Assembly (NCBI GenBank): GCA_027483505.1
Contig: JAIXUP010000006.1
Coordinates: 1 to 64,000 of the forward strand
From: Hyphomicrobiales bacterium
GTDB taxonomy: Bacteria > Pseudomonadota > Alphaproteobacteria > Rhizobiales > Beijerinckiaceae
Length of the DNA: 64,000 nucleotides
Direction of reading: 5' to 3'
Of the stretch, positions 1 to 64,000 are shown in pieces. A model generated the notes under the pieces. The model was given only the letters and a program-made list of their open reading frames with translations. It made no database searches and was not told the origin of the DNA. The position numbers were made by a program, and so were the translations under genes. Numbering within the stretch: position 1 is the first letter of the stretch; each line of letters begins with the position of its first letter.

Positions 1-77
1 GCCGCCCATCTTGCCAGCCATCACACAGCGCCGGCGCCGCGACGGCGTGTCCGCGCCCTCGCCTCCGGGGAATTCCC

Positions 78-1601
78 ATGACCATGCCGCTCCGCCACCC
101 GCTGCCTGCCGGCGATCCCAAACCGCATGCAGTCGTGATCGGCTCGGGCTTCGGCGGGCTCGCGGCCGCAGCCCGGCTGTGCGCGCGCGGCTATCAGGTC
201 ACCGTGCTCGAGAAGCTTGACCAGCCCGGTGGCCGGGCCAGGATGTTCAGGCAGGACGGCTTCTGCTTCGATGCCGGTCCCACCATCATCACCGCCCCGT
301 TCGTCTTCGAGGAGCTCTGGCAGTTCTGCGGCGGAAAGCTGTCGGACGACGTGACGCTTGTGCCGATGGAGCCGTTCTACCGCCTGCGCTTCGATGACGG
401 CTCCACCTTCGACGCCTCCAGCGATCCCGAAGCCATGCGCCGCGAGATCGCGCGCCTGTCGCCGGGCGATGTGGAGGGCTATGAGCGCTTCTTCGCGCGC
501 AGCAAGACCCTTTACGAGATCGGCTTCGAGGAAATGGGCACGATGCCCTATTCGTCGGTCATGGACCTGATCAAGTCGGTGCCGGACATTGTCCGGCTCG
601 AAGGCTACCGCTCGATCCATGGGCTGGTCTCGAGCTACATCAAGGATGAGCGGGTCCGGATCGCCTTTTCCTTCCATCCGCTCTTCATCGGCGGCAATCC
701 CTACAGCGCCAGCGCGATCTACGGGCTGATCGCCTATCTGGAGCGCACCTTCGGCGTCCACTACGCCATGGGCGGCACGCACACGCTGGCGCAGGGCATG
801 GTCCGGCTGATCGAGCGGCAGGGCGGGCTGATCCGCTTCAACGCGCCGGTGTCCGAGATCCTGCTGGACGGGCGGACGGCGAAGGGCGTGAAGCTTGCCT
901 CCGGCGAGGAGATCGCCGCCGACATCGTGGTCTCCAACGCCGACAGCGCCTGGACCTACCGCAACCTCCTGCCCGACCACGCCCGCAGCAAGTGGAGCAA
1001 CGCCAAGCTCGACCGCGCGCGCTATTCGATGAGCCTGTTCGTCTGGTACTTCGGCACCCGGCGACGCTATGACGACGTGCCGCACCACACCATCGTGCTT
1101 GGGCCCCGCTACAAGGAACTCCTGAAAGACATCTTCGACACGAAGATCCTGGCCGAGGATTTCAGCCTCTATCTGCACCGGCCGACCGCGACCGACCCGT
1201 CGATGGCGCCGGACGGCTGTGACGCCTTCTACGTGCTTGCGCCCGTCCCCAACCTTCTCGGCGGGACAGACTGGTCGGGCAAGGCGGAAAGCTATCGCCA
1301 GGCGATCGCCAGGCGACTGTCCGAGACGGTGTTGCCTGGGCTTGAACAGGAGATCGTCACCTCCAAGGTGATGACGCCGGACGATTTCCGCGATGAACTG
1401 CTGTCCGTACACGGCGCGGCCTTCGGGCTGGAGCCGATTCTGCTCCAGAGCGCCTATTTCCGACCGCACAACAAATCCGAAGACATCGAAAACCTGTTTC
1501 TCGTCGGCGCCGGCACCCATCCGGGCGCGGGCCTTCCCGGCGTCGTCACCTCCGCCCGTATCCTTGATCAGGTCGTTCCCCATGCGTCAGCCTTCGCCTG
1601 A
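78..1601 (+). CDS. crtI: Phytoene desaturase CrtI
   Basis: 507-aa ORF with N-terminal FAD motif (VVIGSGFGGLAAAARL) and CrtI C-terminus (GAGTHPGAGLPGVVTSARI); followed by crtB. Confidence 0.96.
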   Translation: MTMPLRHPLPAGDPKPHAVVIGSGFGGLAAAARLCARGYQVTVLEKLDQPGGRARMFRQDGFCFDAGPTIITAPFVFEELWQFCGGKLSDDVTLVPMEPFYRLRFDDGSTFDASSDPEAMRREIARLSPGDVEGYERFFARSKTLYEIGFEEMGTMPYSSVMDLIKSVPDIVRLEGYRSIHGLVSSYIKDERVRIAFSFHPLFIGGNPYSASAIYGLIAYLERTFGVHYAMGGTHTLAQGMVRLIERQGGLIRFNAPVSEILLDGRTAKGVKLASGEEIAADIVVSNADSAWTYRNLLPDHARSKWSNAKLDRARYSMSLFVWYFGTRRRYDDVPHHTIVLGPRYKELLKDIFDTKILAEDFSLYLHRPTATDPSMAPDGCDAFYVLAPVPNLLGGTDWSGKAESYRQAIARRLSETVLPGLEQEIVTSKVMTPDDFRDELLSVHGAAFGLEPILLQSAYFRPHNKSEDIENLFLVGAGTHPGAGLPGVVTSARILDQVVPHASAFA

Positions 1602-2703
1602 GTCCGCAACGGCCTCCGATCTGGACGCCTGCCGCGAGTTGCTGCGGCACGGGTCCAAATCCTTCTTCGCGGCCTCCCTGCTGCTGCCGCGCACGGTCCG
1701 CGATCCCGCGACCGCGCTGTATGCCTTCTGCCGCGTGGCGGATGACGCGGTCGACCTCAGCGACGATCCGGCCGCCGCGCTGGCCCAGCTGCATCTGCGC
1801 CTCGACCGGATTTACCGCGGCCAACCCTTCGATCACCCTGTAGACCGGGCGACGGCGGCGGAAGTCGCCCGCTTCGCCCTGCCGCGCACGGTGTTCGATG
1901 CGCTGCTGGAAGGCTTCGCCTGGGACATCGACGGCCGGCGCTATGATGACCTGCCATCCGTGCTCGATTATGCGGCGCGGGTGGCCGCGACCGTCGGCGT
2001 GCTGATGACCTTGCTGATGGGCGAGCGCGATCCGGCCACGCTGGCGCGGGCCTGTGATCTCGGCGTTGCGATGCAACTGACCAACATCGCCCGCGATGTC
2101 GGCGAGGACGCGCGCAACGGCAGGCTCTATCTGCCGCGCGACTGGCTCGTCCAGGAGGGCGTCGATGTCGAGGCCTGGCTGGCCAATCCCGTCTTTGATC
2201 ACCGCATTGGCGTGGTGGTGCGGCGACTTCTGGCCGTGGCTGAAGGGCTCTATGGACGTTCGCAAAGCGGAATCCGGGCGCTGCCGCCTGACTGCCGTTC
2301 CGCGATCCATGCAGCCCGGCTGGTCTATTCCGAAATTGGCCATCTGGTCGCTGCAGGTGGCCACGACTCGGTGACAGGCCGGGCGGTTGTGTCCAAGGTC
2401 CGCAAGCTGGTCCTCGTCGCACGCGCCTGCGCGCCGGGCCTGTCGTTGGCGGGTTTGCTGCGTCCGTCGCCGCCTGAGGCCCCGGCCCTTGCCGAGGTGC
2501 AGTTCCTGATCGACGCCGTTGCGGCCGAGCGGCGCCATGCGCCCGCGCGGCGGATCGAGGATTTCTCGCTGGTCAGGCCGCTGCGCGGGTTCCGCCGGCG
2601 CACGGTCGGCGTGATCGAACTGTTCGAGAAGGTTCTGGCGCGTGAAAACGCCGGTGAAGAGATCATCAATCTGAGCCGGCTCAATGAAGCCGGACGCAGC
2701 TAG
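1582..2703 (+). CDS. crtB: Phytoene synthase CrtB
   Basis: SKSFFAASLLLP, FCRVADDAVDL and NIARDVGEDARNGRLYLP motifs; ATG at 1582 overlaps crtI end by 20 nt; the longer 1393 start runs out of frame through crtI. Confidence 0.95.
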   Translation: MRQPSPESATASDLDACRELLRHGSKSFFAASLLLPRTVRDPATALYAFCRVADDAVDLSDDPAAALAQLHLRLDRIYRGQPFDHPVDRATAAEVARFALPRTVFDALLEGFAWDIDGRRYDDLPSVLDYAARVAATVGVLMTLLMGERDPATLARACDLGVAMQLTNIARDVGEDARNGRLYLPRDWLVQEGVDVEAWLANPVFDHRIGVVVRRLLAVAEGLYGRSQSGIRALPPDCRSAIHAARLVYSEIGHLVAAGGHDSVTGRAVVSKVRKLVLVARACAPGLSLAGLLRPSPPEAPALAEVQFLIDAVAAERRHAPARRIEDFSLVRPLRGFRRRTVGVIELFEKVLARENAGEEIINLSRLNEAGRS

Positions 2704-2753
2704 GGCGTTGCGCGCAACTGCAACGCTCGCCTGATTTGACGAGGAGAGGTGTC

Positions 2754-2906
2754 ATGGACGAGGGACTGTTCAAGGGTCTGGAATTCGCGATGGTGTTCGG
2801 CGTGATTTTCGCCGTTTGCGTTCACCAGTTGCTGGACATTCGCAAGGCCCAGCGGCAATTGGCGGAGAAAGAGCGCAAGCTCGGCGACATGCAGCAATCC
2901 GGCTGA
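2754..2906 (+). CDS. Small single-TM membrane protein, 50 aa (MDEGLFKGLEFAMVFGVIFAVCVHQLLDIRKAQRQLAEKERKLGDMQQSG)
   Basis: Not in ORF track (<60 aa). SD-like GAGGAGAGG upstream of ATG; hydrophobic segment followed by a charged helix; sits between crtB and the DUF3830 gene. Confidence 0.65.
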   Translation: MDEGLFKGLEFAMVFGVIFAVCVHQLLDIRKAQRQLAEKERKLGDMQQSG

Positions 2907-3007
2907 GCCGCCGGCCTTGCATCACCCGCTGGAGTTCGGCCATAAGCCGCCGATGCCGGGCGTTCGGCCGGGCGTGGTCAATGCCGCTCTGCAATCAGGA
3001 AACTGTC

Positions 3008-3421
3008 ATGTCGAACATCAAGGTCAGCGCCGGTCCCTATGTCTTCGGGGCTCGACTGGAAACTGAGGCCGCGCCGAAGACCTGCGCCGCCTTTCTCAAG
3101 CACCTGCCGTTCATCAGCCGCATCATTCATGTGCGCTGGAGCGGCGAAGGTGTCTGGATGCCGCTCGGCGATCTTGATTTCGGCGTCGGCTACGAGAACA
3201 ACACCAGCTATCCGTCGCCGGGGCAGATCATCCTGTATCCGGGCGGCGTCAGCGAAACCGAGATCCTGCTCGCCTATGGCTGCGTCAACTTCGCTTCCAA
3301 GGCCGGGCAATTGTCGGGCAACCATTTCCTGACCCTGACCTCGGGCCTCGAGAACCTCTACACGCTCGGGCGCGAGGTCCTCTACAAGGGTGCGCAGGAC
3401 ATCCGCTTCGATCTCGCCTGA
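3008..3421 (+). CDS. DUF3830 family (cyclophilin-like) protein
   Basis: MSNIKVSAGPYVFGARLETEAAPKTCAAFLKHLPF...HVRWSGEGVWMPLGD...GNHFLTL matches recalled DUF3830 pattern. Confidence 0.82.
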   Translation: MSNIKVSAGPYVFGARLETEAAPKTCAAFLKHLPFISRIIHVRWSGEGVWMPLGDLDFGVGYENNTSYPSPGQIILYPGGVSETEILLAYGCVNFASKAGQLSGNHFLTLTSGLENLYTLGREVLYKGAQDIRFDLA

Positions 3422-3429
3422 GCCGACGC

Positions 3430-4350
3430 TCAGGCCCGTCGCGGCATCCGGAACGGCATCAGCGTCTCGACCCAGCGCTTCTGCAGATTGGCGAGCGAGA
3501 CGCTCTCATGCATCAGCGTGACGTCTTCGCCGCCGATTTGGCTGGCGACGACCGAGCGCGCGTAGAACGGGGTATCCTCCAGGGTCATCAGCACCCGGGG
3601 CTTTTGGGCCGCATCGCAGCGGGTCTGGCGCGGCATGCGCCAGGGCGTGGTGCCGAGCCGTGCCAGCGGCGGAGGTTCGAAGTCCTGAAGCCGGCCATCC
3701 GGCCCCATCCTGAGCGCCAGATGCTGGCTTGAACCATCGAGGCGGGTGACGTCATAGAGCAGCACCGGGCCTTGCCGCGTCAGGCCCCGGGCCCAGTCCC
3801 AGCTCCGGAAGTCAGCGATCAGCGGCCGCCCGCCATCATTCATGTCGAAGTAGCCGTGACCCTCCCAGCTCTGGCCCGGCTGGTCGAAGGCGACGCTGAC
3901 CCGCGCGGCGGGCTGAAGCGGCTGCCAGTGATGCCGCCCTGCCTCATCGAGGGGATAGCGCTCTGACAGCAGGGCGCCGGCCTCGAGCCGGACCGTGCCG
4001 CGCAGCGGCAGGCCATAGGGCGATGTCCGCTCCTGGATGCGGATCGTCAGGCCACGGCCGTCCCACTCCAGCGAGCTGGGTCCGAGCTGGTAGCTGTCCG
4101 CAGTCCGGGCCAGTGCGCCCTGTCCGCGTTCCGTCATCGCCCAGTGATGCCCGCCGCGCCCATACAGCGCCACGTTGATCGCGGCGTGGTTCTCGGCCCG
4201 CGCCGGTCCCTGCCGCAGGGCGCGGGCGTAGTAGGGCGAGAACACGCTGCCGACAAAGGCGATGACGACGAGGCCGTGCCGGCCGTCATCGCTCAGGGCG
4301 TCGACATACCACCAGCGGTAACCGCCATCCGGGACGGCTGCTGCGAAGTC
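3430..4350 (-). CDS. crtC: Hydroxyneurosporene dehydratase CrtC (5' end uncertain)
   Basis: GYRWWYVDALSDDGRHG..IAFVGSVFSPYYA..HAAINVALYG typical of CrtC; no ATG/GTG/TTG near the expected start (see findings). Confidence 0.85.
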   Translation of the reverse strand, partial: DFAAAVPDGGYRWWYVDALSDDGRHGLVVIAFVGSVFSPYYARALRQGPARAENHAAINVALYGRGGHHWAMTERGQGALARTADSYQLGPSSLEWDGRGLTIRIQERTSPYGLPLRGTVRLEAGALLSERYPLDEAGRHHWQPLQPAARVSVAFDQPGQSWEGHGYFDMNDGGRPLIADFRSWDWARGLTRQGPVLLYDVTRLDGSSQHLALRMGPDGRLQDFEPPPLARLGTTPWRMPRQTRCDAAQKPRVLMTLEDTPFYARSVVASQIGGEDVTLMHESVSLANLQKRWVETLMPFRMPRRA

Positions 4351-5837
4351 CGGTCCCTGAGCAGGCTGTCCGCCGCCCCCATGCCCGAGAGCGCCGCCAT
4401 CGGCACGCCCGGCCCCGGATGCACGCTGCCCCCTGCCAGATAGAGGCCCTGCACTGTGGTCCGCGCGCCCGGCCTCCGGAACGAGGCCTGCCAGCCATGG
4501 CTCGCCTGCCCGTACAGGCCGCCGCCCGTTGCCGGAAACAGGGCGTGAAATCCGGACGGACTGGTTGCCTCCGATGGCCCCGGATGCAGCGTCAGCCCGC
4601 AGGCCGCCATCAGCCGCGCCGCCCTGTCCTCGCATCGCGCGATCTCCCTGTCGTCGTAAACCTGTGTGTCGCCGTTGGCCGGCGCATTGATGAGGCACAG
4701 CAGCCGTTCGGCCCGGTCCGGGTCCGGCAGCCCACTGTCACCGCGGTCCTGCGCGCAGACATACACGGTCGGCTCGGCGGGAACGCGGCCCTGCCCGAAG
4801 ATGTCGCGGAATTCGGCCGGATAGTCGGCGCTGAAGAAGACATTGTGCCGGATCAGCGGGAAGCCGCTCGTCCGCGTCGCCCTGCAACTGACGATGGCGG
4901 ACAACGATCGCCGTTTGACCTGCGCGCGGGGCGCCGCCCGCGTGACTGCGGCACCGAGAAGACCTTCGCCCAGCGCCGCATAGTCGCCGTTGAAAATCAC
5001 CGCCCCCGCCGGGATGACCTCGCCGGTCGAGAGCGCCACGCCGTCCACGGTCCCGCCATTGGTCGTGATGGCACTGACATGGGCGTTGTAGCGAAAGCCC
5101 GCCCCTTTGGCCTCGGCCAGAGCGGCAATAGCCTTGGCCAGCGCATGCATCCCGCCATCGACGCTCCAGACGCCCTTCTGCTCGGCGTGGGCGATCAGCA
5201 TCAGCGTGGCCGGGGACTGGAACGGCGAGGACCCGCAATAGGTGGCGTAGCGGCCGAAGAGCTGGCGCAGGCGCGGATCATTGAAGCTGCGCGATAGGGC
5301 CGCCCACATCGTTTCAAAGGGCCGCATCCGCATGAGGTCGAGCGGGTTGCGCAAGCCGTCCTGCCACAGGTTGCGCGCCAGGCCGGCCATGCCCGGCTTG
5401 GGCGCGCGCATGAAGCTGCGGTCGAGCATGGTGTAGATCGCGCGCGTTTCTGCCGCGAAGTCGATGAAACGGCGCGCTTCCGCTGCTCCCGCGAAATCGC
5501 CGATGGCTTCGGCCGAGGCCTCGACGCTGGCGTGCAGATCGAGCCGCCCCCCGTCCGCCCAGGCATGGCGGGCGAGAATCGTCAGCGGAGCCAGCCGCAC
5601 ATGGTCATCAAGCTTGGCGCCCGCCTCGTCGAACAGCGATTCGAAGACATGCCGCATCGTGAACACGGTTGGGCCTGCGTCCATCGCGAGCCCTGCGGGG
5701 CTCAGTTGCCGCATCTTGCCGCCCGGCTGCGCCGCACGCTCGAGCACGGTGACGTGGAGGCCCTTCGCAGCAAGCCGCAGCGCCGCGCTGAGGCCGCCCA
5801 TCCCGGCGCCAATGATGACAACGCGCATGCCGGGCAT
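4293..5837 (-). CDS. crtD: Methoxyneurosporene dehydrogenase (CrtI-family desaturase) CrtD
   Basis: MPGMRVVIIGAGMGGLSAALRLAAKGLHVTVLER; C-terminal GGSVHPGPGVPMAALSGMGAADSL; divergent from crtE. Confidence 0.94.
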   Translation of the reverse strand: MPGMRVVIIGAGMGGLSAALRLAAKGLHVTVLERAAQPGGKMRQLSPAGLAMDAGPTVFTMRHVFESLFDEAGAKLDDHVRLAPLTILARHAWADGGRLDLHASVEASAEAIGDFAGAAEARRFIDFAAETRAIYTMLDRSFMRAPKPGMAGLARNLWQDGLRNPLDLMRMRPFETMWAALSRSFNDPRLRQLFGRYATYCGSSPFQSPATLMLIAHAEQKGVWSVDGGMHALAKAIAALAEAKGAGFRYNAHVSAITTNGGTVDGVALSTGEVIPAGAVIFNGDYAALGEGLLGAAVTRAAPRAQVKRRSLSAIVSCRATRTSGFPLIRHNVFFSADYPAEFRDIFGQGRVPAEPTVYVCAQDRGDSGLPDPDRAERLLCLINAPANGDTQVYDDREIARCEDRAARLMAACGLTLHPGPSEATSPSGFHALFPATGGGLYGQASHGWQASFRRPGARTTVQGLYLAGGSVHPGPGVPMAALSGMGAADSLLRDRTSQQPSRMAVTAGGMSTP

Positions 5838-5885
5838 CTGTCTCCTGCGTGTCCGGTCTCGACCTGATTGACAATGTCCTATGAA

Positions 5886-5928
5886 TGTCCATTCTATCAG
5901 ACTGTGCAAGTGTCAAATTAAAGTGACA
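5886..5928. promoter_or_regulatory. PpsR/CrtJ-type operators in crtD-crtE intergenic region
   Basis: Perfect TGTCAAATTAAAGTGACA (5911-5928) plus imperfect TGTCCATTCTATCAGACT (5886-5903), 7-bp gap. Confidence 0.75.
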
Positions 5929-5956
5929 TGTCTCGACGCGCTGGGGGGATGCGACC

Positions 5957-6817
5957 ATGATGAGCCGGATCGAGACCGCGATGCAGTCGGCGCTGTCCAT
6001 CACACAGGCCTCATGTCCGCCCAAACTCGCCTCGGCCTTGCAGTATGCCGTCTTCCCGGGCGGCCACCGGCTGAGGCCGCGCTTGGCCATCACGGTCGCA
6101 AGGGCCTGCGGTGATCCCGATCCTGCGGCTGCCGATGCGGCCGCCTGCGCCATCGAGTTCCTGCATTGCGCCTCGCTGGTGCATGATGATCTGCCCTGTT
6201 TCGACGATGCCGACCTCAGGCGCGGCAAGCCGACTGTCCACAAGATCTATGGCGAGCCGATCGCTGTGCTCGCCGGGGACGCCCTGATCGTGCTGGCCTT
6301 TGAAACCATCGCGCGCGGCGTCGCCCAGTCGCCGCACAAGATGGGGGGGCTAGTCAGCATTGTCGCCCAGGCCGGCGGAGCGCCGCACGGAATCTGCGCC
6401 GGGCAGGCCTGGGAAAGCGAGGCGATGATCCCCATCGCGGAGTATCACCGCGCCAAGACGTCGTCTCTGTTCGCCGCCGCGACCTCCTCGGGTGCCCTGG
6501 CTGCCGGACATGACCCGTTGGCGTGGCGCGTGCTCGGCGAGCGCCTTGGCTGCGCCTATCAGGTCGCCGACGACATCCGCGACGCGGCCGACACCTCCGA
6601 GGAGATGGGCAAGCCGGCTGGGCAGGATGCGGCCCGCGGCCGTCCAAACGCCGTCAAGGAACTCGGCATGGCTGGCGCCATCGGCTGGCTCGATCAACTG
6701 ATTGCCGAGGCTGTCGAGGCCATCCCCGTCTGTCCGGGTCAGATGGCTCTGAAAGCCGCCATCGAGCGCGAGGCCACGGCCTTCCTGCCGGCGGAACTGC
6801 ACATCCGGGCAGCTTGA
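5957..6817 (+). CDS. crtE: Geranylgeranyl diphosphate synthase CrtE
   Basis: FPGGHRLRPRL, LVHDDLPCFDDADLRRGKPT, YQVADDIRDAAD polyprenyl synthase motifs. Confidence 0.95.
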   Translation: MMSRIETAMQSALSITQASCPPKLASALQYAVFPGGHRLRPRLAITVARACGDPDPAAADAAACAIEFLHCASLVHDDLPCFDDADLRRGKPTVHKIYGEPIAVLAGDALIVLAFETIARGVAQSPHKMGGLVSIVAQAGGAPHGICAGQAWESEAMIPIAEYHRAKTSSLFAAATSSGALAAGHDPLAWRVLGERLGCAYQVADDIRDAADTSEEMGKPAGQDAARGRPNAVKELGMAGAIGWLDQLIAEAVEAIPVCPGQMALKAAIEREATAFLPAELHIRAA

Positions 6818-6836
6818 GGCCGGCTGGAGTCCTGCC

Positions 6837-8021
6837 TTGAGCACCGCGCGTCTCGTGCCGGAACCTGCCGCCAGCCTCTCCATCTGGAGCCGCCTGACGG
6901 ACCAGGCTTATGGCTTGCGCGATCGCATCCTGGCAAACCAGCGCTTTCAGATCATGGCCGCGCGCTTTCCGCTGACGCGGGGCGTCTCGGCGCGGCGTGC
7001 CCGCGCCTGCTTCGATCTATGCGCCGGCTTCGTTTATTCGCAGGTGCTGTTCGCCTGCGTGAAGCTCGACCTGTTCGAGCTGCTGGCCCGCAAGCCGCGA
7101 ACCGTGGCTGAGATCGCGCAGCATGCGAAGCTTACCGATGAGGCGACCCTCCGTCTGCTCAGGGCGGCAGCCTCGCTCGATCTGCTGCAGGCGCGCGGAA
7201 AGGATCAGAGCGGCGCCGATCGCTTCGGCCTTGGCCAGACGGGTGCGGCGATGCGGGCCAATCCCGGCGTCAAGGCGATGATCGAACACCATTCCATGTT
7301 CTACGCCGACATGGCCGATCCGTTGGCCCTGCTGCGCGGCGAGGCCGGCGCAACCAAGCTCAGCAGTTACTGGCCCTATGCCGGCGGCGGGGATCCGGCC
7401 TCGCTGGCGGCTGGCGACGTCGCGCCCTACACCGATCTGATGGCGACCTCGCAGCAGTTCGTCGCCACCGACGTGCTCGATGCCTATGACGTGTCGCGCC
7501 ACAGACGCCTGATGGATGTGGGCGGCGGCGACGGCTCCTTCCTCCGCTCTGCTGCGGCGCGCGCACCTGAACTCGCACTGACCCTGTTCGATTTGCCGGC
7601 TGTCGTGGAGACCGCCCGCCCGCGCTTCGCAGCGGCGGGGCTGGCCGGGCGCGTCAGCTTGGTAGGCGGCTCATTCTCGCATGACCCGTTGCCGCGCGGG
7701 GCAGACCTCGCGACGCTCGTGCGCATCGCGCATGACCATGGCGATGATACCGTCCAGGCATTGCTGGCGGCGATCTTTGCCGCACTTGAGCCCGGGGGAA
7801 CGCTGCTGATCGCCGAACCGTTGGCCGGTGACGCGGACTCCGCACCAATGGCGGACGCCTATTTCGGCTTTTACCTGCTCGCCATGGGCAAGGGACGTGC
7901 GCGCAAGCCAGCCGAGTTGATGGCGATGTTGATCCGCGCCGGCTTCGTCGAGCCGCGCCAGATCGCAACACCGCGTCCGTTATTGTCCGGACTGATCCAG
8001 GCAAGAAAGCCGGGCATATAA
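6837..8021 (+). CDS. crtF: Demethylspheroidene/hydroxyneurosporene O-methyltransferase CrtF
   Basis: Methyltransferase motif LMDVGGGDGSFL; position between crtE and bchC; TTG start. Confidence 0.93.
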   Translation: MSTARLVPEPAASLSIWSRLTDQAYGLRDRILANQRFQIMAARFPLTRGVSARRARACFDLCAGFVYSQVLFACVKLDLFELLARKPRTVAEIAQHAKLTDEATLRLLRAAASLDLLQARGKDQSGADRFGLGQTGAAMRANPGVKAMIEHHSMFYADMADPLALLRGEAGATKLSSYWPYAGGGDPASLAAGDVAPYTDLMATSQQFVATDVLDAYDVSRHRRLMDVGGGDGSFLRSAAARAPELALTLFDLPAVVETARPRFAAAGLAGRVSLVGGSFSHDPLPRGADLATLVRIAHDHGDDTVQALLAAIFAALEPGGTLLIAEPLAGDADSAPMADAYFGFYLLAMGKGRARKPAELMAMLIRAGFVEPRQIATPRPLLSGLIQARKPGI

Positions 8022-8022
8022 G

Positions 8023-8066
8023 TGTCTATACAAATTGACAGTCATGCACGTCTCGATAATCTGACA
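8023..8066. promoter_or_regulatory. Tandem PpsR/CrtJ operators upstream of bchC
   Basis: TGTCTATACAAATTGACA (8023-8040) and CGTCTCGATAATCTGACA (8049-8066), exactly 8 bp apart. Confidence 0.82.
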
Positions 8067-8110
8067 TATCGGCCCGTATCTCAGGCCGAGACACAAAGGG
8101 ATCAGGTGTC

Positions 8111-9046
8111 GTGAAGAACACCATGGCCATTGTCCTCAAGGAGCCCCGGAGCCTCGTCCTCGACGAGGTTCGGCTTGTTGAACTCACCGAGAGCGACGTG
8201 CTGGTCGAGGTGCTGTTCTCCGGCATCAGCACCGGCACCGAACGTCTGCTCTGGTCTGGCCGCATGCCGCATTTCCCCGGCCTGCAATACCCGCTGATCC
8301 CCGGCTACGAGACCGTCGGAATCGTCCGGGAGGCCGGTCCGGCCTCGGGACGCACGGTCGGCGAGCATGTCTTCGTGCCGGGCGCGCGCTGCTTTCAGGG
8401 CATCAGCGGCCTGTTCGGCGGCGCGGCGCATCATCTGATCGCGGCGGGCAGCAAGGTCATTCCGGTTCCAGCCGGTCTTGGCGAGGATGGCGTGTTGCTG
8501 GCGCTGGCCGCTACGGGCTCCCACGCGCTGGCAGGCGGGGCCTTGCCGGACCTGATCGTTGGCCACGGCGTCCTCGGCCGTCTGCTGGCGCGCCTCACCG
8601 TCGCGCTCGGTGGTGCTCCCACGGTCTGGGAGAAGAACCCGGTGCGCATGGGCGGCGCCGTCGGCTACGAGGTCATCGATCCCGCCACCGACGCGCGCTG
8701 CGACTACCGCTCGATCTATGATGTCAGCGGCGATGGCAAGCTGCTCGATACGCTGATCGCCCGCCTCGCCCGTGGCGGCGAGGTTGTGCTCGCCGGCTTT
8801 TACGAGGCGCCGCTGTCATTCGTGTTTCCGCCCGCCTTCATGCGCGAGGCCAGGCTGCGCATCGCAGCCGAGTTCCAGCCCCCCGACCTGGCCGCTGTCA
8901 TGACCCTGATCACCGGGGGGCGGCTGTCCCTTGATGGTCTGATCACCCACCGCAGCCCCGTCGGGGATGCGGCCCATGCCTATGAAACCGCATTCGCCGA
9001 TCCGGCCTGCGTGAAGATGATTCTCGACTGGAGGACCTGCCCATGA
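8111..9046 (+). CDS. bchC: 3-hydroxyethyl bacteriochlorophyllide a dehydrogenase BchC
   Basis: Dehydrogenase-like SGISTGTERLLWSGRMPHFPGLQYPLIPGYETVG; upstream of bchX with ATGA overlap. Confidence 0.94.
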   Translation: MKNTMAIVLKEPRSLVLDEVRLVELTESDVLVEVLFSGISTGTERLLWSGRMPHFPGLQYPLIPGYETVGIVREAGPASGRTVGEHVFVPGARCFQGISGLFGGAAHHLIAAGSKVIPVPAGLGEDGVLLALAATGSHALAGGALPDLIVGHGVLGRLLARLTVALGGAPTVWEKNPVRMGGAVGYEVIDPATDARCDYRSIYDVSGDGKLLDTLIARLARGGEVVLAGFYEAPLSFVFPPAFMREARLRIAAEFQPPDLAAVMTLITGGRLSLDGLITHRSPVGDAAHAYETAFADPACVKMILDWRTCP

Positions 9047-10080
9047 GCGCCACGACGACCCTCGCACCGCCCCCGTCCAAGCAGGCCCTGAATGCGGCTC
9101 TCGCAGCCCATGGGGTCGGCGCCGTCTCCGCGCCCGCTCCCGGTCCCGATCTCACCGAGGATGCCGTCCACGAAACCAAGACGCAGATCATCGCGATCTA
9201 CGGCAAGGGCGGCATCGGCAAATCCTTCACGCTCGCCAATCTGAGCTACATGATGGCGCAGCAGGGCAAGCGGGTGCTGCTGATCGGCTGTGATCCGAAA
9301 TCCGACACCACCTCGCTTCTGTTCGGCGGCAAGGCCTGCCCGACCATCATCGAGACCTCGGCCCGCAAGAAGGCGGCCGGTGAAGAGGTCAGGATCGAGG
9401 ACGTCTGCTTCAAGCGCGACGGCGTCTTTGCCATGGAGCTCGGCGGTCCCGAGGTCGGCCGCGGCTGTGGCGGCCGCGGCATCATTCATGGCTTCGAGCT
9501 CCTCGAGAAGCTCGGCTTCCACGAATGGGGCTTCGATTATGTGCTGCTCGATTTCCTCGGCGACGTGGTCTGTGGCGGCTTCGGCCTGCCGATCGCCCGC
9601 GACATGTGCCAGAAGGTCATCGTCGTCGGCTCGAACGACCTGCAATCGCTCTATGTCGCCAACAATGTCTGTTCGGCAGTGGAATACTTCCGCAAGCTTG
9701 GCGGCAATGTCGGCGTCGCCGGCATGGTCATCAACAAGGATGACGGCACCGGCGAGGCCGCGGCTTTCGCCGCTTCGGTCGGCATCCCGGTGCTCGCCTC
9801 GATCCCTGCCGATGAGGACATCCGCAGGAAGAGTGCGAATTATCACATCATTGGCCGCCCTGGCGACCGCTGGGGTCCGATGTTCGAGGAACTGGTCAGG
9901 AACGTCGGCGAGAGCAAGCCGATGCGCCCGGCGCCGATGAGCTCTGATGGTCTGCTCGGCCTGTTCTCCGCCGACACGACAGGCCGCGACTACGTGCTCC
10001 AGCCGGCCTCTCTCGCTGACATGTGCGGCGGGGTCGTGTCGGAAAAGCCGACCCTCGAAGTCGTCTACGACGAAGCCTGA
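9043..10080 (+). CDS. bchX: Chlorophyllide a reductase iron protein BchX
   Basis: NifH-like P-loop IAIYGKGGIGKSFTLANLSYMMAQQGKRVLLIGCDPKSDTTSLLFGG; GRGCGGRGI motif. Confidence 0.97.
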   Translation: MSATTTLAPPPSKQALNAALAAHGVGAVSAPAPGPDLTEDAVHETKTQIIAIYGKGGIGKSFTLANLSYMMAQQGKRVLLIGCDPKSDTTSLLFGGKACPTIIETSARKKAAGEEVRIEDVCFKRDGVFAMELGGPEVGRGCGGRGIIHGFELLEKLGFHEWGFDYVLLDFLGDVVCGGFGLPIARDMCQKVIVVGSNDLQSLYVANNVCSAVEYFRKLGGNVGVAGMVINKDDGTGEAAAFAASVGIPVLASIPADEDIRRKSANYHIIGRPGDRWGPMFEELVRNVGESKPMRPAPMSSDGLLGLFSADTTGRDYVLQPASLADMCGGVVSEKPTLEVVYDEA

Positions 10081-10091
10081 GGCCATCCGCC

Positions 10092-11696
10092 ATGGTCACG
10101 CTGATCGACAACCTCAACAAGGCAGCCAGGCCTGCGGCAGCGCCGGTCATCGAGCCGGTCAAGGCCGCGCCATCCGCCGGCGAGATCGCTGCGGCGACCC
10201 AGGCGGTGGCGAAGGCCGAAGCACTGGGCAATGGCTGCCATGCCGGTCGTGACCAGATGCGCAAGGCGGCCGTTGCGGCGGGCGCGAGCGACACGCTCGA
10301 GCGCTACGCTGCCGACTATCCCGTCGGCCCGCACGACCAGCCGCAGAGCATGTGCCCGGCGTTCGGCTCCCTGCGCGTCGGGCTGCGCATGCGCCGCACC
10401 GCGACCGTGCTCTCCGGCTCGGCCTGCTGCGTCTATGGCCTGACCTTCACCTCGCACTTCTATGGCGCCAAGCGCACCGTGGGCTACGTTCCATTCAACT
10501 CGGAAACCCTGGTGACCGGCAAGCTGTTCGAGGATATCCGCGACGCGGTCCATCTTCTGGCCGATCCGCACAAGTACGACACCATCGTCATCATCAACCT
10601 GTGCGTTCCCACCGCGTCCGGGGTGCCGCTGCGGCTGCTGCCCGACACGATCGACGGCGTGCGCATCATCGGCATCGATGTGCCCGGCTTCGGCGTGCCC
10701 ACCCATGCCGAGGCCAAGGATGTTCTGGCCGGCGCCATGCTCAATTTCGCCCGCAAGGAAGCGGAGGCAGGACCGGTCGCTGCTCCGCGCGGCGGACGCA
10801 ATGACAAGCGCACTGTCACCCTGCTCGGGGAGATGTTCCCCGCCGATCCCGTCGGCATCGGCATGATGCTGGGCGCGCTCGGGCTGGCCGCCGGACCTGT
10901 GGTGCCGACCCGCGAGTGGCGCGAGCTTTATGCTGCGCTCGATTGCGCAGCGGTCGCCGCGATCCATCCCTTCTACACCGCTTCGGTGCGGGAGTTCGAG
11001 ATTGCCGGCCGACCCATCGTCGGCTCCGCGCCGGTTGGTCATGATGGCACCGCAGCCTGGCTCGATGCTATCGGCGAGGTCTGCGAGGTCTCGAAAGCCA
11101 CTGTCCAGGCGGCGAAGGACCAGTTCCTGCCGCTGATCAGGGGCGCGCTGGCCGCCAAGCCGATCAATGGCAAGATCACGGTCTCAGGCTATGAGGGCTC
11201 GGAGCTGCTGGTCGCGCGCCTGCTGATCGAAAGCGGCGCCAACGTGCCCTATGTCGGAACGGCCTGCCCGCGCACCCGCTGGTCCGATCCGGACCGGGAA
11301 TGGCTTGAGGCGCGCGGCGTCCATGTCCAGTTCCGCGCCTCGCTCGAGAGCGATCTTGCGGCGGTGGACTTCCACGATCCGGATCTGGCCATCGGCACCA
11401 CGCCAGTGGTGCAGCACGCGAAGTCGCGCGGCCTCCCCTCGCTCTACTTCACCAACCTCATTTCCGCCCGTCCGCTGATGGGCGTGGCCGGCGCAGGCTC
11501 GCTGGCGACGGTCGTCAACGCCGCCATGGGCAACAAGGCCCGCATGGATGTGATGAAGGACTTTTTTGAAGGCGTCGGCGAAGGCTTCTCGTCCGGCATC
11601 TGGGAAGACACCCCGCGTGACCGACCCGAATTCCGCAAGAAGCAACTGGCCAAGCTCGGCAAGACCGACATGGGCATGAGCGGGGAGATCCTCTGA
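10092..11696 (+). CDS. bchY: Chlorophyllide a reductase subunit BchY
   Basis: [42 protein letters not shown]; between bchX and bchZ. Confidence 0.96.
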
Positions 11697-13147
11697 TGCT
11701 GGTCCTTGATCACGACAGGGCAGGGGGCTACTGGGGCGCGGTCTACGTCTTCTGCGCCATCAAGGGCCTGCAGGTCATCATCGACGGCCCCGTGGGCTGC
11801 GAGAATCTACCGGTGACCTCGGTGCTGCACTACACCGACGCGCTGCCGCCGCATGAACTTCCCATCGTCGTGACGGGGCTCGGCGAGGAAGAACTCGGCC
11901 AGCACGGCACCGAAAGCGCGATGAAGCGGGCGCACAAGACGCTTGATCCGGGCCTGCCATCTGTCGTTGTCACCGGCTCGATCGCCGAGATGATCGGCGG
12001 CGGCGTCACGCCCGAGGGCACCAACATCCTGCGTTTCCTGCCGCGCACCATCGACGAGGACCAGTGGCAATGCGCCAACCGGGCCATGGCCTGGCTCTGG
12101 AAGCAGTTCGGCCCCAAGAAGACCCCGGCGCTGAAGCCCCGCAAGGAAGGCGCAAAGCCCAAGGTCAACATCATCGGCCCGAGCTATGGCATGTTCAACA
12201 TGCCCTCCGACGTCGCCGAAATCCGCCGGCTCATCGAAGGCATCGGGGCCGAGGTCAATCTCTGCTTCCCGCTCGGTACGCACCTCGCTGACATCAACAA
12301 GCTGGGCGATGCCGAGGTCAATGTCTGCATGTACCGCGAGTTCGGCCGCCTGCTCTGCGAGGCGCTGGACAGGCCTTACCTGCAGGCCCCGATCGGGCTG
12401 CATTCGACCACCAAATTCCTGCGCAAGCTCGGCGAACTCACCGGCCTTGATCCGGAACCCTTCATCGCGAAGGAAAAGCACACCACGATCAAGCCGCTCT
12501 GGGATCTGTGGCGCTCCGTCACGCAGGACTTCTTCGCTACAGCGTCCTTCGCGATCGTCGCCAATGAAACCTACACGCGCGGCATCCGGCAGTTTCTCGA
12601 GACCGAAATGGGCTTGCCCTGCACCTTCGCGGTATCGCGCAAATCCGGCGAGAAGACGCTGAACGATCAGGTGCGCGATCTGGTCAAGACCAGGACGCCG
12701 CTGATTCTCTTCGGCAGCTACAATGAACGCATGTATCTGGCCGAGGCCGGGGGCAGGGCGATCTACATACCAGCCTCCTTCCCCGGCGCGATCATCCGAC
12801 GCCATACGGGCACGCCCTTCATGGGCTATTCGGGAGCAACCTATCTGGTTCAGGAGGTCTGCAACGCGCTGTTCGACGCGCTGTTCAATATCCTGCCGCT
12901 CGGCACCGACATGGACGCGATCGAAGCGACGCCATCGCGCCTGCATGAGGAGCTGCCCTGGAGCAATGAGGCGAAAGCCATGCTTGACCGGGTTGTCGAG
13001 GAGCATCCGGTCCTTGTCAGGATTTCAGCCGCCAAGCGACTTCGCGATGCTGCGGAGCGGGATGCGCGGGAAGTGGGTTCCGAGCAGGTGACCGAGACAT
13101 CGGTGTCCCGGGCGCAAGGTTTGATCTCCGGACGTCCGACTCAATAA
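11696..13147 (+). CDS. bchZ: Chlorophyllide a reductase subunit BchZ
   Basis: [68 protein letters not shown]. Confidence 0.97.
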
Positions 13148-13212
13148 GTCATTCAAATCACAGTATTTTAATTAAAAATCTAAAGATGCGACGGGGAAAT
13201 TGAATTCGAAAG

Positions 13213-13256
13213 TGTCAAACAAAATTGACAAAAAGGACTGTCAATTTTTGGGCACT
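13213..13256. promoter_or_regulatory. Tandem PpsR/CrtJ operators upstream of pufQBALMC
   Basis: TGTCAAACAAAATTGACA (13213-13230) and TGTCAATTTTTGGGCACT (13239-13256), exactly 8 bp apart. Confidence 0.78.
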
Positions 13257-13283
13257 ATGTTACACATATGACAGAGGTGACTC

Positions 13284-13514
13284 ATGACAGACATGCGCTT
13301 TGAGATGACACGCACGAGGGCCCGCAGCGAGGATCATCTCGCCTTCAGGCTTCTGGTCGCGCTGACCTATCCGCTGTTCCTGGCCGCCGCGATCCTGTCG
13401 CGCCTTGTGCCGGCCGGCAGCGGGTTCCTCGCGCGTCCGACGGACCGTGTTTCGATTTTCACGCAGGCGCGCCGTACGAGCGAGGCCACGATCGCTTTCG
13501 CCTTCATGGGCTGA
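13284..13514 (+). CDS. pufQ: PufQ
   Basis: 76-aa protein with one hydrophobic segment ([21 protein letters not shown]) and PufQ-like tail ([20 protein letters not shown]), between bchZ and pufB. Confidence 0.85.
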
Positions 13515-13672
13515 TCGGCGCGGGGCAGATCGCCCCCGGCTGGTTCCCAGACGGCTCACACCGGAATCCTGCCCGGGCAACCGGACAGGTAGTCATCGTG
13601 GTTCCACGAGGACGACCCAGCCGCGCGGGATGGCGCGGTAACGGCTTCGGCCAGTTTGAGGAGTGTCAGGTC

Positions 13673-13822
13673 ATGGCTGACAGAGACAGGCAGTCCCTCA
13701 CGGGACTGACAGAAGGCGAGGCACAGGAATTCCACAAGTTCATGATTCAGGGAACTTTGGGTTTTGGTGCTGTCTCGCTTTTCGCCCACATCCTGATCTG
13801 GATGTGGCGTCCTTGGTTCTGA
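13673..13822 (+). CDS. pufB: LH1 antenna beta subunit PufB
   Basis: [49 protein letters not shown]. Confidence 0.97.
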
Positions 13823-13852
13823 TGTTCATCGCAAAGTAAAGGAGAACAAGAC

Positions 13853-14005
13853 ATGTGGAGAATTTGGCTGATCTTCGATCCACGCCGGTCACTCGTTGCA
13901 GTGCTCGCCTTCTGCTTTACGATGGTTCTTGTCAACCATTTCGTTCAGCTCAGCACGCCACGTTACGGCAGCTGGCTCAGTGCGCCTGCGGTTGTGAAGA
14001 AGTAA
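13853..14005 (+). CDS. pufA: LH1 antenna alpha subunit PufA
   Basis: Not in ORF track; AAAGGAGAAC SD then MWRIWLIFDPRRSLVAVLAFCFTMVLVNHFVQLSTPRYGSWLSAPAVVKK. Confidence 0.97.
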   Translation: MWRIWLIFDPRRSLVAVLAFCFTMVLVNHFVQLSTPRYGSWLSAPAVVKK

Positions 14006-14012
14006 CGACAAC

Positions 14013-14089
14013 AGGGCGGACGAGACTTCCGGCGCTGGTTGCCTGAGCTTGCCCGCCCTTTTCCGCCCAGGCCCCAGCGAGGAGCCTGG
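14013..14089 (+). other. pufA-pufL intercistronic hairpins
   Basis: AGGGCGG (14013-14019) pairs with CCGCCCT (14053-14059) followed by TTT; second stem CCAGGC (14067-14072)/GCCTGG (14084-14089). Confidence 0.55.
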
Positions 14090-14127
14090 CGCTGCCGATT
14101 TCTGGGGGACCGCTCGGAGGCCACACC

Positions 14128-14952
14128 ATGGCAATGCTCAGTTTTGAACGAAAATACCGCGTCCGTGGCGGGACGCTGCTCGGGGGTGACCTTTTCGATT
14201 TCTGGGTCGGCCCCTTCTATGTCGGCCTGTTCGGCGTGACGGCCGCCTTCTTTTCCCTCCTTGGCACCGTGCTGATCTTCTACGGCGCGTCGATGCAGGG
14301 CACCTTCAATCCTTGGACGATCAACATCGCCCCGCCCGACCTGAAATACGGTCTCGGCCTCGCGCCGCTGGCCGAGGGCGGGCTCTGGCAGATCATCACC
14401 ATCTGCGCGATCGGGGCTTTTGTCTCCTGGGCGCTGCGCGAGGTCGAGATCTGCCGCAAGCTCGGCATGGGCTACCATGTGCCCTTCGCCTTCAGCATTG
14501 CGATCTTCGCCTATGTATCGCTCGTGGTCATCCGCCCGGTGATGCTCGGCGCCTGGGGGCATGGCTTTCCCTACGGGATTTTCAGCCACCTCGATTGGGT
14601 TTCGAACGTCGGCTACCAGTACCTGAACTTCATGTACAACCCGGCGCACATGATCGCGGTGACCTTCTTCCTCGCCACGACGCTGGCCCTGTCGCTGCAT
14701 GGCGGCCTGGTGCTCTCCGCCGTGAACCCGAAGAAGGGCGAAGCGGTCAAGACGCCGGAGCATGAGAACGCCTACTTCCGCGACTTCATCGGCTATTCGA
14801 TCGGCACGGTCGGCATCCACCGCCTCGGCCTGTTCCTGGCCCTGTCGGCGGGTTTCTGGGCCGCAATCTGCATCATCATCAGCGGACCGTTCTGGACCCA
14901 GGGTTGGCCCAGGTGGTGGAGCTGGTGGCTTGACCTGCCAATCTGGTCGTGA
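14128..14952 (+). CDS. pufL: Photosynthetic reaction center L subunit
   Basis: [36 protein letters not shown]... full-length. Confidence 0.98.
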
Positions 14953-14964
14953 GGGGAGGGCAAA

Positions 14965-15957
14965 ATGGGTCTTCTGACAACTGTTGACTACCAGAACATC
15001 TTCACCCGGGTTCAGGTCCGCGGACCTGACGACCTCGGGGTCCCGATCGCGAAGGGAATCTACGAGCGCGGCACGACAACAAGCCACAACTACTGGCTCG
15101 GCAAGCTCGGCGACGCCCAGATCGGCCCTGTCTATCTGGGGGTCTATGGTCTGCTCTCGCTCGCCAGCGGGCTGATCGCCTTCGAGATCATCGGGCTCAA
15201 CATGTGGGCCTCGGTGAACTGGGACCCGGTGCAGTTCGTGCGCCAGCTCTTCTGGCTCGGCCTTGATCCGCCGCTGGCCAAGCATGGCCTCAATCCCTTC
15301 ATCCCGTTGAATGAAGGCGGCTGGTTCCTGATGACAGGCTTCTTCTTCACGGCATCGGTGCTGCTGTGGTGGGCGCGGACCTATACCCGGGCCAGGGCGC
15401 TCGGCATGGGCACGCACGTGCCATGGGCCTTTGCGGCGGCCATCTGGCTCATGCTGGTGCTCGGCTTCATCCGCCCGATCGCCATGGGCTGCTGGTGCGA
15501 GGCGGTTCCCTACGGCATTTTCCCGCATCTTGACTGGGTGCAGGCCTTCTCGATCCGTTACGGCAACCTGCACTACAATCCGTTCCACGCCTTCTCGATC
15601 GTCTTCCTCTATGGCTCCGTCCTGCTCTTCGCGATGCACGCCGGCACCATCCTGGCCGTCACCCGCTACGGCGGCGAGCGTGAGATCGAGCAGATCACGG
15701 ACCGCGGTACTGCCTCGGAGCGCGCCGCCCTGTTCTGGCGTTGGACCATGGGCTTCAACGCCACCATGGAATCGATCCACCGCTGGGCCTGGTGGTTCGC
15801 TGTCCTGACCCCGATCACCGGCGGCATCGGCATCCTTCTGACCGGCACCGTCGTCGACAACTGGTTCCTCTGGGCACAGCATTACGGCTTCGCGCCAAGC
15901 TACCCCGCCGTGAACCCGCCCGTCGTTGATCCCAGCCTGCTTCCAGGAGCGCGGTGA
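14965..15957 (+). CDS. pufM: Photosynthetic reaction center M subunit
   Basis: [23 protein letters not shown]; full-length, extended C-terminus. Confidence 0.98.
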
Positions 15958-15958
15958 C

Positions 15959-17026
15959 ATGAGCACGCATACGACACTCCCCAAACGCTCCGGTCTGGTT
16001 GCCGGACTGGCGATTGGCTTTGGACTACTGCTGGCAGGCTGCCAGCAGAATCCACCGGAGGCCACCCAGCAGAACGGCTATCGCGGCGTTGCCCTGGAAC
16101 AGGTGCAGAGCCCGAAGCGGCTGGCGGCCCTCGCCGAGATCAACCAGGCGCCGGAGGTGATCCCCCCGGGCGACCGCACCGGCCCCCGCGCCGCGCAGGC
16201 CTACCAGAACGTCAAGGTTCTGGGCGACCTGAGCGAAACCGAGTTCACCCGCATCATGGTTGCCATGACGTCATGGGTAGCGCCCGGCGGCGTCTCGGGC
16301 TCCGACGAAGGTCAGGGCTGCTCCTACTGCCACAACCTCAACAACATGGCGGATGAGGGCAAGTACCAGTACAAGACCGCGCGCCGCATGCTGCAGATGA
16401 CGCGCGAGATCAACTCGAACTGGACCAACCACGTCGGCGCCACCGGGGTGACCTGCTACACCTGCCATCGGGGCAACCCGATCCCGGCGCAGACCTGGTT
16501 CACTGGCGCAGGCCATCCCAAGAACCTCGCCGACGCCGGCGGCTGGATCGGCGCGAACAACGGCCAGAACCTCGCCGGCAAGTTCGTCGGGCGCGCTTCG
16601 CTCCCCGCCGATCCGTTCACGCCCCTGATCCAGTTCGCCGAGACCATCCGCGTGACAGGTCAGACCGCGCTGCCCACCGGCAAGCATGAGCAGATCGCGG
16701 TCGCCGAACGCACCAACGCGCTGATGAACCACATGTCCGAGTCCCTCGGCGTGAACTGCACATTCTGCCACAACAGCCGCGCGTTCGCGGAGTGGAAGGA
16801 TGCGCCGCCCCAGCGTGTCAACGCCTTCCACGGCATCCGCATGCTGCGTGAACTGAACGCCAACTATCTGGCTCCGCTGAACGCCACCTATCCGGCGGCC
16901 AAGCTCGGGCCGGAAGGCGACGCCGCCAAGGCCTTCTGCGCCACCTGCCACCAGGGCGTACAGAAACCCCTCAACGGTGCTCCGATGCTCAGCGATTACC
17001 CCGAGCTCGGCAAGCCAAGGCCCTGA
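15959..17026 (+). CDS. pufC: Reaction-center tetraheme cytochrome c PufC (lipoprotein)
   Basis: Lipobox-like LLLAGC; four CxxCH motifs (CSYCH, CYTCH, CTFCH, CATCH). Confidence 0.97.
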   Translation: MSTHTTLPKRSGLVAGLAIGFGLLLAGCQQNPPEATQQNGYRGVALEQVQSPKRLAALAEINQAPEVIPPGDRTGPRAAQAYQNVKVLGDLSETEFTRIMVAMTSWVAPGGVSGSDEGQGCSYCHNLNNMADEGKYQYKTARRMLQMTREINSNWTNHVGATGVTCYTCHRGNPIPAQTWFTGAGHPKNLADAGGWIGANNGQNLAGKFVGRASLPADPFTPLIQFAETIRVTGQTALPTGKHEQIAVAERTNALMNHMSESLGVNCTFCHNSRAFAEWKDAPPQRVNAFHGIRMLRELNANYLAPLNATYPAAKLGPEGDAAKAFCATCHQGVQKPLNGAPMLSDYPELGKPRP

Positions 17027-17053
17027 ACGCCGGACGTTGGTCGAGCCCACTTG

Positions 17054-17087
17054 CACCCGGCTGATGGCGACATCAGCCGGGTGTTTT
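17054..17087 (+). terminator. Rho-independent terminator after pufC
   Basis: CACCCGGCTGATG-GCGA-CATCAGCCGGGTG-TTTT perfect 13-bp stem. Confidence 0.92.
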
Positions 17088-17124
17088 ATTGACCGCTCCA
17101 CCCCTGGTCGCTATCTCGGTGCGG

Positions 17125-17200
17125 GGGCCCTTAGCTCAATGGTTAGAGCCGACCGCTCATAACGGTCTGGTTGCAGGTTCGAGTCCTGCAGGGCCCACCA
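17125..17200 (+). tRNA. tRNA with CAU anticodon, probably tRNA-Ile2 (lysidine type)
   Basis: GGGCCCT/AGGGCCC acceptor, anticodon stem-loop GACCG-CTCATAA-CGGTC, T-arm GCAGGTTCGAGTCCTGC, encoded CCA. Confidence 0.93.
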
Positions 17201-17639
17201 CCGTCTCCTTGTGCCGTGGTCTGAGCGCAGACGGGCACGATAGCTGCGATAGTTCCGCTAGTTTGCCAGAACGGGCGTTCAAGTGCGGAGAATCGCGCCG
17301 TGTTTCGGCGCTCGTTTCGCCTGGGTATGCCGGGCACTTCTGCCGCCGATTTTCCGGGCTTTCCACCGTGATCATGATTTTCGTTGCGCAGACCGATTGG
17401 GTTTGGACCTGAGACCGGTTCGCCAACCTGGCCTGCTGCCAATCCAGCGCTCACCTTCCATGTGCGGATCGAGAAGCCCGCTGAACCGGTCTGCATCTGG
17501 ACCAGAGACAATGGGCAGGCTCTCGCGAGGACGAGAACCCCGATCCGTTTGAGCTCCTGAGTCGGGCGGCAAAGCCATGCTGGCACGGCGGATACGTCTG
17601 GTCTAAGGTTGCGGAAGGGCGAGCAACGGATAAGTCGGA

Positions 17640-17792
17640 ATGGACGCGCGCACCAAGCGTATCGAGGGTATGGCGTTTCCAGGCGAGGCCAGCAGTGGCC
17701 ATGTCATGGCGATCGACGGCCTGCCGGTCTCGATCCGGGTGGGCAAGACAGCGGACATGCCGGACCCCGTCAGCAACGGGAGCCTGGCATGA
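17640..17792 (+). pseudogene. Truncated OsmC/YhfA-like N-terminal remnant (50-aa ORF)
   Basis: MDARTKRIEGMAFPGEASSGHVMAIDG resembles recalled OsmC/YhfA N-terminus (MQARVKWVEGLTFLGESASGHQILMDG); remainder diverges; stop overlaps next ATG. Confidence 0.55.
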
Positions 17793-18649
17793 GAGCGACT
17801 GGTGGCATGGGGCCTCTCGTGGGACCCAGCGCGCTGGCGGCGCGGCTTGGTGAGCCCGGGTTGCTGGTCCTCGACGTCCGGCTGGCAGTTGATGGTGGCC
17901 GGGCTACTCACGAGGCCGGCCATGTCCCCCGCGCGGTCTACAGCGACTACGCCGCCGACGGCTGGCGCGCTCGTGTCGGCGGCGCGCCCGGCCTGCTGCC
18001 TCCGGTCGAACATCTCTCCCTGCTTCTGGGCCGGCTCGGCTTGCGACCTGATCACAGCGTGGTGATTGTCCCTGCCGGCACGAGCGCCAATGACCTTGCG
18101 GCTTCCGCTCGTGTCTATTGGACACTGAGGACTGTCGGGCATGAAGCCGTCTCGATCCTCGACGGCGGCTTCATCGGCTGGAGCGCCGATCCGGCGAGGC
18201 CTGTCGAGACGGGATGGCGCGAACCCGAACCGGCTGGACCCTACCCGATATCGCTGCGGGAGATTTTTCGGGCCACCACTGTTCACGCCGAAGCCGCGCT
18301 CACCAGTGGGAACACCGCTTTTGTCGACGCCCGGTCGGCAAGCTATTTCGAGGGCCGGGAGAAGGCGCCGGAAGCGCTGCGCTCTGGCCGGTTGCCGGGT
18401 GCAGTCTCCCGCGATTACGCCGACCTCTTCGACGTGGCGAGGCATGGGCTGAAGCCGAATGCAGAACTTGAGCGGTTGTTCGCCGATGTTCTGGAAAGGC
18501 CGGTCATCTCCTATTGCAATACGGGACACACAGCCGCGCTTAACTGGTTTGTTCTCTCCGAACTGCTCGGAAACGGGGAGGTGCGTCTCTACGATGGCTC
18601 GATGACCGACTGGACCCAGGATGCGACGCGGCCCGTCGAGAAGGGCTGA
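17789..18649 (+). CDS. Rhodanese-domain sulfurtransferase (thiosulfate/3-mercaptopyruvate type)
   Basis: Two rhodanese-like domains (DVRLAVDGG..., VDARSASYFEGREKAPEALRSGRLPGA) and active-site YCNTGHTAA. Confidence 0.88.
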   Translation: MRATGGMGPLVGPSALAARLGEPGLLVLDVRLAVDGGRATHEAGHVPRAVYSDYAADGWRARVGGAPGLLPPVEHLSLLLGRLGLRPDHSVVIVPAGTSANDLAASARVYWTLRTVGHEAVSILDGGFIGWSADPARPVETGWREPEPAGPYPISLREIFRATTVHAEAALTSGNTAFVDARSASYFEGREKAPEALRSGRLPGAVSRDYADLFDVARHGLKPNAELERLFADVLERPVISYCNTGHTAALNWFVLSELLGNGEVRLYDGSMTDWTQDATRPVEKG

Positions 18650-18651
18650 GG

Positions 18652-19290
18652 TCAGCCCGCCAGCGCCGACGCGGCGAGCGCCGCCGCGAAGGCACCGAGG
18701 ATGGCGGCTGAACCACGGTTGGTGAGGCGCCTGCCGCCGGCTCTCCGCAGAGTTCGGCTGGCATGCGCCCCGAGCAACAGCCATAACGCTCCGGCGGCAG
18801 CGGAGAGCACGGCAATCAAGGCAAGCGCCACGAACGCCTTTGACATGGAACCGAATGTCTCCGGCGGCAGAAGCGTCAGCGTGATGATCAGGCCCTTGGG
18901 ATTGAGCAGCGTCGCGACCGCGATCCCGGTCGGCGAAATGACGGTGGTGTTTCCGCTGGAGGTCTCTGCAACGGTGCTTCCCCACATGCGCCAGGCGATT
19001 GCAGCCAGATAGACCGAGGTGGCCAGCCGCAGCGCTTCGGTCAGTGGCGGCGCAGCGATCAAAAGCGGCGCGGCGAGTATGCCAAGCATCAACACGGCCG
19101 CGACGTAACCCGAAGCGACAGCGCCGGCAAACGCGAAGCCGTGCCGCACGCCCCCATCCGCACCCGCGGCGAACAGAAGCGCGTTTGTCGGTCCGGGGGC
19201 CGCAAACAGAACGATCAGACCAGCAACCAGCGTCAGCGACATGACGCCCAATGACACCGAACGGGCCACGTACGCCTTGTCGTGGATCAA
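18652..19290 (-). CDS. LysE/RhtB-family exporter
   Basis: AAPGPTNALLFAAGADGG..GFAFAGA..; NPKGLIITLTLLPP; multiple TM segments. Confidence 0.82.
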   Translation of the reverse strand: MIHDKAYVARSVSLGVMSLTLVAGLIVLFAAPGPTNALLFAAGADGGVRHGFAFAGAVASGYVAAVLMLGILAAPLLIAAPPLTEALRLATSVYLAAIAWRMWGSTVAETSSGNTTVISPTGIAVATLLNPKGLIITLTLLPPETFGSMSKAFVALALIAVLSAAAGALWLLLGAHASRTLRRAGGRRLTNRGSAAILGAFAAALAASALAG

Positions 19291-20486
19291 ACCAGAGCCA
19301 GCGCCTGCTCCAGATCCGCAATCAGGTCGTCGGGATGCTCAAGCCCCACGGAGAGGCGCGCGAGCCCGTCGCCCACGCCCATCGCAGCTCTCACCTCCGG
19401 CGTGAAGCGCTGATGCGTTGTCGTGGCGGGATGAACGGCGAGGCTCTTGGCGTCGCCGAGGTTGTTCGAGATCCGGAACAGCGCGAGCGCATTCAGAAAG
19501 CGGAAGGCACCGGCCTTGCCGCCGTCGACCTCGAGCGCGATCAGCGTGGACGCGCCGGACATTTGCCGCGCGATCACGTCGGCTTGTGGATGGTCCTTGC
19601 GGCCGGGATAGATGAGCTTTCGTACTTTTGGATGCTGCGCCAGCCAGTCCGCAATGCGGGCCGCGCTCTCTGTCTGCCGGCGGACTCGCAGGGGCAGCGT
19701 CTCAAGCCCTTTGAGCAGCACCCAGGCGTTGAAAGGCGACATGGCCGGACCAGTCTGTCGGAGCAAGGTGTGTACGTGCTTTTGGATGAAGTCCTCTGAC
19801 GCGAGGATCACGCCGCCAAGGCAGCGGCCCTGCCCATCAATGTGCTTGGTTGCGGAATAGACCACGCAATCGGCACCGAGCATCAGAGGCTTCTGCCAGA
19901 GCGGCGTGGCAAAGACGTTGTCGACGATCAGCTTTGCGTCAGCCATATTCGCGATCTGGGCCACTGCTCCGATGTCGATCACCTCCAGCGTCGGATTGGC
20001 CGGACTTTCAAGGAACAGCGCCTTCGTGTTCGGCCGGATAGCGGCACGCCATTCGTGAAGGTTCGGCCCGTCGACCAGCGTGGAGGCCACGCCGAAGCGC
20101 GGCAGGTGCTCCTCGACGACATAGCGGCAGGAGCCGAACAGCGCGCGCGCTGCGACGACATGATCGCCAGCGCTGACGACGCCCATCAACGCCGCAGTCA
20201 CCGCAGCCATCCCTGTGGCTGTCGCGCGGGCGCTCTCGGCTCCCTCAAGCGCTGCCATACGCTGCTCGAACATTTGCACGGTGGGATTGGAGAAGCGGGC
20301 GTAGATGAAGCCAGGATCCTTGCCGAGGAAACGCGCCTCGCATTGCTCGGCACTGTCGTAGACATGCCCCTGTGTCAGGAACAGCGCCTCTGAGGTTTCG
20401 CCGAACTGGGATCTGATCTGACCGGCGTGCACAAGCTCGGTCTCCGGATGTCGCGCCCTCGTAGCGGCGTTGATTTCATTACTCAT
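19287..20486 (-). CDS. metZ: O-succinylhomoserine sulfhydrylase (MetZ-like)
   Basis: Cys/Met PLP family: YARFSNPTVQMFEQRMAALEGAE, SATKHIDGQGRCLGG. Confidence 0.9.
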   Translation of the reverse strand: MSNEINAATRARHPETELVHAGQIRSQFGETSEALFLTQGHVYDSAEQCEARFLGKDPGFIYARFSNPTVQMFEQRMAALEGAESARATATGMAAVTAALMGVVSAGDHVVAARALFGSCRYVVEEHLPRFGVASTLVDGPNLHEWRAAIRPNTKALFLESPANPTLEVIDIGAVAQIANMADAKLIVDNVFATPLWQKPLMLGADCVVYSATKHIDGQGRCLGGVILASEDFIQKHVHTLLRQTGPAMSPFNAWVLLKGLETLPLRVRRQTESAARIADWLAQHPKVRKLIYPGRKDHPQADVIARQMSGASTLIALEVDGGKAGAFRFLNALALFRISNNLGDAKSLAVHPATTTHQRFTPEVRAAMGVGDGLARLSVGLEHPDDLIADLEQALALV

Positions 20487-20787
20487 AAACTGCCCCCCGA
20501 TGCGTTCGGCGGCCCCATTTCTCGAGCAGCCGACGAACGTTTCCTCTTTGAAGAACAACTACCCCTAAGCCAGGCCATGAGTCACGAGAAACTTCCAGAC
20601 GGTGAAAGAAAGAGGAAAAATCTCCTATCGCATTTCGAATATGCATGAATTCAAGATTTTGGATATCAGTTTGCCGGAAAGAACCGGGCTATCGAAGAAT
20701 AAAATTCTCCGCTTATCGTTCTATTTGACGAACGATTCCCTTGCTCTTTCACCAGTCCACGGCCATCTTTGCACCACGGTCATCAAC

Positions 20788-20847
20788 CGTCGCGGGGATT
20801 TGAGCGAGCAGCTTGCACCGCGTCACCAAATGCTAAAGCGCCACGGC
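20788..20847 (+). ncRNA. SAM-II-like riboswitch upstream of metNIQ
   Basis: CGTCGCGGGGATTTGAGCGAGCAGCTTGCACCGCGTCACCAAATGCTAAAGCG: CGCGG/CCGCG P1 stem, GATTTG...CTTGCA core, GCTAAA pairing with TTTGAGC as pseudoknot. Confidence 0.75.
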
Positions 20848-21042
20848 AGCGAGGATTTCGCGACGTGGGCTCTCAACGACGAGCGAGCGAGCCATGACGA
20901 TCATCATCCTGCCCACCCCCTTCAGCAGCATGCCTCCGGCCTGCGGACAGGGCTGTCGCCGCTCCTGAGCAGCGCCAGCAGTTCGTCCCTTTCAGCAGTG
21001 TCCAGCCATCCGGAGAGCCGCGCGAGCGCGGCGTGCAGCATC

Positions 21043-21306
21043 ATGTCCCAGTCCTACATCATCGAAGTCGGCGATCTCGCCGTCGGTGTTCTTGTTCGTC
21101 TCGCCTCTGCCGACGATTTCCGCTTCGTGGCCAGCGATCCTCGCGTCAGGGCGCTCGAGGGTCGCGCCTTCAGCCGTCCGCACCAGGCAGAGCGCCACGC
21201 CTCCGATATTTTGCGTGGAAAAGCGATGCTTCCTGGCAAAGCGCACGCTACCGGGGCTGGGGCAATTGTGACCAAGGCCGAGCGCCTTGCGGGAGGCGCG
21301 TCATGA
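21043..21306 (+). CDS. Hypothetical small protein (87 aa)
   Basis: MSQSYIIEVGDLAVGVLVRLASADDFRFVASDPRVRALEGRAFSRPHQAERHA; ATGA coupling to metN. Confidence 0.5.
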   Translation: MSQSYIIEVGDLAVGVLVRLASADDFRFVASDPRVRALEGRAFSRPHQAERHASDILRGKAMLPGKAHATGAGAIVTKAERLAGGAS

Positions 21307-22487
21307 CCGCCGCTGTCGCTCTGTCATCGGCGTCGCTGGATGGCGCCACCAAGCTCGCTTCCGCCCCCCAAGACGCCCGGCGTGAGGAAGCCGCAATCAC
21401 GCTCGCGGGCGTTGGCAAGACCTACGCAGCGCGAGATGGCGCAGCAGAGGTTTCTGCGCTGCAGGATATTCATCTGGCGGTGCCACGAGGGCGCATCCTC
21501 GGCGTGATCGGCCCCTCGGGCGCCGGCAAGTCAACCCTGATCCGCCTTGTCAACGGGCTGGAGCGGCCGACACGCGGGCGCATCGCCCTGTTCGGGCGGG
21601 ACGTCACCGCGCTCGACGAATCCGGTTGGCGGCGCGAGCGGCGTCGGATCGGCATGATCTTCCAGCACTTCAACCTGCTTTCCTCGCGCTCGGCCTTCGA
21701 CAACATCGCGTTGCCGCTGGAGATCGCCGGCGTTTCGCGCGCCGAGATCGAGACACGCGTCACGAAGCTGCTGGAGCTGGTGGGCCTGACCGACAAGCGG
21801 TTGCGTTATCCGGCGGAGCTCTCGGGCGGCCAGAAGCAGAGGGTCGGCATCGCGCGGGCGCTTGCCACCGAGCCGGCGATTTTGCTGTGCGACGAAGCGA
21901 CATCGGCTCTCGACCCCGAGACGACCCGGTCCATCCTCCAGCTCCTCAAGCGCATCAACCGCGAGCTTGGTGTCACCATCCTGCTGATCACGCACGAGAT
22001 ACCGGTCATCAAGGAGATCTGCGACGAGGTCGCGGTGATCGAGGACGGCCGCATCATCGAGGCGGGGCCTGTCTTCGACGTTCTCACCCGGCCCGCGCAC
22101 GCCACGACCGCGCGCTTCGTCGAAGGCGTCACCAGTGTCGAGCTTCCCGCACATCTGCGCGCCGCGCTGCGATCCGAGCCCTTACCGGCAAGCCTCGCGG
22201 TGCTGCGCATCGGCTTTGCAGGTCCGCACGCGGCGACACCCGTCATCAGCCGCCTGAGCACCACGCTTGGCCTCGATATCAACATTCTCGCCGGGCGGAT
22301 CGACGCCATCGGCGAGCAGCCTTTCGGCAGCCTGATCGTCGCGGCTCCCGGCGACATCGCCGCCCTGGGCGCCACGCTGGCAGCGCTTCACGTGCTCGGG
22401 CTCCGCGTCGAGCAGCTTGGCTTCATCGCAGTTGCCCCGGCAACGCCCGCACGCTCGCCCTGCGAGGAGGTCTCCGATGTCGCCTGA
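21303..22487 (+). CDS. metN: Methionine ABC transporter ATP-binding protein
   Basis: Walker A GPSGAGKST, LSGGQKQRVGIARAL, NIL-like C-terminal domain; followed by MetI/MetQ. Confidence 0.92.
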   Translation: MTAAVALSSASLDGATKLASAPQDARREEAAITLAGVGKTYAARDGAAEVSALQDIHLAVPRGRILGVIGPSGAGKSTLIRLVNGLERPTRGRIALFGRDVTALDESGWRRERRRIGMIFQHFNLLSSRSAFDNIALPLEIAGVSRAEIETRVTKLLELVGLTDKRLRYPAELSGGQKQRVGIARALATEPAILLCDEATSALDPETTRSILQLLKRINRELGVTILLITHEIPVIKEICDEVAVIEDGRIIEAGPVFDVLTRPAHATTARFVEGVTSVELPAHLRAALRSEPLPASLAVLRIGFAGPHAATPVISRLSTTLGLDINILAGRIDAIGEQPFGSLIVAAPGDIAALGATLAALHVLGLRVEQLGFIAVAPATPARSPCEEVSDVA

Positions 22488-23142
22488 ACTGATCCGCATC
22501 ATCATCGAAGCCACCGTCGATACGCTGCATATGGTTCTCGTAGCCGGTGGGCTTGGCACGCTGTTCGGGCTGCCGCTCGGCGTATTCCTGGCCACCAGCA
22601 AGCGGGGCGAGCTTTTCCCCGCACCGGCGTTGAACACGGCGCTCGGGGTCGTCGTCAATATCACGCGCTCGACGCCCTTTATCATCCTGGTGGTCGCTAT
22701 CGTGCCGTTCACGCGGCTGATTGCCGGCACCTCGATCGGCACGGCCGCGGCGATCGTCCCGCTGACGGTGGCCGCGACGCCGTTCATCGCGCGCATCGTC
22801 GAAGGGGCGATCCGCGAGGTCGATCAAGGGCTTGTCGAAGCTGCCCGCGCCATGGGTGCGACGCCGTTGCAGATCGTCCGCAAAGTTCTCGTCCCGGAGG
22901 CGCTTCCGGCCATCGTGCTCGGCCTGACGCTCGCGGCAGTCAGCTTGCTCGGCTTCTCCGCCATGGTCGGAGCGGTCGGCGGCGGGGGGCTGGGCGATCT
23001 TGGCATCCGCTATGGCTACCAGCGCTTCATGCCCGAGGTCATGGCCATTGTCGTCGCCGTGCTCGTCATCCTCGTCCAGTCCGTCCAGACCTTCGGCGAT
23101 GCGCTCGCGCGCCGCCTGAACAAGCGCCTGCGTCACGCCTGA
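22477..23142 (+). CDS. metI: Methionine ABC transporter permease
   Basis: MSPELIRIIIEATVDTLHMVLVAGGLGTLFGLPLGVFLATS; EAARAMGATPLQIVRKVLVPEALP. Confidence 0.93.
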   Translation: MSPELIRIIIEATVDTLHMVLVAGGLGTLFGLPLGVFLATSKRGELFPAPALNTALGVVVNITRSTPFIILVVAIVPFTRLIAGTSIGTAAAIVPLTVAATPFIARIVEGAIREVDQGLVEAARAMGATPLQIVRKVLVPEALPAIVLGLTLAAVSLLGFSAMVGAVGGGGLGDLGIRYGYQRFMPEVMAIVVAVLVILVQSVQTFGDALARRLNKRLRHA

Positions 23143-23191
23143 CGCCGGCATTCCTTCCTCGCACAAAACCTCAACCCGAAAGGAACATGAC

Positions 23192-23995
23192 ATGAGCAGT
23201 ACAACACTGACCCGCAGGCTGCTTCTCGCCGCTGGCGCAGCTGCCCTTCTGGCCGCATCGCCTGCAAGCGCGCAGACCCTCCAGCCGATCCGCATCGGCG
23301 TCACGCCCGGTCCCCACGCGCAGATCCTCGAGTTCGTGAAGCCACTGGCCGTGAAGCAGGGGCTTGACATCAGGATCACCGAGTTCTCGGACTTCGTCGT
23401 GCCGAATGCGGCACTGCATGCCGGTGAGCTTGAGGCCAATTCCTTCCAAAACCAGCCCTATCTCGACAACCAGATCAAGGATCGAGGCTACAAGCTGGTC
23501 AGTGTTGGCCTCACCGTGAACTTCCCGCTCGGCATCTACTCGTCAAAGCACAAGAGCTGGGATGAGGTGCCGAACGGCGCGACGGTCGCCATCCAGAACG
23601 ACCCGACCAATGGCGGACGCTCTCTGCTGCTGCTGCGCGACAAGGGGGTGATCAAGCTGAAGGACGGCGTGGGCTACCGCCCGACCGTCGCCGACATCAT
23701 CGAGAACCCCAAGCGGCTGCGCATCGTCGAGATTGATGCGGCGCAGACCGCCCGCTCTCTGCCTGACGTGGCGGCTGCCGCCATCAACACGAACTACGCC
23801 GTCGAGGCGAAGATCGAACCCACCTCGGCGATCCTGCGCGAAGATCCCAAGGGCCCCTACGTCAACCTGATCGCCGTACGCGAGCAGGACAAGGACAAGC
23901 CCTGGGTGAAGACGCTGACGGATGTCTACCGCTCGCCGGAAGTGAAAGAGTTCGTGCTTGCGCGCTTCAAGGGCTCGGTCCTGCCGAGCTGGTAA
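23192..23995 (+). CDS. metQ: Methionine ABC transporter substrate-binding protein
   Basis: IRIGVTPGPHAQILEFVKPLAVKQGLDIRITEFSDFVVPNAALHAGELEANSFQNQPYLDNQ. Confidence 0.94.
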   Translation: MSSTTLTRRLLLAAGAAALLAASPASAQTLQPIRIGVTPGPHAQILEFVKPLAVKQGLDIRITEFSDFVVPNAALHAGELEANSFQNQPYLDNQIKDRGYKLVSVGLTVNFPLGIYSSKHKSWDEVPNGATVAIQNDPTNGGRSLLLLRDKGVIKLKDGVGYRPTVADIIENPKRLRIVEIDAAQTARSLPDVAAAAINTNYAVEAKIEPTSAILREDPKGPYVNLIAVREQDKDKPWVKTLTDVYRSPEVKEFVLARFKGSVLPSW

Positions 23996-24038
23996 GTTTC
24001 CTCCCGGCGTCAGCATGCTCCTCCCGCTGACGCAACTT

Positions 24039-24070
24039 GGCCCGGACACTTGCGTGTCCGGGCCTTTTTT
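24039..24070 (+). terminator. Rho-independent terminator after metQ
   Basis: GGCCCGGACAC-TTGC-GTGTCCGGGCC-TTTTTT perfect 11-bp stem. Confidence 0.95.
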
Positions 24071-24102
24071 CTTTTCAGCAAGCCTCGCCAACGTAAACGG
24101 AG

Positions 24103-24339
24103 TCAGAAATGGTGCAGGTTGAACCCGTCGCTGAACGGATGAACCTTGTCCCGATCACGTGCGCTGCGGACCTTGTCATCATCCTCGCGCGGATCGCCAC
24201 CCGTCATGGCCGATGTCGTATCGGGTCGAAAGTCTGCTGATGCGGGCCGCGTCAGGAAACGCCAGAGGTCGGCGAAGCCTGACGCGAACCGGGTGACGGG
24301 ATTGCCAGCCGAGCTGAATGTTGAGTCAAGATCACGCAT
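24103..24339 (-). CDS. Hypothetical protein
   Basis: Only sizeable ORF in this interval (MRDLDSTFSSAGNPVTRFASGFADLWRFLTRPAS...). Confidence 0.35.
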   Translation of the reverse strand: MRDLDSTFSSAGNPVTRFASGFADLWRFLTRPASADFRPDTTSAMTGGDPREDDDKVRSARDRDKVHPFSDGFNLHHF

Positions 24340-24470
24340 CAAGAATGCCTCCTGCTGAACGGAGGATAGGGGCACATGGGCTGCCGCCGCAATGAAATGG
24401 CTTGTCGAACTTGGGCCACTTCCGGAAAGCGCCTGCCGACCGCGCCGTGCAGTGGAGCAATTGATTGCTC

Positions 24471-25238
24471 TCAGATTGCAGCCCCATCGATGAGCTTCTC
24501 AGCGCCCAGATGGCGACGCACGCTCGCGACGACATCCGCATTGCCCTCGGCGCTTCGCGTGCGCGGCCGGGGAGTGTCAATACGATGGTCAGCCGCGAGC
24601 CGACCGGGCGCGCCGGCCAGCACCACGACGCGGTCGGCGAGGTAGATTGCCTCTTCGATGTCATGTGTGACGAAAAGGATTGTCTTGCCCGTCAGGCGCC
24701 AGATGCGGACAAGTTCATCCTGCAGGCCCTCGCGCGTGATGGCATCGAGCGCGGAGAAGGGTTCATCCATCAGCATGACTTCCGGCTCCACGGCGAGAGC
24801 CCGCGCAAGCGCGACGCGCTGGCGCTGGCCGCCGGAGAGCTGATGCGGCCAGCGGTCGGCGAGGTCCACGAGACCGACGATTCTAAGTGCGTCGAGCGAC
24901 TTGGACCGTCGCTCAGCCCGTGAGAGGCCACCGCCTTCGAGCCCGAAGGATACATTGTCCACGACGCGCCGCCAGGGTAACAGGCGCGCATCCTGAAAGA
25001 CGAGCGCGAGCGGCTGCCGCTTGCCGGAATGCGTAGACAGCGTGATCTCGCCGGCGCTTGCCTTGGCAAGACCGATGAGCACGCGCAGCAATGTCGATTT
25101 GCCGACGCCCGACGCACCGACGATGGCGATGAAGGCCCCCCGCTCGATGGAAAGGTCGAGACTGTCGAGCACGAGGGTCCGGTGACCATCCCTCTCGAAG
25201 GCAAGCGACAGGCTGCGGATGTCGATCACGCTTTCCAT
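24471..25238 (-). CDS. ABC transporter ATP-binding protein, nitrate/sulfonate/taurine (SsuB/TauB) type
   Basis: Walker A GASGVGKST, LSGGQRQRVALARAL, MDEPFSALDAITR. Confidence 0.88.
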   Translation of the reverse strand: MESVIDIRSLSLAFERDGHRTLVLDSLDLSIERGAFIAIVGASGVGKSTLLRVLIGLAKASAGEITLSTHSGKRQPLALVFQDARLLPWRRVVDNVSFGLEGGGLSRAERRSKSLDALRIVGLVDLADRWPHQLSGGQRQRVALARALAVEPEVMLMDEPFSALDAITREGLQDELVRIWRLTGKTILFVTHDIEEAIYLADRVVVLAGAPGRLAADHRIDTPRPRTRSAEGNADVVASVRRHLGAEKLIDGAAI

Positions 25239-26065
25239 CGAAGCAGCCAGTTCTGGAGGGCGACGAAGGCACTGTCGAGAAGGCCATAGAGCGCGGCCAT
25301 GGTCAGCATGTAGACAACGACGAGTTCTGTCGCGAGCAGGCTTGAGGCCTGCATCATGCGCTGGCCAAGACCGGGCACGCCGAAGATTTCGGCGGCAACC
25401 ACCGCCATCCAGGCCTGTCCGAGCGCCGTGCGCAGGCCAACGAGGATGCCGGGCAGCGCAGCCGGCAGCAGGATCTTCAGGAGCCGTTCATGCCAGCGGC
25501 GAAAGCCGAAAGCATCAGCAACTTCGATCAGGTCGCGTTCCACGCTCCGTACTGCGCCATGCGCCGCGAAGAAAACGATCCAGAAGACGCCGATGGCGAT
25601 GATGAAGACCGCCGCTGTCCGGTTGACCCCAAACCAGATGATGGCGAAAGGCACCCAGGCGAGGCCGGGGATCGGCCTCAGCACGCGCACGATCCATGCG
25701 GTGGCCTCTTCCGCCAGCCTGGACATGCCGGTCGCGACGCCGAAAACAACGCCGAGCAGCGCACCCAGAGCGAGCCCGATGGTGTAGTGGCCAAGACTGG
25801 AACCCACCGCCGAGCCCCAGGCGCCCGACTTCAGCTCGCTCCAGAACGCCGCAGGGATCCCGCTTGGCCCAGGCAGCATCAGGGGATTGAACAGGCCGAG
25901 CCGCGGCACGACCTCCCAGACCAGAAGGAACACAAGCAGACCCGCCGCAGCAAAGCCCGCGGCCCGGAGCTTTGCCCCGGATGCCGCGCCAGACGCTGTG
26001 GCGCGTGCTGGCGCGCTGGCGATCAGATCTGTCATGGGCATTGTTCGACCGTCTTGCCCGCTCAA
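25226..26065 (-). CDS. ABC transporter permease, SsuC/TauC type
   Basis: LRPIPGLAWVPFAIIWFGVN; EVADAFGFRRWHERLLKILLPAALPGILVGLRTALGQAWMAVVAAE. Confidence 0.88.
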   Translation of the reverse strand: MSGQDGRTMPMTDLIASAPARATASGAASGAKLRAAGFAAAGLLVFLLVWEVVPRLGLFNPLMLPGPSGIPAAFWSELKSGAWGSAVGSSLGHYTIGLALGALLGVVFGVATGMSRLAEEATAWIVRVLRPIPGLAWVPFAIIWFGVNRTAAVFIIAIGVFWIVFFAAHGAVRSVERDLIEVADAFGFRRWHERLLKILLPAALPGILVGLRTALGQAWMAVVAAEIFGVPGLGQRMMQASSLLATELVVVYMLTMAALYGLLDSAFVALQNWLLRWKA

Positions 26066-27093
26066 CTGGCGGGGGCCCGCTCGATGAAACGCTTGTCGAA
26101 GAGCGCGTCCAGCGGAACCTCTTCCTTGAGCGTGCCAAGCTTGACCTGATAGCTCTGCATCGCCTTGGCCGGCTCAATGATGCGGCGTGGGTCGATGACG
26201 AATTTCGCCGCAGGGGACTTCAGAGCGGCGGCAATGACGTCCGGCGCCACGAGGCCCTTGCCCAGCCGCTCGACAACATGGGGCGTCGCTCGCGCCACAT
26301 CCCTTTCGATCAGATCCGCGGCCCGCACGAGTCCGTCGACGATGGCCTGCACAGCAGCCTCACGCCCGGCGAGGAAAGCGCCCGAGACGGCGACCACGGT
26401 GCCTGGCTGGCCCGGGAACAGGGCGTCGCCCTCCGCAATCAGCCGGATACCCGGATTGCGCCGCTGGATGATGGTCAGCGCCGGCTCGCGCACCGTTGCA
26501 CCCTCCACGGCATCGGCCAGCACGGCCTGCTGTGTGGCATCAATCCCCATGGCGACGATCTCGACGTCGGCCTTGTCGGCTTTGATCTGCTCCCAGAGCC
26601 AGTATTGCAATGTCGTGTTGGGCACAGATCCGGGCGGCTGCGTCGCAAGGCGCGCCGGCCTGCCCGAGGCAGAGCGGTAGCGCTTGAACGCTTCGGCGGG
26701 AGTCACGCCCGCTGCGAAGTGCTGCGCCAGACGTGGCGTCGCTACGAAGACGTTCTCGCCTGTCGCGGTGCTCGCCACGACCCTGACATCAATGCCACGG
26801 CTTCTGGCGACACCCAGAGGCGCGACGCCCGCCACATAAATGTCGATTGTACCCGAGGCGAGCGCCTGGATCATGTTTGGTCCGGACTCGAAAGTGGTGA
26901 AGGCGAGATCGAGGTTCGCACGCCTGAAATACCCTTCGCCCTCCGCCACGAACACCGGTGCCGCGCCGATAACGGGGATCACGCCAACGCGCACCGGAAT
27001 GCGGGCCTGCGCCGCGGCAGCCTGAGGCAACACCACGACGGATGCGGCCAGTGCGAGAAAGGACCGTCGGTCGGTCGTCAGGTGATCAGGCAC
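26062..27093 (-). CDS. ABC transporter substrate-binding protein, SsuA/nitrate/taurine type
   Basis: Signal peptide (RRSFLALAASVVVLPQAAAAQA) then VRVGVIPVIGAAPVFVAEGEGYFRRANLDL; GTG start inferred. Confidence 0.85.
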   Translation of the reverse strand: MPDHLTTDRRSFLALAASVVVLPQAAAAQARIPVRVGVIPVIGAAPVFVAEGEGYFRRANLDLAFTTFESGPNMIQALASGTIDIYVAGVAPLGVARSRGIDVRVVASTATGENVFVATPRLAQHFAAGVTPAEAFKRYRSASGRPARLATQPPGSVPNTTLQYWLWEQIKADKADVEIVAMGIDATQQAVLADAVEGATVREPALTIIQRRNPGIRLIAEGDALFPGQPGTVVAVSGAFLAGREAAVQAIVDGLVRAADLIERDVARATPHVVERLGKGLVAPDVIAAALKSPAAKFVIDPRRIIEPAKAMQSYQVKLGTLKEEVPLDALFDKRFIERAPAS

Positions 27094-27262
27094 GGGAACT
27101 CTCCTTGATGGCGGCTGGCCGACTACTGGCGCAACAACACTATGACTTGCGGATTTAGGATAATGTTCTATCAGTATCAACAACGGAGCCGTCATAAGGG
27201 GTTTTATTCTACTTGACGGTCATCTTGAAGAAATTTGTTCCTTATCGAGGCCAAGAAAGAGA

Positions 27263-27733
27263 ATGGATCGTATCGACCGCAAAATCCTGATGCTGCTCCA
27301 GGAGAATTCCGACATCGCGCTGTCCGAACTGTCGGACCGCGTGGGCTTGTCGCAGACGCCATGCTGGAAGCGGATCCAGAAGCTCCAGCAGACCGGCGTG
27401 ATTACCAAGAAAGTCGCACTCGTCGCGCCGGAAAAGATCGGGCTTGGGCTCACCGTCTTCGTCTCGATTGAAACCGCGGACCATTCAGGTCCATGGCTCG
27501 AAACCTTCGCAGCCGGCGTCTCGGCGATGCCCGAGGTCATGGAGCTGTACCGGATGGCGGGCGACGTCGACTACATGCTGCGCGTCGTCGTTGAGGACAT
27601 GGCGGCCTATGACGGCTTCTACAAACGCCTCATCAAGGCGTTTCCGCTCAAGAACGTGACGTCCCGCTTTGCGATGGAACGCGTCAAGTCGACAACGGCT
27701 TACCAAATCCCTCTGGAGAAACCCTCGCCCTGA
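27263..27733 (+). CDS. Lrp/AsnC-family transcriptional regulator
   Basis: MDRIDRKILMLLQENSDIALSELSDRVGLSQTPCWKRIQKLQQTGVI. Confidence 0.93.
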   Translation: MDRIDRKILMLLQENSDIALSELSDRVGLSQTPCWKRIQKLQQTGVITKKVALVAPEKIGLGLTVFVSIETADHSGPWLETFAAGVSAMPEVMELYRMAGDVDYMLRVVVEDMAAYDGFYKRLIKAFPLKNVTSRFAMERVKSTTAYQIPLEKPSP

Positions 27734-27747
27734 GGAGGCCCGTCGCG

Positions 27748-28521
27748 TTACTTCTCGACGAACGCCTTCTCGATCACGTAACTTCCGGGAGACGAACTGC
27801 TGCCTTCCGTAAAACCGTCGCGCCTGAGCAGATCGACCATCTCGGCCAGCATCTGCGGGCTGCCGCACAGCATGGCCCGATCCTGGGCGCTGTCCCAGAC
27901 AGGCAAGCCAAGATCGCCAAACAGCTTGCCCGAGCTCACGAGGTGCGTAATGCGCCCACTGTTGCGGAATGGCTCGCGCATTACGGTCGGATAGTAGAGG
28001 AGTTGAAGCACGCTCTGCTCGCCTACGAGTTCGTGCGTGGCAATATCGCGTTCGATCATGTCTCCATAGGCGAGTTCCGCGATCTCGCGCACGCCATGCA
28101 CAAGCACGACCTTGGCGAAGCGCTCGGACACATCCGGATCGCGGATCAGGCTCAGGAAGGGCGCAAGACCGGTGCCTGTTCCGAGAAGGTAGAGATTGCG
28201 TCCGGTCAGCAAATTGTCCGCAAGCAGCGTTCCCGTCGCCTTTCGGCCGATGACGATGGACTCGCCCGGTTGAATGTCCTTGAGCCGCGACGTCAGGGGT
28301 CCGTCGGGCACCTTGATCGACAGGAATTCCAGTTCGTCCTCGTAGTTCGGGCTGACGACGCTGTAGGCGCGCAGCAACGGGCGCGCTTCACCAGCCAGCC
28401 CCAGCATCACGAACTGGCCGTTCTGGAAACGAAAGCCGCTATCGCGCGTCACGCGAAAGCTGAAGAGGGTGTCGGTCCAGTGATGAACGTGCGTGACGGT
28501 TTCCGTGCTGAAGGAACTCAT
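27748..28521 (-). CDS. fpr: Ferredoxin-NADP+ reductase
   Basis: RAYSVVSPNYEDELEFLSIKVPDGPLTSRL, GTGTGLAPFLSLI, CGSPQML, C-terminal YVIEKAFVEK. Confidence 0.92.
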   Translation of the reverse strand: MSSFSTETVTHVHHWTDTLFSFRVTRDSGFRFQNGQFVMLGLAGEARPLLRAYSVVSPNYEDELEFLSIKVPDGPLTSRLKDIQPGESIVIGRKATGTLLADNLLTGRNLYLLGTGTGLAPFLSLIRDPDVSERFAKVVLVHGVREIAELAYGDMIERDIATHELVGEQSVLQLLYYPTVMREPFRNSGRITHLVSSGKLFGDLGLPVWDSAQDRAMLCGSPQMLAEMVDLLRRDGFTEGSSSSPGSYVIEKAFVEK

Positions 28522-28589
28522 GGTCAATCTGCTTTTCGCCGCGATTCATCGTCAGTTGCGGTTCAGGGCCAACTTTGCTTGGCGGCTCC

Positions 28590-28787
28590 ATGATCACTGC
28601 GGCCATGTATGGCGCAGCGCTGGGTTTGGTGGCCTACGGCACGTATGACGCCACCAACTACGCCACGCTCAAGGATTTCCCGTTGAGCATCACCATCATG
28701 GATTGGATCTGGATGACCTTCCTCTCGGCGACAACCGCTGCGCTCGCTTGGCTCTCAATGCGCTGGCTTGGCCAGACAAGCCCATGA
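28590..28787 (+). pseudogene. C-terminal fragment of DUF2177-family membrane protein
   Basis: AALGLVAYGTYDATNYATLKDFPLSITIMDWIWMTFLSATTAALAWL matches recalled DUF2177 C-terminal part; N-terminal TM segments absent upstream. Confidence 0.65.
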
Positions 28788-28906
28788 GACAAGGATGGCC
28801 GGAGGCTTGACCCGAGCGCGCCAGTCGCGTGTCCCCTTGCGTTGGCCCGGCGTTGGCCGGCTGCGACAATGAAGCCCCTTTCGGCAGGCATGGTCTGTTC
28901 TGTAAA

Positions 28907-28922
28907 TTCAGAAAATTCTGAA
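28907..28922. promoter_or_regulatory. Inverted repeat upstream of GbsR/MarR regulator
   Basis: TTCAGAA-AA-TTCTGAA, 15 bp before the ATG. Confidence 0.5.
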
Positions 28923-28937
28923 ATTTGAGAAAGCGCC

Positions 28938-29516
28938 ATGAACCTCCCTCCTTTGTGCGAAGCCTTTGTCCTTCACTTCGGCGAAATGGGCAGCCGCTGG
29001 GGCATCAACCGGACAGTCGGGCAAATCTATGCCGTGCTGTTCATTGCCGAGCATCCGCTGTGTGCCGACGATATCGTCGAACGGCTCGGCGTCTCGCGTT
29101 CCAATGTCTCGATGGGTTTGAAGGAGCTTCAGAGCTGGAACCTGGTCCGGCATCGCCAGGTCCAGGGCGACCGCCGCGAATTCTTCAGCACGCCGGACGA
29201 TATCTACGCCATCGTCCGGACGCTCGTTGAGGAGCGCAAGAAGCGGGAGATTGACCCGACGCTGTCGATGCTGCGCGAACTGCTCATGCAGGCGCCCGGC
29301 ACGCCGGAAGAACGACATGCCCAGGCGCGGCTCCGGGACATGCATGAACTGATCGAATTGCTGACGAACTGGTATGCAGACGTCCAGAAACTCGAGACCG
29401 AGCGGCTGATCCAGCTTCTCAGCCTCGGTTCGAAGGTCGTGAAGGCGCTCGAACTGAAAGACCGCCTCTTCGCGGTGCCGGGCGGCAAGACCCGCGCCAC
29501 CGGTCAGAACAACTGA
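28938..29516 (+). CDS. GbsR/MarR-type transcriptional regulator
   Basis: MGSRWGINRTVGQIYAVLFIAEHPLCADDIVERLGVSRSNVSMGLKELQSWNLVRHRQVQGDRREFF; precedes cioAB. Confidence 0.87.
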   Translation: MNLPPLCEAFVLHFGEMGSRWGINRTVGQIYAVLFIAEHPLCADDIVERLGVSRSNVSMGLKELQSWNLVRHRQVQGDRREFFSTPDDIYAIVRTLVEERKKREIDPTLSMLRELLMQAPGTPEERHAQARLRDMHELIELLTNWYADVQKLETERLIQLLSLGSKVVKALELKDRLFAVPGGKTRATGQNN

Positions 29517-29534
29517 GCCTGAGGACATTCGCTG

Positions 29535-30926
29535 ATGGACCCGATCCTGCTCGCCCGCATTCAGTTTGGCGCCAACATCTCGTTTCATATCCTGTTCCCG
29601 ACCATCACCATCGCGCTTGGCTGGGTGCTCCTGCTGTTCAAGGTGATGTTCAACCGCACCGGCGACGACAAATGGATGAACGCCTACCGGTTCTGGGTGA
29701 AAGTGTTCGCGCTGTCGTTTGCCCTGGGCGTGGTGTCCGGCATCACCATGAGCTTCCAGTTTGGCACCAACTGGCCGGGTTTCATGGAAAAGGTCGGCAA
29801 CATCGCCGGGCCGCTGCTCGCCTACGAGGTGCTGACAGCCTTTTTTCTGGAGGCGACGTTCCTCGGCATCATGCTGTTTGGATTCCGGAAAGTGCCGAAC
29901 TGGGTGCACACACTGGCGACGTTCCTGGTGGCATTCGGCACCACAATGTCGGCCTTCTGGATCCTTGTCCTGAACTCGTGGATGCACACCCCCGCCGGTC
30001 ATGAGATGCGCGACGGCGTCGCCTTTGCCGTCGACTGGGCGTCGATCATCTTCAACCCGTCGCTGCCCTACAGGCTGACGCACATGCTGCTTGCCTCCGG
30101 CCTGACCTGCGCCTTCCTGATTGCGGGGCTGTCGGCCTGGCGCTGGCTGAGGCACGATCGCGGACCCGATGTCATGATCGCGCTCAGGACGGGGATCGCC
30201 ATCGGCGCGGTTCTGATCCCGGTCCAGATCATTGCGGGCGACATGCACGGGCTCAACACCCTGAAGCATCAACCTGCGAAGGTCGCGGCCATGGAAGCGA
30301 ACTGGGAGACGCGCGGGCACGTGCCGCTGGTGCTGTTTGCGATCCCGAACGAGCGCGAGCGCCGCAACGACTTCGAGATCGCCATTCCGAACGGGGCGAG
30401 CCTGGTTCTCAAGCATGATCCCGCCGGAATCGTCCCGGGGCTGAATGAATTCGTCTCTGCCGACGGCACGCGTCTTCATCCGCCGGTCGCACCGGTGTTC
30501 TACGCTTTCCGGATCATGGTGGGCATCGGCATGCTGATGCTGCTTCTGTCCTGGACATGTGGCTGGAGGCTTTGGCGCAAGGGCGACATCACGACGCCTC
30601 TGGCATGGCTGCTGGTCGGCATGACATTTTCAGGCTGGGTGGCGACGCTCGCTGGCTGGTACGTCACGGAAATCGGGCGCCAGCCATGGCTGGTCACCGG
30701 CGTCCTGACAACGGCTGAGGCCGCCTCAAAGGTGCCGGCCGGCATGATCGCGTCGACGCTCGCGATGTATCTGGCCGTCTATCTTGCCCTGATCACGGCC
30801 TACATCTCGGTGCTGTTCCATCTGGCGGGCAAGGGGCTCAAGGGTGTCGCGGCGCCGGCCGGCGTTGGCGTGAGCAAGGGGGGCGCGCCCGTGCATCCGC
30901 GTGGCGCAACTGCCAGGAATGGCTGA
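29535..30926 (+). CDS. cioA: Cytochrome bd-type quinol oxidase subunit I (CioA-like, short Q-loop)
   Basis: MDPILLARIQFGANISFHILFPTITIALGW; GWYVTEIGRQPWLV; 463 aa. Confidence 0.92.
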   Translation: MDPILLARIQFGANISFHILFPTITIALGWVLLLFKVMFNRTGDDKWMNAYRFWVKVFALSFALGVVSGITMSFQFGTNWPGFMEKVGNIAGPLLAYEVLTAFFLEATFLGIMLFGFRKVPNWVHTLATFLVAFGTTMSAFWILVLNSWMHTPAGHEMRDGVAFAVDWASIIFNPSLPYRLTHMLLASGLTCAFLIAGLSAWRWLRHDRGPDVMIALRTGIAIGAVLIPVQIIAGDMHGLNTLKHQPAKVAAMEANWETRGHVPLVLFAIPNERERRNDFEIAIPNGASLVLKHDPAGIVPGLNEFVSADGTRLHPPVAPVFYAFRIMVGIGMLMLLLSWTCGWRLWRKGDITTPLAWLLVGMTFSGWVATLAGWYVTEIGRQPWLVTGVLTTAEAASKVPAGMIASTLAMYLAVYLALITAYISVLFHLAGKGLKGVAAPAGVGVSKGGAPVHPRGATARNG

Positions 30927-30935
30927 GGAACGAAC

Positions 30936-31943
30936 ATGCCGGCTCTTCTGGACGGACATACACTCCCACTCATCTTCGCTGCCCTGATGGGCGTTTCGAT
31001 CCTGGCTTACGTCATCCTTGACGGCTACGATCTGGGCGTCGGCATGCTGATGGCGCGTGCAGACAGGCAGGAGCGCGACCGTATGGTGGCCACCATCGGC
31101 CCGTTCTGGGATGCCAACGAAACCTGGCTGGTGCTGGGGATCGGTCTGCTGCTCGTGGCTTTCCCCACCGCGCATGGCATGGTGCTCCAGGCGCTCTATC
31201 TGCCGGTGGCCCTGATGCTGCTCGGGCTGACCCTGCGCGGAGTCGCGTTTGAATTCCGCGTCAAGGCTCAGGAGCAGTACCAGCGCTGGTGGGATTGGGC
31301 GTTTATCGGTGGTTCGGCTCTGTCGGCGCTCACCCAAGGTTACATGCTGGGCCTTTACATCATGGGCTTCCAGGAAGGCTGGCTGACGCACGCCTTCGCC
31401 ATCGGGGCAGCAGCCGGCCTCGCGGCGGCATACTGTTTCATGGGCGCCACCTGGCTGGTGGGCAAGACTGACGGCGATCTGCAGGGCCGGGCGGTGCGCT
31501 GGACACGCTTGACGCTGGTCGCCACGGCCATCGGGATGGTGGCCGTCTCGCTCGCGACGCCGCTGGTCAGTCCCCGCATTCTTGAGCGCTGGTTCTCCTT
31601 CCCGAACATCATCGGTCTGATGCCCATCCCTCTGATGACCGCCGCGCTCTTTGCGGCGCTCTGGGTGTTCCTCAGGCGGATGCCGAGGCTGGACCACTCG
31701 CTGGACTTCGTGCCGTTCATGGGCGCTGTGAGCTTGTTTGTCCTCGGCTTTCTGGGGCTCGCCTACTCGTTCTATCCCTATATCGTGCCCGAGAAGCTGA
31801 CGATCTGGCAGGCTGCCAGCGCGCCCGAAAGTCTGTTCATCATCCTGATGGGCGCACTTGTCGTCCTGCCCTTCATCGCGGGCTACACGGCGTTCAGCTA
31901 CTATGTCTTCCGGGGCAAGGCGACCGAATTGCGCTACGACTGA
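30936..31943 (+). CDS. cioB: Cytochrome bd-type quinol oxidase subunit II
   Basis: YVILDGYDLGVGML, GPFWDANETWLVLG motifs. Confidence 0.93.
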   Translation: MPALLDGHTLPLIFAALMGVSILAYVILDGYDLGVGMLMARADRQERDRMVATIGPFWDANETWLVLGIGLLLVAFPTAHGMVLQALYLPVALMLLGLTLRGVAFEFRVKAQEQYQRWWDWAFIGGSALSALTQGYMLGLYIMGFQEGWLTHAFAIGAAAGLAAAYCFMGATWLVGKTDGDLQGRAVRWTRLTLVATAIGMVAVSLATPLVSPRILERWFSFPNIIGLMPIPLMTAALFAALWVFLRRMPRLDHSLDFVPFMGAVSLFVLGFLGLAYSFYPYIVPEKLTIWQAASAPESLFIILMGALVVLPFIAGYTAFSYYVFRGKATELRYD

Positions 31944-31994
31944 CGCGTGTCCTCCATCATCATGAACCTGCCGGAGCGAGGCCGGGCGACCTGC

Positions 31995-33374
31995 TTACGC
32001 CAGGAGGCCCTCGGCATGGGCCCAGTTCTGCGTCTTGACCAGCGCGCGCTCGTAGCGATCGAACAATTCGTCGATCTCCGCTTCCGAAATGATCAGCGGC
32101 GGGCAGAAAGCCACGCGGTCGCCGGCCAGATTGCGCAGGATCAGCCCTTCTTCCTGGGCGAAGGCGCAGGACTTGGCGGCGACAGCCTTCTTAACGTCGA
32201 ACTGCTCGCGGGTGTGCTTGTTGCGGACGAACTCGATCCCGCCGATCAGGCCGACGCCGCGCGCTTCGCCGATCATCGGATGCTCGCGCAGGCGTTCCAG
32301 ACGGGCGAGGAAGCGCGGGGCCACCTTCCGCACGCGATCGATGATCTTGTCGCGATGGTAGATCTCCAGCGTCTTCAGCGCCACGGCGCAGCCGACAGGG
32401 TGGCCCGAATAGGTGTTGCCATGGCCGAAGGTGCCAATCTTGCGGCTCTGGTCGACCAGCACGTCATGCATGTGCTCGGGGATGAAGATGGCGCTGAGCG
32501 GGAAATAGGCCGAGGTCAGCGCCTTGGCGCAGGAGATGGTGTCGGGCTTGCAGCCCAGGGTCGTTGATCCGAACCAGTTGCCGGTGCGGCCGAAACCGGT
32601 GATCACCTCGTCGGCGATCATCAGAACGTCGTACTTGTTCAACACGGTCTGGATGGCCTGGAAATAGCCCTTTGGCGGCACGATGGCGCCGCCGGCGCCC
32701 ATCACCGGCTCTGCGATGAAGGCCGCCACCGTGTCCGGCCCTTCGCGCAGGATCATCTCCTCCAGCTCCGCCGCCATGCGCGCCGAGAACGCTTCCTCCG
32801 TCTCGCCCTCGTGGCCGAAACGGTAGTGATGCGGGCAGGAGGTGTGCAGGATGCCCTGGATCGGCAGGTCGAAGTCGATGTGGTTGTAGGGCAGGCCTGT
32901 CAGGGAGGCCGAGGCGACGGTTACGCCGTGATAGCCCTTCAGACGGGCGATGAACTTCTTCTTTTTCGGCCTGCCAAGCGCATTGTTCATGTACCAGATC
33001 ATCTTGATCTGGGTGTCGTTGGCGTCCGAGCCCGATGAGCCATAATAGATCTTCGAGACCGGCATGGGCGCGATCTCCTTGAGCTTCTCGGCCAGTTCGA
33101 TGGCCGGGTCATGGCTGCGGCCGGAGAACAGGTGGGCGAAGGGCAGCTTCGCCATCTGTTCGCGCGCGGCCTCGACCAGCTCTCCATTCGAGTAGCCGAG
33201 CGAGGTGCACCACAGGCCCGAAAGCCCTTCGATGTAGTCCCGTCCCGCGCTGTCGAAAACGCGCACGCCTTCGCCGCGTTCCAGCACCAGGGGCCCGGCC
33301 TCGCGGTGCGTCGCCAGGTTCGTGTAGGGATGGACGAGTGTTTCGATGTCGCGGACTTGTGCGTTGGTAAGCAT
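31995..33374 (-). CDS. Class III (omega) PLP aminotransferase
   Basis: LWCTSLGYSN, YYGSSGSDANDTQIKMIWYMNNALGRPKKKKFIARLKGYHG, ADEVITGFGRTG, K in SCAKALTSAY; ATG at 33374, longer ORF rejected. Confidence 0.93.
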   Translation of the reverse strand: MLTNAQVRDIETLVHPYTNLATHREAGPLVLERGEGVRVFDSAGRDYIEGLSGLWCTSLGYSNGELVEAAREQMAKLPFAHLFSGRSHDPAIELAEKLKEIAPMPVSKIYYGSSGSDANDTQIKMIWYMNNALGRPKKKKFIARLKGYHGVTVASASLTGLPYNHIDFDLPIQGILHTSCPHHYRFGHEGETEEAFSARMAAELEEMILREGPDTVAAFIAEPVMGAGGAIVPPKGYFQAIQTVLNKYDVLMIADEVITGFGRTGNWFGSTTLGCKPDTISCAKALTSAYFPLSAIFIPEHMHDVLVDQSRKIGTFGHGNTYSGHPVGCAVALKTLEIYHRDKIIDRVRKVAPRFLARLERLREHPMIGEARGVGLIGGIEFVRNKHTREQFDVKKAVAAKSCAFAQEEGLILRNLAGDRVAFCPPLIISEAEIDELFDRYERALVKTQNWAHAEGLLA

Positions 33375-33570
33375 GATCTGAACCTCTCCGAGGACCACAG
33401 GTTTGACGCGTTCGCGGCAAAGCACAACCCCCAGCAACGAATGCTGGGGGCGTGAAGGGATGCATCGGCGCGCGTTTGCCGCAGGTGATCCCGCGCTTGC
33501 CGGACTGACCGTGCGGTTTTCCGGCAGGTGAGGCCCTTGCGACGGTGCACAGGACTTGTATGATCGCGAA

Positions 33571-34743
33571 ATGCGGACACCTGTTCGGAATGCGAACAAA
33601 TTATCGGACGGCGGAGCCGGGCCGCAGCCGCGCCCCGGTGTCGGATTGATCGTCAATCCGGTCGCTGGTCTGGGCGGGGCGGTCGGCCTGAAGGGCACGG
33701 ACGGCGCGGCTGCCCAGCAGGCACTGGCGCTTGGGGCGAGGCCGAAATCGCAAGTCCGCGCGGCACGCGCGCTGGAACTGTTGTCCGCGCTGAAGAACCG
33801 GATCGACCTTGTTTGTGCGCCGGGCGCGATGGGCGCCGATCTCGCCACGTCGCTCGGCTTCAGTTGCCGGACCCTCGGGACAGCAGGAGCCGCCACGACA
33901 TCGCGCGACACACGCGATGCGGCCGCCGCAATGGCTGAGGCCGGGGTCAGCATGATTATGTTTGCGGGTGGAGACGGCACGGCACGCGACGTCTTTGACG
34001 GCGCGCCAGGCGTCGGGCTTCTGGGTGTGCCCACGGGCGTCAAGATGCATTCGGGCGTCTTTGGCGCGTCGCCGGAAGCCGCAGGCCGGGTCGCTGCGCT
34101 GGTCCTCGGCAGCGAGCCTGCGCGCGTCGAGTGGCGCGAAGCCGAAATCATGGACATCGACGAAGAAGCGCTGCGCCTTGGCCATGTTGCAGCGAGGCTC
34201 TACGGCTATGCCCGCTCGCCGCTGGAACGGACGGCCATGCAGAATTGCAAGACGCCATCGCGCCGCGATGACGATCCGGCGCTGGACGCGCTGGCCCGGC
34301 GGATCGTCCGCGAGATGGACCCGGGCATCCTGCATGTGCTGGGCTGCGGCACCACGATGCGCAAGATCAAGCGACAGCTTGGCGGGGAGGGTACCTTGCT
34401 CGGCGTTGACGTCGCCCTGAATGGCCGGCTGATCGCGACCGATGTGGACGAGGCCAGGCTTCTGCGGCTCACAAGCGGCGTGCCGTTCAAGGTCATTACC
34501 AGCGTGACCGGAGGGCAGGGCTTTGTCTTCGGTCGCGGCAATCAGCAGATCAGCGCAGCAGTCCTGCAGCGCGCGGGGCGCGACAACGTGATGATCGTCA
34601 CGAGCCAGAGCAAGCTGGTCATGCTCGACCCGCCATGTCTTCGCGTCGATACGGGCGATCGGCAGGTCGATGCGATGCTCGCCGGGTACATGCGGGTTCA
34701 CACCGCCCCGGGTCACACCATGATGATGCGGATCGCCGCATGA
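33571..34743 (+). CDS. ATP-NAD kinase/AcoX-like protein (start uncertain; TTG 33646 possible)
   Basis: VGLIVNPVAGLGG, FAGGDGTARDVFD, GVPTGVKMHSGVFG. Confidence 0.85.
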   Translation: MRTPVRNANKLSDGGAGPQPRPGVGLIVNPVAGLGGAVGLKGTDGAAAQQALALGARPKSQVRAARALELLSALKNRIDLVCAPGAMGADLATSLGFSCRTLGTAGAATTSRDTRDAAAAMAEAGVSMIMFAGGDGTARDVFDGAPGVGLLGVPTGVKMHSGVFGASPEAAGRVAALVLGSEPARVEWREAEIMDIDEEALRLGHVAARLYGYARSPLERTAMQNCKTPSRRDDDPALDALARRIVREMDPGILHVLGCGTTMRKIKRQLGGEGTLLGVDVALNGRLIATDVDEARLLRLTSGVPFKVITSVTGGQGFVFGRGNQQISAAVLQRAGRDNVMIVTSQSKLVMLDPPCLRVDTGDRQVDAMLAGYMRVHTAPGHTMMMRIAA

Positions 34744-34756
34744 CACCCCCCTTCCC

Positions 34757-36187
34757 GTGACGATGAGAGGAGCCGGCCCTGTGAGTCCGACCAACGCCAT
34801 AGCCCATCCCTACATGGCCAACTCGGTGCCCGAGATCAAAGCGGCGATGCTGAAGGACATCGGCGCCAAGTCCATCGCCGAACTGTTCGAGCAGATTCCG
34901 GCCGATCACCGCATGAAGAAGCCGCTGAAGCTGGCCCCCGGCATGCGCTCGGAGGCGGACCTCAAGAAGCATCTGGTCGGCCTGCTGCGCAAGAACAGCA
35001 CATGCGAGTCGCATCTGAGCTTTCTCGGCGCCGGGATCTGGCAGCATCATGTCCCGGCCATCTGCGACGAGATAGGCACAAGGTCGGAGTTCCTGACCTC
35101 GGTCTGGGGCACGGCTATGTCGGATCATGGCCGCAACCAGGCCTGGTTCGAGTTCTGCGCCCAGCTTGGCGAACTGGTCGGCATGGAGTTCGTCGGCCTG
35201 CCCGTCTACTCTTGGGGCTGCGCCGCGGGCAACGCCATCCGCATGGCGGCCCGCATCACAGGGCGCTCGGAAGTGCTGGTTCCGGAGACGCTCTGCCCCG
35301 AGCGGCTCGCCGTGATCCGGCAATACTGCGAGCCAGCGGAGATGGCGCGGCACATCAAGGTCGTCCCGATCCGGCATGACGCGAAGACCGGCCTGATCGA
35401 CCTCAAGGATCTCAAGGCGCGCCTCTCGGACAGGACCGCCGCCGTCTACTTCGAGAACCCAGGCTATCTCGGCATGATCGAGACCCAGGGAGCCGATATC
35501 GCGCGGATGGCCCGAGCGGCGGGGGCCGAGACCATTGTCGGCGTCGACCCGATCTCGCTCGGCGTGCTGGCCCCGCCAACTGACTATGGAGCGGACATCG
35601 TTGTCGGGACCATCCAGACGCTTGGCGTGCACATGAGCGCCGGGGGCGGCGCGGGCGGCTTCATCGCCTCGCGGGACGAGGAGGTCTACGCCCGCGAATA
35701 CCCGACGCTGAACATCTCGATCACCGATACGACGCATCCCGGCGAGGTCGGGTTCGGCCTGACGCTGTTCCACCAGTCGTCCTACGGGCTGCGTGAGGAG
35801 GGCAAGGACTGGACCGGAAACTCGGTCTACCTCACAGCCATCCAGAACGCGGTCTACATGTCGCTGCTCGGTCCCGAAGGCTTCCGTGAAATCGGAGAAC
35901 TGATCATCGCGCGCGCCCACTACGCCGCCCGGCGGATCGGCGCGATCAAGGGCGTGTCGGTCAACTGGCCAGCCGGCTTCTTCAAGGAGTTCGTCGTCGA
36001 TTTCTCCCGCACCGGCAAGACCGTGGCGAAAATCAACAAGGCGCTGCTGAAGCGCGGAATCTTCGGAGGCAAGGACCTGTCGAAGGACTTCCCCAAGCTC
36101 GGCCAGAGCGCGCTCTATGCCGTCACCGAATGCCATGGCGCTGACGACATTGATCGTCTGGTCGCCGCCCTCAAGGAGATCCTGTGA
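34757..36187 (+). CDS. Divergent glycine dehydrogenase (decarboxylating) subunit 1-like, GcvPA-like
   Basis: DIGAKSIAELFEQIP...LSFLGAGIWQHHVPA...RSEFLTS; GVDPISLGVLAPPTDYGADIVVG. Confidence 0.82.
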   Translation: MTMRGAGPVSPTNAIAHPYMANSVPEIKAAMLKDIGAKSIAELFEQIPADHRMKKPLKLAPGMRSEADLKKHLVGLLRKNSTCESHLSFLGAGIWQHHVPAICDEIGTRSEFLTSVWGTAMSDHGRNQAWFEFCAQLGELVGMEFVGLPVYSWGCAAGNAIRMAARITGRSEVLVPETLCPERLAVIRQYCEPAEMARHIKVVPIRHDAKTGLIDLKDLKARLSDRTAAVYFENPGYLGMIETQGADIARMARAAGAETIVGVDPISLGVLAPPTDYGADIVVGTIQTLGVHMSAGGGAGGFIASRDEEVYAREYPTLNISITDTTHPGEVGFGLTLFHQSSYGLREEGKDWTGNSVYLTAIQNAVYMSLLGPEGFREIGELIIARAHYAARRIGAIKGVSVNWPAGFFKEFVVDFSRTGKTVAKINKALLKRGIFGGKDLSKDFPKLGQSALYAVTECHGADDIDRLVAALKEIL

Positions 36188-37791
36188 TGAGGACGCCATC
36201 AAAAGCCATGCCGACCGTACGTGAAGTGCATCAGGCGCGCTGGAACGAGCCAGTGGTGATGGAGATGGGCGTCCCCGGCCGGCGCGGCGCGGTCTATTCA
36301 GCGCCGGAGGCCGTCGTCGAGAAGGCCGTCGGCAAGGCGGCGGATCTTGTGCCGGCCGCGATGCGCCGCAAGAACCGCCCTGCCTTGCCCGAAATGACCG
36401 AGCCGGATGTGCTGCGGCATTACCTGCACCTGTCGCAGATGGTTCACGGCATGATGGGCGTGAACCTGTTCGGCACCTGCACCATGAAATACAACCCGCG
36501 CATCTCGACCCATCTGACGCTCCGCCCCGAACTGGCGACGCTCCATCCCTACCAGCCCGAGGAAACCCTTCAGGGCCTGCTGGAGATCGTGCACAGCTTC
36601 GACCTGATCCTGCGCGAACTGTCGGGCATGGACCAGTTCGTGTTCCAGGCGGCCGGCGGCGCGGGCGCGGCCTATACCCATGCCTGCATCACGCGCGGCT
36701 ACTTCCAGGCGAGGGGCGAACTGGCGCAGCGCAACGAGATCATCTCGACGATCCAGACCCATCCCTGCAACCAGGCCACCGCGGCGACCGCCGGCTTCAA
36801 CGTCATCACGCTGCCGCTGGAGGAGAACGGCTATCCCTCGATCGAGGCCTTGCAGGGCGCCCTGTCGAACCGCACGGCCGCGCTGATGGTCAACAATCCG
36901 GACGACATGGGCGTCTACAATCCGCAGATCAAGGACTGGGTGAAGCTGGTCAAGAAGGCGGGCGCGCTGGCCTTCTACGACCATGCCAACTTCAACGGCG
37001 TGATGAGCAAGATCAGGGCGCGCGAACTGGGTTTCGACGCCTGCATGTTCATGCTGCACAAGACCTTCGGCGGCCCCAAGGGCGGCGGCGGTCCCGCGGT
37101 CGGGGCCTATGGCTGCAGCGCCGAGCTTGCGCCCTTCCTGCCAAAGCCCATCGTGCGGCTTGACGACAAGACGGGACGCTACCGGCTTGATGCCGACCGC
37201 AAGCTCAGCGTCGGCAAGGTGCGCGAGTATTTCGGCAATCTGCAGGTGGTGTTCTACGCCTATGCCTGGGCGCGGGCGATGGGCGGCGACGGCATCACGG
37301 AGGCCTCCGATCTTGCGGTGCTCGCCAACAACTACATGGAGAAGAAGCTCCTCGCGATCCCGGGCGTGGTCAAGTCGCAGCCGCAGATGACCATGCATCG
37401 CATGGAGATGACGCGCTACGGGCTTGGACCTCTCAAGGAGGAAACCGGCATCGGCATCGTCGAGGTCGGCGCGCGCATGACCGATTACGGCGTCGACAGC
37501 CCGTGGCTGAGCCACGAGCCCTGGGTCGTGCCGGAGCCTTTCACGCCCGAGCCGGGCGAGTTGTGGTCCAAGGAGGACATCGACTACTGGATCGCGGCGC
37601 TGGCCAAGGTTTGCGAGGAGGCCCGCACGAACCCTGATCTGGTCCGCACGGCCCCGCACAACGCCGCGATTCACGCGATCAACGGCGCGCGGCTTGATGA
37701 TCCGGCCTGGTGGGCCACGACCTGGCGGGCCTACAAGCGCAAGCAGGCGCCTGCCGCCAGGGCGGGCGGGAAGGCTGCTTCCAGCCGATGA
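36184..37791 (+). CDS. Divergent glycine dehydrogenase (decarboxylating) subunit 2-like, GcvPB-like
   Basis: NLFGTCTMKYNPRIS, LHPYQPEETLQGLLE, PLP lysine context MLHKTFGGPKGGGGPAVG. Confidence 0.84.
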   Translation: MMRTPSKAMPTVREVHQARWNEPVVMEMGVPGRRGAVYSAPEAVVEKAVGKAADLVPAAMRRKNRPALPEMTEPDVLRHYLHLSQMVHGMMGVNLFGTCTMKYNPRISTHLTLRPELATLHPYQPEETLQGLLEIVHSFDLILRELSGMDQFVFQAAGGAGAAYTHACITRGYFQARGELAQRNEIISTIQTHPCNQATAATAGFNVITLPLEENGYPSIEALQGALSNRTAALMVNNPDDMGVYNPQIKDWVKLVKKAGALAFYDHANFNGVMSKIRARELGFDACMFMLHKTFGGPKGGGGPAVGAYGCSAELAPFLPKPIVRLDDKTGRYRLDADRKLSVGKVREYFGNLQVVFYAYAWARAMGGDGITEASDLAVLANNYMEKKLLAIPGVVKSQPQMTMHRMEMTRYGLGPLKEETGIGIVEVGARMTDYGVDSPWLSHEPWVVPEPFTPEPGELWSKEDIDYWIAALAKVCEEARTNPDLVRTAPHNAAIHAINGARLDDPAWWATTWRAYKRKQAPAARAGGKAASSR

Positions 37792-37828
37792 GACAGGTTG
37801 CGATGATCGAAGGTGCGAGGTCACAGCC

Positions 37829-38473
37829 ATGGCCCTGACCATCTACGGCGCGGCCCGGACCCGGACATCGCGCGTGCTCTGGATCGCGGAGGAACTTGGC
37901 CTCGCCTACCGGCACGAGAAGCTCGCGCCGCAGAAGGGCGAGACCCGGACCGCTGCCTTTCTGGCGCTGAACCCGATGGGCCGCGTGCCGGCGATCGATG
38001 ATGACGGCCTGATCGTCTGGGAGTCGCTGGCGATCAACCTGCATCTGGCGCGGAAGTACGGTGCAGCAGCCTCCGCTGGCGGGCCCGCGTTGGGGCCGCG
38101 CGATCTCGGCGAGGAAGCGCTGATGACCCAGTGGACGCTCTGGACGGCAACGGAGTTCGAGCCGGGCGCCCATGATGTCGTTGTCCAGACCATCAACCTC
38201 CCCGAAGACCAGCGCGACCCGGCCAAACGCGATCTGGCGCTTGCCGCCCTGGCGCGGCCGCTCGGAGCGTTGAACACGGCTCTCGGGCTTGGCGGCGGCC
38301 ATCTCGTCGGCGGCCGGTTCACCGTGGCCGATCTCAATGCCGCCTGCGCGGCCTTCTATCTCCGGGCTGTGCCGCACGCGTTCGCGGCCTGTCCGAACGT
38401 GGCCGGCTGGTACGCGGCGACCACCGCCCGTCCGGCCTTTCAGCGCATGCTGGCCTTGAGGGATGCGGGGTGA
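37829..38473 (+). CDS. Glutathione S-transferase family protein
   Basis: MALTIYGAARTRTSRVLWIAEELGLAYRHEKL...LNPMGRVPAIDDDGLIVWESLAI; GGRFTVADLN. Confidence 0.9.
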   Translation: MALTIYGAARTRTSRVLWIAEELGLAYRHEKLAPQKGETRTAAFLALNPMGRVPAIDDDGLIVWESLAINLHLARKYGAAASAGGPALGPRDLGEEALMTQWTLWTATEFEPGAHDVVVQTINLPEDQRDPAKRDLALAALARPLGALNTALGLGGGHLVGGRFTVADLNAACAAFYLRAVPHAFAACPNVAGWYAATTARPAFQRMLALRDAG

Positions 38474-39381
38474 CCCTCCCGCCGGACCCGCCGCATCTGT
38501 GGCCCGAGGAACGCTGGCGGTCGCTGGTGGGGCGCATTCGTGCCGGTCGCAGGTTGCGCCCTGCGGCCTGGAAGGATGGCGCGCGCTGCGCCGTGGCGCT
38601 GTCCTTCGATGCGGACCACGAGACCTTCGAGATGGGTCTGGGCGGTCAGGCCATGGGCCGTTTGGCCTGGGGTGAGTTCGGACGCAGGGTCGGCGTGCCC
38701 CGCATCCTGGCGCTCCTGAAGCGGCATGACGTGCCCGCCACCTTCTTCATCCCGGCGGTGTCGGCCCTGATCGACCCGGACGAGCCGCGCCGCATCGCCG
38801 CAGACGGCCATGAGATCGGCGTTCACGGCTGGATCCATGAGAATAACTCGCTGCTGCCCTACGAGGTCGAGCGCGATCTGATGCTGCGCGCCCGCGAGAC
38901 GCTGGCCCGGCTGTCCGGTCAGGAGCCGGTCGGCCTTCGCTCGGCCAACTGGGACACCTCGCCCAACACGGTGCGCATCGTGAAGGAGATGGGTCTGGTC
39001 TATGACTCGTCCCTGATGGCGGATGAGGAACCCTATGAACTGCTGCTGGATGGCGTTCCAACCGGTCTCGTCGAGGTTCCGGTCGAATGGTTGCGCGATG
39101 ACGCCGTTTATTTCCTCTTCAACCGCAATCCGGCCACCCGCCCTTACACCGCGCCTGCCGATGTGCTGGAGATCTTCCGGCGCGAATTCGATGCCGCCTA
39201 TGACGAGGGCACGGTGTTCCAACTGGTGATGCATCCTTTCGTGATCGGCTACCGTTCGCGGATATGGATCCTCGATGAACTGATCCGCCATGCCCGCGGT
39301 CGGCCCGGCGTCTGGTTCGCCAGCCATGCCGAGGTCGCCGCCTATGCGCGCGACCACGCTGTCGCGGAGGCTGCATCGTGA
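38470..39381 (+). CDS. Polysaccharide deacetylase (NodB-like) family protein
   Basis: ALSFDADHETFEMG, PATFFIPAVSALI, HEIGVHGWIHEN. Confidence 0.88.
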   Translation: MTLPPDPPHLWPEERWRSLVGRIRAGRRLRPAAWKDGARCAVALSFDADHETFEMGLGGQAMGRLAWGEFGRRVGVPRILALLKRHDVPATFFIPAVSALIDPDEPRRIAADGHEIGVHGWIHENNSLLPYEVERDLMLRARETLARLSGQEPVGLRSANWDTSPNTVRIVKEMGLVYDSSLMADEEPYELLLDGVPTGLVEVPVEWLRDDAVYFLFNRNPATRPYTAPADVLEIFRREFDAAYDEGTVFQLVMHPFVIGYRSRIWILDELIRHARGRPGVWFASHAEVAAYARDHAVAEAAS

Positions 39382-40346
39382 ACGCGGAGAGCCAGGAGGC
39401 CGTCGCCGTGGTCGGGGCCGGTTCGATCGGCGTGGCCTGGGCCATTGTCTTTGCGCGCGGCGGCCACGACGTTCGCCTGCAGGATCCGGACGCGGAGCGC
39501 CGCGAGCGGGCCCCGGCCGAGATTGCCCAGCGGCTCGAAGCCCTTGCCGCCGCAGGTCTCATCGATGAGCCGCCCGCTGCGCTCGCGAAGCGGATCACGC
39601 TGCATGCCGACCTTGGCGAGGCGCTGGCTGGCGTGGCGCATGTGCAGGAAAATGCGCCGGAGAGGCTGGAGATCAAGCAGGACCTGTTTGCGGCGTTTGC
39701 ACGTCTTGCACCGCCCGATGCGGTCCTGGCCTCGTCATCGTCGGCGATCACCGCCTCCAACTTTGCACCACCAGACAGCGCGCGGTCGCGCTGTCTGGTG
39801 GTGCATCCCGGAAACCCGCCCTTCCTGATCCCGGTGGTCGAACTGGTTCCGGCGCCGTTCACGGCGAATTCAGTGGTCGAGCAGTGCCGCGCGCGGCTCC
39901 GGCGCTGCGGCATGAGACCCGTGCTGGTGTCCCGCGAGGTGGAAGGCTTCGTCTTCAACCGTCTGCAGGGCGCGATGCTGCGCGAGGCCTATTGCCTCGT
40001 CCGCGACGGGGTGATCGGCGTGGAAGACCTTGACACCGTGGTGCGCGACGGCCTCGGCTTGCGCTGGGGCGTGATTGGCCCGTTCGAGACCGCCGATCTC
40101 AACACCCGCGGCGGCGTGGCCTCGCACGCGCAGAAAATGGGTCCGGCCTATGCCCGCATGGGCGCGGAGCGGGGCCAGCATGATCCATGGACGGAGCCGC
40201 TGGTGGCGCGCGTCGCCGCGGAACGCCGTGCGCTTCTGCCGCTGCAGCAATGGCAGGCGCGGGTGGAGTGGCGTGACCGGGCCCTCATGGCGCTGGTCGC
40301 CGCAAAACAGAGCTTGCCGCCCTTCGAGCCGGAGGAGGGGCCGTGA
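39378..40346 (+). CDS. 3-hydroxyacyl-CoA dehydrogenase/lambda-crystallin (L-gulonate dehydrogenase)-like
   Basis: VAVVGAGSIGVAWAIVFARGGHDVRLQDPD; VQENAPERLEIKQDLF; VVHPGNPPFLIPVVELVP. Confidence 0.88.
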   Translation: MNAESQEAVAVVGAGSIGVAWAIVFARGGHDVRLQDPDAERRERAPAEIAQRLEALAAAGLIDEPPAALAKRITLHADLGEALAGVAHVQENAPERLEIKQDLFAAFARLAPPDAVLASSSSAITASNFAPPDSARSRCLVVHPGNPPFLIPVVELVPAPFTANSVVEQCRARLRRCGMRPVLVSREVEGFVFNRLQGAMLREAYCLVRDGVIGVEDLDTVVRDGLGLRWGVIGPFETADLNTRGGVASHAQKMGPAYARMGAERGQHDPWTEPLVARVAAERRALLPLQQWQARVEWRDRALMALVAAKQSLPPFEPEEGP

Positions 40347-42028
40347 GCGGTCGACTGACCATCACCTTCGAGGACCGCACGATCGGCGCGTTTCCCGGGC
40401 AGAGCCTCGGAGCGGCGCTGGCGGCCAGCGGCGAACTCGCCCTGCGCCATACGGCAGGGGGCGATTGCCGCGGGATGTTCTGCGGCATGGGTGTCTGTCA
40501 GGACTGTCTGGTGACGGTCGACGGCGCACCCAACCAGCGGGCCTGCATGGTCAAGGTGGCCGACGGCATGGTGGTGCGCCGACAGGCGGCACCCGGTGAG
40601 ACGCCGCCTGCGCGGGTGGGTGCCGCGCCGATCCTGTTCGAGAACCTACAGACGGTCACCGCGGATGTGCTGGTGATCGGAGGCGGGGCAGGGGGGCTGA
40701 GCGCTGCCCTGGCCGCGCGCTCCTGCGGCCTTGACGTGCTGCTGCTCGACGAGCGGCAGACGGCGGGCGGGCAATACTACAAGCAGCCCTCCGCGGCCCT
40801 GAAGGCTGAACCGCTCGACCGCCAGCAGCGCGACGGGGCGGCCCTGCGCCAGCGCTGCGAAGGCGCCGGCGTGCGGATCATTGATGGCGCCGAGACATTC
40901 GCCGCGCTTGATGCAGGCTCCGTGATGGCGACCCATGCCGGCCGCACGGCGGTTTACCGCGCTCGGGCGATGGTCATCGCCACTGGCGCCTATGAACGGG
41001 CCGTGCCAATTCCCGGCTGGACGCTGCCCGGCGTGATGACGACCGGGGCCCTGCAGACCCTGTGGCGCAGCCACCGCGCCTTGCCCGGCCGCCGCATCCT
41101 GATCGCCGGCAATGGACCGCTGAATCTGCAGGTGGCTTGCGAGGTCATGGCTGCAGGGGCGGACGTTGTGGCGGTTGCGGAGGCGGCGGCGCTGTTCGCG
41201 CCAGCCCGTGCCGGAGCCGCGTTGCGCATGGTGCTGCACGATCCGGCGCTGACGGCGACGGGGCTTGCGCTGATGGCACGCGCCCGGCTTGGCGGCGCGA
41301 CGCTGCATTTTGGCGCGGTCGCGCGCGGCATTTCAGCCGTCGAAGGCGGGCTTGAGGTCGAACTCGGCAGCGCGACGGGCGGTCACGGCGAACGCTTTGT
41401 CGTTGATGCAGTGGCGTTGGGCTATGGCTTCCAGCCCTCGAACGAGTTGCTGCGGGCGTTGGGAGCCCGGCATGACTACGATCCTGGCATCCGCGCCCTG
41501 CGAACGGTGCGCACGCGCGAGTGCGAAACCACGGTGCCGAACCTGTTTGCCGTCGGCGACGCCTGCGGCCTCGGCGGGGCTCCGGCCGCTCTCGCGGAAG
41601 GAGAGATTGCCGGCCTGGCCATTGCGGAAAGACTGGGCGCCAGGTCACCGGCAGGCGTGTCCGCTGATGCGGCGCATCGTCGGCTCGAAGGCCATCGCCG
41701 GTTTCAGGCGGCCCTCTGGCGCCTCTATGACGCCCCGTCGCCGAGACTGTCGCTGGCGGACGACGCTACGCTGATCTGCCGCTGCGAAGAGGTCAGCAAA
41801 GCCGCCTTGTTGGCCGCGATGGCCGACGGCGAACCGTCGATCGGCGCGGTGAAGCGGCGGACCCGCGCGGGCATGGGGCGCTGCCAGGGGCGCTATTGCG
41901 GACCGCTGATCGCGGCGCATCTGGCGGAGGAGACCGGGCGGCCGCTGGATGAACGCGCGCTGTTCGCGCCGCGTGCGCCCGTCAAGCCGGTGACGATCTC
42001 CGATCTGGTCGGCGGGTCGGCACCATGA
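40343..42028 (+). CDS. Fused [2Fe-2S]-ferredoxin/FAD-dependent amine (opine oxidase alpha-like) oxidoreductase, copy 1
   Basis: N-terminal CRGMFCGMGVCQDC; FAD motif VLVIGGGAGGLSAALAA; C-terminal CRCEEVSKAALL...GMGRCQGRYC. Confidence 0.88.
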   Translation: MSGRLTITFEDRTIGAFPGQSLGAALAASGELALRHTAGGDCRGMFCGMGVCQDCLVTVDGAPNQRACMVKVADGMVVRRQAAPGETPPARVGAAPILFENLQTVTADVLVIGGGAGGLSAALAARSCGLDVLLLDERQTAGGQYYKQPSAALKAEPLDRQQRDGAALRQRCEGAGVRIIDGAETFAALDAGSVMATHAGRTAVYRARAMVIATGAYERAVPIPGWTLPGVMTTGALQTLWRSHRALPGRRILIAGNGPLNLQVACEVMAAGADVVAVAEAAALFAPARAGAALRMVLHDPALTATGLALMARARLGGATLHFGAVARGISAVEGGLEVELGSATGGHGERFVVDAVALGYGFQPSNELLRALGARHDYDPGIRALRTVRTRECETTVPNLFAVGDACGLGGAPAALAEGEIAGLAIAERLGARSPAGVSADAAHRRLEGHRRFQAALWRLYDAPSPRLSLADDATLICRCEEVSKAALLAAMADGEPSIGAVKRRTRAGMGRCQGRYCGPLIAAHLAEETGRPLDERALFAPRAPVKPVTISDLVGGSAP

Positions 42029-43167
42029 GCGGCTTCGATGTGCTGGTGGCGGGCGGCGGCATCGTCGGCATGACTGCCGCGCTCGACCTTGCGCGCGAAG
42101 GCCGGTCGGTGATCATCGTCGATGAGGGCCGGCATTCGGGCACGACGGCGAACGCCGGCAGCCTGCACATCCAGATGCAGAGCCGCTTCATCCGGATGTA
42201 CCCCGAACAGGTGGCCGACCTCGAACGCTCCTTGCCGCTCTATCCGGCTGGGGCGGCGCGCTGGCGGGAATTGGAAGCGGAACTGGGCGCGGATCTGGAG
42301 ATCAAATCCTCCGGCGGGCTGATGGTCGCCGATGATGCCGGGCAGTTCGCCTTCCTCGCAGACAAATGCGCCCGCGAGCGTCGGCTCGGGCTTGATGTGC
42401 ACATGCTGGAGCGGGCCGAGTTGGCCCGGATCGCGCCCTATCTTGGCGAAGCCGTCCATGGCGCCGAACTCTGCGTGGAGGAGGGCAAGCTCAACCCGCT
42501 CAAGGCGAACGAAGCCATCCGCACGACGCTTCAGGCGCTGGGCGTCCAGCGCCTGGACGAGACCGTGATCACGGCGCTTTCACCTGCCGGGCATGGCATC
42601 GAGGCGAGGCTGAGCCACCGCGGCGGTCAGCGCAGCCTGAGCGCCGGACAGGTCATTCTCGCGGCAGGATCGGGCACAGGCCAGCTTGCGGCCATGCTCG
42701 GCGTGACCATTCCCACCGTGGCCGAGCCGCTGCACGTCAACGTTACGGAAGCGACGGCGCCGCTGATCGGCCATCTGGTGCAGCACGCCGAACGGATGAT
42801 CACGATGAAGCAACTCGGCGCGGGGCAGGTCGTGATCGGGGGTGGCTGGCCGGCTCGTTTCACCGGCCCGGAAGAGTTCCCCACCGTCGATCCCGCCAGC
42901 ATGATCGGCAATCTCAGTCTTGCCCAGCACATCGTGCCGCGGCTCGGTTCGTTGCGGGTGATCCGCACATGGGCCGGCGTCAACACAACGACCGACGGCC
43001 AGTGCGTTCTGGGCAAGCTCCCCGGGCACGACAACGTCTTCTCCGCCGTTCCGGGAGATGCCGGCTATACGCTCGGGCCTCTGGTCGGGCGCATGGCCGC
43101 CGCCCTGGCCATGGGCAGGGATCCGGGCCACGACATCGCCCGCTTCACGCCGGCACGCTTCGGGTGA
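42025..43167 (+). CDS. FAD-dependent D-amino-acid dehydrogenase/opine oxidase beta-like, copy 1
   Basis: DVLVAGGGIVGMTAALDLAREGRSVIIVDEG; DAO-family C-terminus; ATGA coupling to previous gene. Confidence 0.87.
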   Translation: MSGFDVLVAGGGIVGMTAALDLAREGRSVIIVDEGRHSGTTANAGSLHIQMQSRFIRMYPEQVADLERSLPLYPAGAARWRELEAELGADLEIKSSGGLMVADDAGQFAFLADKCARERRLGLDVHMLERAELARIAPYLGEAVHGAELCVEEGKLNPLKANEAIRTTLQALGVQRLDETVITALSPAGHGIEARLSHRGGQRSLSAGQVILAAGSGTGQLAAMLGVTIPTVAEPLHVNVTEATAPLIGHLVQHAERMITMKQLGAGQVVIGGGWPARFTGPEEFPTVDPASMIGNLSLAQHIVPRLGSLRVIRTWAGVNTTTDGQCVLGKLPGHDNVFSAVPGDAGYTLGPLVGRMAAALAMGRDPGHDIARFTPARFG

Positions 43168-43194
43168 CCCTTTTGCGCGGCGGGACCAAACCGT

Positions 43195-44058
43195 TCAGTC
43201 CCTGACCAGTGCGTTGATCCGGTCTGTCGCTTCCAGCAGTTCCGGCAGGAAACGGCTGCGCATCTCTTCGGGCGTCACGCGCGCGCTCGGGCCGCAGACG
43301 TTCAGCGCGGCAATGATCTCGCCGGAGCGCGAACGGATCGGCGCCGAAACCGAGCGCAGCCCGACTTCAAGCTCCTCATCGACGACCGACCAGCCGACGC
43401 GGCGCGTCTCGTGGATGATGTCCCGCAGCTTCCCCTTGGCCGTCACCGTCTTGACCGTGTGGGCCGTCGGTTTGATCGAGCTCATGGCCTGCTCAAGCGC
43501 CTCGTCCACCAGCCCTGACAACAGGACGCGCCCGATCGAGGTGCAGTAGGCCGGAAGCCGCGTGCCGACCCTGATGCCGACGTTCACGAGGCGGGCGGAG
43601 TGCGCGATGTGAACCACATAGAGCACGTCTGTGCCATCAAGGACGGCGCCGTAGCAGGACTCGCCAAGCTTCTCGGACAGCTCCGCCACGATCGGCCGCG
43701 CGCTCTCCCAGAGGCTGGCGGAGGAGATCACGGAGTGGCTGAGTTCCAGCAGCTTCGGCGTGAGCTGGAAGCGCTTGCCGTCCGTGGCCATGTACCCGGC
43801 ATGGGCAAACGTGAGCAGGAAGCGGCGCGCGCTGGCGCGGCTCATTCCGGCGTACTCGGCCACCTCGGACAGCGTCATCCTCGGCTTATGGCGGCTGAAC
43901 ACCCGCAGGACATCGAAAGCTTTCAGCACCGACCCCACGATTTCGCGGTCTGCATTGCCCCGGTCCTGCAAGGCATCGGGGTCGCCCTCGGCCACGGCCT
44001 CATCAAGATCCCCCGGACGCAGGTCCTTGAGGCGGGAAGACGGATGGGATTGCAGCAT
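43195..44058 (-). CDS. IclR-family transcriptional regulator (PcaR/PobR-like)
   Basis: SVLKAFDVLRVFSRHKPRMTLSEVAEYAGMSRASARRFLLTFAHAGYM. Confidence 0.93.
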   Translation of the reverse strand: MLQSHPSSRLKDLRPGDLDEAVAEGDPDALQDRGNADREIVGSVLKAFDVLRVFSRHKPRMTLSEVAEYAGMSRASARRFLLTFAHAGYMATDGKRFQLTPKLLELSHSVISSASLWESARPIVAELSEKLGESCYGAVLDGTDVLYVVHIAHSARLVNVGIRVGTRLPAYCTSIGRVLLSGLVDEALEQAMSSIKPTAHTVKTVTAKGKLRDIIHETRRVGWSVVDEELEVGLRSVSAPIRSRSGEIIAALNVCGPSARVTPEEMRSRFLPELLEATDRINALVRD

Positions 44059-44234
44059 GGTATCCTCGTTCGAACGCCCCTGATGTAGCCCGGATGCCTG
44101 ATTCCGTCGATAGCGCCTTTGGTTGTCCTTCGGCAGCCTTTCCGCCCTTTCGGTCAAGCGCGCATCCCTGCTTCGATTGCATGGCGCGGCATCCGGCAGA
44201 GGTTGCGGGGCGGCTGTGCCACGGCGTCACTGAT

Positions 44235-44249
44235 GTTCGCAATGCGTAC
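44235..44249. promoter_or_regulatory. Candidate IclR-type operator
   Basis: GTTCGCAATGCGTAC in the IclR/ABC divergent intergenic region; 12/15 match to GTTCGCATCGCGAAC at 58752. Confidence 0.45.
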
Positions 44250-44408
44250 AGTATTCCGCAAATTGTGCTTGAAGTGTGACCTGCGACCTGTTCAATTGTT
44301 GGAGCCGGGCCGTCGGTTATCCTTGCACAGACAGGGCTCCGGCGGGTTCCGGAGCGTGCCTTCGGGCCGCAGGGTTGCACAAAAACAGAGCGCTAAAGGG
44401 AGAGCCAG

Positions 44409-45752
44409 ATGAGCAAGACCGTTTCTCAGTCCGGGCATGGTGTGTCGCGCCGCGCGGTTCTCGCCGGCATGGGCGCTGCCGGAAGCATGGCGGCTGCCGG
44501 CACGATGCCGACGCCGGCCACGGCGCAGACTGTGACCTTGCGGTGGTGGTCGCCGCAGACGGCTCCGGCGCAGCGCGAGGCCTACAACTTCCAGATCCAG
44601 ACCTTCGAGGCGGCCAATCCCGGCGTGAAGGTCAACTTCGAAGCGACCTCGGACGAAGGCTATCCAGCCCAGATGGCGGCGGCCTTCGCCTCGGGACAGG
44701 TGCCGAACGTGGTTACCCACCTGCCGTCTTTCGCTGTCTCGAGCTACTGGCAGAATGGCCTGCTGGAGCCGTTCAACGACGTCATCAACATGATCGGCCC
44801 GCAGAACTTCTTCGAGGGCGCCAACCGCATCTACGAGGTCACGCCCGGCCAGTTCGCCGGCACGGGCATCGGGGGGTCGGCCGCCAACATGATGTGGCTG
44901 CGCTCCGATCTGATGCGCGAGGCCGGCCTGACGACGCCGCGTACCTGGGATCAGTTGCGCGCCGCCTGCCAGCGTCTCCAGCGCGCCCCGGTGTTCGGCG
45001 CGCCGCTGCCCTATGCCCGCAACTCGATGACCTCGCTGATCTTCATCACCTTCGTTCATGGTGCCGGCGGCTCGATCTTCACCCCGGACCTGCAGGTCAA
45101 TGTCGAGAACGACGCCTTCCGCAATGCGCTCGAGTTCTACAAGTCGATGCGCGAATTCTGCCCGCCGGGCGCGACCAACTATTCATGGGGCGACAGCCTG
45201 ACGGCCTTCGTCTCGGGCGCGACCGCAACCGGCATCTACACGGGCCGCGTGCTCGCCAACGTGGCGCAGCAGAACCCGCGCATCGCCGATTTCATCAGCT
45301 GCCAACCCTATCCAACCATCAGCACCAGCGTTCCGCACTGGACCTTCAACGACTTTCCGTCGGTGATGATCCCGAAGGGCGCGCCGAACCTCGACGTGAC
45401 CAAGCGCTTCGCGGCGCACCTGTTCCGGGCCGACGGCTATATCCGCCAGCTTCATGCCGCGCCGGGCCACGTGCTGCCCGTGTTGAAGACCGTCTACGAG
45501 AGCGCCGCCTATCAGGAAAACGCGCTGATCAAGAAGTATGCGGCGGATGTGCAGATCATGTCGCAGCAGGCTTCCGCCGGGCACAACCTCGGCTGGGAGA
45601 CAGTCCGCCACAAGCCGAACACCAAGGCGGGCCAGATCGTCGCCAGCCATGTCTTCGCCGAAGCTGTCCAGCGCTATGTCGGCGCCAACGAGCCGATGGC
45701 CCAGGTCGTGTCGGGCGTCGCGCGCCGTCTCGAAGAGCTGATGCGCGCCTGA
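44409..45752 (+). CDS. ABC transporter extracellular substrate-binding protein (family 1), Tat-like signal
   Basis: SRRAVLAGMGAAGSMAAAG...; LRWWSPQTAPAQREAYNFQIQTFEAANPGVKVNFE. Confidence 0.9.
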   Translation: MSKTVSQSGHGVSRRAVLAGMGAAGSMAAAGTMPTPATAQTVTLRWWSPQTAPAQREAYNFQIQTFEAANPGVKVNFEATSDEGYPAQMAAAFASGQVPNVVTHLPSFAVSSYWQNGLLEPFNDVINMIGPQNFFEGANRIYEVTPGQFAGTGIGGSAANMMWLRSDLMREAGLTTPRTWDQLRAACQRLQRAPVFGAPLPYARNSMTSLIFITFVHGAGGSIFTPDLQVNVENDAFRNALEFYKSMREFCPPGATNYSWGDSLTAFVSGATATGIYTGRVLANVAQQNPRIADFISCQPYPTISTSVPHWTFNDFPSVMIPKGAPNLDVTKRFAAHLFRADGYIRQLHAAPGHVLPVLKTVYESAAYQENALIKKYAADVQIMSQQASAGHNLGWETVRHKPNTKAGQIVASHVFAEAVQRYVGANEPMAQVVSGVARRLEELMRA

Positions 45753-45831
45753 TTCCCGCTCGCGCGTCCCGCGGGTCGTGGCAGCATTGCCGCGACCCGT
45801 TTGTTTCCATGGTCGGCAGATCGTCAGGCAG

Positions 45832-46731
45832 ATGAGCGGCAATCCACTCGACAAGCGCTATGCTGTGCTGGGCGCCATGCTGATCGCGCCGACGGTGCTG
45901 ATCTTCTGTGCCGTGATCGTCTATCCGCTGGTGTCGGCGCTCTATCTGAGCCTGTTCACGATCTTCACCCCGACCTTGCGCGGCAGCTTCATCGGTCTTG
46001 GCAACTACGCCTATCTCGTCAACTCTCCCGAGTTCTGGCGCTCGCTCTGGAACACCTTGCTCTGGACCGTCTGCACGCTGACGCTGCAGATTGTGTTCGG
46101 GGTCGCAGCGGCCTTGATGCTGCACCAGAACATCGTGTTCCGCTCACTGGCCCGCAGCCTGATCCTGTTTCCGTACTTTGTCTCGACCGTGGTGGCCGTG
46201 CTGGTCTGGCGCTGGCTGTTCAATGACCTGTACGGGGTGATGAACCATCTCATGCTCATGGCCGGGCTGATCAAGATGCCGCTCGACTGGCTGGGTTCGA
46301 TGCCCAACGCCATGATCAGCATCATCCTCGTCGGGGCGTGGAAGTATTTCCCCTTTGTCGTGATCGCCGTTCTGGCCCGGCTGCAGACCATCCCGGATGC
46401 GCTCTACGAAGCCGCAAAGATCGACGGCGCGGGAGCCTGGTCGCGCTTTGTCGACATCACCTTGCCGCAGTTGCGCGACGTGCTGGTCGTGGTCGTGCTT
46501 TTGCGTGCCATCTGGGACTTCAAGGAGTTCGATCTGATCTATCTGCTCACCGGGGGCGGGCCGATCATCGCCACGCAGACCTTGCCGCTGATGGTCTACA
46601 AGGACGCCTTTGGCCTCAACGACATGGGGCGGGCCTCCGCAGTGGCGGTCAGCATGATGCTGGTGATGCTGAGCTTCATGGTGCTCTATCTGAAGCTGGC
46701 GGGACGCGGCGAGCGCGAGAGCCAGCCATGA
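45832..46731 (+). CDS. ABC transporter permease (UgpA/MalF type)
   Basis: Multi-TM; PDALYEAAKIDGAGAWSRFVDITLPQLRD. Confidence 0.91.
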   Translation: MSGNPLDKRYAVLGAMLIAPTVLIFCAVIVYPLVSALYLSLFTIFTPTLRGSFIGLGNYAYLVNSPEFWRSLWNTLLWTVCTLTLQIVFGVAAALMLHQNIVFRSLARSLILFPYFVSTVVAVLVWRWLFNDLYGVMNHLMLMAGLIKMPLDWLGSMPNAMISIILVGAWKYFPFVVIAVLARLQTIPDALYEAAKIDGAGAWSRFVDITLPQLRDVLVVVVLLRAIWDFKEFDLIYLLTGGGPIIATQTLPLMVYKDAFGLNDMGRASAVAVSMMLVMLSFMVLYLKLAGRGERESQP

Positions 46732-47558
46732 AGACGCTTGCCGGCCGCATCGCGTTCAACCTGTTTGCCTGGACGGTCGTGCTGGTCACGGCCTTTCCGC
46801 TCATCTGGATGATCCTGACCTCGGTCAAGCCGCAGTTCGAGCTGTTCCGGATTCCGCCGACCTTCTGGCCCGAGCAGATCACCTTCGAGCACTATGTCCG
46901 GCTGATCTACGAGACGCCTTTCCTCAAATACATGCGCAATTCCCTGATCCTCGGCTTCACCACCACGATCGTGGTCGTCGTGGTCGCGACGCTGGGCGCG
47001 CACTCGCTGGTGCGGTTCCGCTATCCGGGCCGTGAGCGGCTGGCCCAGATGGTGCTGTTCACCTATCTCCTGCCATCTGTCGTGCTGATCCTGCCGCTTT
47101 ACCTGATGATGGTCTGGCTCGGCATCGCCAACACCATTTTCAGCCTGGTGATCGCCTATACGACCTTCGCGTTGCCTTATGCGCTCTGGCTGCTGCGCTC
47201 CTTCATGCAGGGCATCCCCGATGATCTCGAAGCTGCCGCTCTGGTCGATGGCGCAACCCGGATGGAGGCCTTTGTCGACGTGATCCTCCCGCAGGCCTTG
47301 CCGGGGATCATCTCGACCTCGCTGTTCACCTTCATCCTCGCCTGGAACGAGTACCTCTATGCGCTGGTGCTGGTGAACACCGACGAGGCCCGTCCCCTGA
47401 CCACGGGCGTGATGAGCATGCTCGTCTCGGCCTTCAACATCGAATGGTCTCTGCTGATGGCGGCCTCGGTGATGATGTCGCTGCCGCTCATCATCATCTT
47501 CGCATTCCTGCAGAAATACCTGACGCGTGGCTTCGGCGCCGGCGGGGTCAAAGGCTAG
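46728..47558 (+). CDS. ABC transporter permease (UgpE/MalG type)
   Basis: IPDDLEAAALVDGATRMEAFVDVILPQALPGIISTSLFTFILAWNEYLYAL. Confidence 0.92.
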   Translation: MKTLAGRIAFNLFAWTVVLVTAFPLIWMILTSVKPQFELFRIPPTFWPEQITFEHYVRLIYETPFLKYMRNSLILGFTTTIVVVVVATLGAHSLVRFRYPGRERLAQMVLFTYLLPSVVLILPLYLMMVWLGIANTIFSLVIAYTTFALPYALWLLRSFMQGIPDDLEAAALVDGATRMEAFVDVILPQALPGIISTSLFTFILAWNEYLYALVLVNTDEARPLTTGVMSMLVSAFNIEWSLLMAASVMMSLPLIIIFAFLQKYLTRGFGAGGVKG

Positions 47559-47560
47559 TC

Positions 47561-48643
47561 ATGGCGGACGTCTCGTTTCAGAAGGTGCGCAAGGCTTTCG
47601 GCTCCGCGGTGGCGGTCAAGTCGCTTGATCTTGCGATCGGCAGCGGCGAGTTCGTCAGCCTGCTGGGCCCATCCGGCTGCGGCAAGACGACGACGCTGCG
47701 CATGCTGGCCGGGCTGGAGTTCCCGACCGAGGGGGAGATCAGGATCGGTGACCGCGTCGTCAACGCCGTGCCGCCGGGCCAGCGTGACATCGCGATGGTT
47801 TTCCAGAGCTATGCGCTCTACCCGCACATGAGCGTGGGCGAGAACATCGCCTACCCGCTGAAGAAGCGCGGCGTGGGTCGCGCCGAGCGTGACGCCAAGG
47901 TGGCCTCAGTCGCAGCGACCCTCCAGCTTGGCGCCCTGCTGGATCGCAAGCCGCGCCAGTTGTCGGGCGGCCAGCAGCAGCGCGTCGCGCTCGGCCGGGC
48001 ACTGGTGCGTGATCCGAAAGTGTTTCTGCTCGACGAACCCTTATCCAATCTCGACGCCAAGCTGCGCGCGCACATGCGCGCCGAACTGATCGAGCTGCAT
48101 CGCAAGCTCGGCAAGACCTTCATCTATGTCACGCACGACCAGCTCGAGGCGATGACCATGTCAGACCGCATTGCGGTCATGCACGAGGGTGACCTTCAGC
48201 AGTTCGGGGCGCCCATGCAGGTTTATGAGAAGCCGGCAAATCTGTTTGTCGCCGGCTTCATCGGATCGCCTGCGATGAACCTGCTGCCGGGGATGATCGA
48301 GTCCTCGGGATCGGGCCTGGCCTTTGTGAGGCAGGGCCTGCGGCTGGCTGTTGGCGCCGGGGGGCAGGCCGGGCAGAAGGTGACGATCGGGGTCAGGCCC
48401 GAGGATATCGCGCTCGGCTCTGGCCCGTTCGTGGCGACGGTGCGCATCGTCGAGCCCACCGGCCACGAGACCATCGTGATGGCCGATATCGGCGGGCAGT
48501 CGGCGATCGTCCGCGTCCAGCCGGATACGGCGCATGTCGTCGGATCTGAGACCCCCTTCGCCGTCAGGACCAGCCGTTTGCATGCCTTCGACAGCGTCAC
48601 GGGCGCACGGCTTGACCTTGCCTTTGCGCCGCCTGCGAGCTGA
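47561..48643 (+). CDS. ABC transporter ATP-binding protein (UgpC/MalK type)
   Basis: [56 protein letters not shown]-like C-terminus. Confidence 0.94.
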
Positions 48644-48688
48644 GCATGTTTGACTTGAACACGATGACACCGCGGTTAAGGAACAGCC

Positions 48689-49597
48689 ATGGATAAGAAC
48701 AGCGTCAATTGGGCCGGCCCGATGCCAGCCGTCACCACGCCCTTCGACCGCAGCGGAGCTCTCGACCGGCCAGGTTTCCGCGCCAATGTCGACCGTCTGA
48801 TGAAACTCGGCGCGACCGGTGTCGTGGCCAGCGGCTGCACTGGAGAATTCTGGAGCCTGTCGCTTGAGGAGCGCAAGGCAGTCTATGCCGATGCGGTCGC
48901 GGCGGTGGCCGGGCGCGGCACGGTCATTGTCGGCGTCGGATGCGTCGGGCCAGCCGAGACCATTGCGCTGGCGCGCGAGGCGAAGGCGGCCGGCGCCGAC
49001 GGCGTGCTCGTCTTGCCGCCCTATTTCGTGAAGCTGTCCGATGACGAGATTTTCGCCCACTACAAGACCGTCAACGCGGCCGTCGATCTGCCGATCATGG
49101 TCTACAACATCCCCGGCAATGCCGTGAATGCCGTGACGCCAGCCCTTGCCGACCGGCTTGCCGACCTCGACAAGGTGGTGGCCATCAAGGAGAGTTCGGG
49201 CGACTGGAACAATTTCTACGCCACGATGATCACCGTGAAGGACCGGCTGCGGGTGTTCTGCGGCCCGTCCTCGGTGTTCGGTGCACCGGCCGTCGGGCTC
49301 GGCGCGGACGGCACGGTGGATTGCTTCCCCAATGTCTGGGCCGGCTGTCTCGACATCTACTACGCCGCGCGTGACGGCGACGCGCGCAAGGCGGAAAGCC
49401 TGCAGGAAACCGGGCGACGGATGACAGACCTGTTCATCAGCGGCGGCCGCACGCTCTATCCGGCCACGAAGGCCGCGATGGACATGCAGGGCTTTCCCGG
49501 CGGCGGCATGCCGCGAGCGCCCTTGCAGCCGCTGGAGGGCGAGCCGCTCAAGGGTCTGAAGCGTGGCATGGTCGAGCTTGGCGTGATGGCGGGTTGA
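48689..49597 (+). CDS. Dihydrodipicolinate synthase/N-acetylneuraminate lyase family, copy 1
   Basis: GPMPAVTTPFDRSGALD, GCTGEFWSLSLEER, PIMVYNIPG, KESSGDWNNF. Confidence 0.91.
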   Translation: MDKNSVNWAGPMPAVTTPFDRSGALDRPGFRANVDRLMKLGATGVVASGCTGEFWSLSLEERKAVYADAVAAVAGRGTVIVGVGCVGPAETIALAREAKAAGADGVLVLPPYFVKLSDDEIFAHYKTVNAAVDLPIMVYNIPGNAVNAVTPALADRLADLDKVVAIKESSGDWNNFYATMITVKDRLRVFCGPSSVFGAPAVGLGADGTVDCFPNVWAGCLDIYYAARDGDARKAESLQETGRRMTDLFISGGRTLYPATKAAMDMQGFPGGGMPRAPLQPLEGEPLKGLKRGMVELGVMAG

Positions 49598-49598
49598 C

Positions 49599-50381
49599 AT
49601 GGACATCGGATTGAAGGGACGCAAGGCCATCGTCAGCGCGGCCAGCCGGGGCCTCGGGCGGGCATGCGCGTTCTCGTTGGCCAGCGAGGGCGTCGATGTC
49701 ACCATCGTCGCGCGCCATCGCGAGGCGCTGGAGGCCACCGCCGCCGAGATCCGCGCCGCAACAGGCGTGAAGGTCACGACGGTCGCCGCCGATGTGAACA
49801 CGGCGGACGGGCGGAACGCGATCCTTGCCGGCTGCCCCGAGGCGGACATCCTCGTCTGCAATCCCGGCGTCAGGCAGGTCCCCGGCGATTTCCGCGGCTG
49901 GGAGCGCGATGAATGGTTGCGCTGGTGGGACGACCACTTCTTCTCGGCGATGGACCTGATCCGTCGCGTCACGCCCGGCATGTGCGAGCGCAGGTTCGGG
50001 CGTGTCGTCTCGATCTCGGTCAGCTTCGTCAAGTTCCCGCAGGTCGGCTTCGCCCACAGTCATGCCGCCAGGCTGGGCCTCTCCGGCGCCATCGCCTCGA
50101 TCGTTCGCGAGCTGATCCCGCACAATGTCACGGTCAACAGCGTGTGCCCCGGCCTGTTCGACACCGAGGCGCTGCACACCAACTGGCATGCCCACGCCAA
50201 GCGGTTGAACACGACCTATGAGGCGATCAAGGAAGACCGTCTCAAGGGCTGCCCGGCGGGCAGGCTTGCCGATCCGAAGGAGTGTGGTGATCTGGTCGCT
50301 TACCTGTGCAGCGCGCAGGCCGGGTTCATCACGGGTCAGAACATCGTCAATGATGGCGGTGTCTATCAGGGACTGTTTTGA
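49599..50381 (+). CDS. Short-chain dehydrogenase/reductase (SDR)
   Basis: KAIVSAASRGLGRACAFSLASEG; C-terminal FITGQNIVNDGGVYQGLF; catalytic Tyr position replaced (see findings). Confidence 0.88.
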   Translation: MDIGLKGRKAIVSAASRGLGRACAFSLASEGVDVTIVARHREALEATAAEIRAATGVKVTTVAADVNTADGRNAILAGCPEADILVCNPGVRQVPGDFRGWERDEWLRWWDDHFFSAMDLIRRVTPGMCERRFGRVVSISVSFVKFPQVGFAHSHAARLGLSGAIASIVRELIPHNVTVNSVCPGLFDTEALHTNWHAHAKRLNTTYEAIKEDRLKGCPAGRLADPKECGDLVAYLCSAQAGFITGQNIVNDGGVYQGLF

Positions 50382-51127
50382 TCATGGCGCCGGCTGACGC
50401 GAGCCCTGCCGTGTTGCCGGTCGATGGCCGCGTGATCGCGATCACCGGGGCCTCCCGCGGGCTTGGCGCCGCCATCGCGCGCCGCCTGCATGCCGATGGC
50501 TACACCCTCGCACTTGGTGTCCGCGATATGGCTGCGGCGCGATCCCGGCTCGATCTGGCCGGGCGCTGCACCTTTCACCACTTCGACGCGCTTGACGCGG
50601 GCAGCGCCGATGCGTTCATCGATGAGGCGATCGCGGCGCATGGCAAGCTCGATGGCCTGATCAACAATGCCGGCGTGCTGCGGCGTTTTTCGTTCGATCA
50701 TCCCGATGAGCGCGCACTCGACGAGATGTGGGCCGTCAACGTGAAAGCCCCTTTCCGGACCATTGCCCGCGCCCTGCCTGCGCTGAAGGCATCGGGCCAT
50801 GGCCGCATCGTCAACATCGCCTCGACTGACGCCAAGCGCTTTCGCGACCCGTCGGCCCCGCTGGGCTATGTGATGTCCAAGCACGCCCTGCTGGCGCTCA
50901 GTCACGCCGCAAAGTTTGCGGGCTGGGAGGATGGCGTGCGGGTCACCGCGCTTTGCCCCGGCGCGATCGACACCGAACTGATCGCAGGGCTTCCGGGGGC
51001 GACGCCGGCTGCCAACCGCCTCAAGCCCGAGACGGTTGCGGAAGCCGTTTCGCTGCTGCTGCGCCTGCCGAATGCGGCGACCGTCGCGGAGATGGTGATG
51101 AACACCCGGCTGGAGGCCAATTTCTGA
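50378..51127 (+). CDS. SDR family oxidoreductase
   Basis: VIAITGASRGLGAAIARRL, LINNAGVL, YVMSKHALLALS. Confidence 0.92.
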   Translation: MIMAPADASPAVLPVDGRVIAITGASRGLGAAIARRLHADGYTLALGVRDMAAARSRLDLAGRCTFHHFDALDAGSADAFIDEAIAAHGKLDGLINNAGVLRRFSFDHPDERALDEMWAVNVKAPFRTIARALPALKASGHGRIVNIASTDAKRFRDPSAPLGYVMSKHALLALSHAAKFAGWEDGVRVTALCPGAIDTELIAGLPGATPAANRLKPETVAEAVSLLLRLPNAATVAEMVMNTRLEANF

Positions 51128-51138
51128 TGGCCGTGCGC

Positions 51139-52302
51139 TCACCGGTTGCTGATCAGGAACGGCCCCAGATCGACCTCCGGCTGGCGGCCCAGCACCAGAT
51201 CGCCGATGGCGCGCGCCACGACCGGTCCTGCCGTGAAGCCCATCCACGGAAAGAAGCACAGGAAGAAGCCCGGCGCGCGCGGCGCCTCGCCGAGCAGAGG
51301 CTTCCAGTCTGCGGTGCCGTTGACGATCGCCGCCCAGGTCCGGACGACGTCGACGCTGCCCAGGTCAGGAACGACGCTGAGAGCGACTTTCAGGTTGCCC
51401 ACCAGAGACGCCATGTCGGCCACGGGGCGTCCCTTCCGATCAAGCCGGGCGTCCCAGCCCCCGCCGATCAGGATGTTGCCGAGCCGGTTCTGCTTGAGCG
51501 AGAGCTTTTCGCCAGCGGCATACAGCAGATGCCCGATCAGCGGAGCGGTCGGTTCCGTCACGCTGGTCTGGATCGGATAGGCTTCGATCGGCAGGTCGAG
51601 TCCGACCATGCGGGCAAGCTGGCCGGCCTCGGCCCCCGCGCAGTTGACGACGCGTCGGGCATGGATCTGGCCGCTTGTGGTCGCGATGTCGAAACCGCCT
51701 TGTCGGACTGTAAGGCCGATCAGCGCCGTGCGCGTCATGATCCTGGCCCCCAGACGGGCGGCTGCACGGGCGAAGGCGGGCGCGGCGATCAGCGGGTTGG
51801 CCTTGCCCTCGATCGGGTAATGCACCCCGCCAATGGCCCGCTCGGTGACATAAGGAGCGATGGCCCTGAGGTCGCTCCGGCTGAGCAGATGGCCTTCCAG
51901 TCCCTGTTCGCGCTCGATGGCGAGCTTGAGCCTCAAGCCCGCGAGATCAGTATCATTGAAGGCGCAGACCAGCCCGCCGGGCTGGTCGACCTCCAGGTCG
52001 ACGCCGAGTTCGGCCCCGAGGGTCGACCACAGCTCGATCGAGCGCATCATCAGCTTCACGGTCGGCGCGAAAGTCCGCGTCCAGGCCTCGCCATGGGTTG
52101 TGAAGGGTTCGTTCGGGATCTGCGCATGGATCGAGCCGGAATTGGAGCCGGATGCTTGCGTGTTGAGATCGAAGCGTTCGATCAGCAGCGTGTCGACGCC
52201 GTTCTTGGCCAGATGGTGGCTGAGCGCCGCGCCGGCGAGGCCGCCGCCGACAATCAGCACGTCGGTCCGCAATGGTTCACGCGCCTGCCGGGCGTCATTC
52301 AC
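51139..52302 (-). CDS. FAD-dependent D-amino-acid dehydrogenase/opine oxidase beta-like, copy 2
   Basis: DVLIVGGGLAGAALSHHLAKNGVDTLLIERF; NSGSIHAQ; start inferred at GTG 52302. Confidence 0.87.
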   Translation of the reverse strand: MNDARQAREPLRTDVLIVGGGLAGAALSHHLAKNGVDTLLIERFDLNTQASGSNSGSIHAQIPNEPFTTHGEAWTRTFAPTVKLMMRSIELWSTLGAELGVDLEVDQPGGLVCAFNDTDLAGLRLKLAIEREQGLEGHLLSRSDLRAIAPYVTERAIGGVHYPIEGKANPLIAAPAFARAAARLGARIMTRTALIGLTVRQGGFDIATTSGQIHARRVVNCAGAEAGQLARMVGLDLPIEAYPIQTSVTEPTAPLIGHLLYAAGEKLSLKQNRLGNILIGGGWDARLDRKGRPVADMASLVGNLKVALSVVPDLGSVDVVRTWAAIVNGTADWKPLLGEAPRAPGFFLCFFPWMGFTAGPVVARAIGDLVLGRQPEVDLGPFLISNR

Positions 52303-52342
52303 GCCAACTGCATCATCGCCATCAACCTCGGGAGTGAGCAAC

Positions 52343-53182
52343 ATGTCTGATCTCAAAGTCGCCGTGTCGACGTTTCCATATCTCTATTCGCATTCTGGCT
52401 TCGCAGCACTCAAGCACCTGCATGCCATGGGCTACAAGAATTTCGAGATGATGATCTTCCCGCCGCATCTGTGGCCATCCGAACTGATGCCGAAGGCCAA
52501 GCGCGACATCGGCAAGTGGCTGGACGACAAGGGCTGCAGGATCACCTCGTTTTGCTATCCCCTGCTCGACAACAATCCAAACTCGGTCTGCAGGATCATG
52601 CGGCGCTATACGCTCGATCGCTACAAGGAAGCGATCGAGCTCGCCGCCGACTGGAAATGCCCCTATGTCTGCGCCATTCCGGGGCCTGTGAACAGCCTGA
52701 TCGACCCGCCCGTCGAGTGGATGCGGGCATGGTTCGTCGAGGGCATGAAGGAACTGGTCAAGTTCGCCAAGGGCTCCGGCGTCGAGATCATCCTCGAAAA
52801 TGTGCCCTTCACCTATCTGCCATCGGCGCAGCAGATGCTGGATGTCGCCAACGACATCGGCCCGGATGTCGGCATCAATTTCGACATCTGCAACTCGGCC
52901 TTCATCAAGGAGGATGTGCCTGCTGCCATCAAGCTGCTCGGCAGCCGCATCAAGAATGTCCACATCTCGGACTCGACCTTCGCGGTTTTCAAACATGACA
53001 AGCTCGGCGGCGGCATCGTCAAGCCAGGTCCTGCCGCCAAGGCCCTGAAGGACATCGGCTATGACGGCATGACCGTGCTCGAAATCATTGCCGACGCCAT
53101 GAACCCCGCCAACACACCCGATGCCGACATCCTTGCCTCGCACGACGTGCTCGGCAAGCATGGCTGGCAGAAGCGCATCTGA
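52343..53182 (+). CDS. Sugar phosphate isomerase/epimerase-like (xylose-isomerase-type TIM barrel)
   Basis: VEIILENVPFTYLPSAQQMLDVANDIGPDVGINFDICNS; IKNVHISDSTFAVF; MTVLEIIAD. Confidence 0.85.
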   Translation: MSDLKVAVSTFPYLYSHSGFAALKHLHAMGYKNFEMMIFPPHLWPSELMPKAKRDIGKWLDDKGCRITSFCYPLLDNNPNSVCRIMRRYTLDRYKEAIELAADWKCPYVCAIPGPVNSLIDPPVEWMRAWFVEGMKELVKFAKGSGVEIILENVPFTYLPSAQQMLDVANDIGPDVGINFDICNSAFIKEDVPAAIKLLGSRIKNVHISDSTFAVFKHDKLGGGIVKPGPAAKALKDIGYDGMTVLEIIADAMNPANTPDADILASHDVLGKHGWQKRI

Positions 53183-53196
53183 GGAGAGGAACAACC

Positions 53197-54171
53197 ATGA
53201 AACAGTTTCGTGCCTGTCACACCGTCACCGTCACGCCCTTCACGCCGGATGGCCGCAAGATCGACGTTCCTGCCCTGAAGAAGTTTCTCGACTGGCAGCA
53301 CCGCAGCAAGGTCCCGGGCGTCATCCTGCTCGGCACGACCGGCGAGTTCCTCACTGTCTCTGATGCCGAGCGCGCCGAGCTTGTCGAAGCCACGGTCCAG
53401 CACTGCAAGGGCAAGATGACCGTGATGGTCGGCGCCACCCACGCCCACACGCCGACGGCAGTGCGCTTTGCGCGCGAAGCCGAAAAAGCCGGTGCGGACG
53501 GCCTGATGATTGCGCCGCCCTACTACTACACCCCCACCGAAGACGAGATCTTCAACTACTACGCGGCCATCTCCGAAGCTGTGTCCATTCCGATCATGCT
53601 CTACAACAACCCCTTCACCACCAATGTCGACATGTCGGCGAAGCTGGTGGCGCGCATGACGAAGGCGCTGCCGAACGTTCGCTACATCAAGGAAGCGAGC
53701 ATGGATGTGGCGCGCGTCTTCGACATCGTCGAGTTGACGGACGGCGTGATGAACGTGTTTGCCGGCGAGCGCGTCGTCGAAAGCTTCAAGCTCGGCGCGG
53801 TCGGCTATGTCGATCCGAACGGCAATTTCTGTCCGCGCGCCTCCACCGGCATGTGGACGCTGCTGGAGAAGGGTGATCTCAAGACCGCCATCAAGATCCA
53901 GCATCTGATCGACGAGATGTGGGGCATCATTAAGCAGGGGCATCCGCTCTATGGCCACCAGTGCTACTCGAAGGCCCTGGCCGCCGCGGCTGGCTATCCG
54001 GTCGGAGACGTCCGCCCGCCGATCACGACCTTCGCGTCGCTCGGCAAGGAGGGGACCGACCGTGTGACCAAGTTGACCCGGATCATGGCCAAGCTCGACG
54101 CGATCATGGACAAGGTCGAGGCGAAAGCTGCCGCCAAGGCCGAGCGCGCCGCCCTCAAGGCGGCGGCATGA
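53197..54171 (+). CDS. Dihydrodipicolinate synthase family, copy 2, with Ala/Lys-rich C-terminal tail
   Basis: HTVTVTPFTPDGRKID, LLGTTGEFLTVSDAER, PIMLYNNPF, RYIKEASMD. Confidence 0.91.
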   Translation: MKQFRACHTVTVTPFTPDGRKIDVPALKKFLDWQHRSKVPGVILLGTTGEFLTVSDAERAELVEATVQHCKGKMTVMVGATHAHTPTAVRFAREAEKAGADGLMIAPPYYYTPTEDEIFNYYAAISEAVSIPIMLYNNPFTTNVDMSAKLVARMTKALPNVRYIKEASMDVARVFDIVELTDGVMNVFAGERVVESFKLGAVGYVDPNGNFCPRASTGMWTLLEKGDLKTAIKIQHLIDEMWGIIKQGHPLYGHQCYSKALAAAAGYPVGDVRPPITTFASLGKEGTDRVTKLTRIMAKLDAIMDKVEAKAAAKAERAALKAAA

Positions 54172-55295
54172 GCGCCATGGCCACTCCCGCGCTGTTCTCC
54201 CCCTTCACGATGCGTGGCGTCACGCTGAAGAACCGCATCGTGGTCTCTCCGATGTGCCAGTATCTGGCAGTGGAAGGGCAGCCGGGCGACTGGCACATGG
54301 CGCATCACGCGCGCTTTGCACTGGGCGGCGTCGGCGCCGCGATCCTTGAGGCGACCGCCATCAGCCGAGATGGCCGCATCACCCATGGCTGCACCGGGCT
54401 GTGGGAGGATGCGCAGATCGCGCCGATGGCGCGGATCACCGCGCTCTACAAGGCCCACGGCGTCGTGCCGGGCGTGCAGATCGGCCACGCCGGCGGCAAG
54501 GCTGCGACCCAGCGACCGTGGGAAGGGGCCGGGCCGTTGCCCGAGGACGGACCTGAGCCGGCCTGGGAGATCATCGGCCCGAGCGCGGTCAAGATCCGGT
54601 CGAACTTCCGAACGCCCCGGCCCGTCACCCTCGCCGAGATCGCGGAGATCGTCGCGGCGTTCGGGCAGGCGGCCCGCAGGGCGGTCGCGGCGGGGTTTGA
54701 CATCATCGAACTGCACGGGGCCCATGGCTATCTGCTGCACTCCTTCATGTCGCCGCTCACCAACCAGCGTACCGACGCCTATGGCGGCTCGCTGGCCAAC
54801 CGGATGCGGCTGGCGCTGGAGTGCGCGGCCGAGGTCCGCCGCGCGGTGCCCGGGCATGTCGTCGTCGCCTACCGGGCCTCGGTCGTCGACAACCTCGATG
54901 GCGGCATCGCCCTCAGCGACAGCGTTGCGCTGGCCGCCGAACTCAAGCAGCTTGGAGTCGACCTGATCGACTGCTCGGCGGGCGGGATTGCCCTGCCGGT
55001 GTCCCTCTTGCCCCAGAAGGTGGAACACGGCTTTCAGGCCCCGTTGGCCGAGGCGGTGCGGCACGGCGCCGGGCTAGCCACCATGGCGGTTGGCCTGATC
55101 ACCGATCCGGTCAAGGCCAATGCGATCATCGCCTCGGGCCAGGCCGATCTGGTGGCGCTGGGCCGCGAACTCCTGGCCGATCCGAGCTGGCCCTATCATG
55201 CCGCGGTCGCTCTCGGGCTCGACAAGCCGGAATCCGTCCTGCCGATGCAGTATGCCTTCTATCTGGAGCGCCGGGCCGCCGTTCAGGGACGATAG
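54168..55295 (+). CDS. NADH:flavin oxidoreductase (Old Yellow Enzyme, YqjM-like)
   Basis: LFSPFTMRGVTLKNRIVVSPMCQYLA, VQIGHAGGKAA, GFDIIELHGAHGYLLHSFMSPLTNQRTDAYGGSLANR. Confidence 0.94.
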   Translation: MSAMATPALFSPFTMRGVTLKNRIVVSPMCQYLAVEGQPGDWHMAHHARFALGGVGAAILEATAISRDGRITHGCTGLWEDAQIAPMARITALYKAHGVVPGVQIGHAGGKAATQRPWEGAGPLPEDGPEPAWEIIGPSAVKIRSNFRTPRPVTLAEIAEIVAAFGQAARRAVAAGFDIIELHGAHGYLLHSFMSPLTNQRTDAYGGSLANRMRLALECAAEVRRAVPGHVVVAYRASVVDNLDGGIALSDSVALAAELKQLGVDLIDCSAGGIALPVSLLPQKVEHGFQAPLAEAVRHGAGLATMAVGLITDPVKANAIIASGQADLVALGRELLADPSWPYHAAVALGLDKPESVLPMQYAFYLERRAAVQGR

Positions 55296-55376
55296 GGCAT
55301 TGCGCGCAAAACTGGGCCCCGGTTTCGCGCGCCGGCAATCTCCTGACTGACGATGGGCCTGCCGGACAGGATCATC

Positions 55377-56141
55377 TCAGGGGATCAGCCCGGCATCGAC
55401 AGGCAGCACTCGTCCGGTGAGCCCTGACGCCATCTCGCTGGCGAGAAACAGCGCGGCCCGCGCCACATCGTCCTCGCCTGCCATCCGTCCCAGTGGCGTC
55501 TGTGCGGCAAAGGCCGAGAGTGCCTCGTCCGGTGAGGGGCCGCCTTCGCTGGCGCGCTGGTGCAGCCGTCCGATCAGCGCCTCCGTCGCCACCGGGCCGG
55601 GCGCGAGCGCGTTGACGCGGATCCCGTAGCGACCGAGGTCGAGCGCCGCGGCGCGCATGATCCCCAGCACGGCATGCTTGCTGGCGGTGTAGAGCATCTG
55701 GCGCGGATGGGAGACCATGGCATTGATCGAGGCCATCAGGATGATCGCGCCGCCCCGGGCTTTCAGATGCGGCACGGCGTGGGCCACGGTCGCCGCGACG
55801 CCGCGCACATTCACAGCCATCACGGCGTCCCATTCGGCAAAATCGAGCTCTTCCGTTTGCCGCCAGGGCGGAACGAGCCCGGCATTGGCGACCACGATGT
55901 CAAGCCCGCCAAGGCTGGCGGCGGCCTCGGTGATCGCCCGCTCAACCCCGGCAGGATCGGTGACGTCGCAGGCGAGGCCGAGGTCGCCCTGCCATGCGCC
56001 GGGCGCTGCCAACGCGGAAGGATGATCGAGCGCCGCGACCTCAGCCCCGGCGTCGCGAAACGCCCGGCCGATCGCCGCTCCGAGACCGCGCGCCGCGCCG
56101 GTGACGAGGGCCCGTCGGCCAAGTAGAAGTGCTGCTGTCAC
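55377..56141 (-). CDS. SDR family oxidoreductase
   Basis: RALVTGAARGLGAAIGRAF, VVANAGLV, YTASKHAVLGIMRAAA, C-terminal LTGRVLPVDAGLIP. Confidence 0.92.
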   Translation of the reverse strand: MTAALLLGRRALVTGAARGLGAAIGRAFRDAGAEVAALDHPSALAAPGAWQGDLGLACDVTDPAGVERAITEAAASLGGLDIVVANAGLVPPWRQTEELDFAEWDAVMAVNVRGVAATVAHAVPHLKARGGAIILMASINAMVSHPRQMLYTASKHAVLGIMRAAALDLGRYGIRVNALAPGPVATEALIGRLHQRASEGGPSPDEALSAFAAQTPLGRMAGEDDVARAALFLASEMASGLTGRVLPVDAGLIP

Positions 56142-57931
56142 GGCTGTTCTGCTCCGGTTCCGGCCGCCTGCCCGCCAAGGTCAAGCGCCGCGATCGCGGC
56201 AACGGAAACGGGCCTCAGCGGTGTTCGCGGTGCGAACATCTGCTCGGCATCGGGTTGCCCACCCAGCGCGCCCGCAAGCAACTCGGCCGCCAGCGGCGCG
56301 CAGTAGCGGCCCTGGCAGCGGCCCATGCCGAGCCGGGTCTGGCGCTTGATGGCCCCAAGGCTCGTGGCCCCGCTGTCGAGCGCAGCACGCAGCGCGCCCT
56401 GCGAGACCTCCTCGCACCGGCAGACCAGCGTATCAGGGCCGGCCAGTTCGGTCGTGATCGGCTGGCCGCGATAGATTGACCAGAGCGCTGTCTGGAACCG
56501 CGAGGCCCGCCGCAGTTCTGTGCGGGCCCTGTCGAGCTCGCGCGTCTGTTCCGGGCCGGGCGCGGCGCCGCACGCGCGGGCCGCTGCGTAGCCGGCGATA
56601 ACCCCGCTGGCCATCGCGATCCGCGCCCCGCCAAAGCGCGCCCCGTCGCCGGCGGCGAAGATGTCTGGCCTGCCGGTGCGGCCATCGCCGTCGCAGCTGA
56701 GCGCAAGATGCCGCCAGTGCTCGTCAAACCTGAGCTCGCACCCGAGCGCTGCTGCAAGCTCCAGCGCCGGATTGAAGCCGTATCCAAGGCACAGGACATC
56801 CGCCTCAAGCCACTGGATGCGGCTCATGTCAGGCTTGCGGCACGCATCAAGCGGCGCCAGCGCAACCCGTGACACGCGCCCATCACCCTCGGCTCTGATG
56901 ACGGCGTGGCCATGGAGGAGGGGCACGCCGTGCCTGAGCAGGGCCAGCCGGTAGCCCAGCCCGTCCGCGACCAGCTGCGGTGCCATCGCCAGCATCGTGG
57001 CGAGATGCGGCAATGCCCGCAGGCCCGGCGCGGGCGACAATTCGGCCACTGCGACCACCTTTATGCCCGCGCGCAGCAACTCCGCCGCCAGTTGCAGGTT
57101 CAGCGGACCATGTCCCGCAATGAGCACCCTCCGGCCCGGCGAAACGGCGTAGGCCCTCAGAAAGCTCTGCGCCGCCCCGGTCGTCATCACGCCGGGCAAG
57201 GTCCAGCCGGGGAAGGGCGCTGCCCGCTCGACGGCGCCGGTGGCCAGCACGAGCTTGCGGTAGATCACCCGGCGCGTGCCGCCCGGCTGGACAATCAGCA
57301 GGTCATTGGCCCCCGTGCTCGACCAGACGGCGGCTTCGGCAAGGTGGGTGACGCCGGCTGCGATTGCACGGGCGGCGAGGGCGCGCCCCTCGCGGAACTG
57401 CCGGTCCAGTGCCGATGCGGTGACCGGAAGCCCCTCAGCGGGCTGCTTGAAATACTGTCCGCCAGCCAGCTTCCGCTCGTCGATCATGGCCACACGGAGG
57501 CCGGAACGTGCCGCCGCCAGCGCCGCCGACAGGCCCGCCGGGCCGCCGCCGACCACGGCGACATCGACGCTCAGAGGCGCAGCACCGCCGGATTCGGTCC
57601 GATCCGGCGCTTGCCGCAGGCGCGGCGTATGCGTCGCGACAGCCATGCCGGCCGTCACGGGCGTCAGGCAGGCCCGCACCGTGTCGCCATCCGCCGTGAC
57701 GAGGCAGTCATGGCACGCGCCCATGCCGCAAAACGGCCCGCGCGCCGCGTCGTTGCGTGTCAGCCTGCAGGCCGGCCGCCCCGCCGCAGCCAGGGCCGCC
57801 GCGATGGTCTCGCCGGGATGGGCCTGCAAGGGCTCGCCATTGAAATTGAAACTGAGCGGCGGTTGGCGTGGCGCAATGCCCGGCAGCGTGACCCGAAGGC
57901 CTGCCGTTGGCCTCGCCGCCTCATCGGACAT
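56138..57931 (-). CDS. Fused [2Fe-2S]-ferredoxin/FAD-dependent amine (opine oxidase alpha-like) oxidoreductase, copy 2
   Basis: PFCGMGACHDC, VAVVGGGPAGLSAALAAARSG, CRCEEVSQGALR...GMGRCQGRYC; paralog of 40343-42028. Confidence 0.88.
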   Translation of the reverse strand: MSDEAARPTAGLRVTLPGIAPRQPPLSFNFNGEPLQAHPGETIAAALAAAGRPACRLTRNDAARGPFCGMGACHDCLVTADGDTVRACLTPVTAGMAVATHTPRLRQAPDRTESGGAAPLSVDVAVVGGGPAGLSAALAAARSGLRVAMIDERKLAGGQYFKQPAEGLPVTASALDRQFREGRALAARAIAAGVTHLAEAAVWSSTGANDLLIVQPGGTRRVIYRKLVLATGAVERAAPFPGWTLPGVMTTGAAQSFLRAYAVSPGRRVLIAGHGPLNLQLAAELLRAGIKVVAVAELSPAPGLRALPHLATMLAMAPQLVADGLGYRLALLRHGVPLLHGHAVIRAEGDGRVSRVALAPLDACRKPDMSRIQWLEADVLCLGYGFNPALELAAALGCELRFDEHWRHLALSCDGDGRTGRPDIFAAGDGARFGGARIAMASGVIAGYAAARACGAAPGPEQTRELDRARTELRRASRFQTALWSIYRGQPITTELAGPDTLVCRCEEVSQGALRAALDSGATSLGAIKRQTRLGMGRCQGRYCAPLAAELLAGALGGQPDAEQMFAPRTPLRPVSVAAIAALDLGGQAAGTGAEQP

Positions 57932-58688
57932 AGCTAGCGCCATTGACGTCAAGGGTCGCGCCCGTCAGGTGCCTGACCTTGCCCGTCGCGAGGAAGGCCA
58001 CCAGTTCGCCAATGTCGGATGGCGGCACCCATTCGCCCATGGCCAACATGGCCGTGACCTTGTCCTCGCCGCCCTGTGATGCGGCAAAATCCTCCGACAT
58101 GCGCGTCCGCACAACGCCCGGCGCGACGACATAGCTCAGGATGTTGTCCTTGGCATAGCCGCGGGCGATGCTCTGGGCAGCGGCCTTCACCGCCGCCTTG
58201 CTGGCCGCATAGGCGAGCATGGCCGGGTTGGTCACGCCGCGCTGGGCCGCCCAGCTTGAAATGGTGATCAGGACGCCGCCGCCGACTTCCCGGTAGTGCC
58301 GCACCGCATGACGCATCAGGCGCGTCGGCGCCAGGACATTGATGCGCCACTGGCTGTCCCAGGCCGAATCCCAGGCCTCGATGCCGTCGTCGATGCCGCC
58401 ATCGACCAGCATGACCGCAGCGTTGAGGACAACCGCATCGATTCGCCCGCGCCAGGCCAGCGCGGCCTGCCAGAGCCCGTCCATGCTGTCCGGCTGGCTC
58501 TGGTCAGCGCTGATGAAGGCTTTACGCTCCGCCGGAATGGCGCTGAGAGCGGCCTCCGCGCCGGCGCGGTCGCGTCCGTAATGGGCGATCACGCTCGCAC
58601 CCTCTGCCGCCAGTGAGGCGGCGATGGCCGCGCCGATGCCCTTCGACGCCCCGGTCACCAGAACAACTTTGCCGCCTAGTGTCGCCAT
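57921..58688 (-). CDS. SDR family oxidoreductase
   Basis: KVVLVTGASKGIGAAIAASLAAEG, YAASKAAVKAAAQSIARGYA, C-terminal LTGATLDVNGASYVR. Confidence 0.92.
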   Translation of the reverse strand: MATLGGKVVLVTGASKGIGAAIAASLAAEGASVIAHYGRDRAGAEAALSAIPAERKAFISADQSQPDSMDGLWQAALAWRGRIDAVVLNAAVMLVDGGIDDGIEAWDSAWDSQWRINVLAPTRLMRHAVRHYREVGGGVLITISSWAAQRGVTNPAMLAYAASKAAVKAAAQSIARGYAKDNILSYVVAPGVVRTRMSEDFAASQGGEDKVTAMLAMGEWVPPSDIGELVAFLATGKVRHLTGATLDVNGASYVR

Positions 58689-58751
58689 GCGCATGTCTCC
58701 GCTTCAGGGGCCAGCGTAGCGTGACCTGACGGCGATGTCAGCAGGTTGAGA

Positions 58752-58786
58752 GTTCGCATCGCGAACATGAAGCACGCATCGCGAAC
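58752..58786. promoter_or_regulatory. Tandem candidate IclR operators before TRAP operon
   Basis: GTTCGCATCGCGAAC (58752-58766, perfect inverted repeat) and GCACGCATCGCGAAC (58772-58786), 20-bp period. Confidence 0.6.
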
Positions 58787-58839
58787 TTCTTGCGCCGGTA
58801 TTCAAAACCTGTTTAGTTCGTCGAAAGAGGCCGTCCCCT

Positions 58840-59424
58840 GTGCTCTGCACGAGGCTGGCGAAGGGTTGGGGAGACTGGACCTTGAAGGCAGCCGTGCGAT
58901 CGACCCTGGCCCTGCTCGAACGGCTCAACACCGCCGTCTACTACCTGATCGGGGCCATTCTCGCCCTGATCTCCGTGGTCGTGCTGGGGCAGGTGCTGGT
59001 CCGCTTTGTCCTGACGCATCTTGGCCTCAACATCTCGGCGCCGTGGACGGAAGAGCTGGCGCGCTTCCTGCTGGTCTGGCTGATCTTCCTGGGCGCGGCG
59101 GTCGGCTGCAGGCGCATGCAGCTGATCTCGCTGGACTTCGTGCTGAAGGCGCTTCCGGGCCTGATCGGGCAGGCGGCGCGCTACCTGTCGCTGGGCCTTT
59201 GCCTCTACCTCTTCCTGCTGCTGGTGATCTATGGCCACCAGTTCGTCCGCATCATCGGCGCGAGCGAACTGAGCCCGGTGATGCAGATATCCAAGTCCTG
59301 GGTTTACTGGGCCATGCCTGCGGGTGGCGCGCTCATGATCATCAACACGCTTGCCTTCATCGCCGAGGCGATCATCGACGGCAAGGACATCCGCAACGCC
59401 GGCGGCATCGCGGACACGGATTGA
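58840..59424 (+). CDS. TRAP transporter small permease (DctQ)
   Basis: APWTEELARFLLVWLIFLGAAVGCRRMQLISLDFV; followed by DctM. Confidence 0.88.
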   Translation: MLCTRLAKGWGDWTLKAAVRSTLALLERLNTAVYYLIGAILALISVVVLGQVLVRFVLTHLGLNISAPWTEELARFLLVWLIFLGAAVGCRRMQLISLDFVLKALPGLIGQAARYLSLGLCLYLFLLLVIYGHQFVRIIGASELSPVMQISKSWVYWAMPAGGALMIINTLAFIAEAIIDGKDIRNAGGIADTD

Positions 59425-59428
59425 TCCC

Positions 59429-60700
59429 ATGACTTTTCTGATCGTCATCATGCTGGCCCTGTTCGCGCTGAGCGTGCCGATCGCCTTTGCGCTCGGGATC
59501 GCCGCGCTGCCCTTCTTTCTGGAGCGCCGCCTGCCCCTGATCGCCATCCCGCAGGTGATCTTCGATTCGATGGACTCCTTCGTGCTTCTGGCGGTGCCGC
59601 TCTATGTCCTGGCCGGCCGACTGATGATGACCGGTGGGGTGGCGCGGCGTCTGGTCGAGTTCGCGGTGTCGCTCGTCGGCTTCCTGCGCGGCGGGCTTGC
59701 TGCGGCGACTGTGCTCACCTCGATGCTGTTCGCCACGATCTCGGGCTCCTCCGCCGCCACTGCGGCCGCGATCGGCTCGACGCTGATCCCCGAAATGGAG
59801 CGCAAGAAGTACCCCCGGCCCTTTGCCGCAGCCGTCGTCGCCTCATCAGGCGAGCTCGGCGTCATCATCCCGCCATCGGTTCCGATGGTGATCTATGCCG
59901 TGATCACCGGCGTTTCGATCACCGATCTGTTCATCGCCGGCATCCTGCCAGGCATCATGATCGGGCTTTCGCTGATCCTGACCATTGTCGTGGTGTCCTC
60001 GATCCGAAATTACGGCGAGCGGGAGCCGTTTCAGCTGAAGCCCTATGTCGCCAACATCGGCGTCGCGACAAAGCGCGCGGCCCTGTCGCTGGTGATGCCG
60101 TTCATCATCCTGGGCGGCATCTATGGCGGCGTGTTCACCCCGACGGAAGCGGCGGTCGTCGCCGTCGCTTACGCACTGTTTCTCGGCTGTATCGTCTATC
60201 GCGAAATTCCGCTGAAGGCGCTGCCGCGGATCTTCGCGGAATCCGCCTTCACCTCGTCGATCGTCATGATCATCGTCGGCTTCGCCTTTGTCTTCGCCTA
60301 TGCGCTGGCGCTGATGCAGGCGCCGCAGCAGGTGGCGGCGGCCATTCGCGGCGTCTCCAGCGATCCGATGGTGTTCCTGCTGCTGGTCAACCTGTTCCTG
60401 TTCGTCGTCGGCATGTTCATGGAGACCTTCGCGGCGATCATCATCCTGGCGCCGGTGCTGGCGCCCGTGGCGCAGCAACTGGGGATAGACCCTGTGCATT
60501 TCGGGCTGATCATGATCGTCAATCTCGCGATTGGCATGGTCACCCCGCCGGTGGGCGTCAATCTTTTCGTCGCCTGCGGCATCGCCAACATCACCATGGA
60601 GCAGCTCATGCGGCCGCTTCTGGTGTTCCTTGCGGTGCTCATCATCAACATGTTCATCATCACCTATGTGCCGTGGCTCAGCCTCGCGCTCATCCGGTGA
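59429..60700 (+). CDS. TRAP transporter large permease (DctM)
   Basis: DSFVLLAVPLYVLAGRLMMTGGVARRLVEFA; ATISGSSAATAAAIGSTLIPEM; GELGVIIPPSVPMVIYAVITGVSI. Confidence 0.95.
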   Translation: MTFLIVIMLALFALSVPIAFALGIAALPFFLERRLPLIAIPQVIFDSMDSFVLLAVPLYVLAGRLMMTGGVARRLVEFAVSLVGFLRGGLAAATVLTSMLFATISGSSAATAAAIGSTLIPEMERKKYPRPFAAAVVASSGELGVIIPPSVPMVIYAVITGVSITDLFIAGILPGIMIGLSLILTIVVVSSIRNYGEREPFQLKPYVANIGVATKRAALSLVMPFIILGGIYGGVFTPTEAAVVAVAYALFLGCIVYREIPLKALPRIFAESAFTSSIVMIIVGFAFVFAYALALMQAPQQVAAAIRGVSSDPMVFLLLVNLFLFVVGMFMETFAAIIILAPVLAPVAQQLGIDPVHFGLIMIVNLAIGMVTPPVGVNLFVACGIANITMEQLMRPLLVFLAVLIINMFIITYVPWLSLALIR

Positions 60701-60721
60701 CAACCAGAGGGAGGAACTGAC

Positions 60722-61720
60722 ATGGCGTTTCTGCGAGTGATTGGAGCGGCCCTGCTCGGGCTGGCAAGCCTTGTCGGGGCTGCCAAAGCACAGGCCCCGA
60801 TCGAGATGAACATCGGCCATGTGCTGAGCGAACGCAGCTTCTATCATGTGGCCGGCCTCAAGTTCAAAGAACTGATGGAGGCCCGCTCCAATGGCCGGGT
60901 GAAGGTCAATGTGCAGTGCTGCGGTGCGCTCGGCAACGAAGGCCGCATCATCCAGTCTGTCCGCACGGGGGTGATCGACGCCGGCTTCTACGGTCTCGGC
61001 TCGCTTGAATCGACGATCCCTGAGTATCGTGTCCTGTCGTTGCCGCACCTGTTCGACAACCGGACGCAGGCGGAGCGCATCCTGCGCGGCGCGGTCGGCG
61101 AGCGGCTTCTCAAGCTGGTCGAACCGCATGGCATGATCGGGCTCGCCTTCGGCGCGATCTTCGAGCGCCAGATCGCCACGCGCGACAAGGCCATCAACAC
61201 GCCGGCCGACCTGCGGGGCCTGAAGATCCGCGTGCTGCAGACTCCGGGCTGGGTGCAGGCCTATACTGCGGTCGGAGCGCAGCCAACGCCGATGGCCTAT
61301 GGCGAGGTCTTCCTGGCCATGCAGAACGGTGTCGTCGATGCGCTCGAAGTGTCCCCCGATGCGATGGTGGCGGACCGTTTCATGGAAGTCGCCAAGCACT
61401 ATGCCCTGACCCGCTTCCACCAGTCGACCACGATGTTTGTGTTCTCGCAGGCCAAGTTCAATGCGCTCCCGGCCGACATCCAGGCCATGGTCCGCGCGGT
61501 CACGCCGGAAGCCGTGCAGGCCGGGCTCGACTTCCACAACAAGTTTGGTGACGAGTCGCTCGCTGCGGTTCGCGCCAAGGGCATCGCCGTGACCGAACCG
61601 GCAATCGGACCGTTCCGCGAGGCCTCGCGGCCGTCATGGGATATCATCCTGCGTGATGCCGGCGCCAACGGCCGGGCTCTGGCCGATGAAATCGAGGCCG
61701 CCCGGCGCGCCATGAACTGA
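60722..61720 (+). CDS. TRAP transporter substrate-binding protein (DctP)
   Basis: Signal peptide; MNIGHVLSERSFYHVAGLKFKELMEARSNGRVKVNV; LRGLKIRVLQTPGWVQAYTAVGAQPTPMAYGEVFLAMQNGVVDALE. Confidence 0.94.
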   Translation: MAFLRVIGAALLGLASLVGAAKAQAPIEMNIGHVLSERSFYHVAGLKFKELMEARSNGRVKVNVQCCGALGNEGRIIQSVRTGVIDAGFYGLGSLESTIPEYRVLSLPHLFDNRTQAERILRGAVGERLLKLVEPHGMIGLAFGAIFERQIATRDKAINTPADLRGLKIRVLQTPGWVQAYTAVGAQPTPMAYGEVFLAMQNGVVDALEVSPDAMVADRFMEVAKHYALTRFHQSTTMFVFSQAKFNALPADIQAMVRAVTPEAVQAGLDFHNKFGDESLAAVRAKGIAVTEPAIGPFREASRPSWDIILRDAGANGRALADEIEAARRAMN

Positions 61721-61933
61721 GCCCGCAATCCCCGGCATGCGTGGCCGAGCGGTCGGATGCGCATGCCGGTCTGCAACCCCTGATGATATGCCGGCTCTTG
61801 CGGCCGCCCTGCGGCGGCTTGACGGCGCACCGGGCGCCTTCTTTATAGGTCATAGATCCCTGTCGGCGCGGCGGCCCTTGTCTGCCTCGCGTCTGACAGC
61901 GCCCGGATTGCGCCCGTCCCGAAAGTCGAAGCC

Positions 61934-62893
61934 TTGCCCAAGCTGAGTGTCCCGCTCCACAGCACCGATCGTGATTTCCGCGGCTATGGCTCAAGCCCGC
62001 CGTCCATCGGTTGGCCGCGCGACGCCCGGCTGGCGCTCTCGATCGTGGTCAATGTCGAGGAAGGGGCTGAGCTGTCGCTCGGCGCGGGCGATGCAACGAA
62101 CGAGTTCATCTATGAGGCGGTCGAGAAGGTCGAGGGCGTGCGCGACCTGTGCATGGAAAGCCACTATGAGTATGGCACGCGTCGTGGCTGGGCCCGCATA
62201 AGGGCCGCGCTGAAGGCCCATGGCGCCCATGCCACCCTCAATGCCTGCGGCCGGGCGCTGGCCTTGTCGCCCTGGCTGGCCGCAGAGGCGGTGGCGGACG
62301 GCCACGAGGTGTCGTCGCATGGCTGGCGCTGGGAGCGCCAGGTCCACATGGGCGAGGTCGAGGAAAGGCAGGTGATCGCCCGCGCCGTCGACGCCATCAC
62401 GGCGACCTCCGGCACGCCGCCCGTAGGCTGGCACACCCGCTCGGCAACCTCGCCCAACACGCGGCGGCTGCTGATCGAGCATGGCGGATTTCTGTACGAT
62501 TCCAACGCCTACAATGATGACCTGCCCTACATGGTCAGCCAGAACGGGCGCGATCTTGTTGTCCTGCCCTATGCCTTCGACACCAACGACATGCGGTTCC
62601 AGCCCGGCGGCGGCTTTGTGCAGGGCGATGACTTCGCCCGCTACTGCATCGCCTGTTTCGACCGCCTTTATGCGGAAGGCGCTCATGAGCCGCGCATGAT
62701 GTCCGTCGGCCTGCATCTGCGCATCATCGGCCGGCCCGCCCGCATCGGAGGGCTGGAATCCTTTCTGAACCACGCAGCCAGCAAGCCGGGGATCTGGTTC
62801 GCAAGGCGCGATGAGATCGCCCATGCCTGGCGCGATGGCCTGGGGCTGGAGCGCTGGCAGCCGAGGCAGCCGCTTTCTCGGTTCGTCGCCTGA
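61934..62893 (+). CDS. Polysaccharide deacetylase family (PuuE allantoinase-like), tandem copy A
   Basis: LALSIVVNVEEGAELSLGAGD...YGTRRGWARI...HEVSSHGWRWERQ; TTG start. Confidence 0.86.
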   Translation: MPKLSVPLHSTDRDFRGYGSSPPSIGWPRDARLALSIVVNVEEGAELSLGAGDATNEFIYEAVEKVEGVRDLCMESHYEYGTRRGWARIRAALKAHGAHATLNACGRALALSPWLAAEAVADGHEVSSHGWRWERQVHMGEVEERQVIARAVDAITATSGTPPVGWHTRSATSPNTRRLLIEHGGFLYDSNAYNDDLPYMVSQNGRDLVVLPYAFDTNDMRFQPGGGFVQGDDFARYCIACFDRLYAEGAHEPRMMSVGLHLRIIGRPARIGGLESFLNHAASKPGIWFARRDEIAHAWRDGLGLERWQPRQPLSRFVA

Positions 62894-63798
62894 TGAGCCC
62901 TCCGGTGCGCGATCTGGTCGGCTATGGCGGGCGGTGGCCAGAGATCACCTGGCCCGGCGGCCGAAAGCTTGCCGTGTCGGTGGTTGTCAACTTCGAGGAA
63001 GGCGCCGAGCTGCAGGTCGGCGACGGCGATCCTGTCTCCGAACGCATGGGCGAGGTGATCAGCGTCGTCGAGCCCGGCGTACGTGACATCGGGCAGGAGC
63101 AGATTTTCGGCTACGGCATGCGGGCCGGGCTGTGGCGCATGCTGGATGCGCTCGATGGCGCAAGGCTTCCCGCCACGTTCTTCTTCTGTGGACGGGCGGT
63201 TGAGCGTGTTCCGTCACTGGCGGCGGAGGTCACTCGGCGCGGGCATGAGCCTGCCGTGCATGGCTGGCGCTGGACGCCGCACAGCGCCTACGCTGCCGCT
63301 GCCGACGAGGCCCGCGACATCGCGCGCTGCGTCAATGTCATCGAGAATGCGACCGGCACGGCCCCGCTCGGCTTCTTCTGCCGGGGCAGCGAGAGCCCGA
63401 GGACCCGCGCCTTGCTGGCGGAACAGGGCTTTCTCTACAGCTCGAACGCCTTCGATGACGATCTGCCTTACTGGGACCGGTCGGTTTCGCCGCCGCTGCT
63501 GATCGTGCCCTATGCGCTCGACAGCAACGACATGAAGTTCTTCCACCCCAACGGCTTTGTGCGGGCATCCGAGATGGTCGACTATGTCAGCGACGCGTTG
63601 TCTATGCTGATTGCGGAGGCGAAAGCGGGCAAGCCGCGCCTGCTCAACATCGGCTTCCATTTGCGCATCGTCGGCCGGCCGGCGCGGTTCAAGGCCTTTG
63701 CCGACATTCTGGCATTGCTCAGTCGGCACGAGGCTGATGTCTGGGTGGCGACGAGGTCCGACATCGCGCGCAGCTTTGCCGCGCAATGTCCGGCCTGA
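62893..63798 (+). CDS. Polysaccharide deacetylase family (PuuE allantoinase-like), tandem copy B
   Basis: LAVSVVVNFEEGAELQVGDGD...YGMRAGLWRMLDAL...PATFFFCGRAVE...HEPAVHGWRW. Confidence 0.87.
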   Translation: MSPPVRDLVGYGGRWPEITWPGGRKLAVSVVVNFEEGAELQVGDGDPVSERMGEVISVVEPGVRDIGQEQIFGYGMRAGLWRMLDALDGARLPATFFFCGRAVERVPSLAAEVTRRGHEPAVHGWRWTPHSAYAAAADEARDIARCVNVIENATGTAPLGFFCRGSESPRTRALLAEQGFLYSSNAFDDDLPYWDRSVSPPLLIVPYALDSNDMKFFHPNGFVRASEMVDYVSDALSMLIAEAKAGKPRLLNIGFHLRIVGRPARFKAFADILALLSRHEADVWVATRSDIARSFAAQCPA

Positions 63799-63803
63799 GG
63801 CCA

Positions 63804-64000
63804 TCACGTGCGGCTGTTGTAGCGCGTATGCGGCTCGCCCCGCTCGGCATCAAGCCAGCCGTCGTAGAAGGCCCGCACATGCGGAAACACGGCGCGTGAC
63901 AGCTGTTTGCGCTGCTGCTCCGCCTCGCTGGGCGGTTGCCGGAGCAGATCTGCGATCTCCTCCAGCACCGCGTCGCGGTCGAGCCGGGTGAAACGGCCCC
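63804..64000 (-). CDS. C-terminal part of an unidentified protein running off the window
   Basis: Open minus frame from edge to TGA at 63804: GRFTRLDRDAVLEEIADLLRQPPSEAEQQRKQLSRAVFPHVRAFYDGWLDAERGEPHTRYNSRT; not in track because the start lies outside. Confidence 0.5.
   Translation of the reverse strand, partial: GRFTRLDRDAVLEEIADLLRQPPSEAEQQRKQLSRAVFPHVRAFYDGWLDAERGEPHTRYNSRT

Follow-up and report, generated by a model that had tools for sequence, protein, structure and literature searches.

The split P-protein of the glycine cleavage system (GCS), as in T. thermophilus (PDB 1wyt), consists of two subunits encoded by overlapping genes, with the PLP-binding lysine in an HKTF motif. The COG3199 ATP-NAD kinase family, of which AcoX of acetoin operons is a member, has NADK_N and NADK_C domains and a GGDGT motif. 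Opine, D-hydroxyproline, HcnBC-type and PH1363-type amine dehydrogenases combine a fused 2Fe-2S-FAD-BFD subunit (FeS-FAD) with a DAO-family partner, and the lambda-crystallin/carnitine dehydrogenase-type 3-hydroxyacid dehydrogenases (PRK06129) carry 3HCDH domains. Likenesses to all of these are found in the window, a 64,000-nucleotide stretch of contig JAIXUP010000006.1 from a Hyphomicrobiales bacterium.

The window genes nevertheless differ from each of these systems. The GcvPA/GcvPB-like pair (PA/PB) has no GcvH or GcvT partner and occurs in genomes lacking both, shows a His-to-Lys exchange plus two more motif changes shared by all members of its family, and is tied to an NADK-like gene and to catabolic genes. 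What sets the NADK-like protein apart within COG3199 is that it almost always accompanies PA/PB; a close relative of solved structure was not found. The FeS-FAD/DAO pair lies in a different, conserved neighbourhood; and while relatives of the 3-hydroxyacid dehydrogenase adjoin BKACE (3-keto-5-aminohexanoate cleavage protein) genes, loci of the window type normally contain PA/PB and no BKACE.

A reading of the sequence alone (hereafter, the sequence-only reading) had described a compact, coupled eight-gene operon at 33571–43167, and all eight genes are indeed present on the forward strand: (i) a COG3199-type NADK-like kinase (33571–34743; PF01513/PF20143), (ii) a GcvPA-like subunit (34781–36187; PF02347), (iii) a GcvPB-like PLP subunit (36184–37791), (iv) a glutathione S-transferase-like protein (GST; 37829–38473; PF02798), (v) a hydrolase of the PuuE/HpPgdA-type polysaccharide-deacetylase fold (38470–39381; PF01522; PDB 3rxz, 3qbu and PuuE allantoinase), (vi) a 3-hydroxyacid dehydrogenase of the lambda-crystallin/PRK06129 type (3HCDH; 39378–40346; NF004783, 446 bits against a cut-off of 347), (vii) a fused 2Fe-2S/FAD/BFD amine dehydrogenase subunit (FeS-FAD; 40343–42028; PF13510, PF07992, PF04324, PF17806), and (viii) its DAO-family FAD partner, just downstream (42025–43167; PF01266, 2.4e-47). 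The gene families are as previously named; the protein labelled HAD belongs to the 3-hydroxyacyl-CoA dehydrogenase family. Five junctions are 4-nt overlaps (GcvPA/GcvPB, GST/deacetylase, deacetylase/3HCDH, 3HCDH/FeS-FAD and FeS-FAD/DAO), while gaps of 37 nt separate NADK-like from GcvPA and GcvPB from the GST, which starts at the ATG at 37829. The GcvPA reading frame opens at 34757; a better start is the GTG at 34781, which is preceded by the better ribosome site, AGAGGAG. A scan for operon promoters gave three promoter-like sites, against 1.1 expected by chance, from which no promoter is proposed.

These eight genes make up about one third of a conserved catabolic locus at approximately 31995–58694, so the range first proposed holds as part of a larger unit. 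Upstream lies a divergent class-III aminotransferase (31995–33374, reverse strand; PF00202, 4.5e-87; NCBIfam PRK06105 above cut-off). Downstream are an IclR-family regulator (43195–44157, reverse strand; PF01614/PF09339) and, on the forward strand, a CUT1 sugar-type ABC transporter comprising a binding protein (44409–45752), two permeases and a UgpC/MalK-like ATPase (44409–48643 in all), a DapA-family aldolase/dehydratase whose nearest PDB relative is YagE (48689–49597), and two SDR dehydrogenases that overlap by 4 nt (49599–51127). A second, SoxB/ThiO-like DAO-family FAD enzyme (51139–52356, reverse strand) is followed on the forward strand by a xylose-isomerase-like TIM barrel (52344–53182, start approximate; PF01261, 1.5e-33), a second DapA-family enzyme (53197–54171; PF00701, 9.4e-51) and an OYE-family NADH:flavin oxidoreductase (54168–55295, start approximate; PF00724, 2.2e-69). 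The locus ends, on the reverse strand, with an SDR, a second FeS-FAD subunit (56138–57952) and another SDR (55377–58694 in all). The transporter, the regulator and the DapA/SDR/OYE half of the locus thus fall outside the range of the sequence-only reading.

The proposal that the genes form a single conserved catabolic unit was borne out by a comparison of gene neighbourhoods: Rhodobacterales, Hyphomicrobiales, Roseomonas and Acidimicrobiia all have members with this set of genes, which therefore spans more than one phylum. Culturable carriers include Paracoccus aminophilus, Pseudotabrizicola, Rhodococcus jostii RHA1 and Pseudomonas frederiksbergensis. A chance neighbourhood is ruled out by this recurrence in both Actinomycetota and Pseudomonadota. 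About 88 PA/PB loci were compared; a set of 80 comprises the top scorers, some of which are related to each other. Among the best-scoring loci compared, an NADK-like homologue is present in 69, DapA in 45, FeS-FAD in 37, 3HCDH in 36, IclR in 33, the OYE-family oxidoreductase in 22, the xylose-isomerase-like barrel (cluster c11) in 19 and aminotransferases of the 31995–33374 cluster in 15; the DapA, DAO and SDR families are all broad. In 48 of the loci compared, GcvPA and GcvPB were called with a 4-nt overlap. Operons often contain overlaps of this kind, which by themselves are weak proof; conserved gene content is the part that goes beyond chance. Amide or ring opening had been suggested; the comparison does not support it as a core step: the deacetylase occurs in only 10 of the ~88 loci and GSTs in nine (the window's own GST cluster in four, another GST in five), and, because they are so rare, both are lineage add-ons. 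The transporter also differs among carriers, amino-acid-type ABC transporters taking the place of the sugar type in others. A full-text literature search of open papers found neither a described pathway matching the locus nor a substrate, in agreement with the earlier impression that the gene combination belongs to no recognised pathway.

Both PA and PB are members of the P-protein family with a PLP-binding lysine (Pfam/NCBIfam, 1wyt alignments), and both pass the NCBIfam glycine-dehydrogenase cut-offs (NF001696, 436 bits against 364, and NF003346, 482 bits against 441, respectively). They nonetheless belong to a separate GcvPA/GcvPB-like family, present in at least 549 genomic stretches, that is split from 31 canonical proteins in the tree with 100% SH-aLRT; the sequence-only reading had not recognised the pair as a family of its own, employed without GcvH. 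The window pair shares just 31–32% identity with the canonical pair of a sister species (GcvPA 32%). Alignment with 1wyt_B shows that window GcvPB retains the PLP lysine (Lys293, in the HKTF motif) and carries Lys299 at the site of the canonical PHGGGG histidine. This lysine is found in 87/87 family members, against His in the canonical set. The canonical signatures PHGGGG, DGAN and HGTN are present in the canonical set and absent from all 87, HGTN being replaced by HP[CS] and DGAN by D[HSTA]AN. The lone Y read in the canonical set came from an N-terminal HKTF in locus L111, whose actual motif is PHGGGG.

The NADK-like protein has NADK domains with the GGDGT motif, which is retained in nearly all homologues. 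A PDB sequence search with this protein gave no match; the nearest structures to its predicted fold are NADK and DAGK, tied, mainly via the N-terminal domain (Foldseek), and the model comparison leaves NADK, DAGK and other Rossmann-like folds inseparable. The FeS-FAD alpha and DAO beta subunit genes are adjacent, as in opine and hydroxyproline dehydrogenase complexes; their nearest PDB relatives are 1y56_A (FeS-FAD) and 4ysh and 1y56_B (DAO). The earlier suggestion that an N-substituted amino acid is oxidized would fit this pair. No FeS-FAD homologues were found on plasmids at E 1e-60, a cut-off that was too strict, as counterparts are annotated on plasmids of Roseicitreum and Paracoccus. The nearest PDB relative of 3HCDH is lambda-crystallin.

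The locus is probably for catabolism of a nitrogen-containing compound. Our main reading, to which we assign a probability of roughly 0.6, is that its products would take up and degrade an amino or imino acid that is hydroxylated and N-substituted and may derive from a sugar, with PA/PB acting as an H-protein-independent lyase or decarboxylase. The compound would be imported by the CUT1 ABC transporter under IclR control; the FeS-FAD/DAO complex may then oxidize a C-N bond, and the 3-hydroxyacid dehydrogenase and SDRs may oxidize a hydroxyl to a keto group. A DapA-type enzyme would split or deaminate the 2-keto acid, and the resulting alpha-amino (keto) acid would be decarboxylated or cleaved by the GcvPA/GcvPB-like PLP enzyme without a lipoyl H-protein. 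The NADK-like protein, as near-constant partner of the PA/PB step, is perhaps a small-molecule kinase. The PDB relatives of the binding protein are just general sugar binders and offer no substrate clue.

Could PA/PB instead be a true glycine-cleaving P-protein that decarboxylates glycine released by the pathway, with GcvH, or the lipoyl domain of a different complex, accepting the aminomethyl group? Glycine chemistry is still conceivable, since the PLP lysine and overall P-protein family are retained; the equivalog cut-offs are passed, and most carriers of the pair encode GcvH elsewhere in the genome. However, the window genome (99.93% complete) yielded no GCV_H match (control positive in 13/14), and its sole GDC-P match above cut-off is the locus GcvPA. 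Its GCV_T matches include no canonical GcvT: they are DmdA-like by sequence and neighbours, a frame of 1010 aa that has the size of sarcosine oxidase alpha, and one short, partial hit. The C37 match, considered as a true GcvT, looks DmdA-like and is followed by MetF-like and homocysteine-methyltransferase-like genes. A missing GcvH through an assembly gap is unlikely: the 6.4 kb adjoining the sister species' gcv operon match the window genome at 91%, mid-contig and without N, and other genes fill the operon site; a relocated copy in another gap is conceivable. The sister species has a separate canonical gcvT-H-PA-PB operon besides the non-canonical pair. In two further genomes, G021 and G362, the non-canonical PB is the sole PB and GcvH is absent (no GCV_H match in G362, just a weak one within a 517-aa frame in G021), such that the case for H-protein independence comes from three genomes, of which two are 90–98% complete. 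In none of the 88 loci does gcvT or gcvH adjoin the pair. Together with the family-wide alteration of active-site signatures, these points make a glycine-cleaving role quite improbable. Judged by gene content, the pair is not part of the GCS, because the window genome lacks GcvH, canonical GcvP and GcvT, the sister's canonical operon is separate, and two further genomes lack GcvH; it very likely catalyses a different, undescribed reaction.

Two other explanations concern the pathway. In a variant of the hydroxyproline/opine route, FeS-FAD/DAO would be the dehydrogenase for D-hydroxyproline or an opine, DapA would act as pyrroline-hydroxycarboxylate deaminase and SSADH as 2-oxoglutarate-semialdehyde dehydrogenase, while the NADK-like/PA/PB trio would act on a side product. 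FeS-FAD, DAO and DapA do resemble families of that route, and SSADH occurs in nine loci; yet the route has no use for the conserved 3HCDH, OYE, sugar-isomerase-like barrel or trio, the nearest solved DapA relative, YagE, is a keto-deoxy sugar acid aldolase, and cis-3-hydroxy-L-proline dehydratase (NF051439, above cut-off), which would favour it, is limited to three loci. We consider this variant unlikely. A hydroxy-amino (sugar) acid or Amadori-type pathway, possible if doubtful, is a special form of the main proposal: PA/PB would take the role that BKACE has in related clusters and cleave a beta-keto acid made by 3HCDH. Plasmid 3HCDH homologues adjoin BKACE genes, yet BKACE is present in only 2/88 PA/PB loci, which speaks for this pathway, as do a transporter of the sugar type, a DapA resembling YagE and the isomerase-like barrel. 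Against it stand the amino-acid-type transporters of other carriers.

Should the main reading, an H-protein-independent PA/PB in a nitrogen-compound pathway, be true, a P-protein would have been freed from its lipoyl carrier and turned to different PLP chemistry, and marine, soil and host-associated bacteria would have a conserved route of catabolism in common. The automatic annotation of at least 549 stretches as GcvPA/GcvPB places glycine cleavage in metabolic models of organisms lacking it. The trio is also found in a second setting, with an APC permease and an acyl-CoA synthetase, so the class of compound it acts on should be shared between the two settings. It is conceivable, though we rate it as unlikely, that the trio constitutes a new three-component system, in which the COG3199 kinase would phosphorylate a hydroxy- or keto-amino substrate and the P-protein-derived Lys299 enzyme would cleave or decarboxylate it without a lipoyl carrier, in at least two unrelated routes and several phyla. 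On the PB tree, a single change accounts for gene contexts B and C; the context labels are defined by the same genes whose frequency is counted. A GcvPA/GcvPB pair is also present in a haloarchaeon.

Translation of the window bore out the compact block at 33571–43167 described in the sequence-only reading: eight genes on one strand. Neighbouring genes overlap by 4 nt at five junctions, and gaps of 37 nt separate the NADK-like gene from GcvPA and GcvPB from GST. Pfam and NCBIfam returned the families originally named, with one correction: the supposed HAD gene (39378–40346) encodes a 3-hydroxyacyl-CoA dehydrogenase family protein (3HCDH). The locus extends past this block, as far as 58694. It is preceded by a divergent class-III aminotransferase gene and followed by genes for an IclR regulator, a CUT1 sugar-type ABC transporter, a DapA-like enzyme and two SDRs. 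Downstream of these lie genes for a second DAO enzyme, a xylose-isomerase-like barrel, a second DapA-like enzyme and an OYE-family oxidoreductase, and then a minus-strand SDR/FeS-FAD/SDR group ending at 58694.

The GcvPA/GcvPB-like pair (34781–36187 and 36184–37791, plus strand) departs from canonical glycine dehydrogenase at several motifs. Within one genus, canonical and non-canonical proteins share 31–32% identity, and the branch separating the two in the tree has 100% SH-aLRT support. All 87 family members carry Lys at the position of the PHGGGG histidine, where His was read in 30 of 31 canonical proteins; the remaining one, in L111 (contig G297:C72, sister species), was read at an N-terminal HKTF, its true motif being PHGGGG. 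Canonical DGAN becomes D[HSTAQN]AN, and HGTN becomes HP[CS] plus a variable residue, while the PLP lysine is retained. These motif differences suggest that substrate or carrier is handled differently. The non-canonical pair nevertheless scores above the cut-offs of the NCBIfam equivalog models NF001696 and NF003346, which explains the RefSeq name "glycine dehydrogenase subunits" seen on plasmids.

No GCV_H match was obtained in the window genome (the control matched in 13 of 14 genomes), and the only GDC-P match over cut-off is the GcvPA of the locus. The genome also gave three GCV_T matches. One, a 358-aa frame on G000:C37, is DmdA-like; together with its MetF-like and homocysteine-methyltransferase-like neighbours (L109, 1–3011) it hints at a methyl-transfer route from DMSP-like compounds. 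Another, a frame of 1010 aa, is compatible with the alpha subunit of a sarcosine oxidase; the third is short and partial. The sister species (L025) carries a canonical gcvT-gcvH-gcvPA-gcvPB operon plus the non-canonical pair. Directly adjoining this operon is a 6.4-kb match (91%) to the window genome, where it lies mid-contig and ABC transporter and dihydropyrimidinase-like genes occupy the operon's site (L116 on G000:C63, against L111). The canonical gcvTHP operon appears to have been lost from the window genome. Genomes G021 and G362 likewise have non-canonical GcvPB and no canonical GcvPB or GcvH (a weak lipoyl match in G021 falls in a 517-aa frame). Most other carriers encode GcvH elsewhere in the genome, as expected if the pair and the glycine cleavage system are independent.

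Scanning GTDB contigs with a GcvPB-like alignment gave at least 549 confirmed stretches of the family. Within Alphaproteobacteria its spread is patchy (9/297 genomes of the order, 10/387 of the class). Clustering of genes over 88 loci plus the window placed the NADK-like gene in 69 loci and GcvPA in 71, with DapA in 45, DAO in 41, FeS-FAD in 37, 3HCDH in 36, IclR in 33, OYE in 22 and the isomerase-like barrel in 19. One set recurs in the gene strings from Rhodobacterales, Hyphomicrobiales, Roseomonas, Burkholderiaceae and Acidimicrobiia. It is borne out by the annotation of plasmids from Roseicitreum, Paracoccus aminophilus and Antarctobacter. The neighbourhood is strongly conserved across genomes, a check that the sequence-only reading had proposed. 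In a second setting, context C, the NADK-like/GcvPA/GcvPB trio neighbours a PRK08162-type acyl-CoA synthetase, an APC permease and TetR or LysR regulators. For loci assigned to B or C, one change on the GcvPB tree is enough to account for the labels; per-context gene counts are not independent tests, because the labels were built from those genes. Three Rhodobacterales genomes (L041, L048, L049) have an AcnX-type cis-3-hydroxy-L-proline dehydratase near the locus.

What emerges as new is a pair of GcvPA/GcvPB paralogues, widespread and mis-annotated, that very probably works outside the glycine cleavage system.

3HCDH has lambda-crystallin as its nearest relative and passes the PRK06129 cut-off. 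Its plasmid relatives adjoin 3-keto-5-aminohexanoate cleavage genes, which places it as a predicted free 3-hydroxyacid dehydrogenase; the cleavage enzyme itself occurs in only two GcvPA/GcvPB loci. The FeS-FAD (40343–42028) and DAO (42025–43167) proteins resemble PH1363 and sarcosine/glycine oxidase subunits, and the deacetylase (38470–39381) belongs with 3rxz, HpPgdA and PuuE allantoinase. The NADK-like protein has no close relative among solved structures; the resemblance of its model (pLDDT 88.7) to NADK and to DAGK is confined to the N-terminal domain. On a haloarchaeal plasmid its gene lies with DapA, SDR and CoA-transferase genes, away from the pair. Another pairing of an NADK-like kinase family with a PLP enzyme occurs in Peptoclostridium acidaminophilum (L105, 7998–10074), where a COG3199 gene and one for a class I/II PLP enzyme overlap.

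Going by protein family, FeS-FAD/DAO would oxidize an amine, 3HCDH and the SDRs an alcohol, the DapA fold would cleave a C–C or C–N bond, and the pair would perform a PLP step on an alpha-amino or alpha-amino-keto acid. The three-step logic first suggested finds partial support: oxidation fits FeS-FAD/DAO, amide or ring opening is not supported as the core, and decarboxylation is a candidate reaction for the pair. No matching pathway was found in the open literature, to which the search was confined.

Beside the locus, TRAP transporter genes and two more PuuE-like deacetylase-fold hydrolases (58746–63798), with amidohydrolase, Asp/Glu/hydantoin racemase and ABC transporter genes past the window end (L110, 3805–9943; window ~63804–69942), seem to form a catabolic unit of their own for cyclic amides or hydantoins. 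At the other end, a photosynthesis gene cluster (1393–15957; phytoene synthase, chlorophyllide-reductase-like and reaction centre proteins) indicates that the organism is probably a phototroph.

Follow-up and report, generated by a model that had tools for sequence, protein, structure and literature searches.

A kinase-linked, split P-protein-like pair and its likely role outside glycine cleavage

To our knowledge, the glycine decarboxylase (P-protein) family is regarded as single-function. For the human enzyme GLDC, the listed active-site residues include Y161 and Y164, and a docking model makes R373 and K376 salt-bridge partners of the H-protein (PMC7259800). The DNA stretch analyzed here, 64,000 nucleotides from a Hyphomicrobiales bacterium (the window), carries two adjacent genes, A' and B', which resemble the two subunits of the split form of this enzyme and are preceded by a kinase gene, K (Table 1). 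Both reading frames of the pair were present where a preliminary description of the stretch had placed them. Taking the evidence as a whole, we consider it fairly likely that A'B' is an H-protein-independent, kinase-coupled PLP enzyme working outside glycine cleavage. A description of the K-A'-B' trio was not found in the open-access literature; subscription papers and preprints were mostly not covered, and a characterized member may exist.

Table 1. Features of the trio and its surroundings in the window
Feature	Position	Strand	Evidence
Class III aminotransferase, divergent to K	31998..33353	-	NF004767 692 bits
K: ATP-NAD-kinase/diacylglycerol-kinase superfamily kinase	33556..34743	+	PF01513 68 bits; PF20143 50 bits
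A': GcvPA-like subunit	34757..36187	+	NF001696 436 bits (cut-off 364); PF02347 158 bits; nearest PDB 1wyt_A
B': GcvPB-like subunit, PLP lysine Lys293 (HKTF)	36184..37791	+	NF003346 482 bits (cut-off 441); phmmer 1wyt_B 1.9e-72
PuuE/polysaccharide-deacetylase-type hydrolase	38470..39381		at most two genes from the trio at 7 loci
Lambda-crystallin/3-hydroxyacyl-CoA-dehydrogenase-type dehydrogenase	39378..40346	+	NF004783 446 bits; cluster in 27 loci
HcnAB-like [2Fe-2S]-FAD-BFD oxidoreductase subunit	40343..42028	+	PF13510, PF07992, PF04324; cluster in 30 loci
DAO-family FAD oxidoreductase (HcnC/SoxB-like), partner of the preceding gene	42025..43167	+	PF01266 163 bits; cluster in 43 loci
Second HcnAB-like [2Fe-2S]-FAD-BFD fusion	56141..57952	-	

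The products of A' and B' are 476 and 535 residues long, respectively, and both score above the NCBIfam equivalog cut-offs of the curated profiles for GcvPA and GcvPB. Their frames are supported by the GC content at codon position 3, which is 0.86-0.88 in the sense frames. A' probably starts at the GTG at 34781, behind GAGAGGAG, rather than at 34757. The two genes overlap by GTGA, and B' is translationally coupled to A'. The two chains of the Thermus P-protein 1wyt are the closest solved sequences to the pair. An AlphaFold model of B' (mean pLDDT 72.6) gave GcvPB as its first structure matches. No match to Pyridoxal_deC (PF00282), the family of sphingosine-1-phosphate lyase, was found at E 0.001. 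A'B' is probably a heteromeric PLP enzyme descended from the split glycine decarboxylase GcvPA/GcvPB.

Phylogenetic analysis of 57 B-subunit sequences (a quick tree search with SH-aLRT support only) grouped the trio B subunits in one clade with a support of 99, which was joined by a Streptomyces protein (L100) at a support of 100. The branch to the trio and L100, with 2.41 changes per site, was the longest inner branch of the tree, and the trio clade stood apart from both split and full-length GcvP. The proposal that the pair belongs to a repurposed P-protein family, for which a phylogeny had been suggested as a check, is well supported by this placement in a clade of its own (support 99-100) outside the canonical P-proteins and by the remodelled active site described below. 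Sequence identities are about 28-35% to canonical split subunits and 24-30% to full-length GcvP. Close relatives were found at a minimum of 208 loci across several bacterial phyla in a scan of one genome per species; 80 of these were examined with their flanks and, together with five plasmid regions, make up the 85 loci discussed here. Some trios are plasmid-borne, and a pair on a haloarchaeal plasmid (Natronosalvus) shares 51% identity. Trio proteins found with alcohol dehydrogenase (ADH) and LLM oxidoreductase genes differ very little from phylum to phylum in the tree, suggesting that they spread horizontally in recent times. A second A'-B'-kinase set, 44-47% identical and in the order A-B-K, occurs in Streptomyces niphimycinicus (L133:7802-11975) and is an older branch of the trio system. 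This set adjoins an SDR, a GntR regulator and an ABC permease.

To describe the active site, 105-107 trio relatives were compared with 18 canonical sequences. The PLP-anchoring residues of B' (H193, D266, H292, K293 and TCTMKY) were kept across the relatives. Three altered motifs had been pointed out previously, and the first two stand as read: A' has VWG-TAMSDHGRNQ where canonical GcvPA has YTPYQPExSQGxLQ, and PVYSWGCAAGNA where the canonical sequence is S(M/L)YDGATAxAEA. The third, THPCNQATA in B' in place of AHGTNPATA, is only partly a replacement: the PLP-stacking His is kept, as are the Ala and the Thr, and the Asn is kept in about 80% of the clade. The active-site YTPYQPE of subunit A is absent from all 105 relatives, which instead have a loop of the xWG-x type, reading VWG-xxxS in A', with one Tyr deleted. 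Likewise, the H-protein-facing stretch REQHIRREKATSN (REQHIRR(E/D)KATSN) of A' has become QSSYGxRxxGKDW in the trio clade. By motif matching, human Y161/Y164 and R373/K376 would map onto these two replaced stretches. B' also carries swaps at positions invariant in the 18 canonical sequences, namely H to K299, H to M288, N to M290, HE to E408-M409 and T to W441. Many of the substitute residues are themselves invariant in the new clade, and the motif changes are not due to chance, since they are fixed in about 105 relatives. Basic residues newly fixed in the clade show no clear excess over basic residues lost, which counts against the kinase-coupled reading. Judged from the alignments, the substitution pattern is that of a new function under its own constraint and not of decay. 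A broken or degenerate gcvP was considered and rejected, as many substitute residues are invariant and the frames are intact.

The absence of gcvT and gcvH, noted earlier for the window, was found to extend to the whole genome (G000; 3.9 Mb, 87 contigs, 99.93% complete). A second GcvP was found neither by protein search nor by PF02347, so that the check for a separate canonical gcvTHP locus came back empty, and GcvH was not found by a search that was positive in 13 of 14 control genomes. No dedicated GcvT was present among the GcvT-fold matches in the genome. These consist of a 1010-residue frame that is SoxA-like in length and look, a 358-residue demethylase-type protein with a MetF-like gene next to it (both identities resting on length and sequence, not on a family search), and a short partial match. 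The possibility that gcv genes are hidden in contig gaps was rejected: contig C37 opens with a GcvT-like gene of the demethylase type, followed by a MetF-like gene, and the situation is alike in the 20 contigs of a genome (G096) that belongs to a different family of the order. This second genome carries kinase-A'-B' at 47-63% identity, with A'B' as its sole P-protein, and has no proper GcvH, the only hit being a 38-residue lipoyl-domain match in a 517-residue frame. The pair therefore persists without a glycine cleavage system in two families. In all 39 other trio-bearing genomes searched, GcvH was accompanied by an additional canonical GcvP, either full-length or split; both sets of genomes further support a repurposed P-protein. 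Within the genus of the window's host, two members (G041 and G050) have both GcvH and canonical GcvP, and three with small genomes (G065, G070 and G073) have neither of these nor the pair. The preliminary description had counted it against its own proposal if the pair were the only gcvP of the genome and worked with GcvH. The pair is literally the only one; working with GcvH is impossible here, as the genome has none.

These data also bear on whether A'B' is still a glycine-cleavage P-protein, with the lipoyl domain of a 2-oxoacid dehydrogenase E2 as its acceptor. Lipoylated E2 proteins are present in most genomes, the GcvPA and GcvPB equivalog cut-offs are passed and the PLP site is intact, all of which agree with such a role. 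However, neither the YTPYQPE loop nor the REQHIRREKATSN stretch is conserved, a separate GcvP with GcvH is retained in 39 of 39 other hosts, a dedicated GcvT is missing from the window's genome, and the linkage to a kinase would be left unexplained. We regard this explanation as very improbable.

The neighbouring ATP-NAD kinase-like gene, which we take to be COG3199/AcoX-like, is present as previously described but is more than a neighbour. A kinase adjoins A'B' at 80 of the 85 loci, in the order K-A-B at 66 and divergently at 10, which led us to reject a chance association; some of the kinase-less exceptions are fragments ending at contig edges. The second Streptomyces pair described above, about 45% identical, also has the kinase alongside. 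No annotated kinase was seen next to the Natronosalvus pair, and the kinase may thus not be needed everywhere. K, A' and B' form one near-constant unit. The start of K is uncertain, with the conserved domain beginning near residue 29, and GGDGT and about 40 other columns are invariant among 27 aligned relatives. No relative of K was found in the PDB by sequence, and its model gave weak fold matches (TM about 0.2) to diacylglycerol, sphingosine and NAD kinases. Trio kinases are split from same-family kinases elsewhere with 100% support. Twelve such kinases from a sample of 200 Pseudomonadota genomes do not lie beside an A'B'-type pair, and some adjoin a PdxB-like, ALDH or OYE gene. The PdxB-like neighbour (2-Hacid_dh plus DUF3410) was seen in two Pseudomonadota families (L141, L146, L142, L143, L145 and L147), hinting at a role of the kinase family in vitamin B6 intermediates. 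Given such non-trio members, the family's role may be a general one, concerned with cofactors or metabolites.

It could accordingly be asked whether K only supplies or repairs a cofactor for the operon (NADP+ or a B6 intermediate) and leaves the substrate untouched. The NAD-kinase domains of K and the PdxB-like genes beside its relatives in two families are consistent with this. Against it, trio kinases do not reach the cut-off of any NCBIfam NAD kinase equivalog, giving weak sub-cutoff matches with diacylglycerol kinase models first, and a housekeeping role leaves a kinase clade tied to A'B' unexplained. A purely cofactor-directed kinase therefore seems unlikely to us.

Attempts to deduce the substrate from operon partners did not yield a single pathway, since the contexts fall into at least four types. 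The first contains DAO/HcnAB-like flavin amine oxidases, a DHDPS-family lyase, OYE, SDR, a lambda-crystallin dehydrogenase and SBP_bac_3 or sugar-type ABC transporters; it is found in Rhodobacterales and in the 33.5-58 kb stretch of the window. The second combines a TetR or other regulator with an acyl-CoA ligase (Pseudomonas, Rhodococcus, Streptomyces, Acidovorax), the third a class III aminotransferase, ALDH and IclR (Microvirga, Paraburkholderia, Chromatocurvus, Eilatimonas), and the fourth ADH, LLM oxidoreductase and DUF1330 (Sphingomonas, Pedobacter). Genes lying no more than two genes away from the trio included an SBP_bac_3 ABC transporter at 12 loci, an AMP-ligase at 8 and an ALDH at 5. 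An APC permease and an ArgE/DapE deacylase were also found nearby and, together with the SBP_bac_3 genes, suggest an amino-acid-like substrate. The PuuE-type hydrolase of the window may belong to this pathway and act on a cyclic imide or an amide.

The aminotransferase subfamily of the window lies within two genes of the trio at 7 of 80 loci, which belong to Alpha-, Beta- and Gammaproteobacteria and Actinobacteria, and the window protein shares 46-50% identity with the aminotransferases at most other aminotransferase-bearing trio loci. This would fit A'B' being a plain PLP amino-acid decarboxylase, whose protonated carbanion would yield an amine that is oxidized by the class III aminotransferase and an aldehyde dehydrogenase, the kinase acting elsewhere. 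Some of the seven loci indeed carry an SSADH-type ALDH, and the ancestor of A'B' was a decarboxylase. Most loci lack an aminotransferase, however, and have an acyl-CoA ligase, DHDPS/flavin-oxidase genes or ADH/LLM genes instead, and the near-constant kinase would have no explanation. We therefore see in it a possible, if rather unlikely, account of the pair.

Returning to the kinase-coupled enzyme that we favour, the substrate of A'B' is probably an amino acid phosphorylated by K. In the mechanism that we propose, Lys293 of B' would form an aldimine with a non-glycine amino acid, and K would phosphorylate this substrate or a precursor of it. A'B' would then generate a C-alpha carbanion, probably by decarboxylating the substrate as its ancestor did, and the electrons would leave by expulsion of phosphate, not by attack on lipoamide, giving an enamine or imine. 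Dehydrogenases, reductases or a CoA ligase would take over the product after its hydrolysis. A non-glycine PLP decarboxylase is a possible function, with elimination chemistry as an alternative. The step with phosphate as the leaving group is, specifically, a doubtful part of the scheme. Equally speculative is its most explicit form, in which a phosphorylated amino acid loses its carboxyl group to an enzyme of P-protein descent, the phosphate replaces the lipoyl disulfide of the H-protein as electron sink, and an aldehyde or ketone arises in one step.

RidA domains hydrolyze reactive imines and enamines, and a fused aldo-keto reductase-RidA protein was found within two genes of the trio at 11 loci (e.g., L036:5818-7518), which speaks for the proposed enamine or imine. 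Its presence would agree as well with the flavin amine oxidases that these operons encode. It would also suit a lyase without decarboxylation, for which K would produce an O-phospho amino acid or amino alcohol, with A'B' then eliminating the phosphate or cleaving a C-C bond. Sphingosine kinase and sphingosine-1-phosphate lyase follow an analogous kinase-then-lyase scheme. The joint conservation of kinase and PLP partner points in the same direction, as do the weak matches of the K model and the occurrence of sphingosine-1-phosphate lyase, after GcvP, among the next fold neighbours of the B' model. The likeness to this lyase is nevertheless a general fold-type I one and the kinase fold scores are poor, and such a lyase appears improbable.

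The paralog clade is widespread, and its combination of an invariant active site of its own with a fixed kinase partner would give the glycine decarboxylase family a second function; phosphate as an electron sink would, if true, be a new reaction type for it. The equivalog models NF001696 and NF003346 accept this clade above cut-off. The glycine dehydrogenase label has thereby spread to proteins outside glycine cleavage, and part of a glycine cleavage system is attributed to genomes that have none, so that models of one-carbon metabolism are misled. The trio would also provide a defined three-gene set for discovering an unrecognized step of amino-acid breakdown.

Compared with known systems, A'B' belongs to the P-protein homology family but lacks the tested defining features of a glycine-cleavage P-protein beyond profile, fold and PLP residues. 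Sphingosine kinase with sphingosine-1-phosphate lyase is similar in its manner of working only, pairing a kinase of the DAGK/NADK superfamily with a fold-type I PLP enzyme; the proteins belong to other families and the substrate is, as far as known, unrelated. K shares the N and C domains of NAD kinase and the GGDGT motif with the ATP-NAD kinase/AcoX-like COG3199 proteins, and differs from NAD kinase in matching no equivalog, in having no PDB relative by sequence and in being tied to a PLP enzyme. Full-length GcvP/GLDC (PDB 4lhd, 6i35) has the same fold and PLP site, but is a single chain of about 950 residues that keeps the H-protein-facing and YTPYQPE stretches. GcvPA/GcvPB of Thermus thermophilus (1wyt/1wyu/1wyv) is among the best sequence and structure matches of the pair, and likewise consists of two homologous fold-type I subunits in tandem, with the PLP lysine of the B subunit (HKTF), (S/T)CTMKYNP, the stacking His and the pyridine Asp in common. 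In contrast to GcvPA/GcvPB, A'B' forms a separate clade, has lost the YTPYQPE and REQHIRREKATSN stretches, and is found with a kinase partner in catabolic operons without gcvT or gcvH, here in a genome without GcvH.
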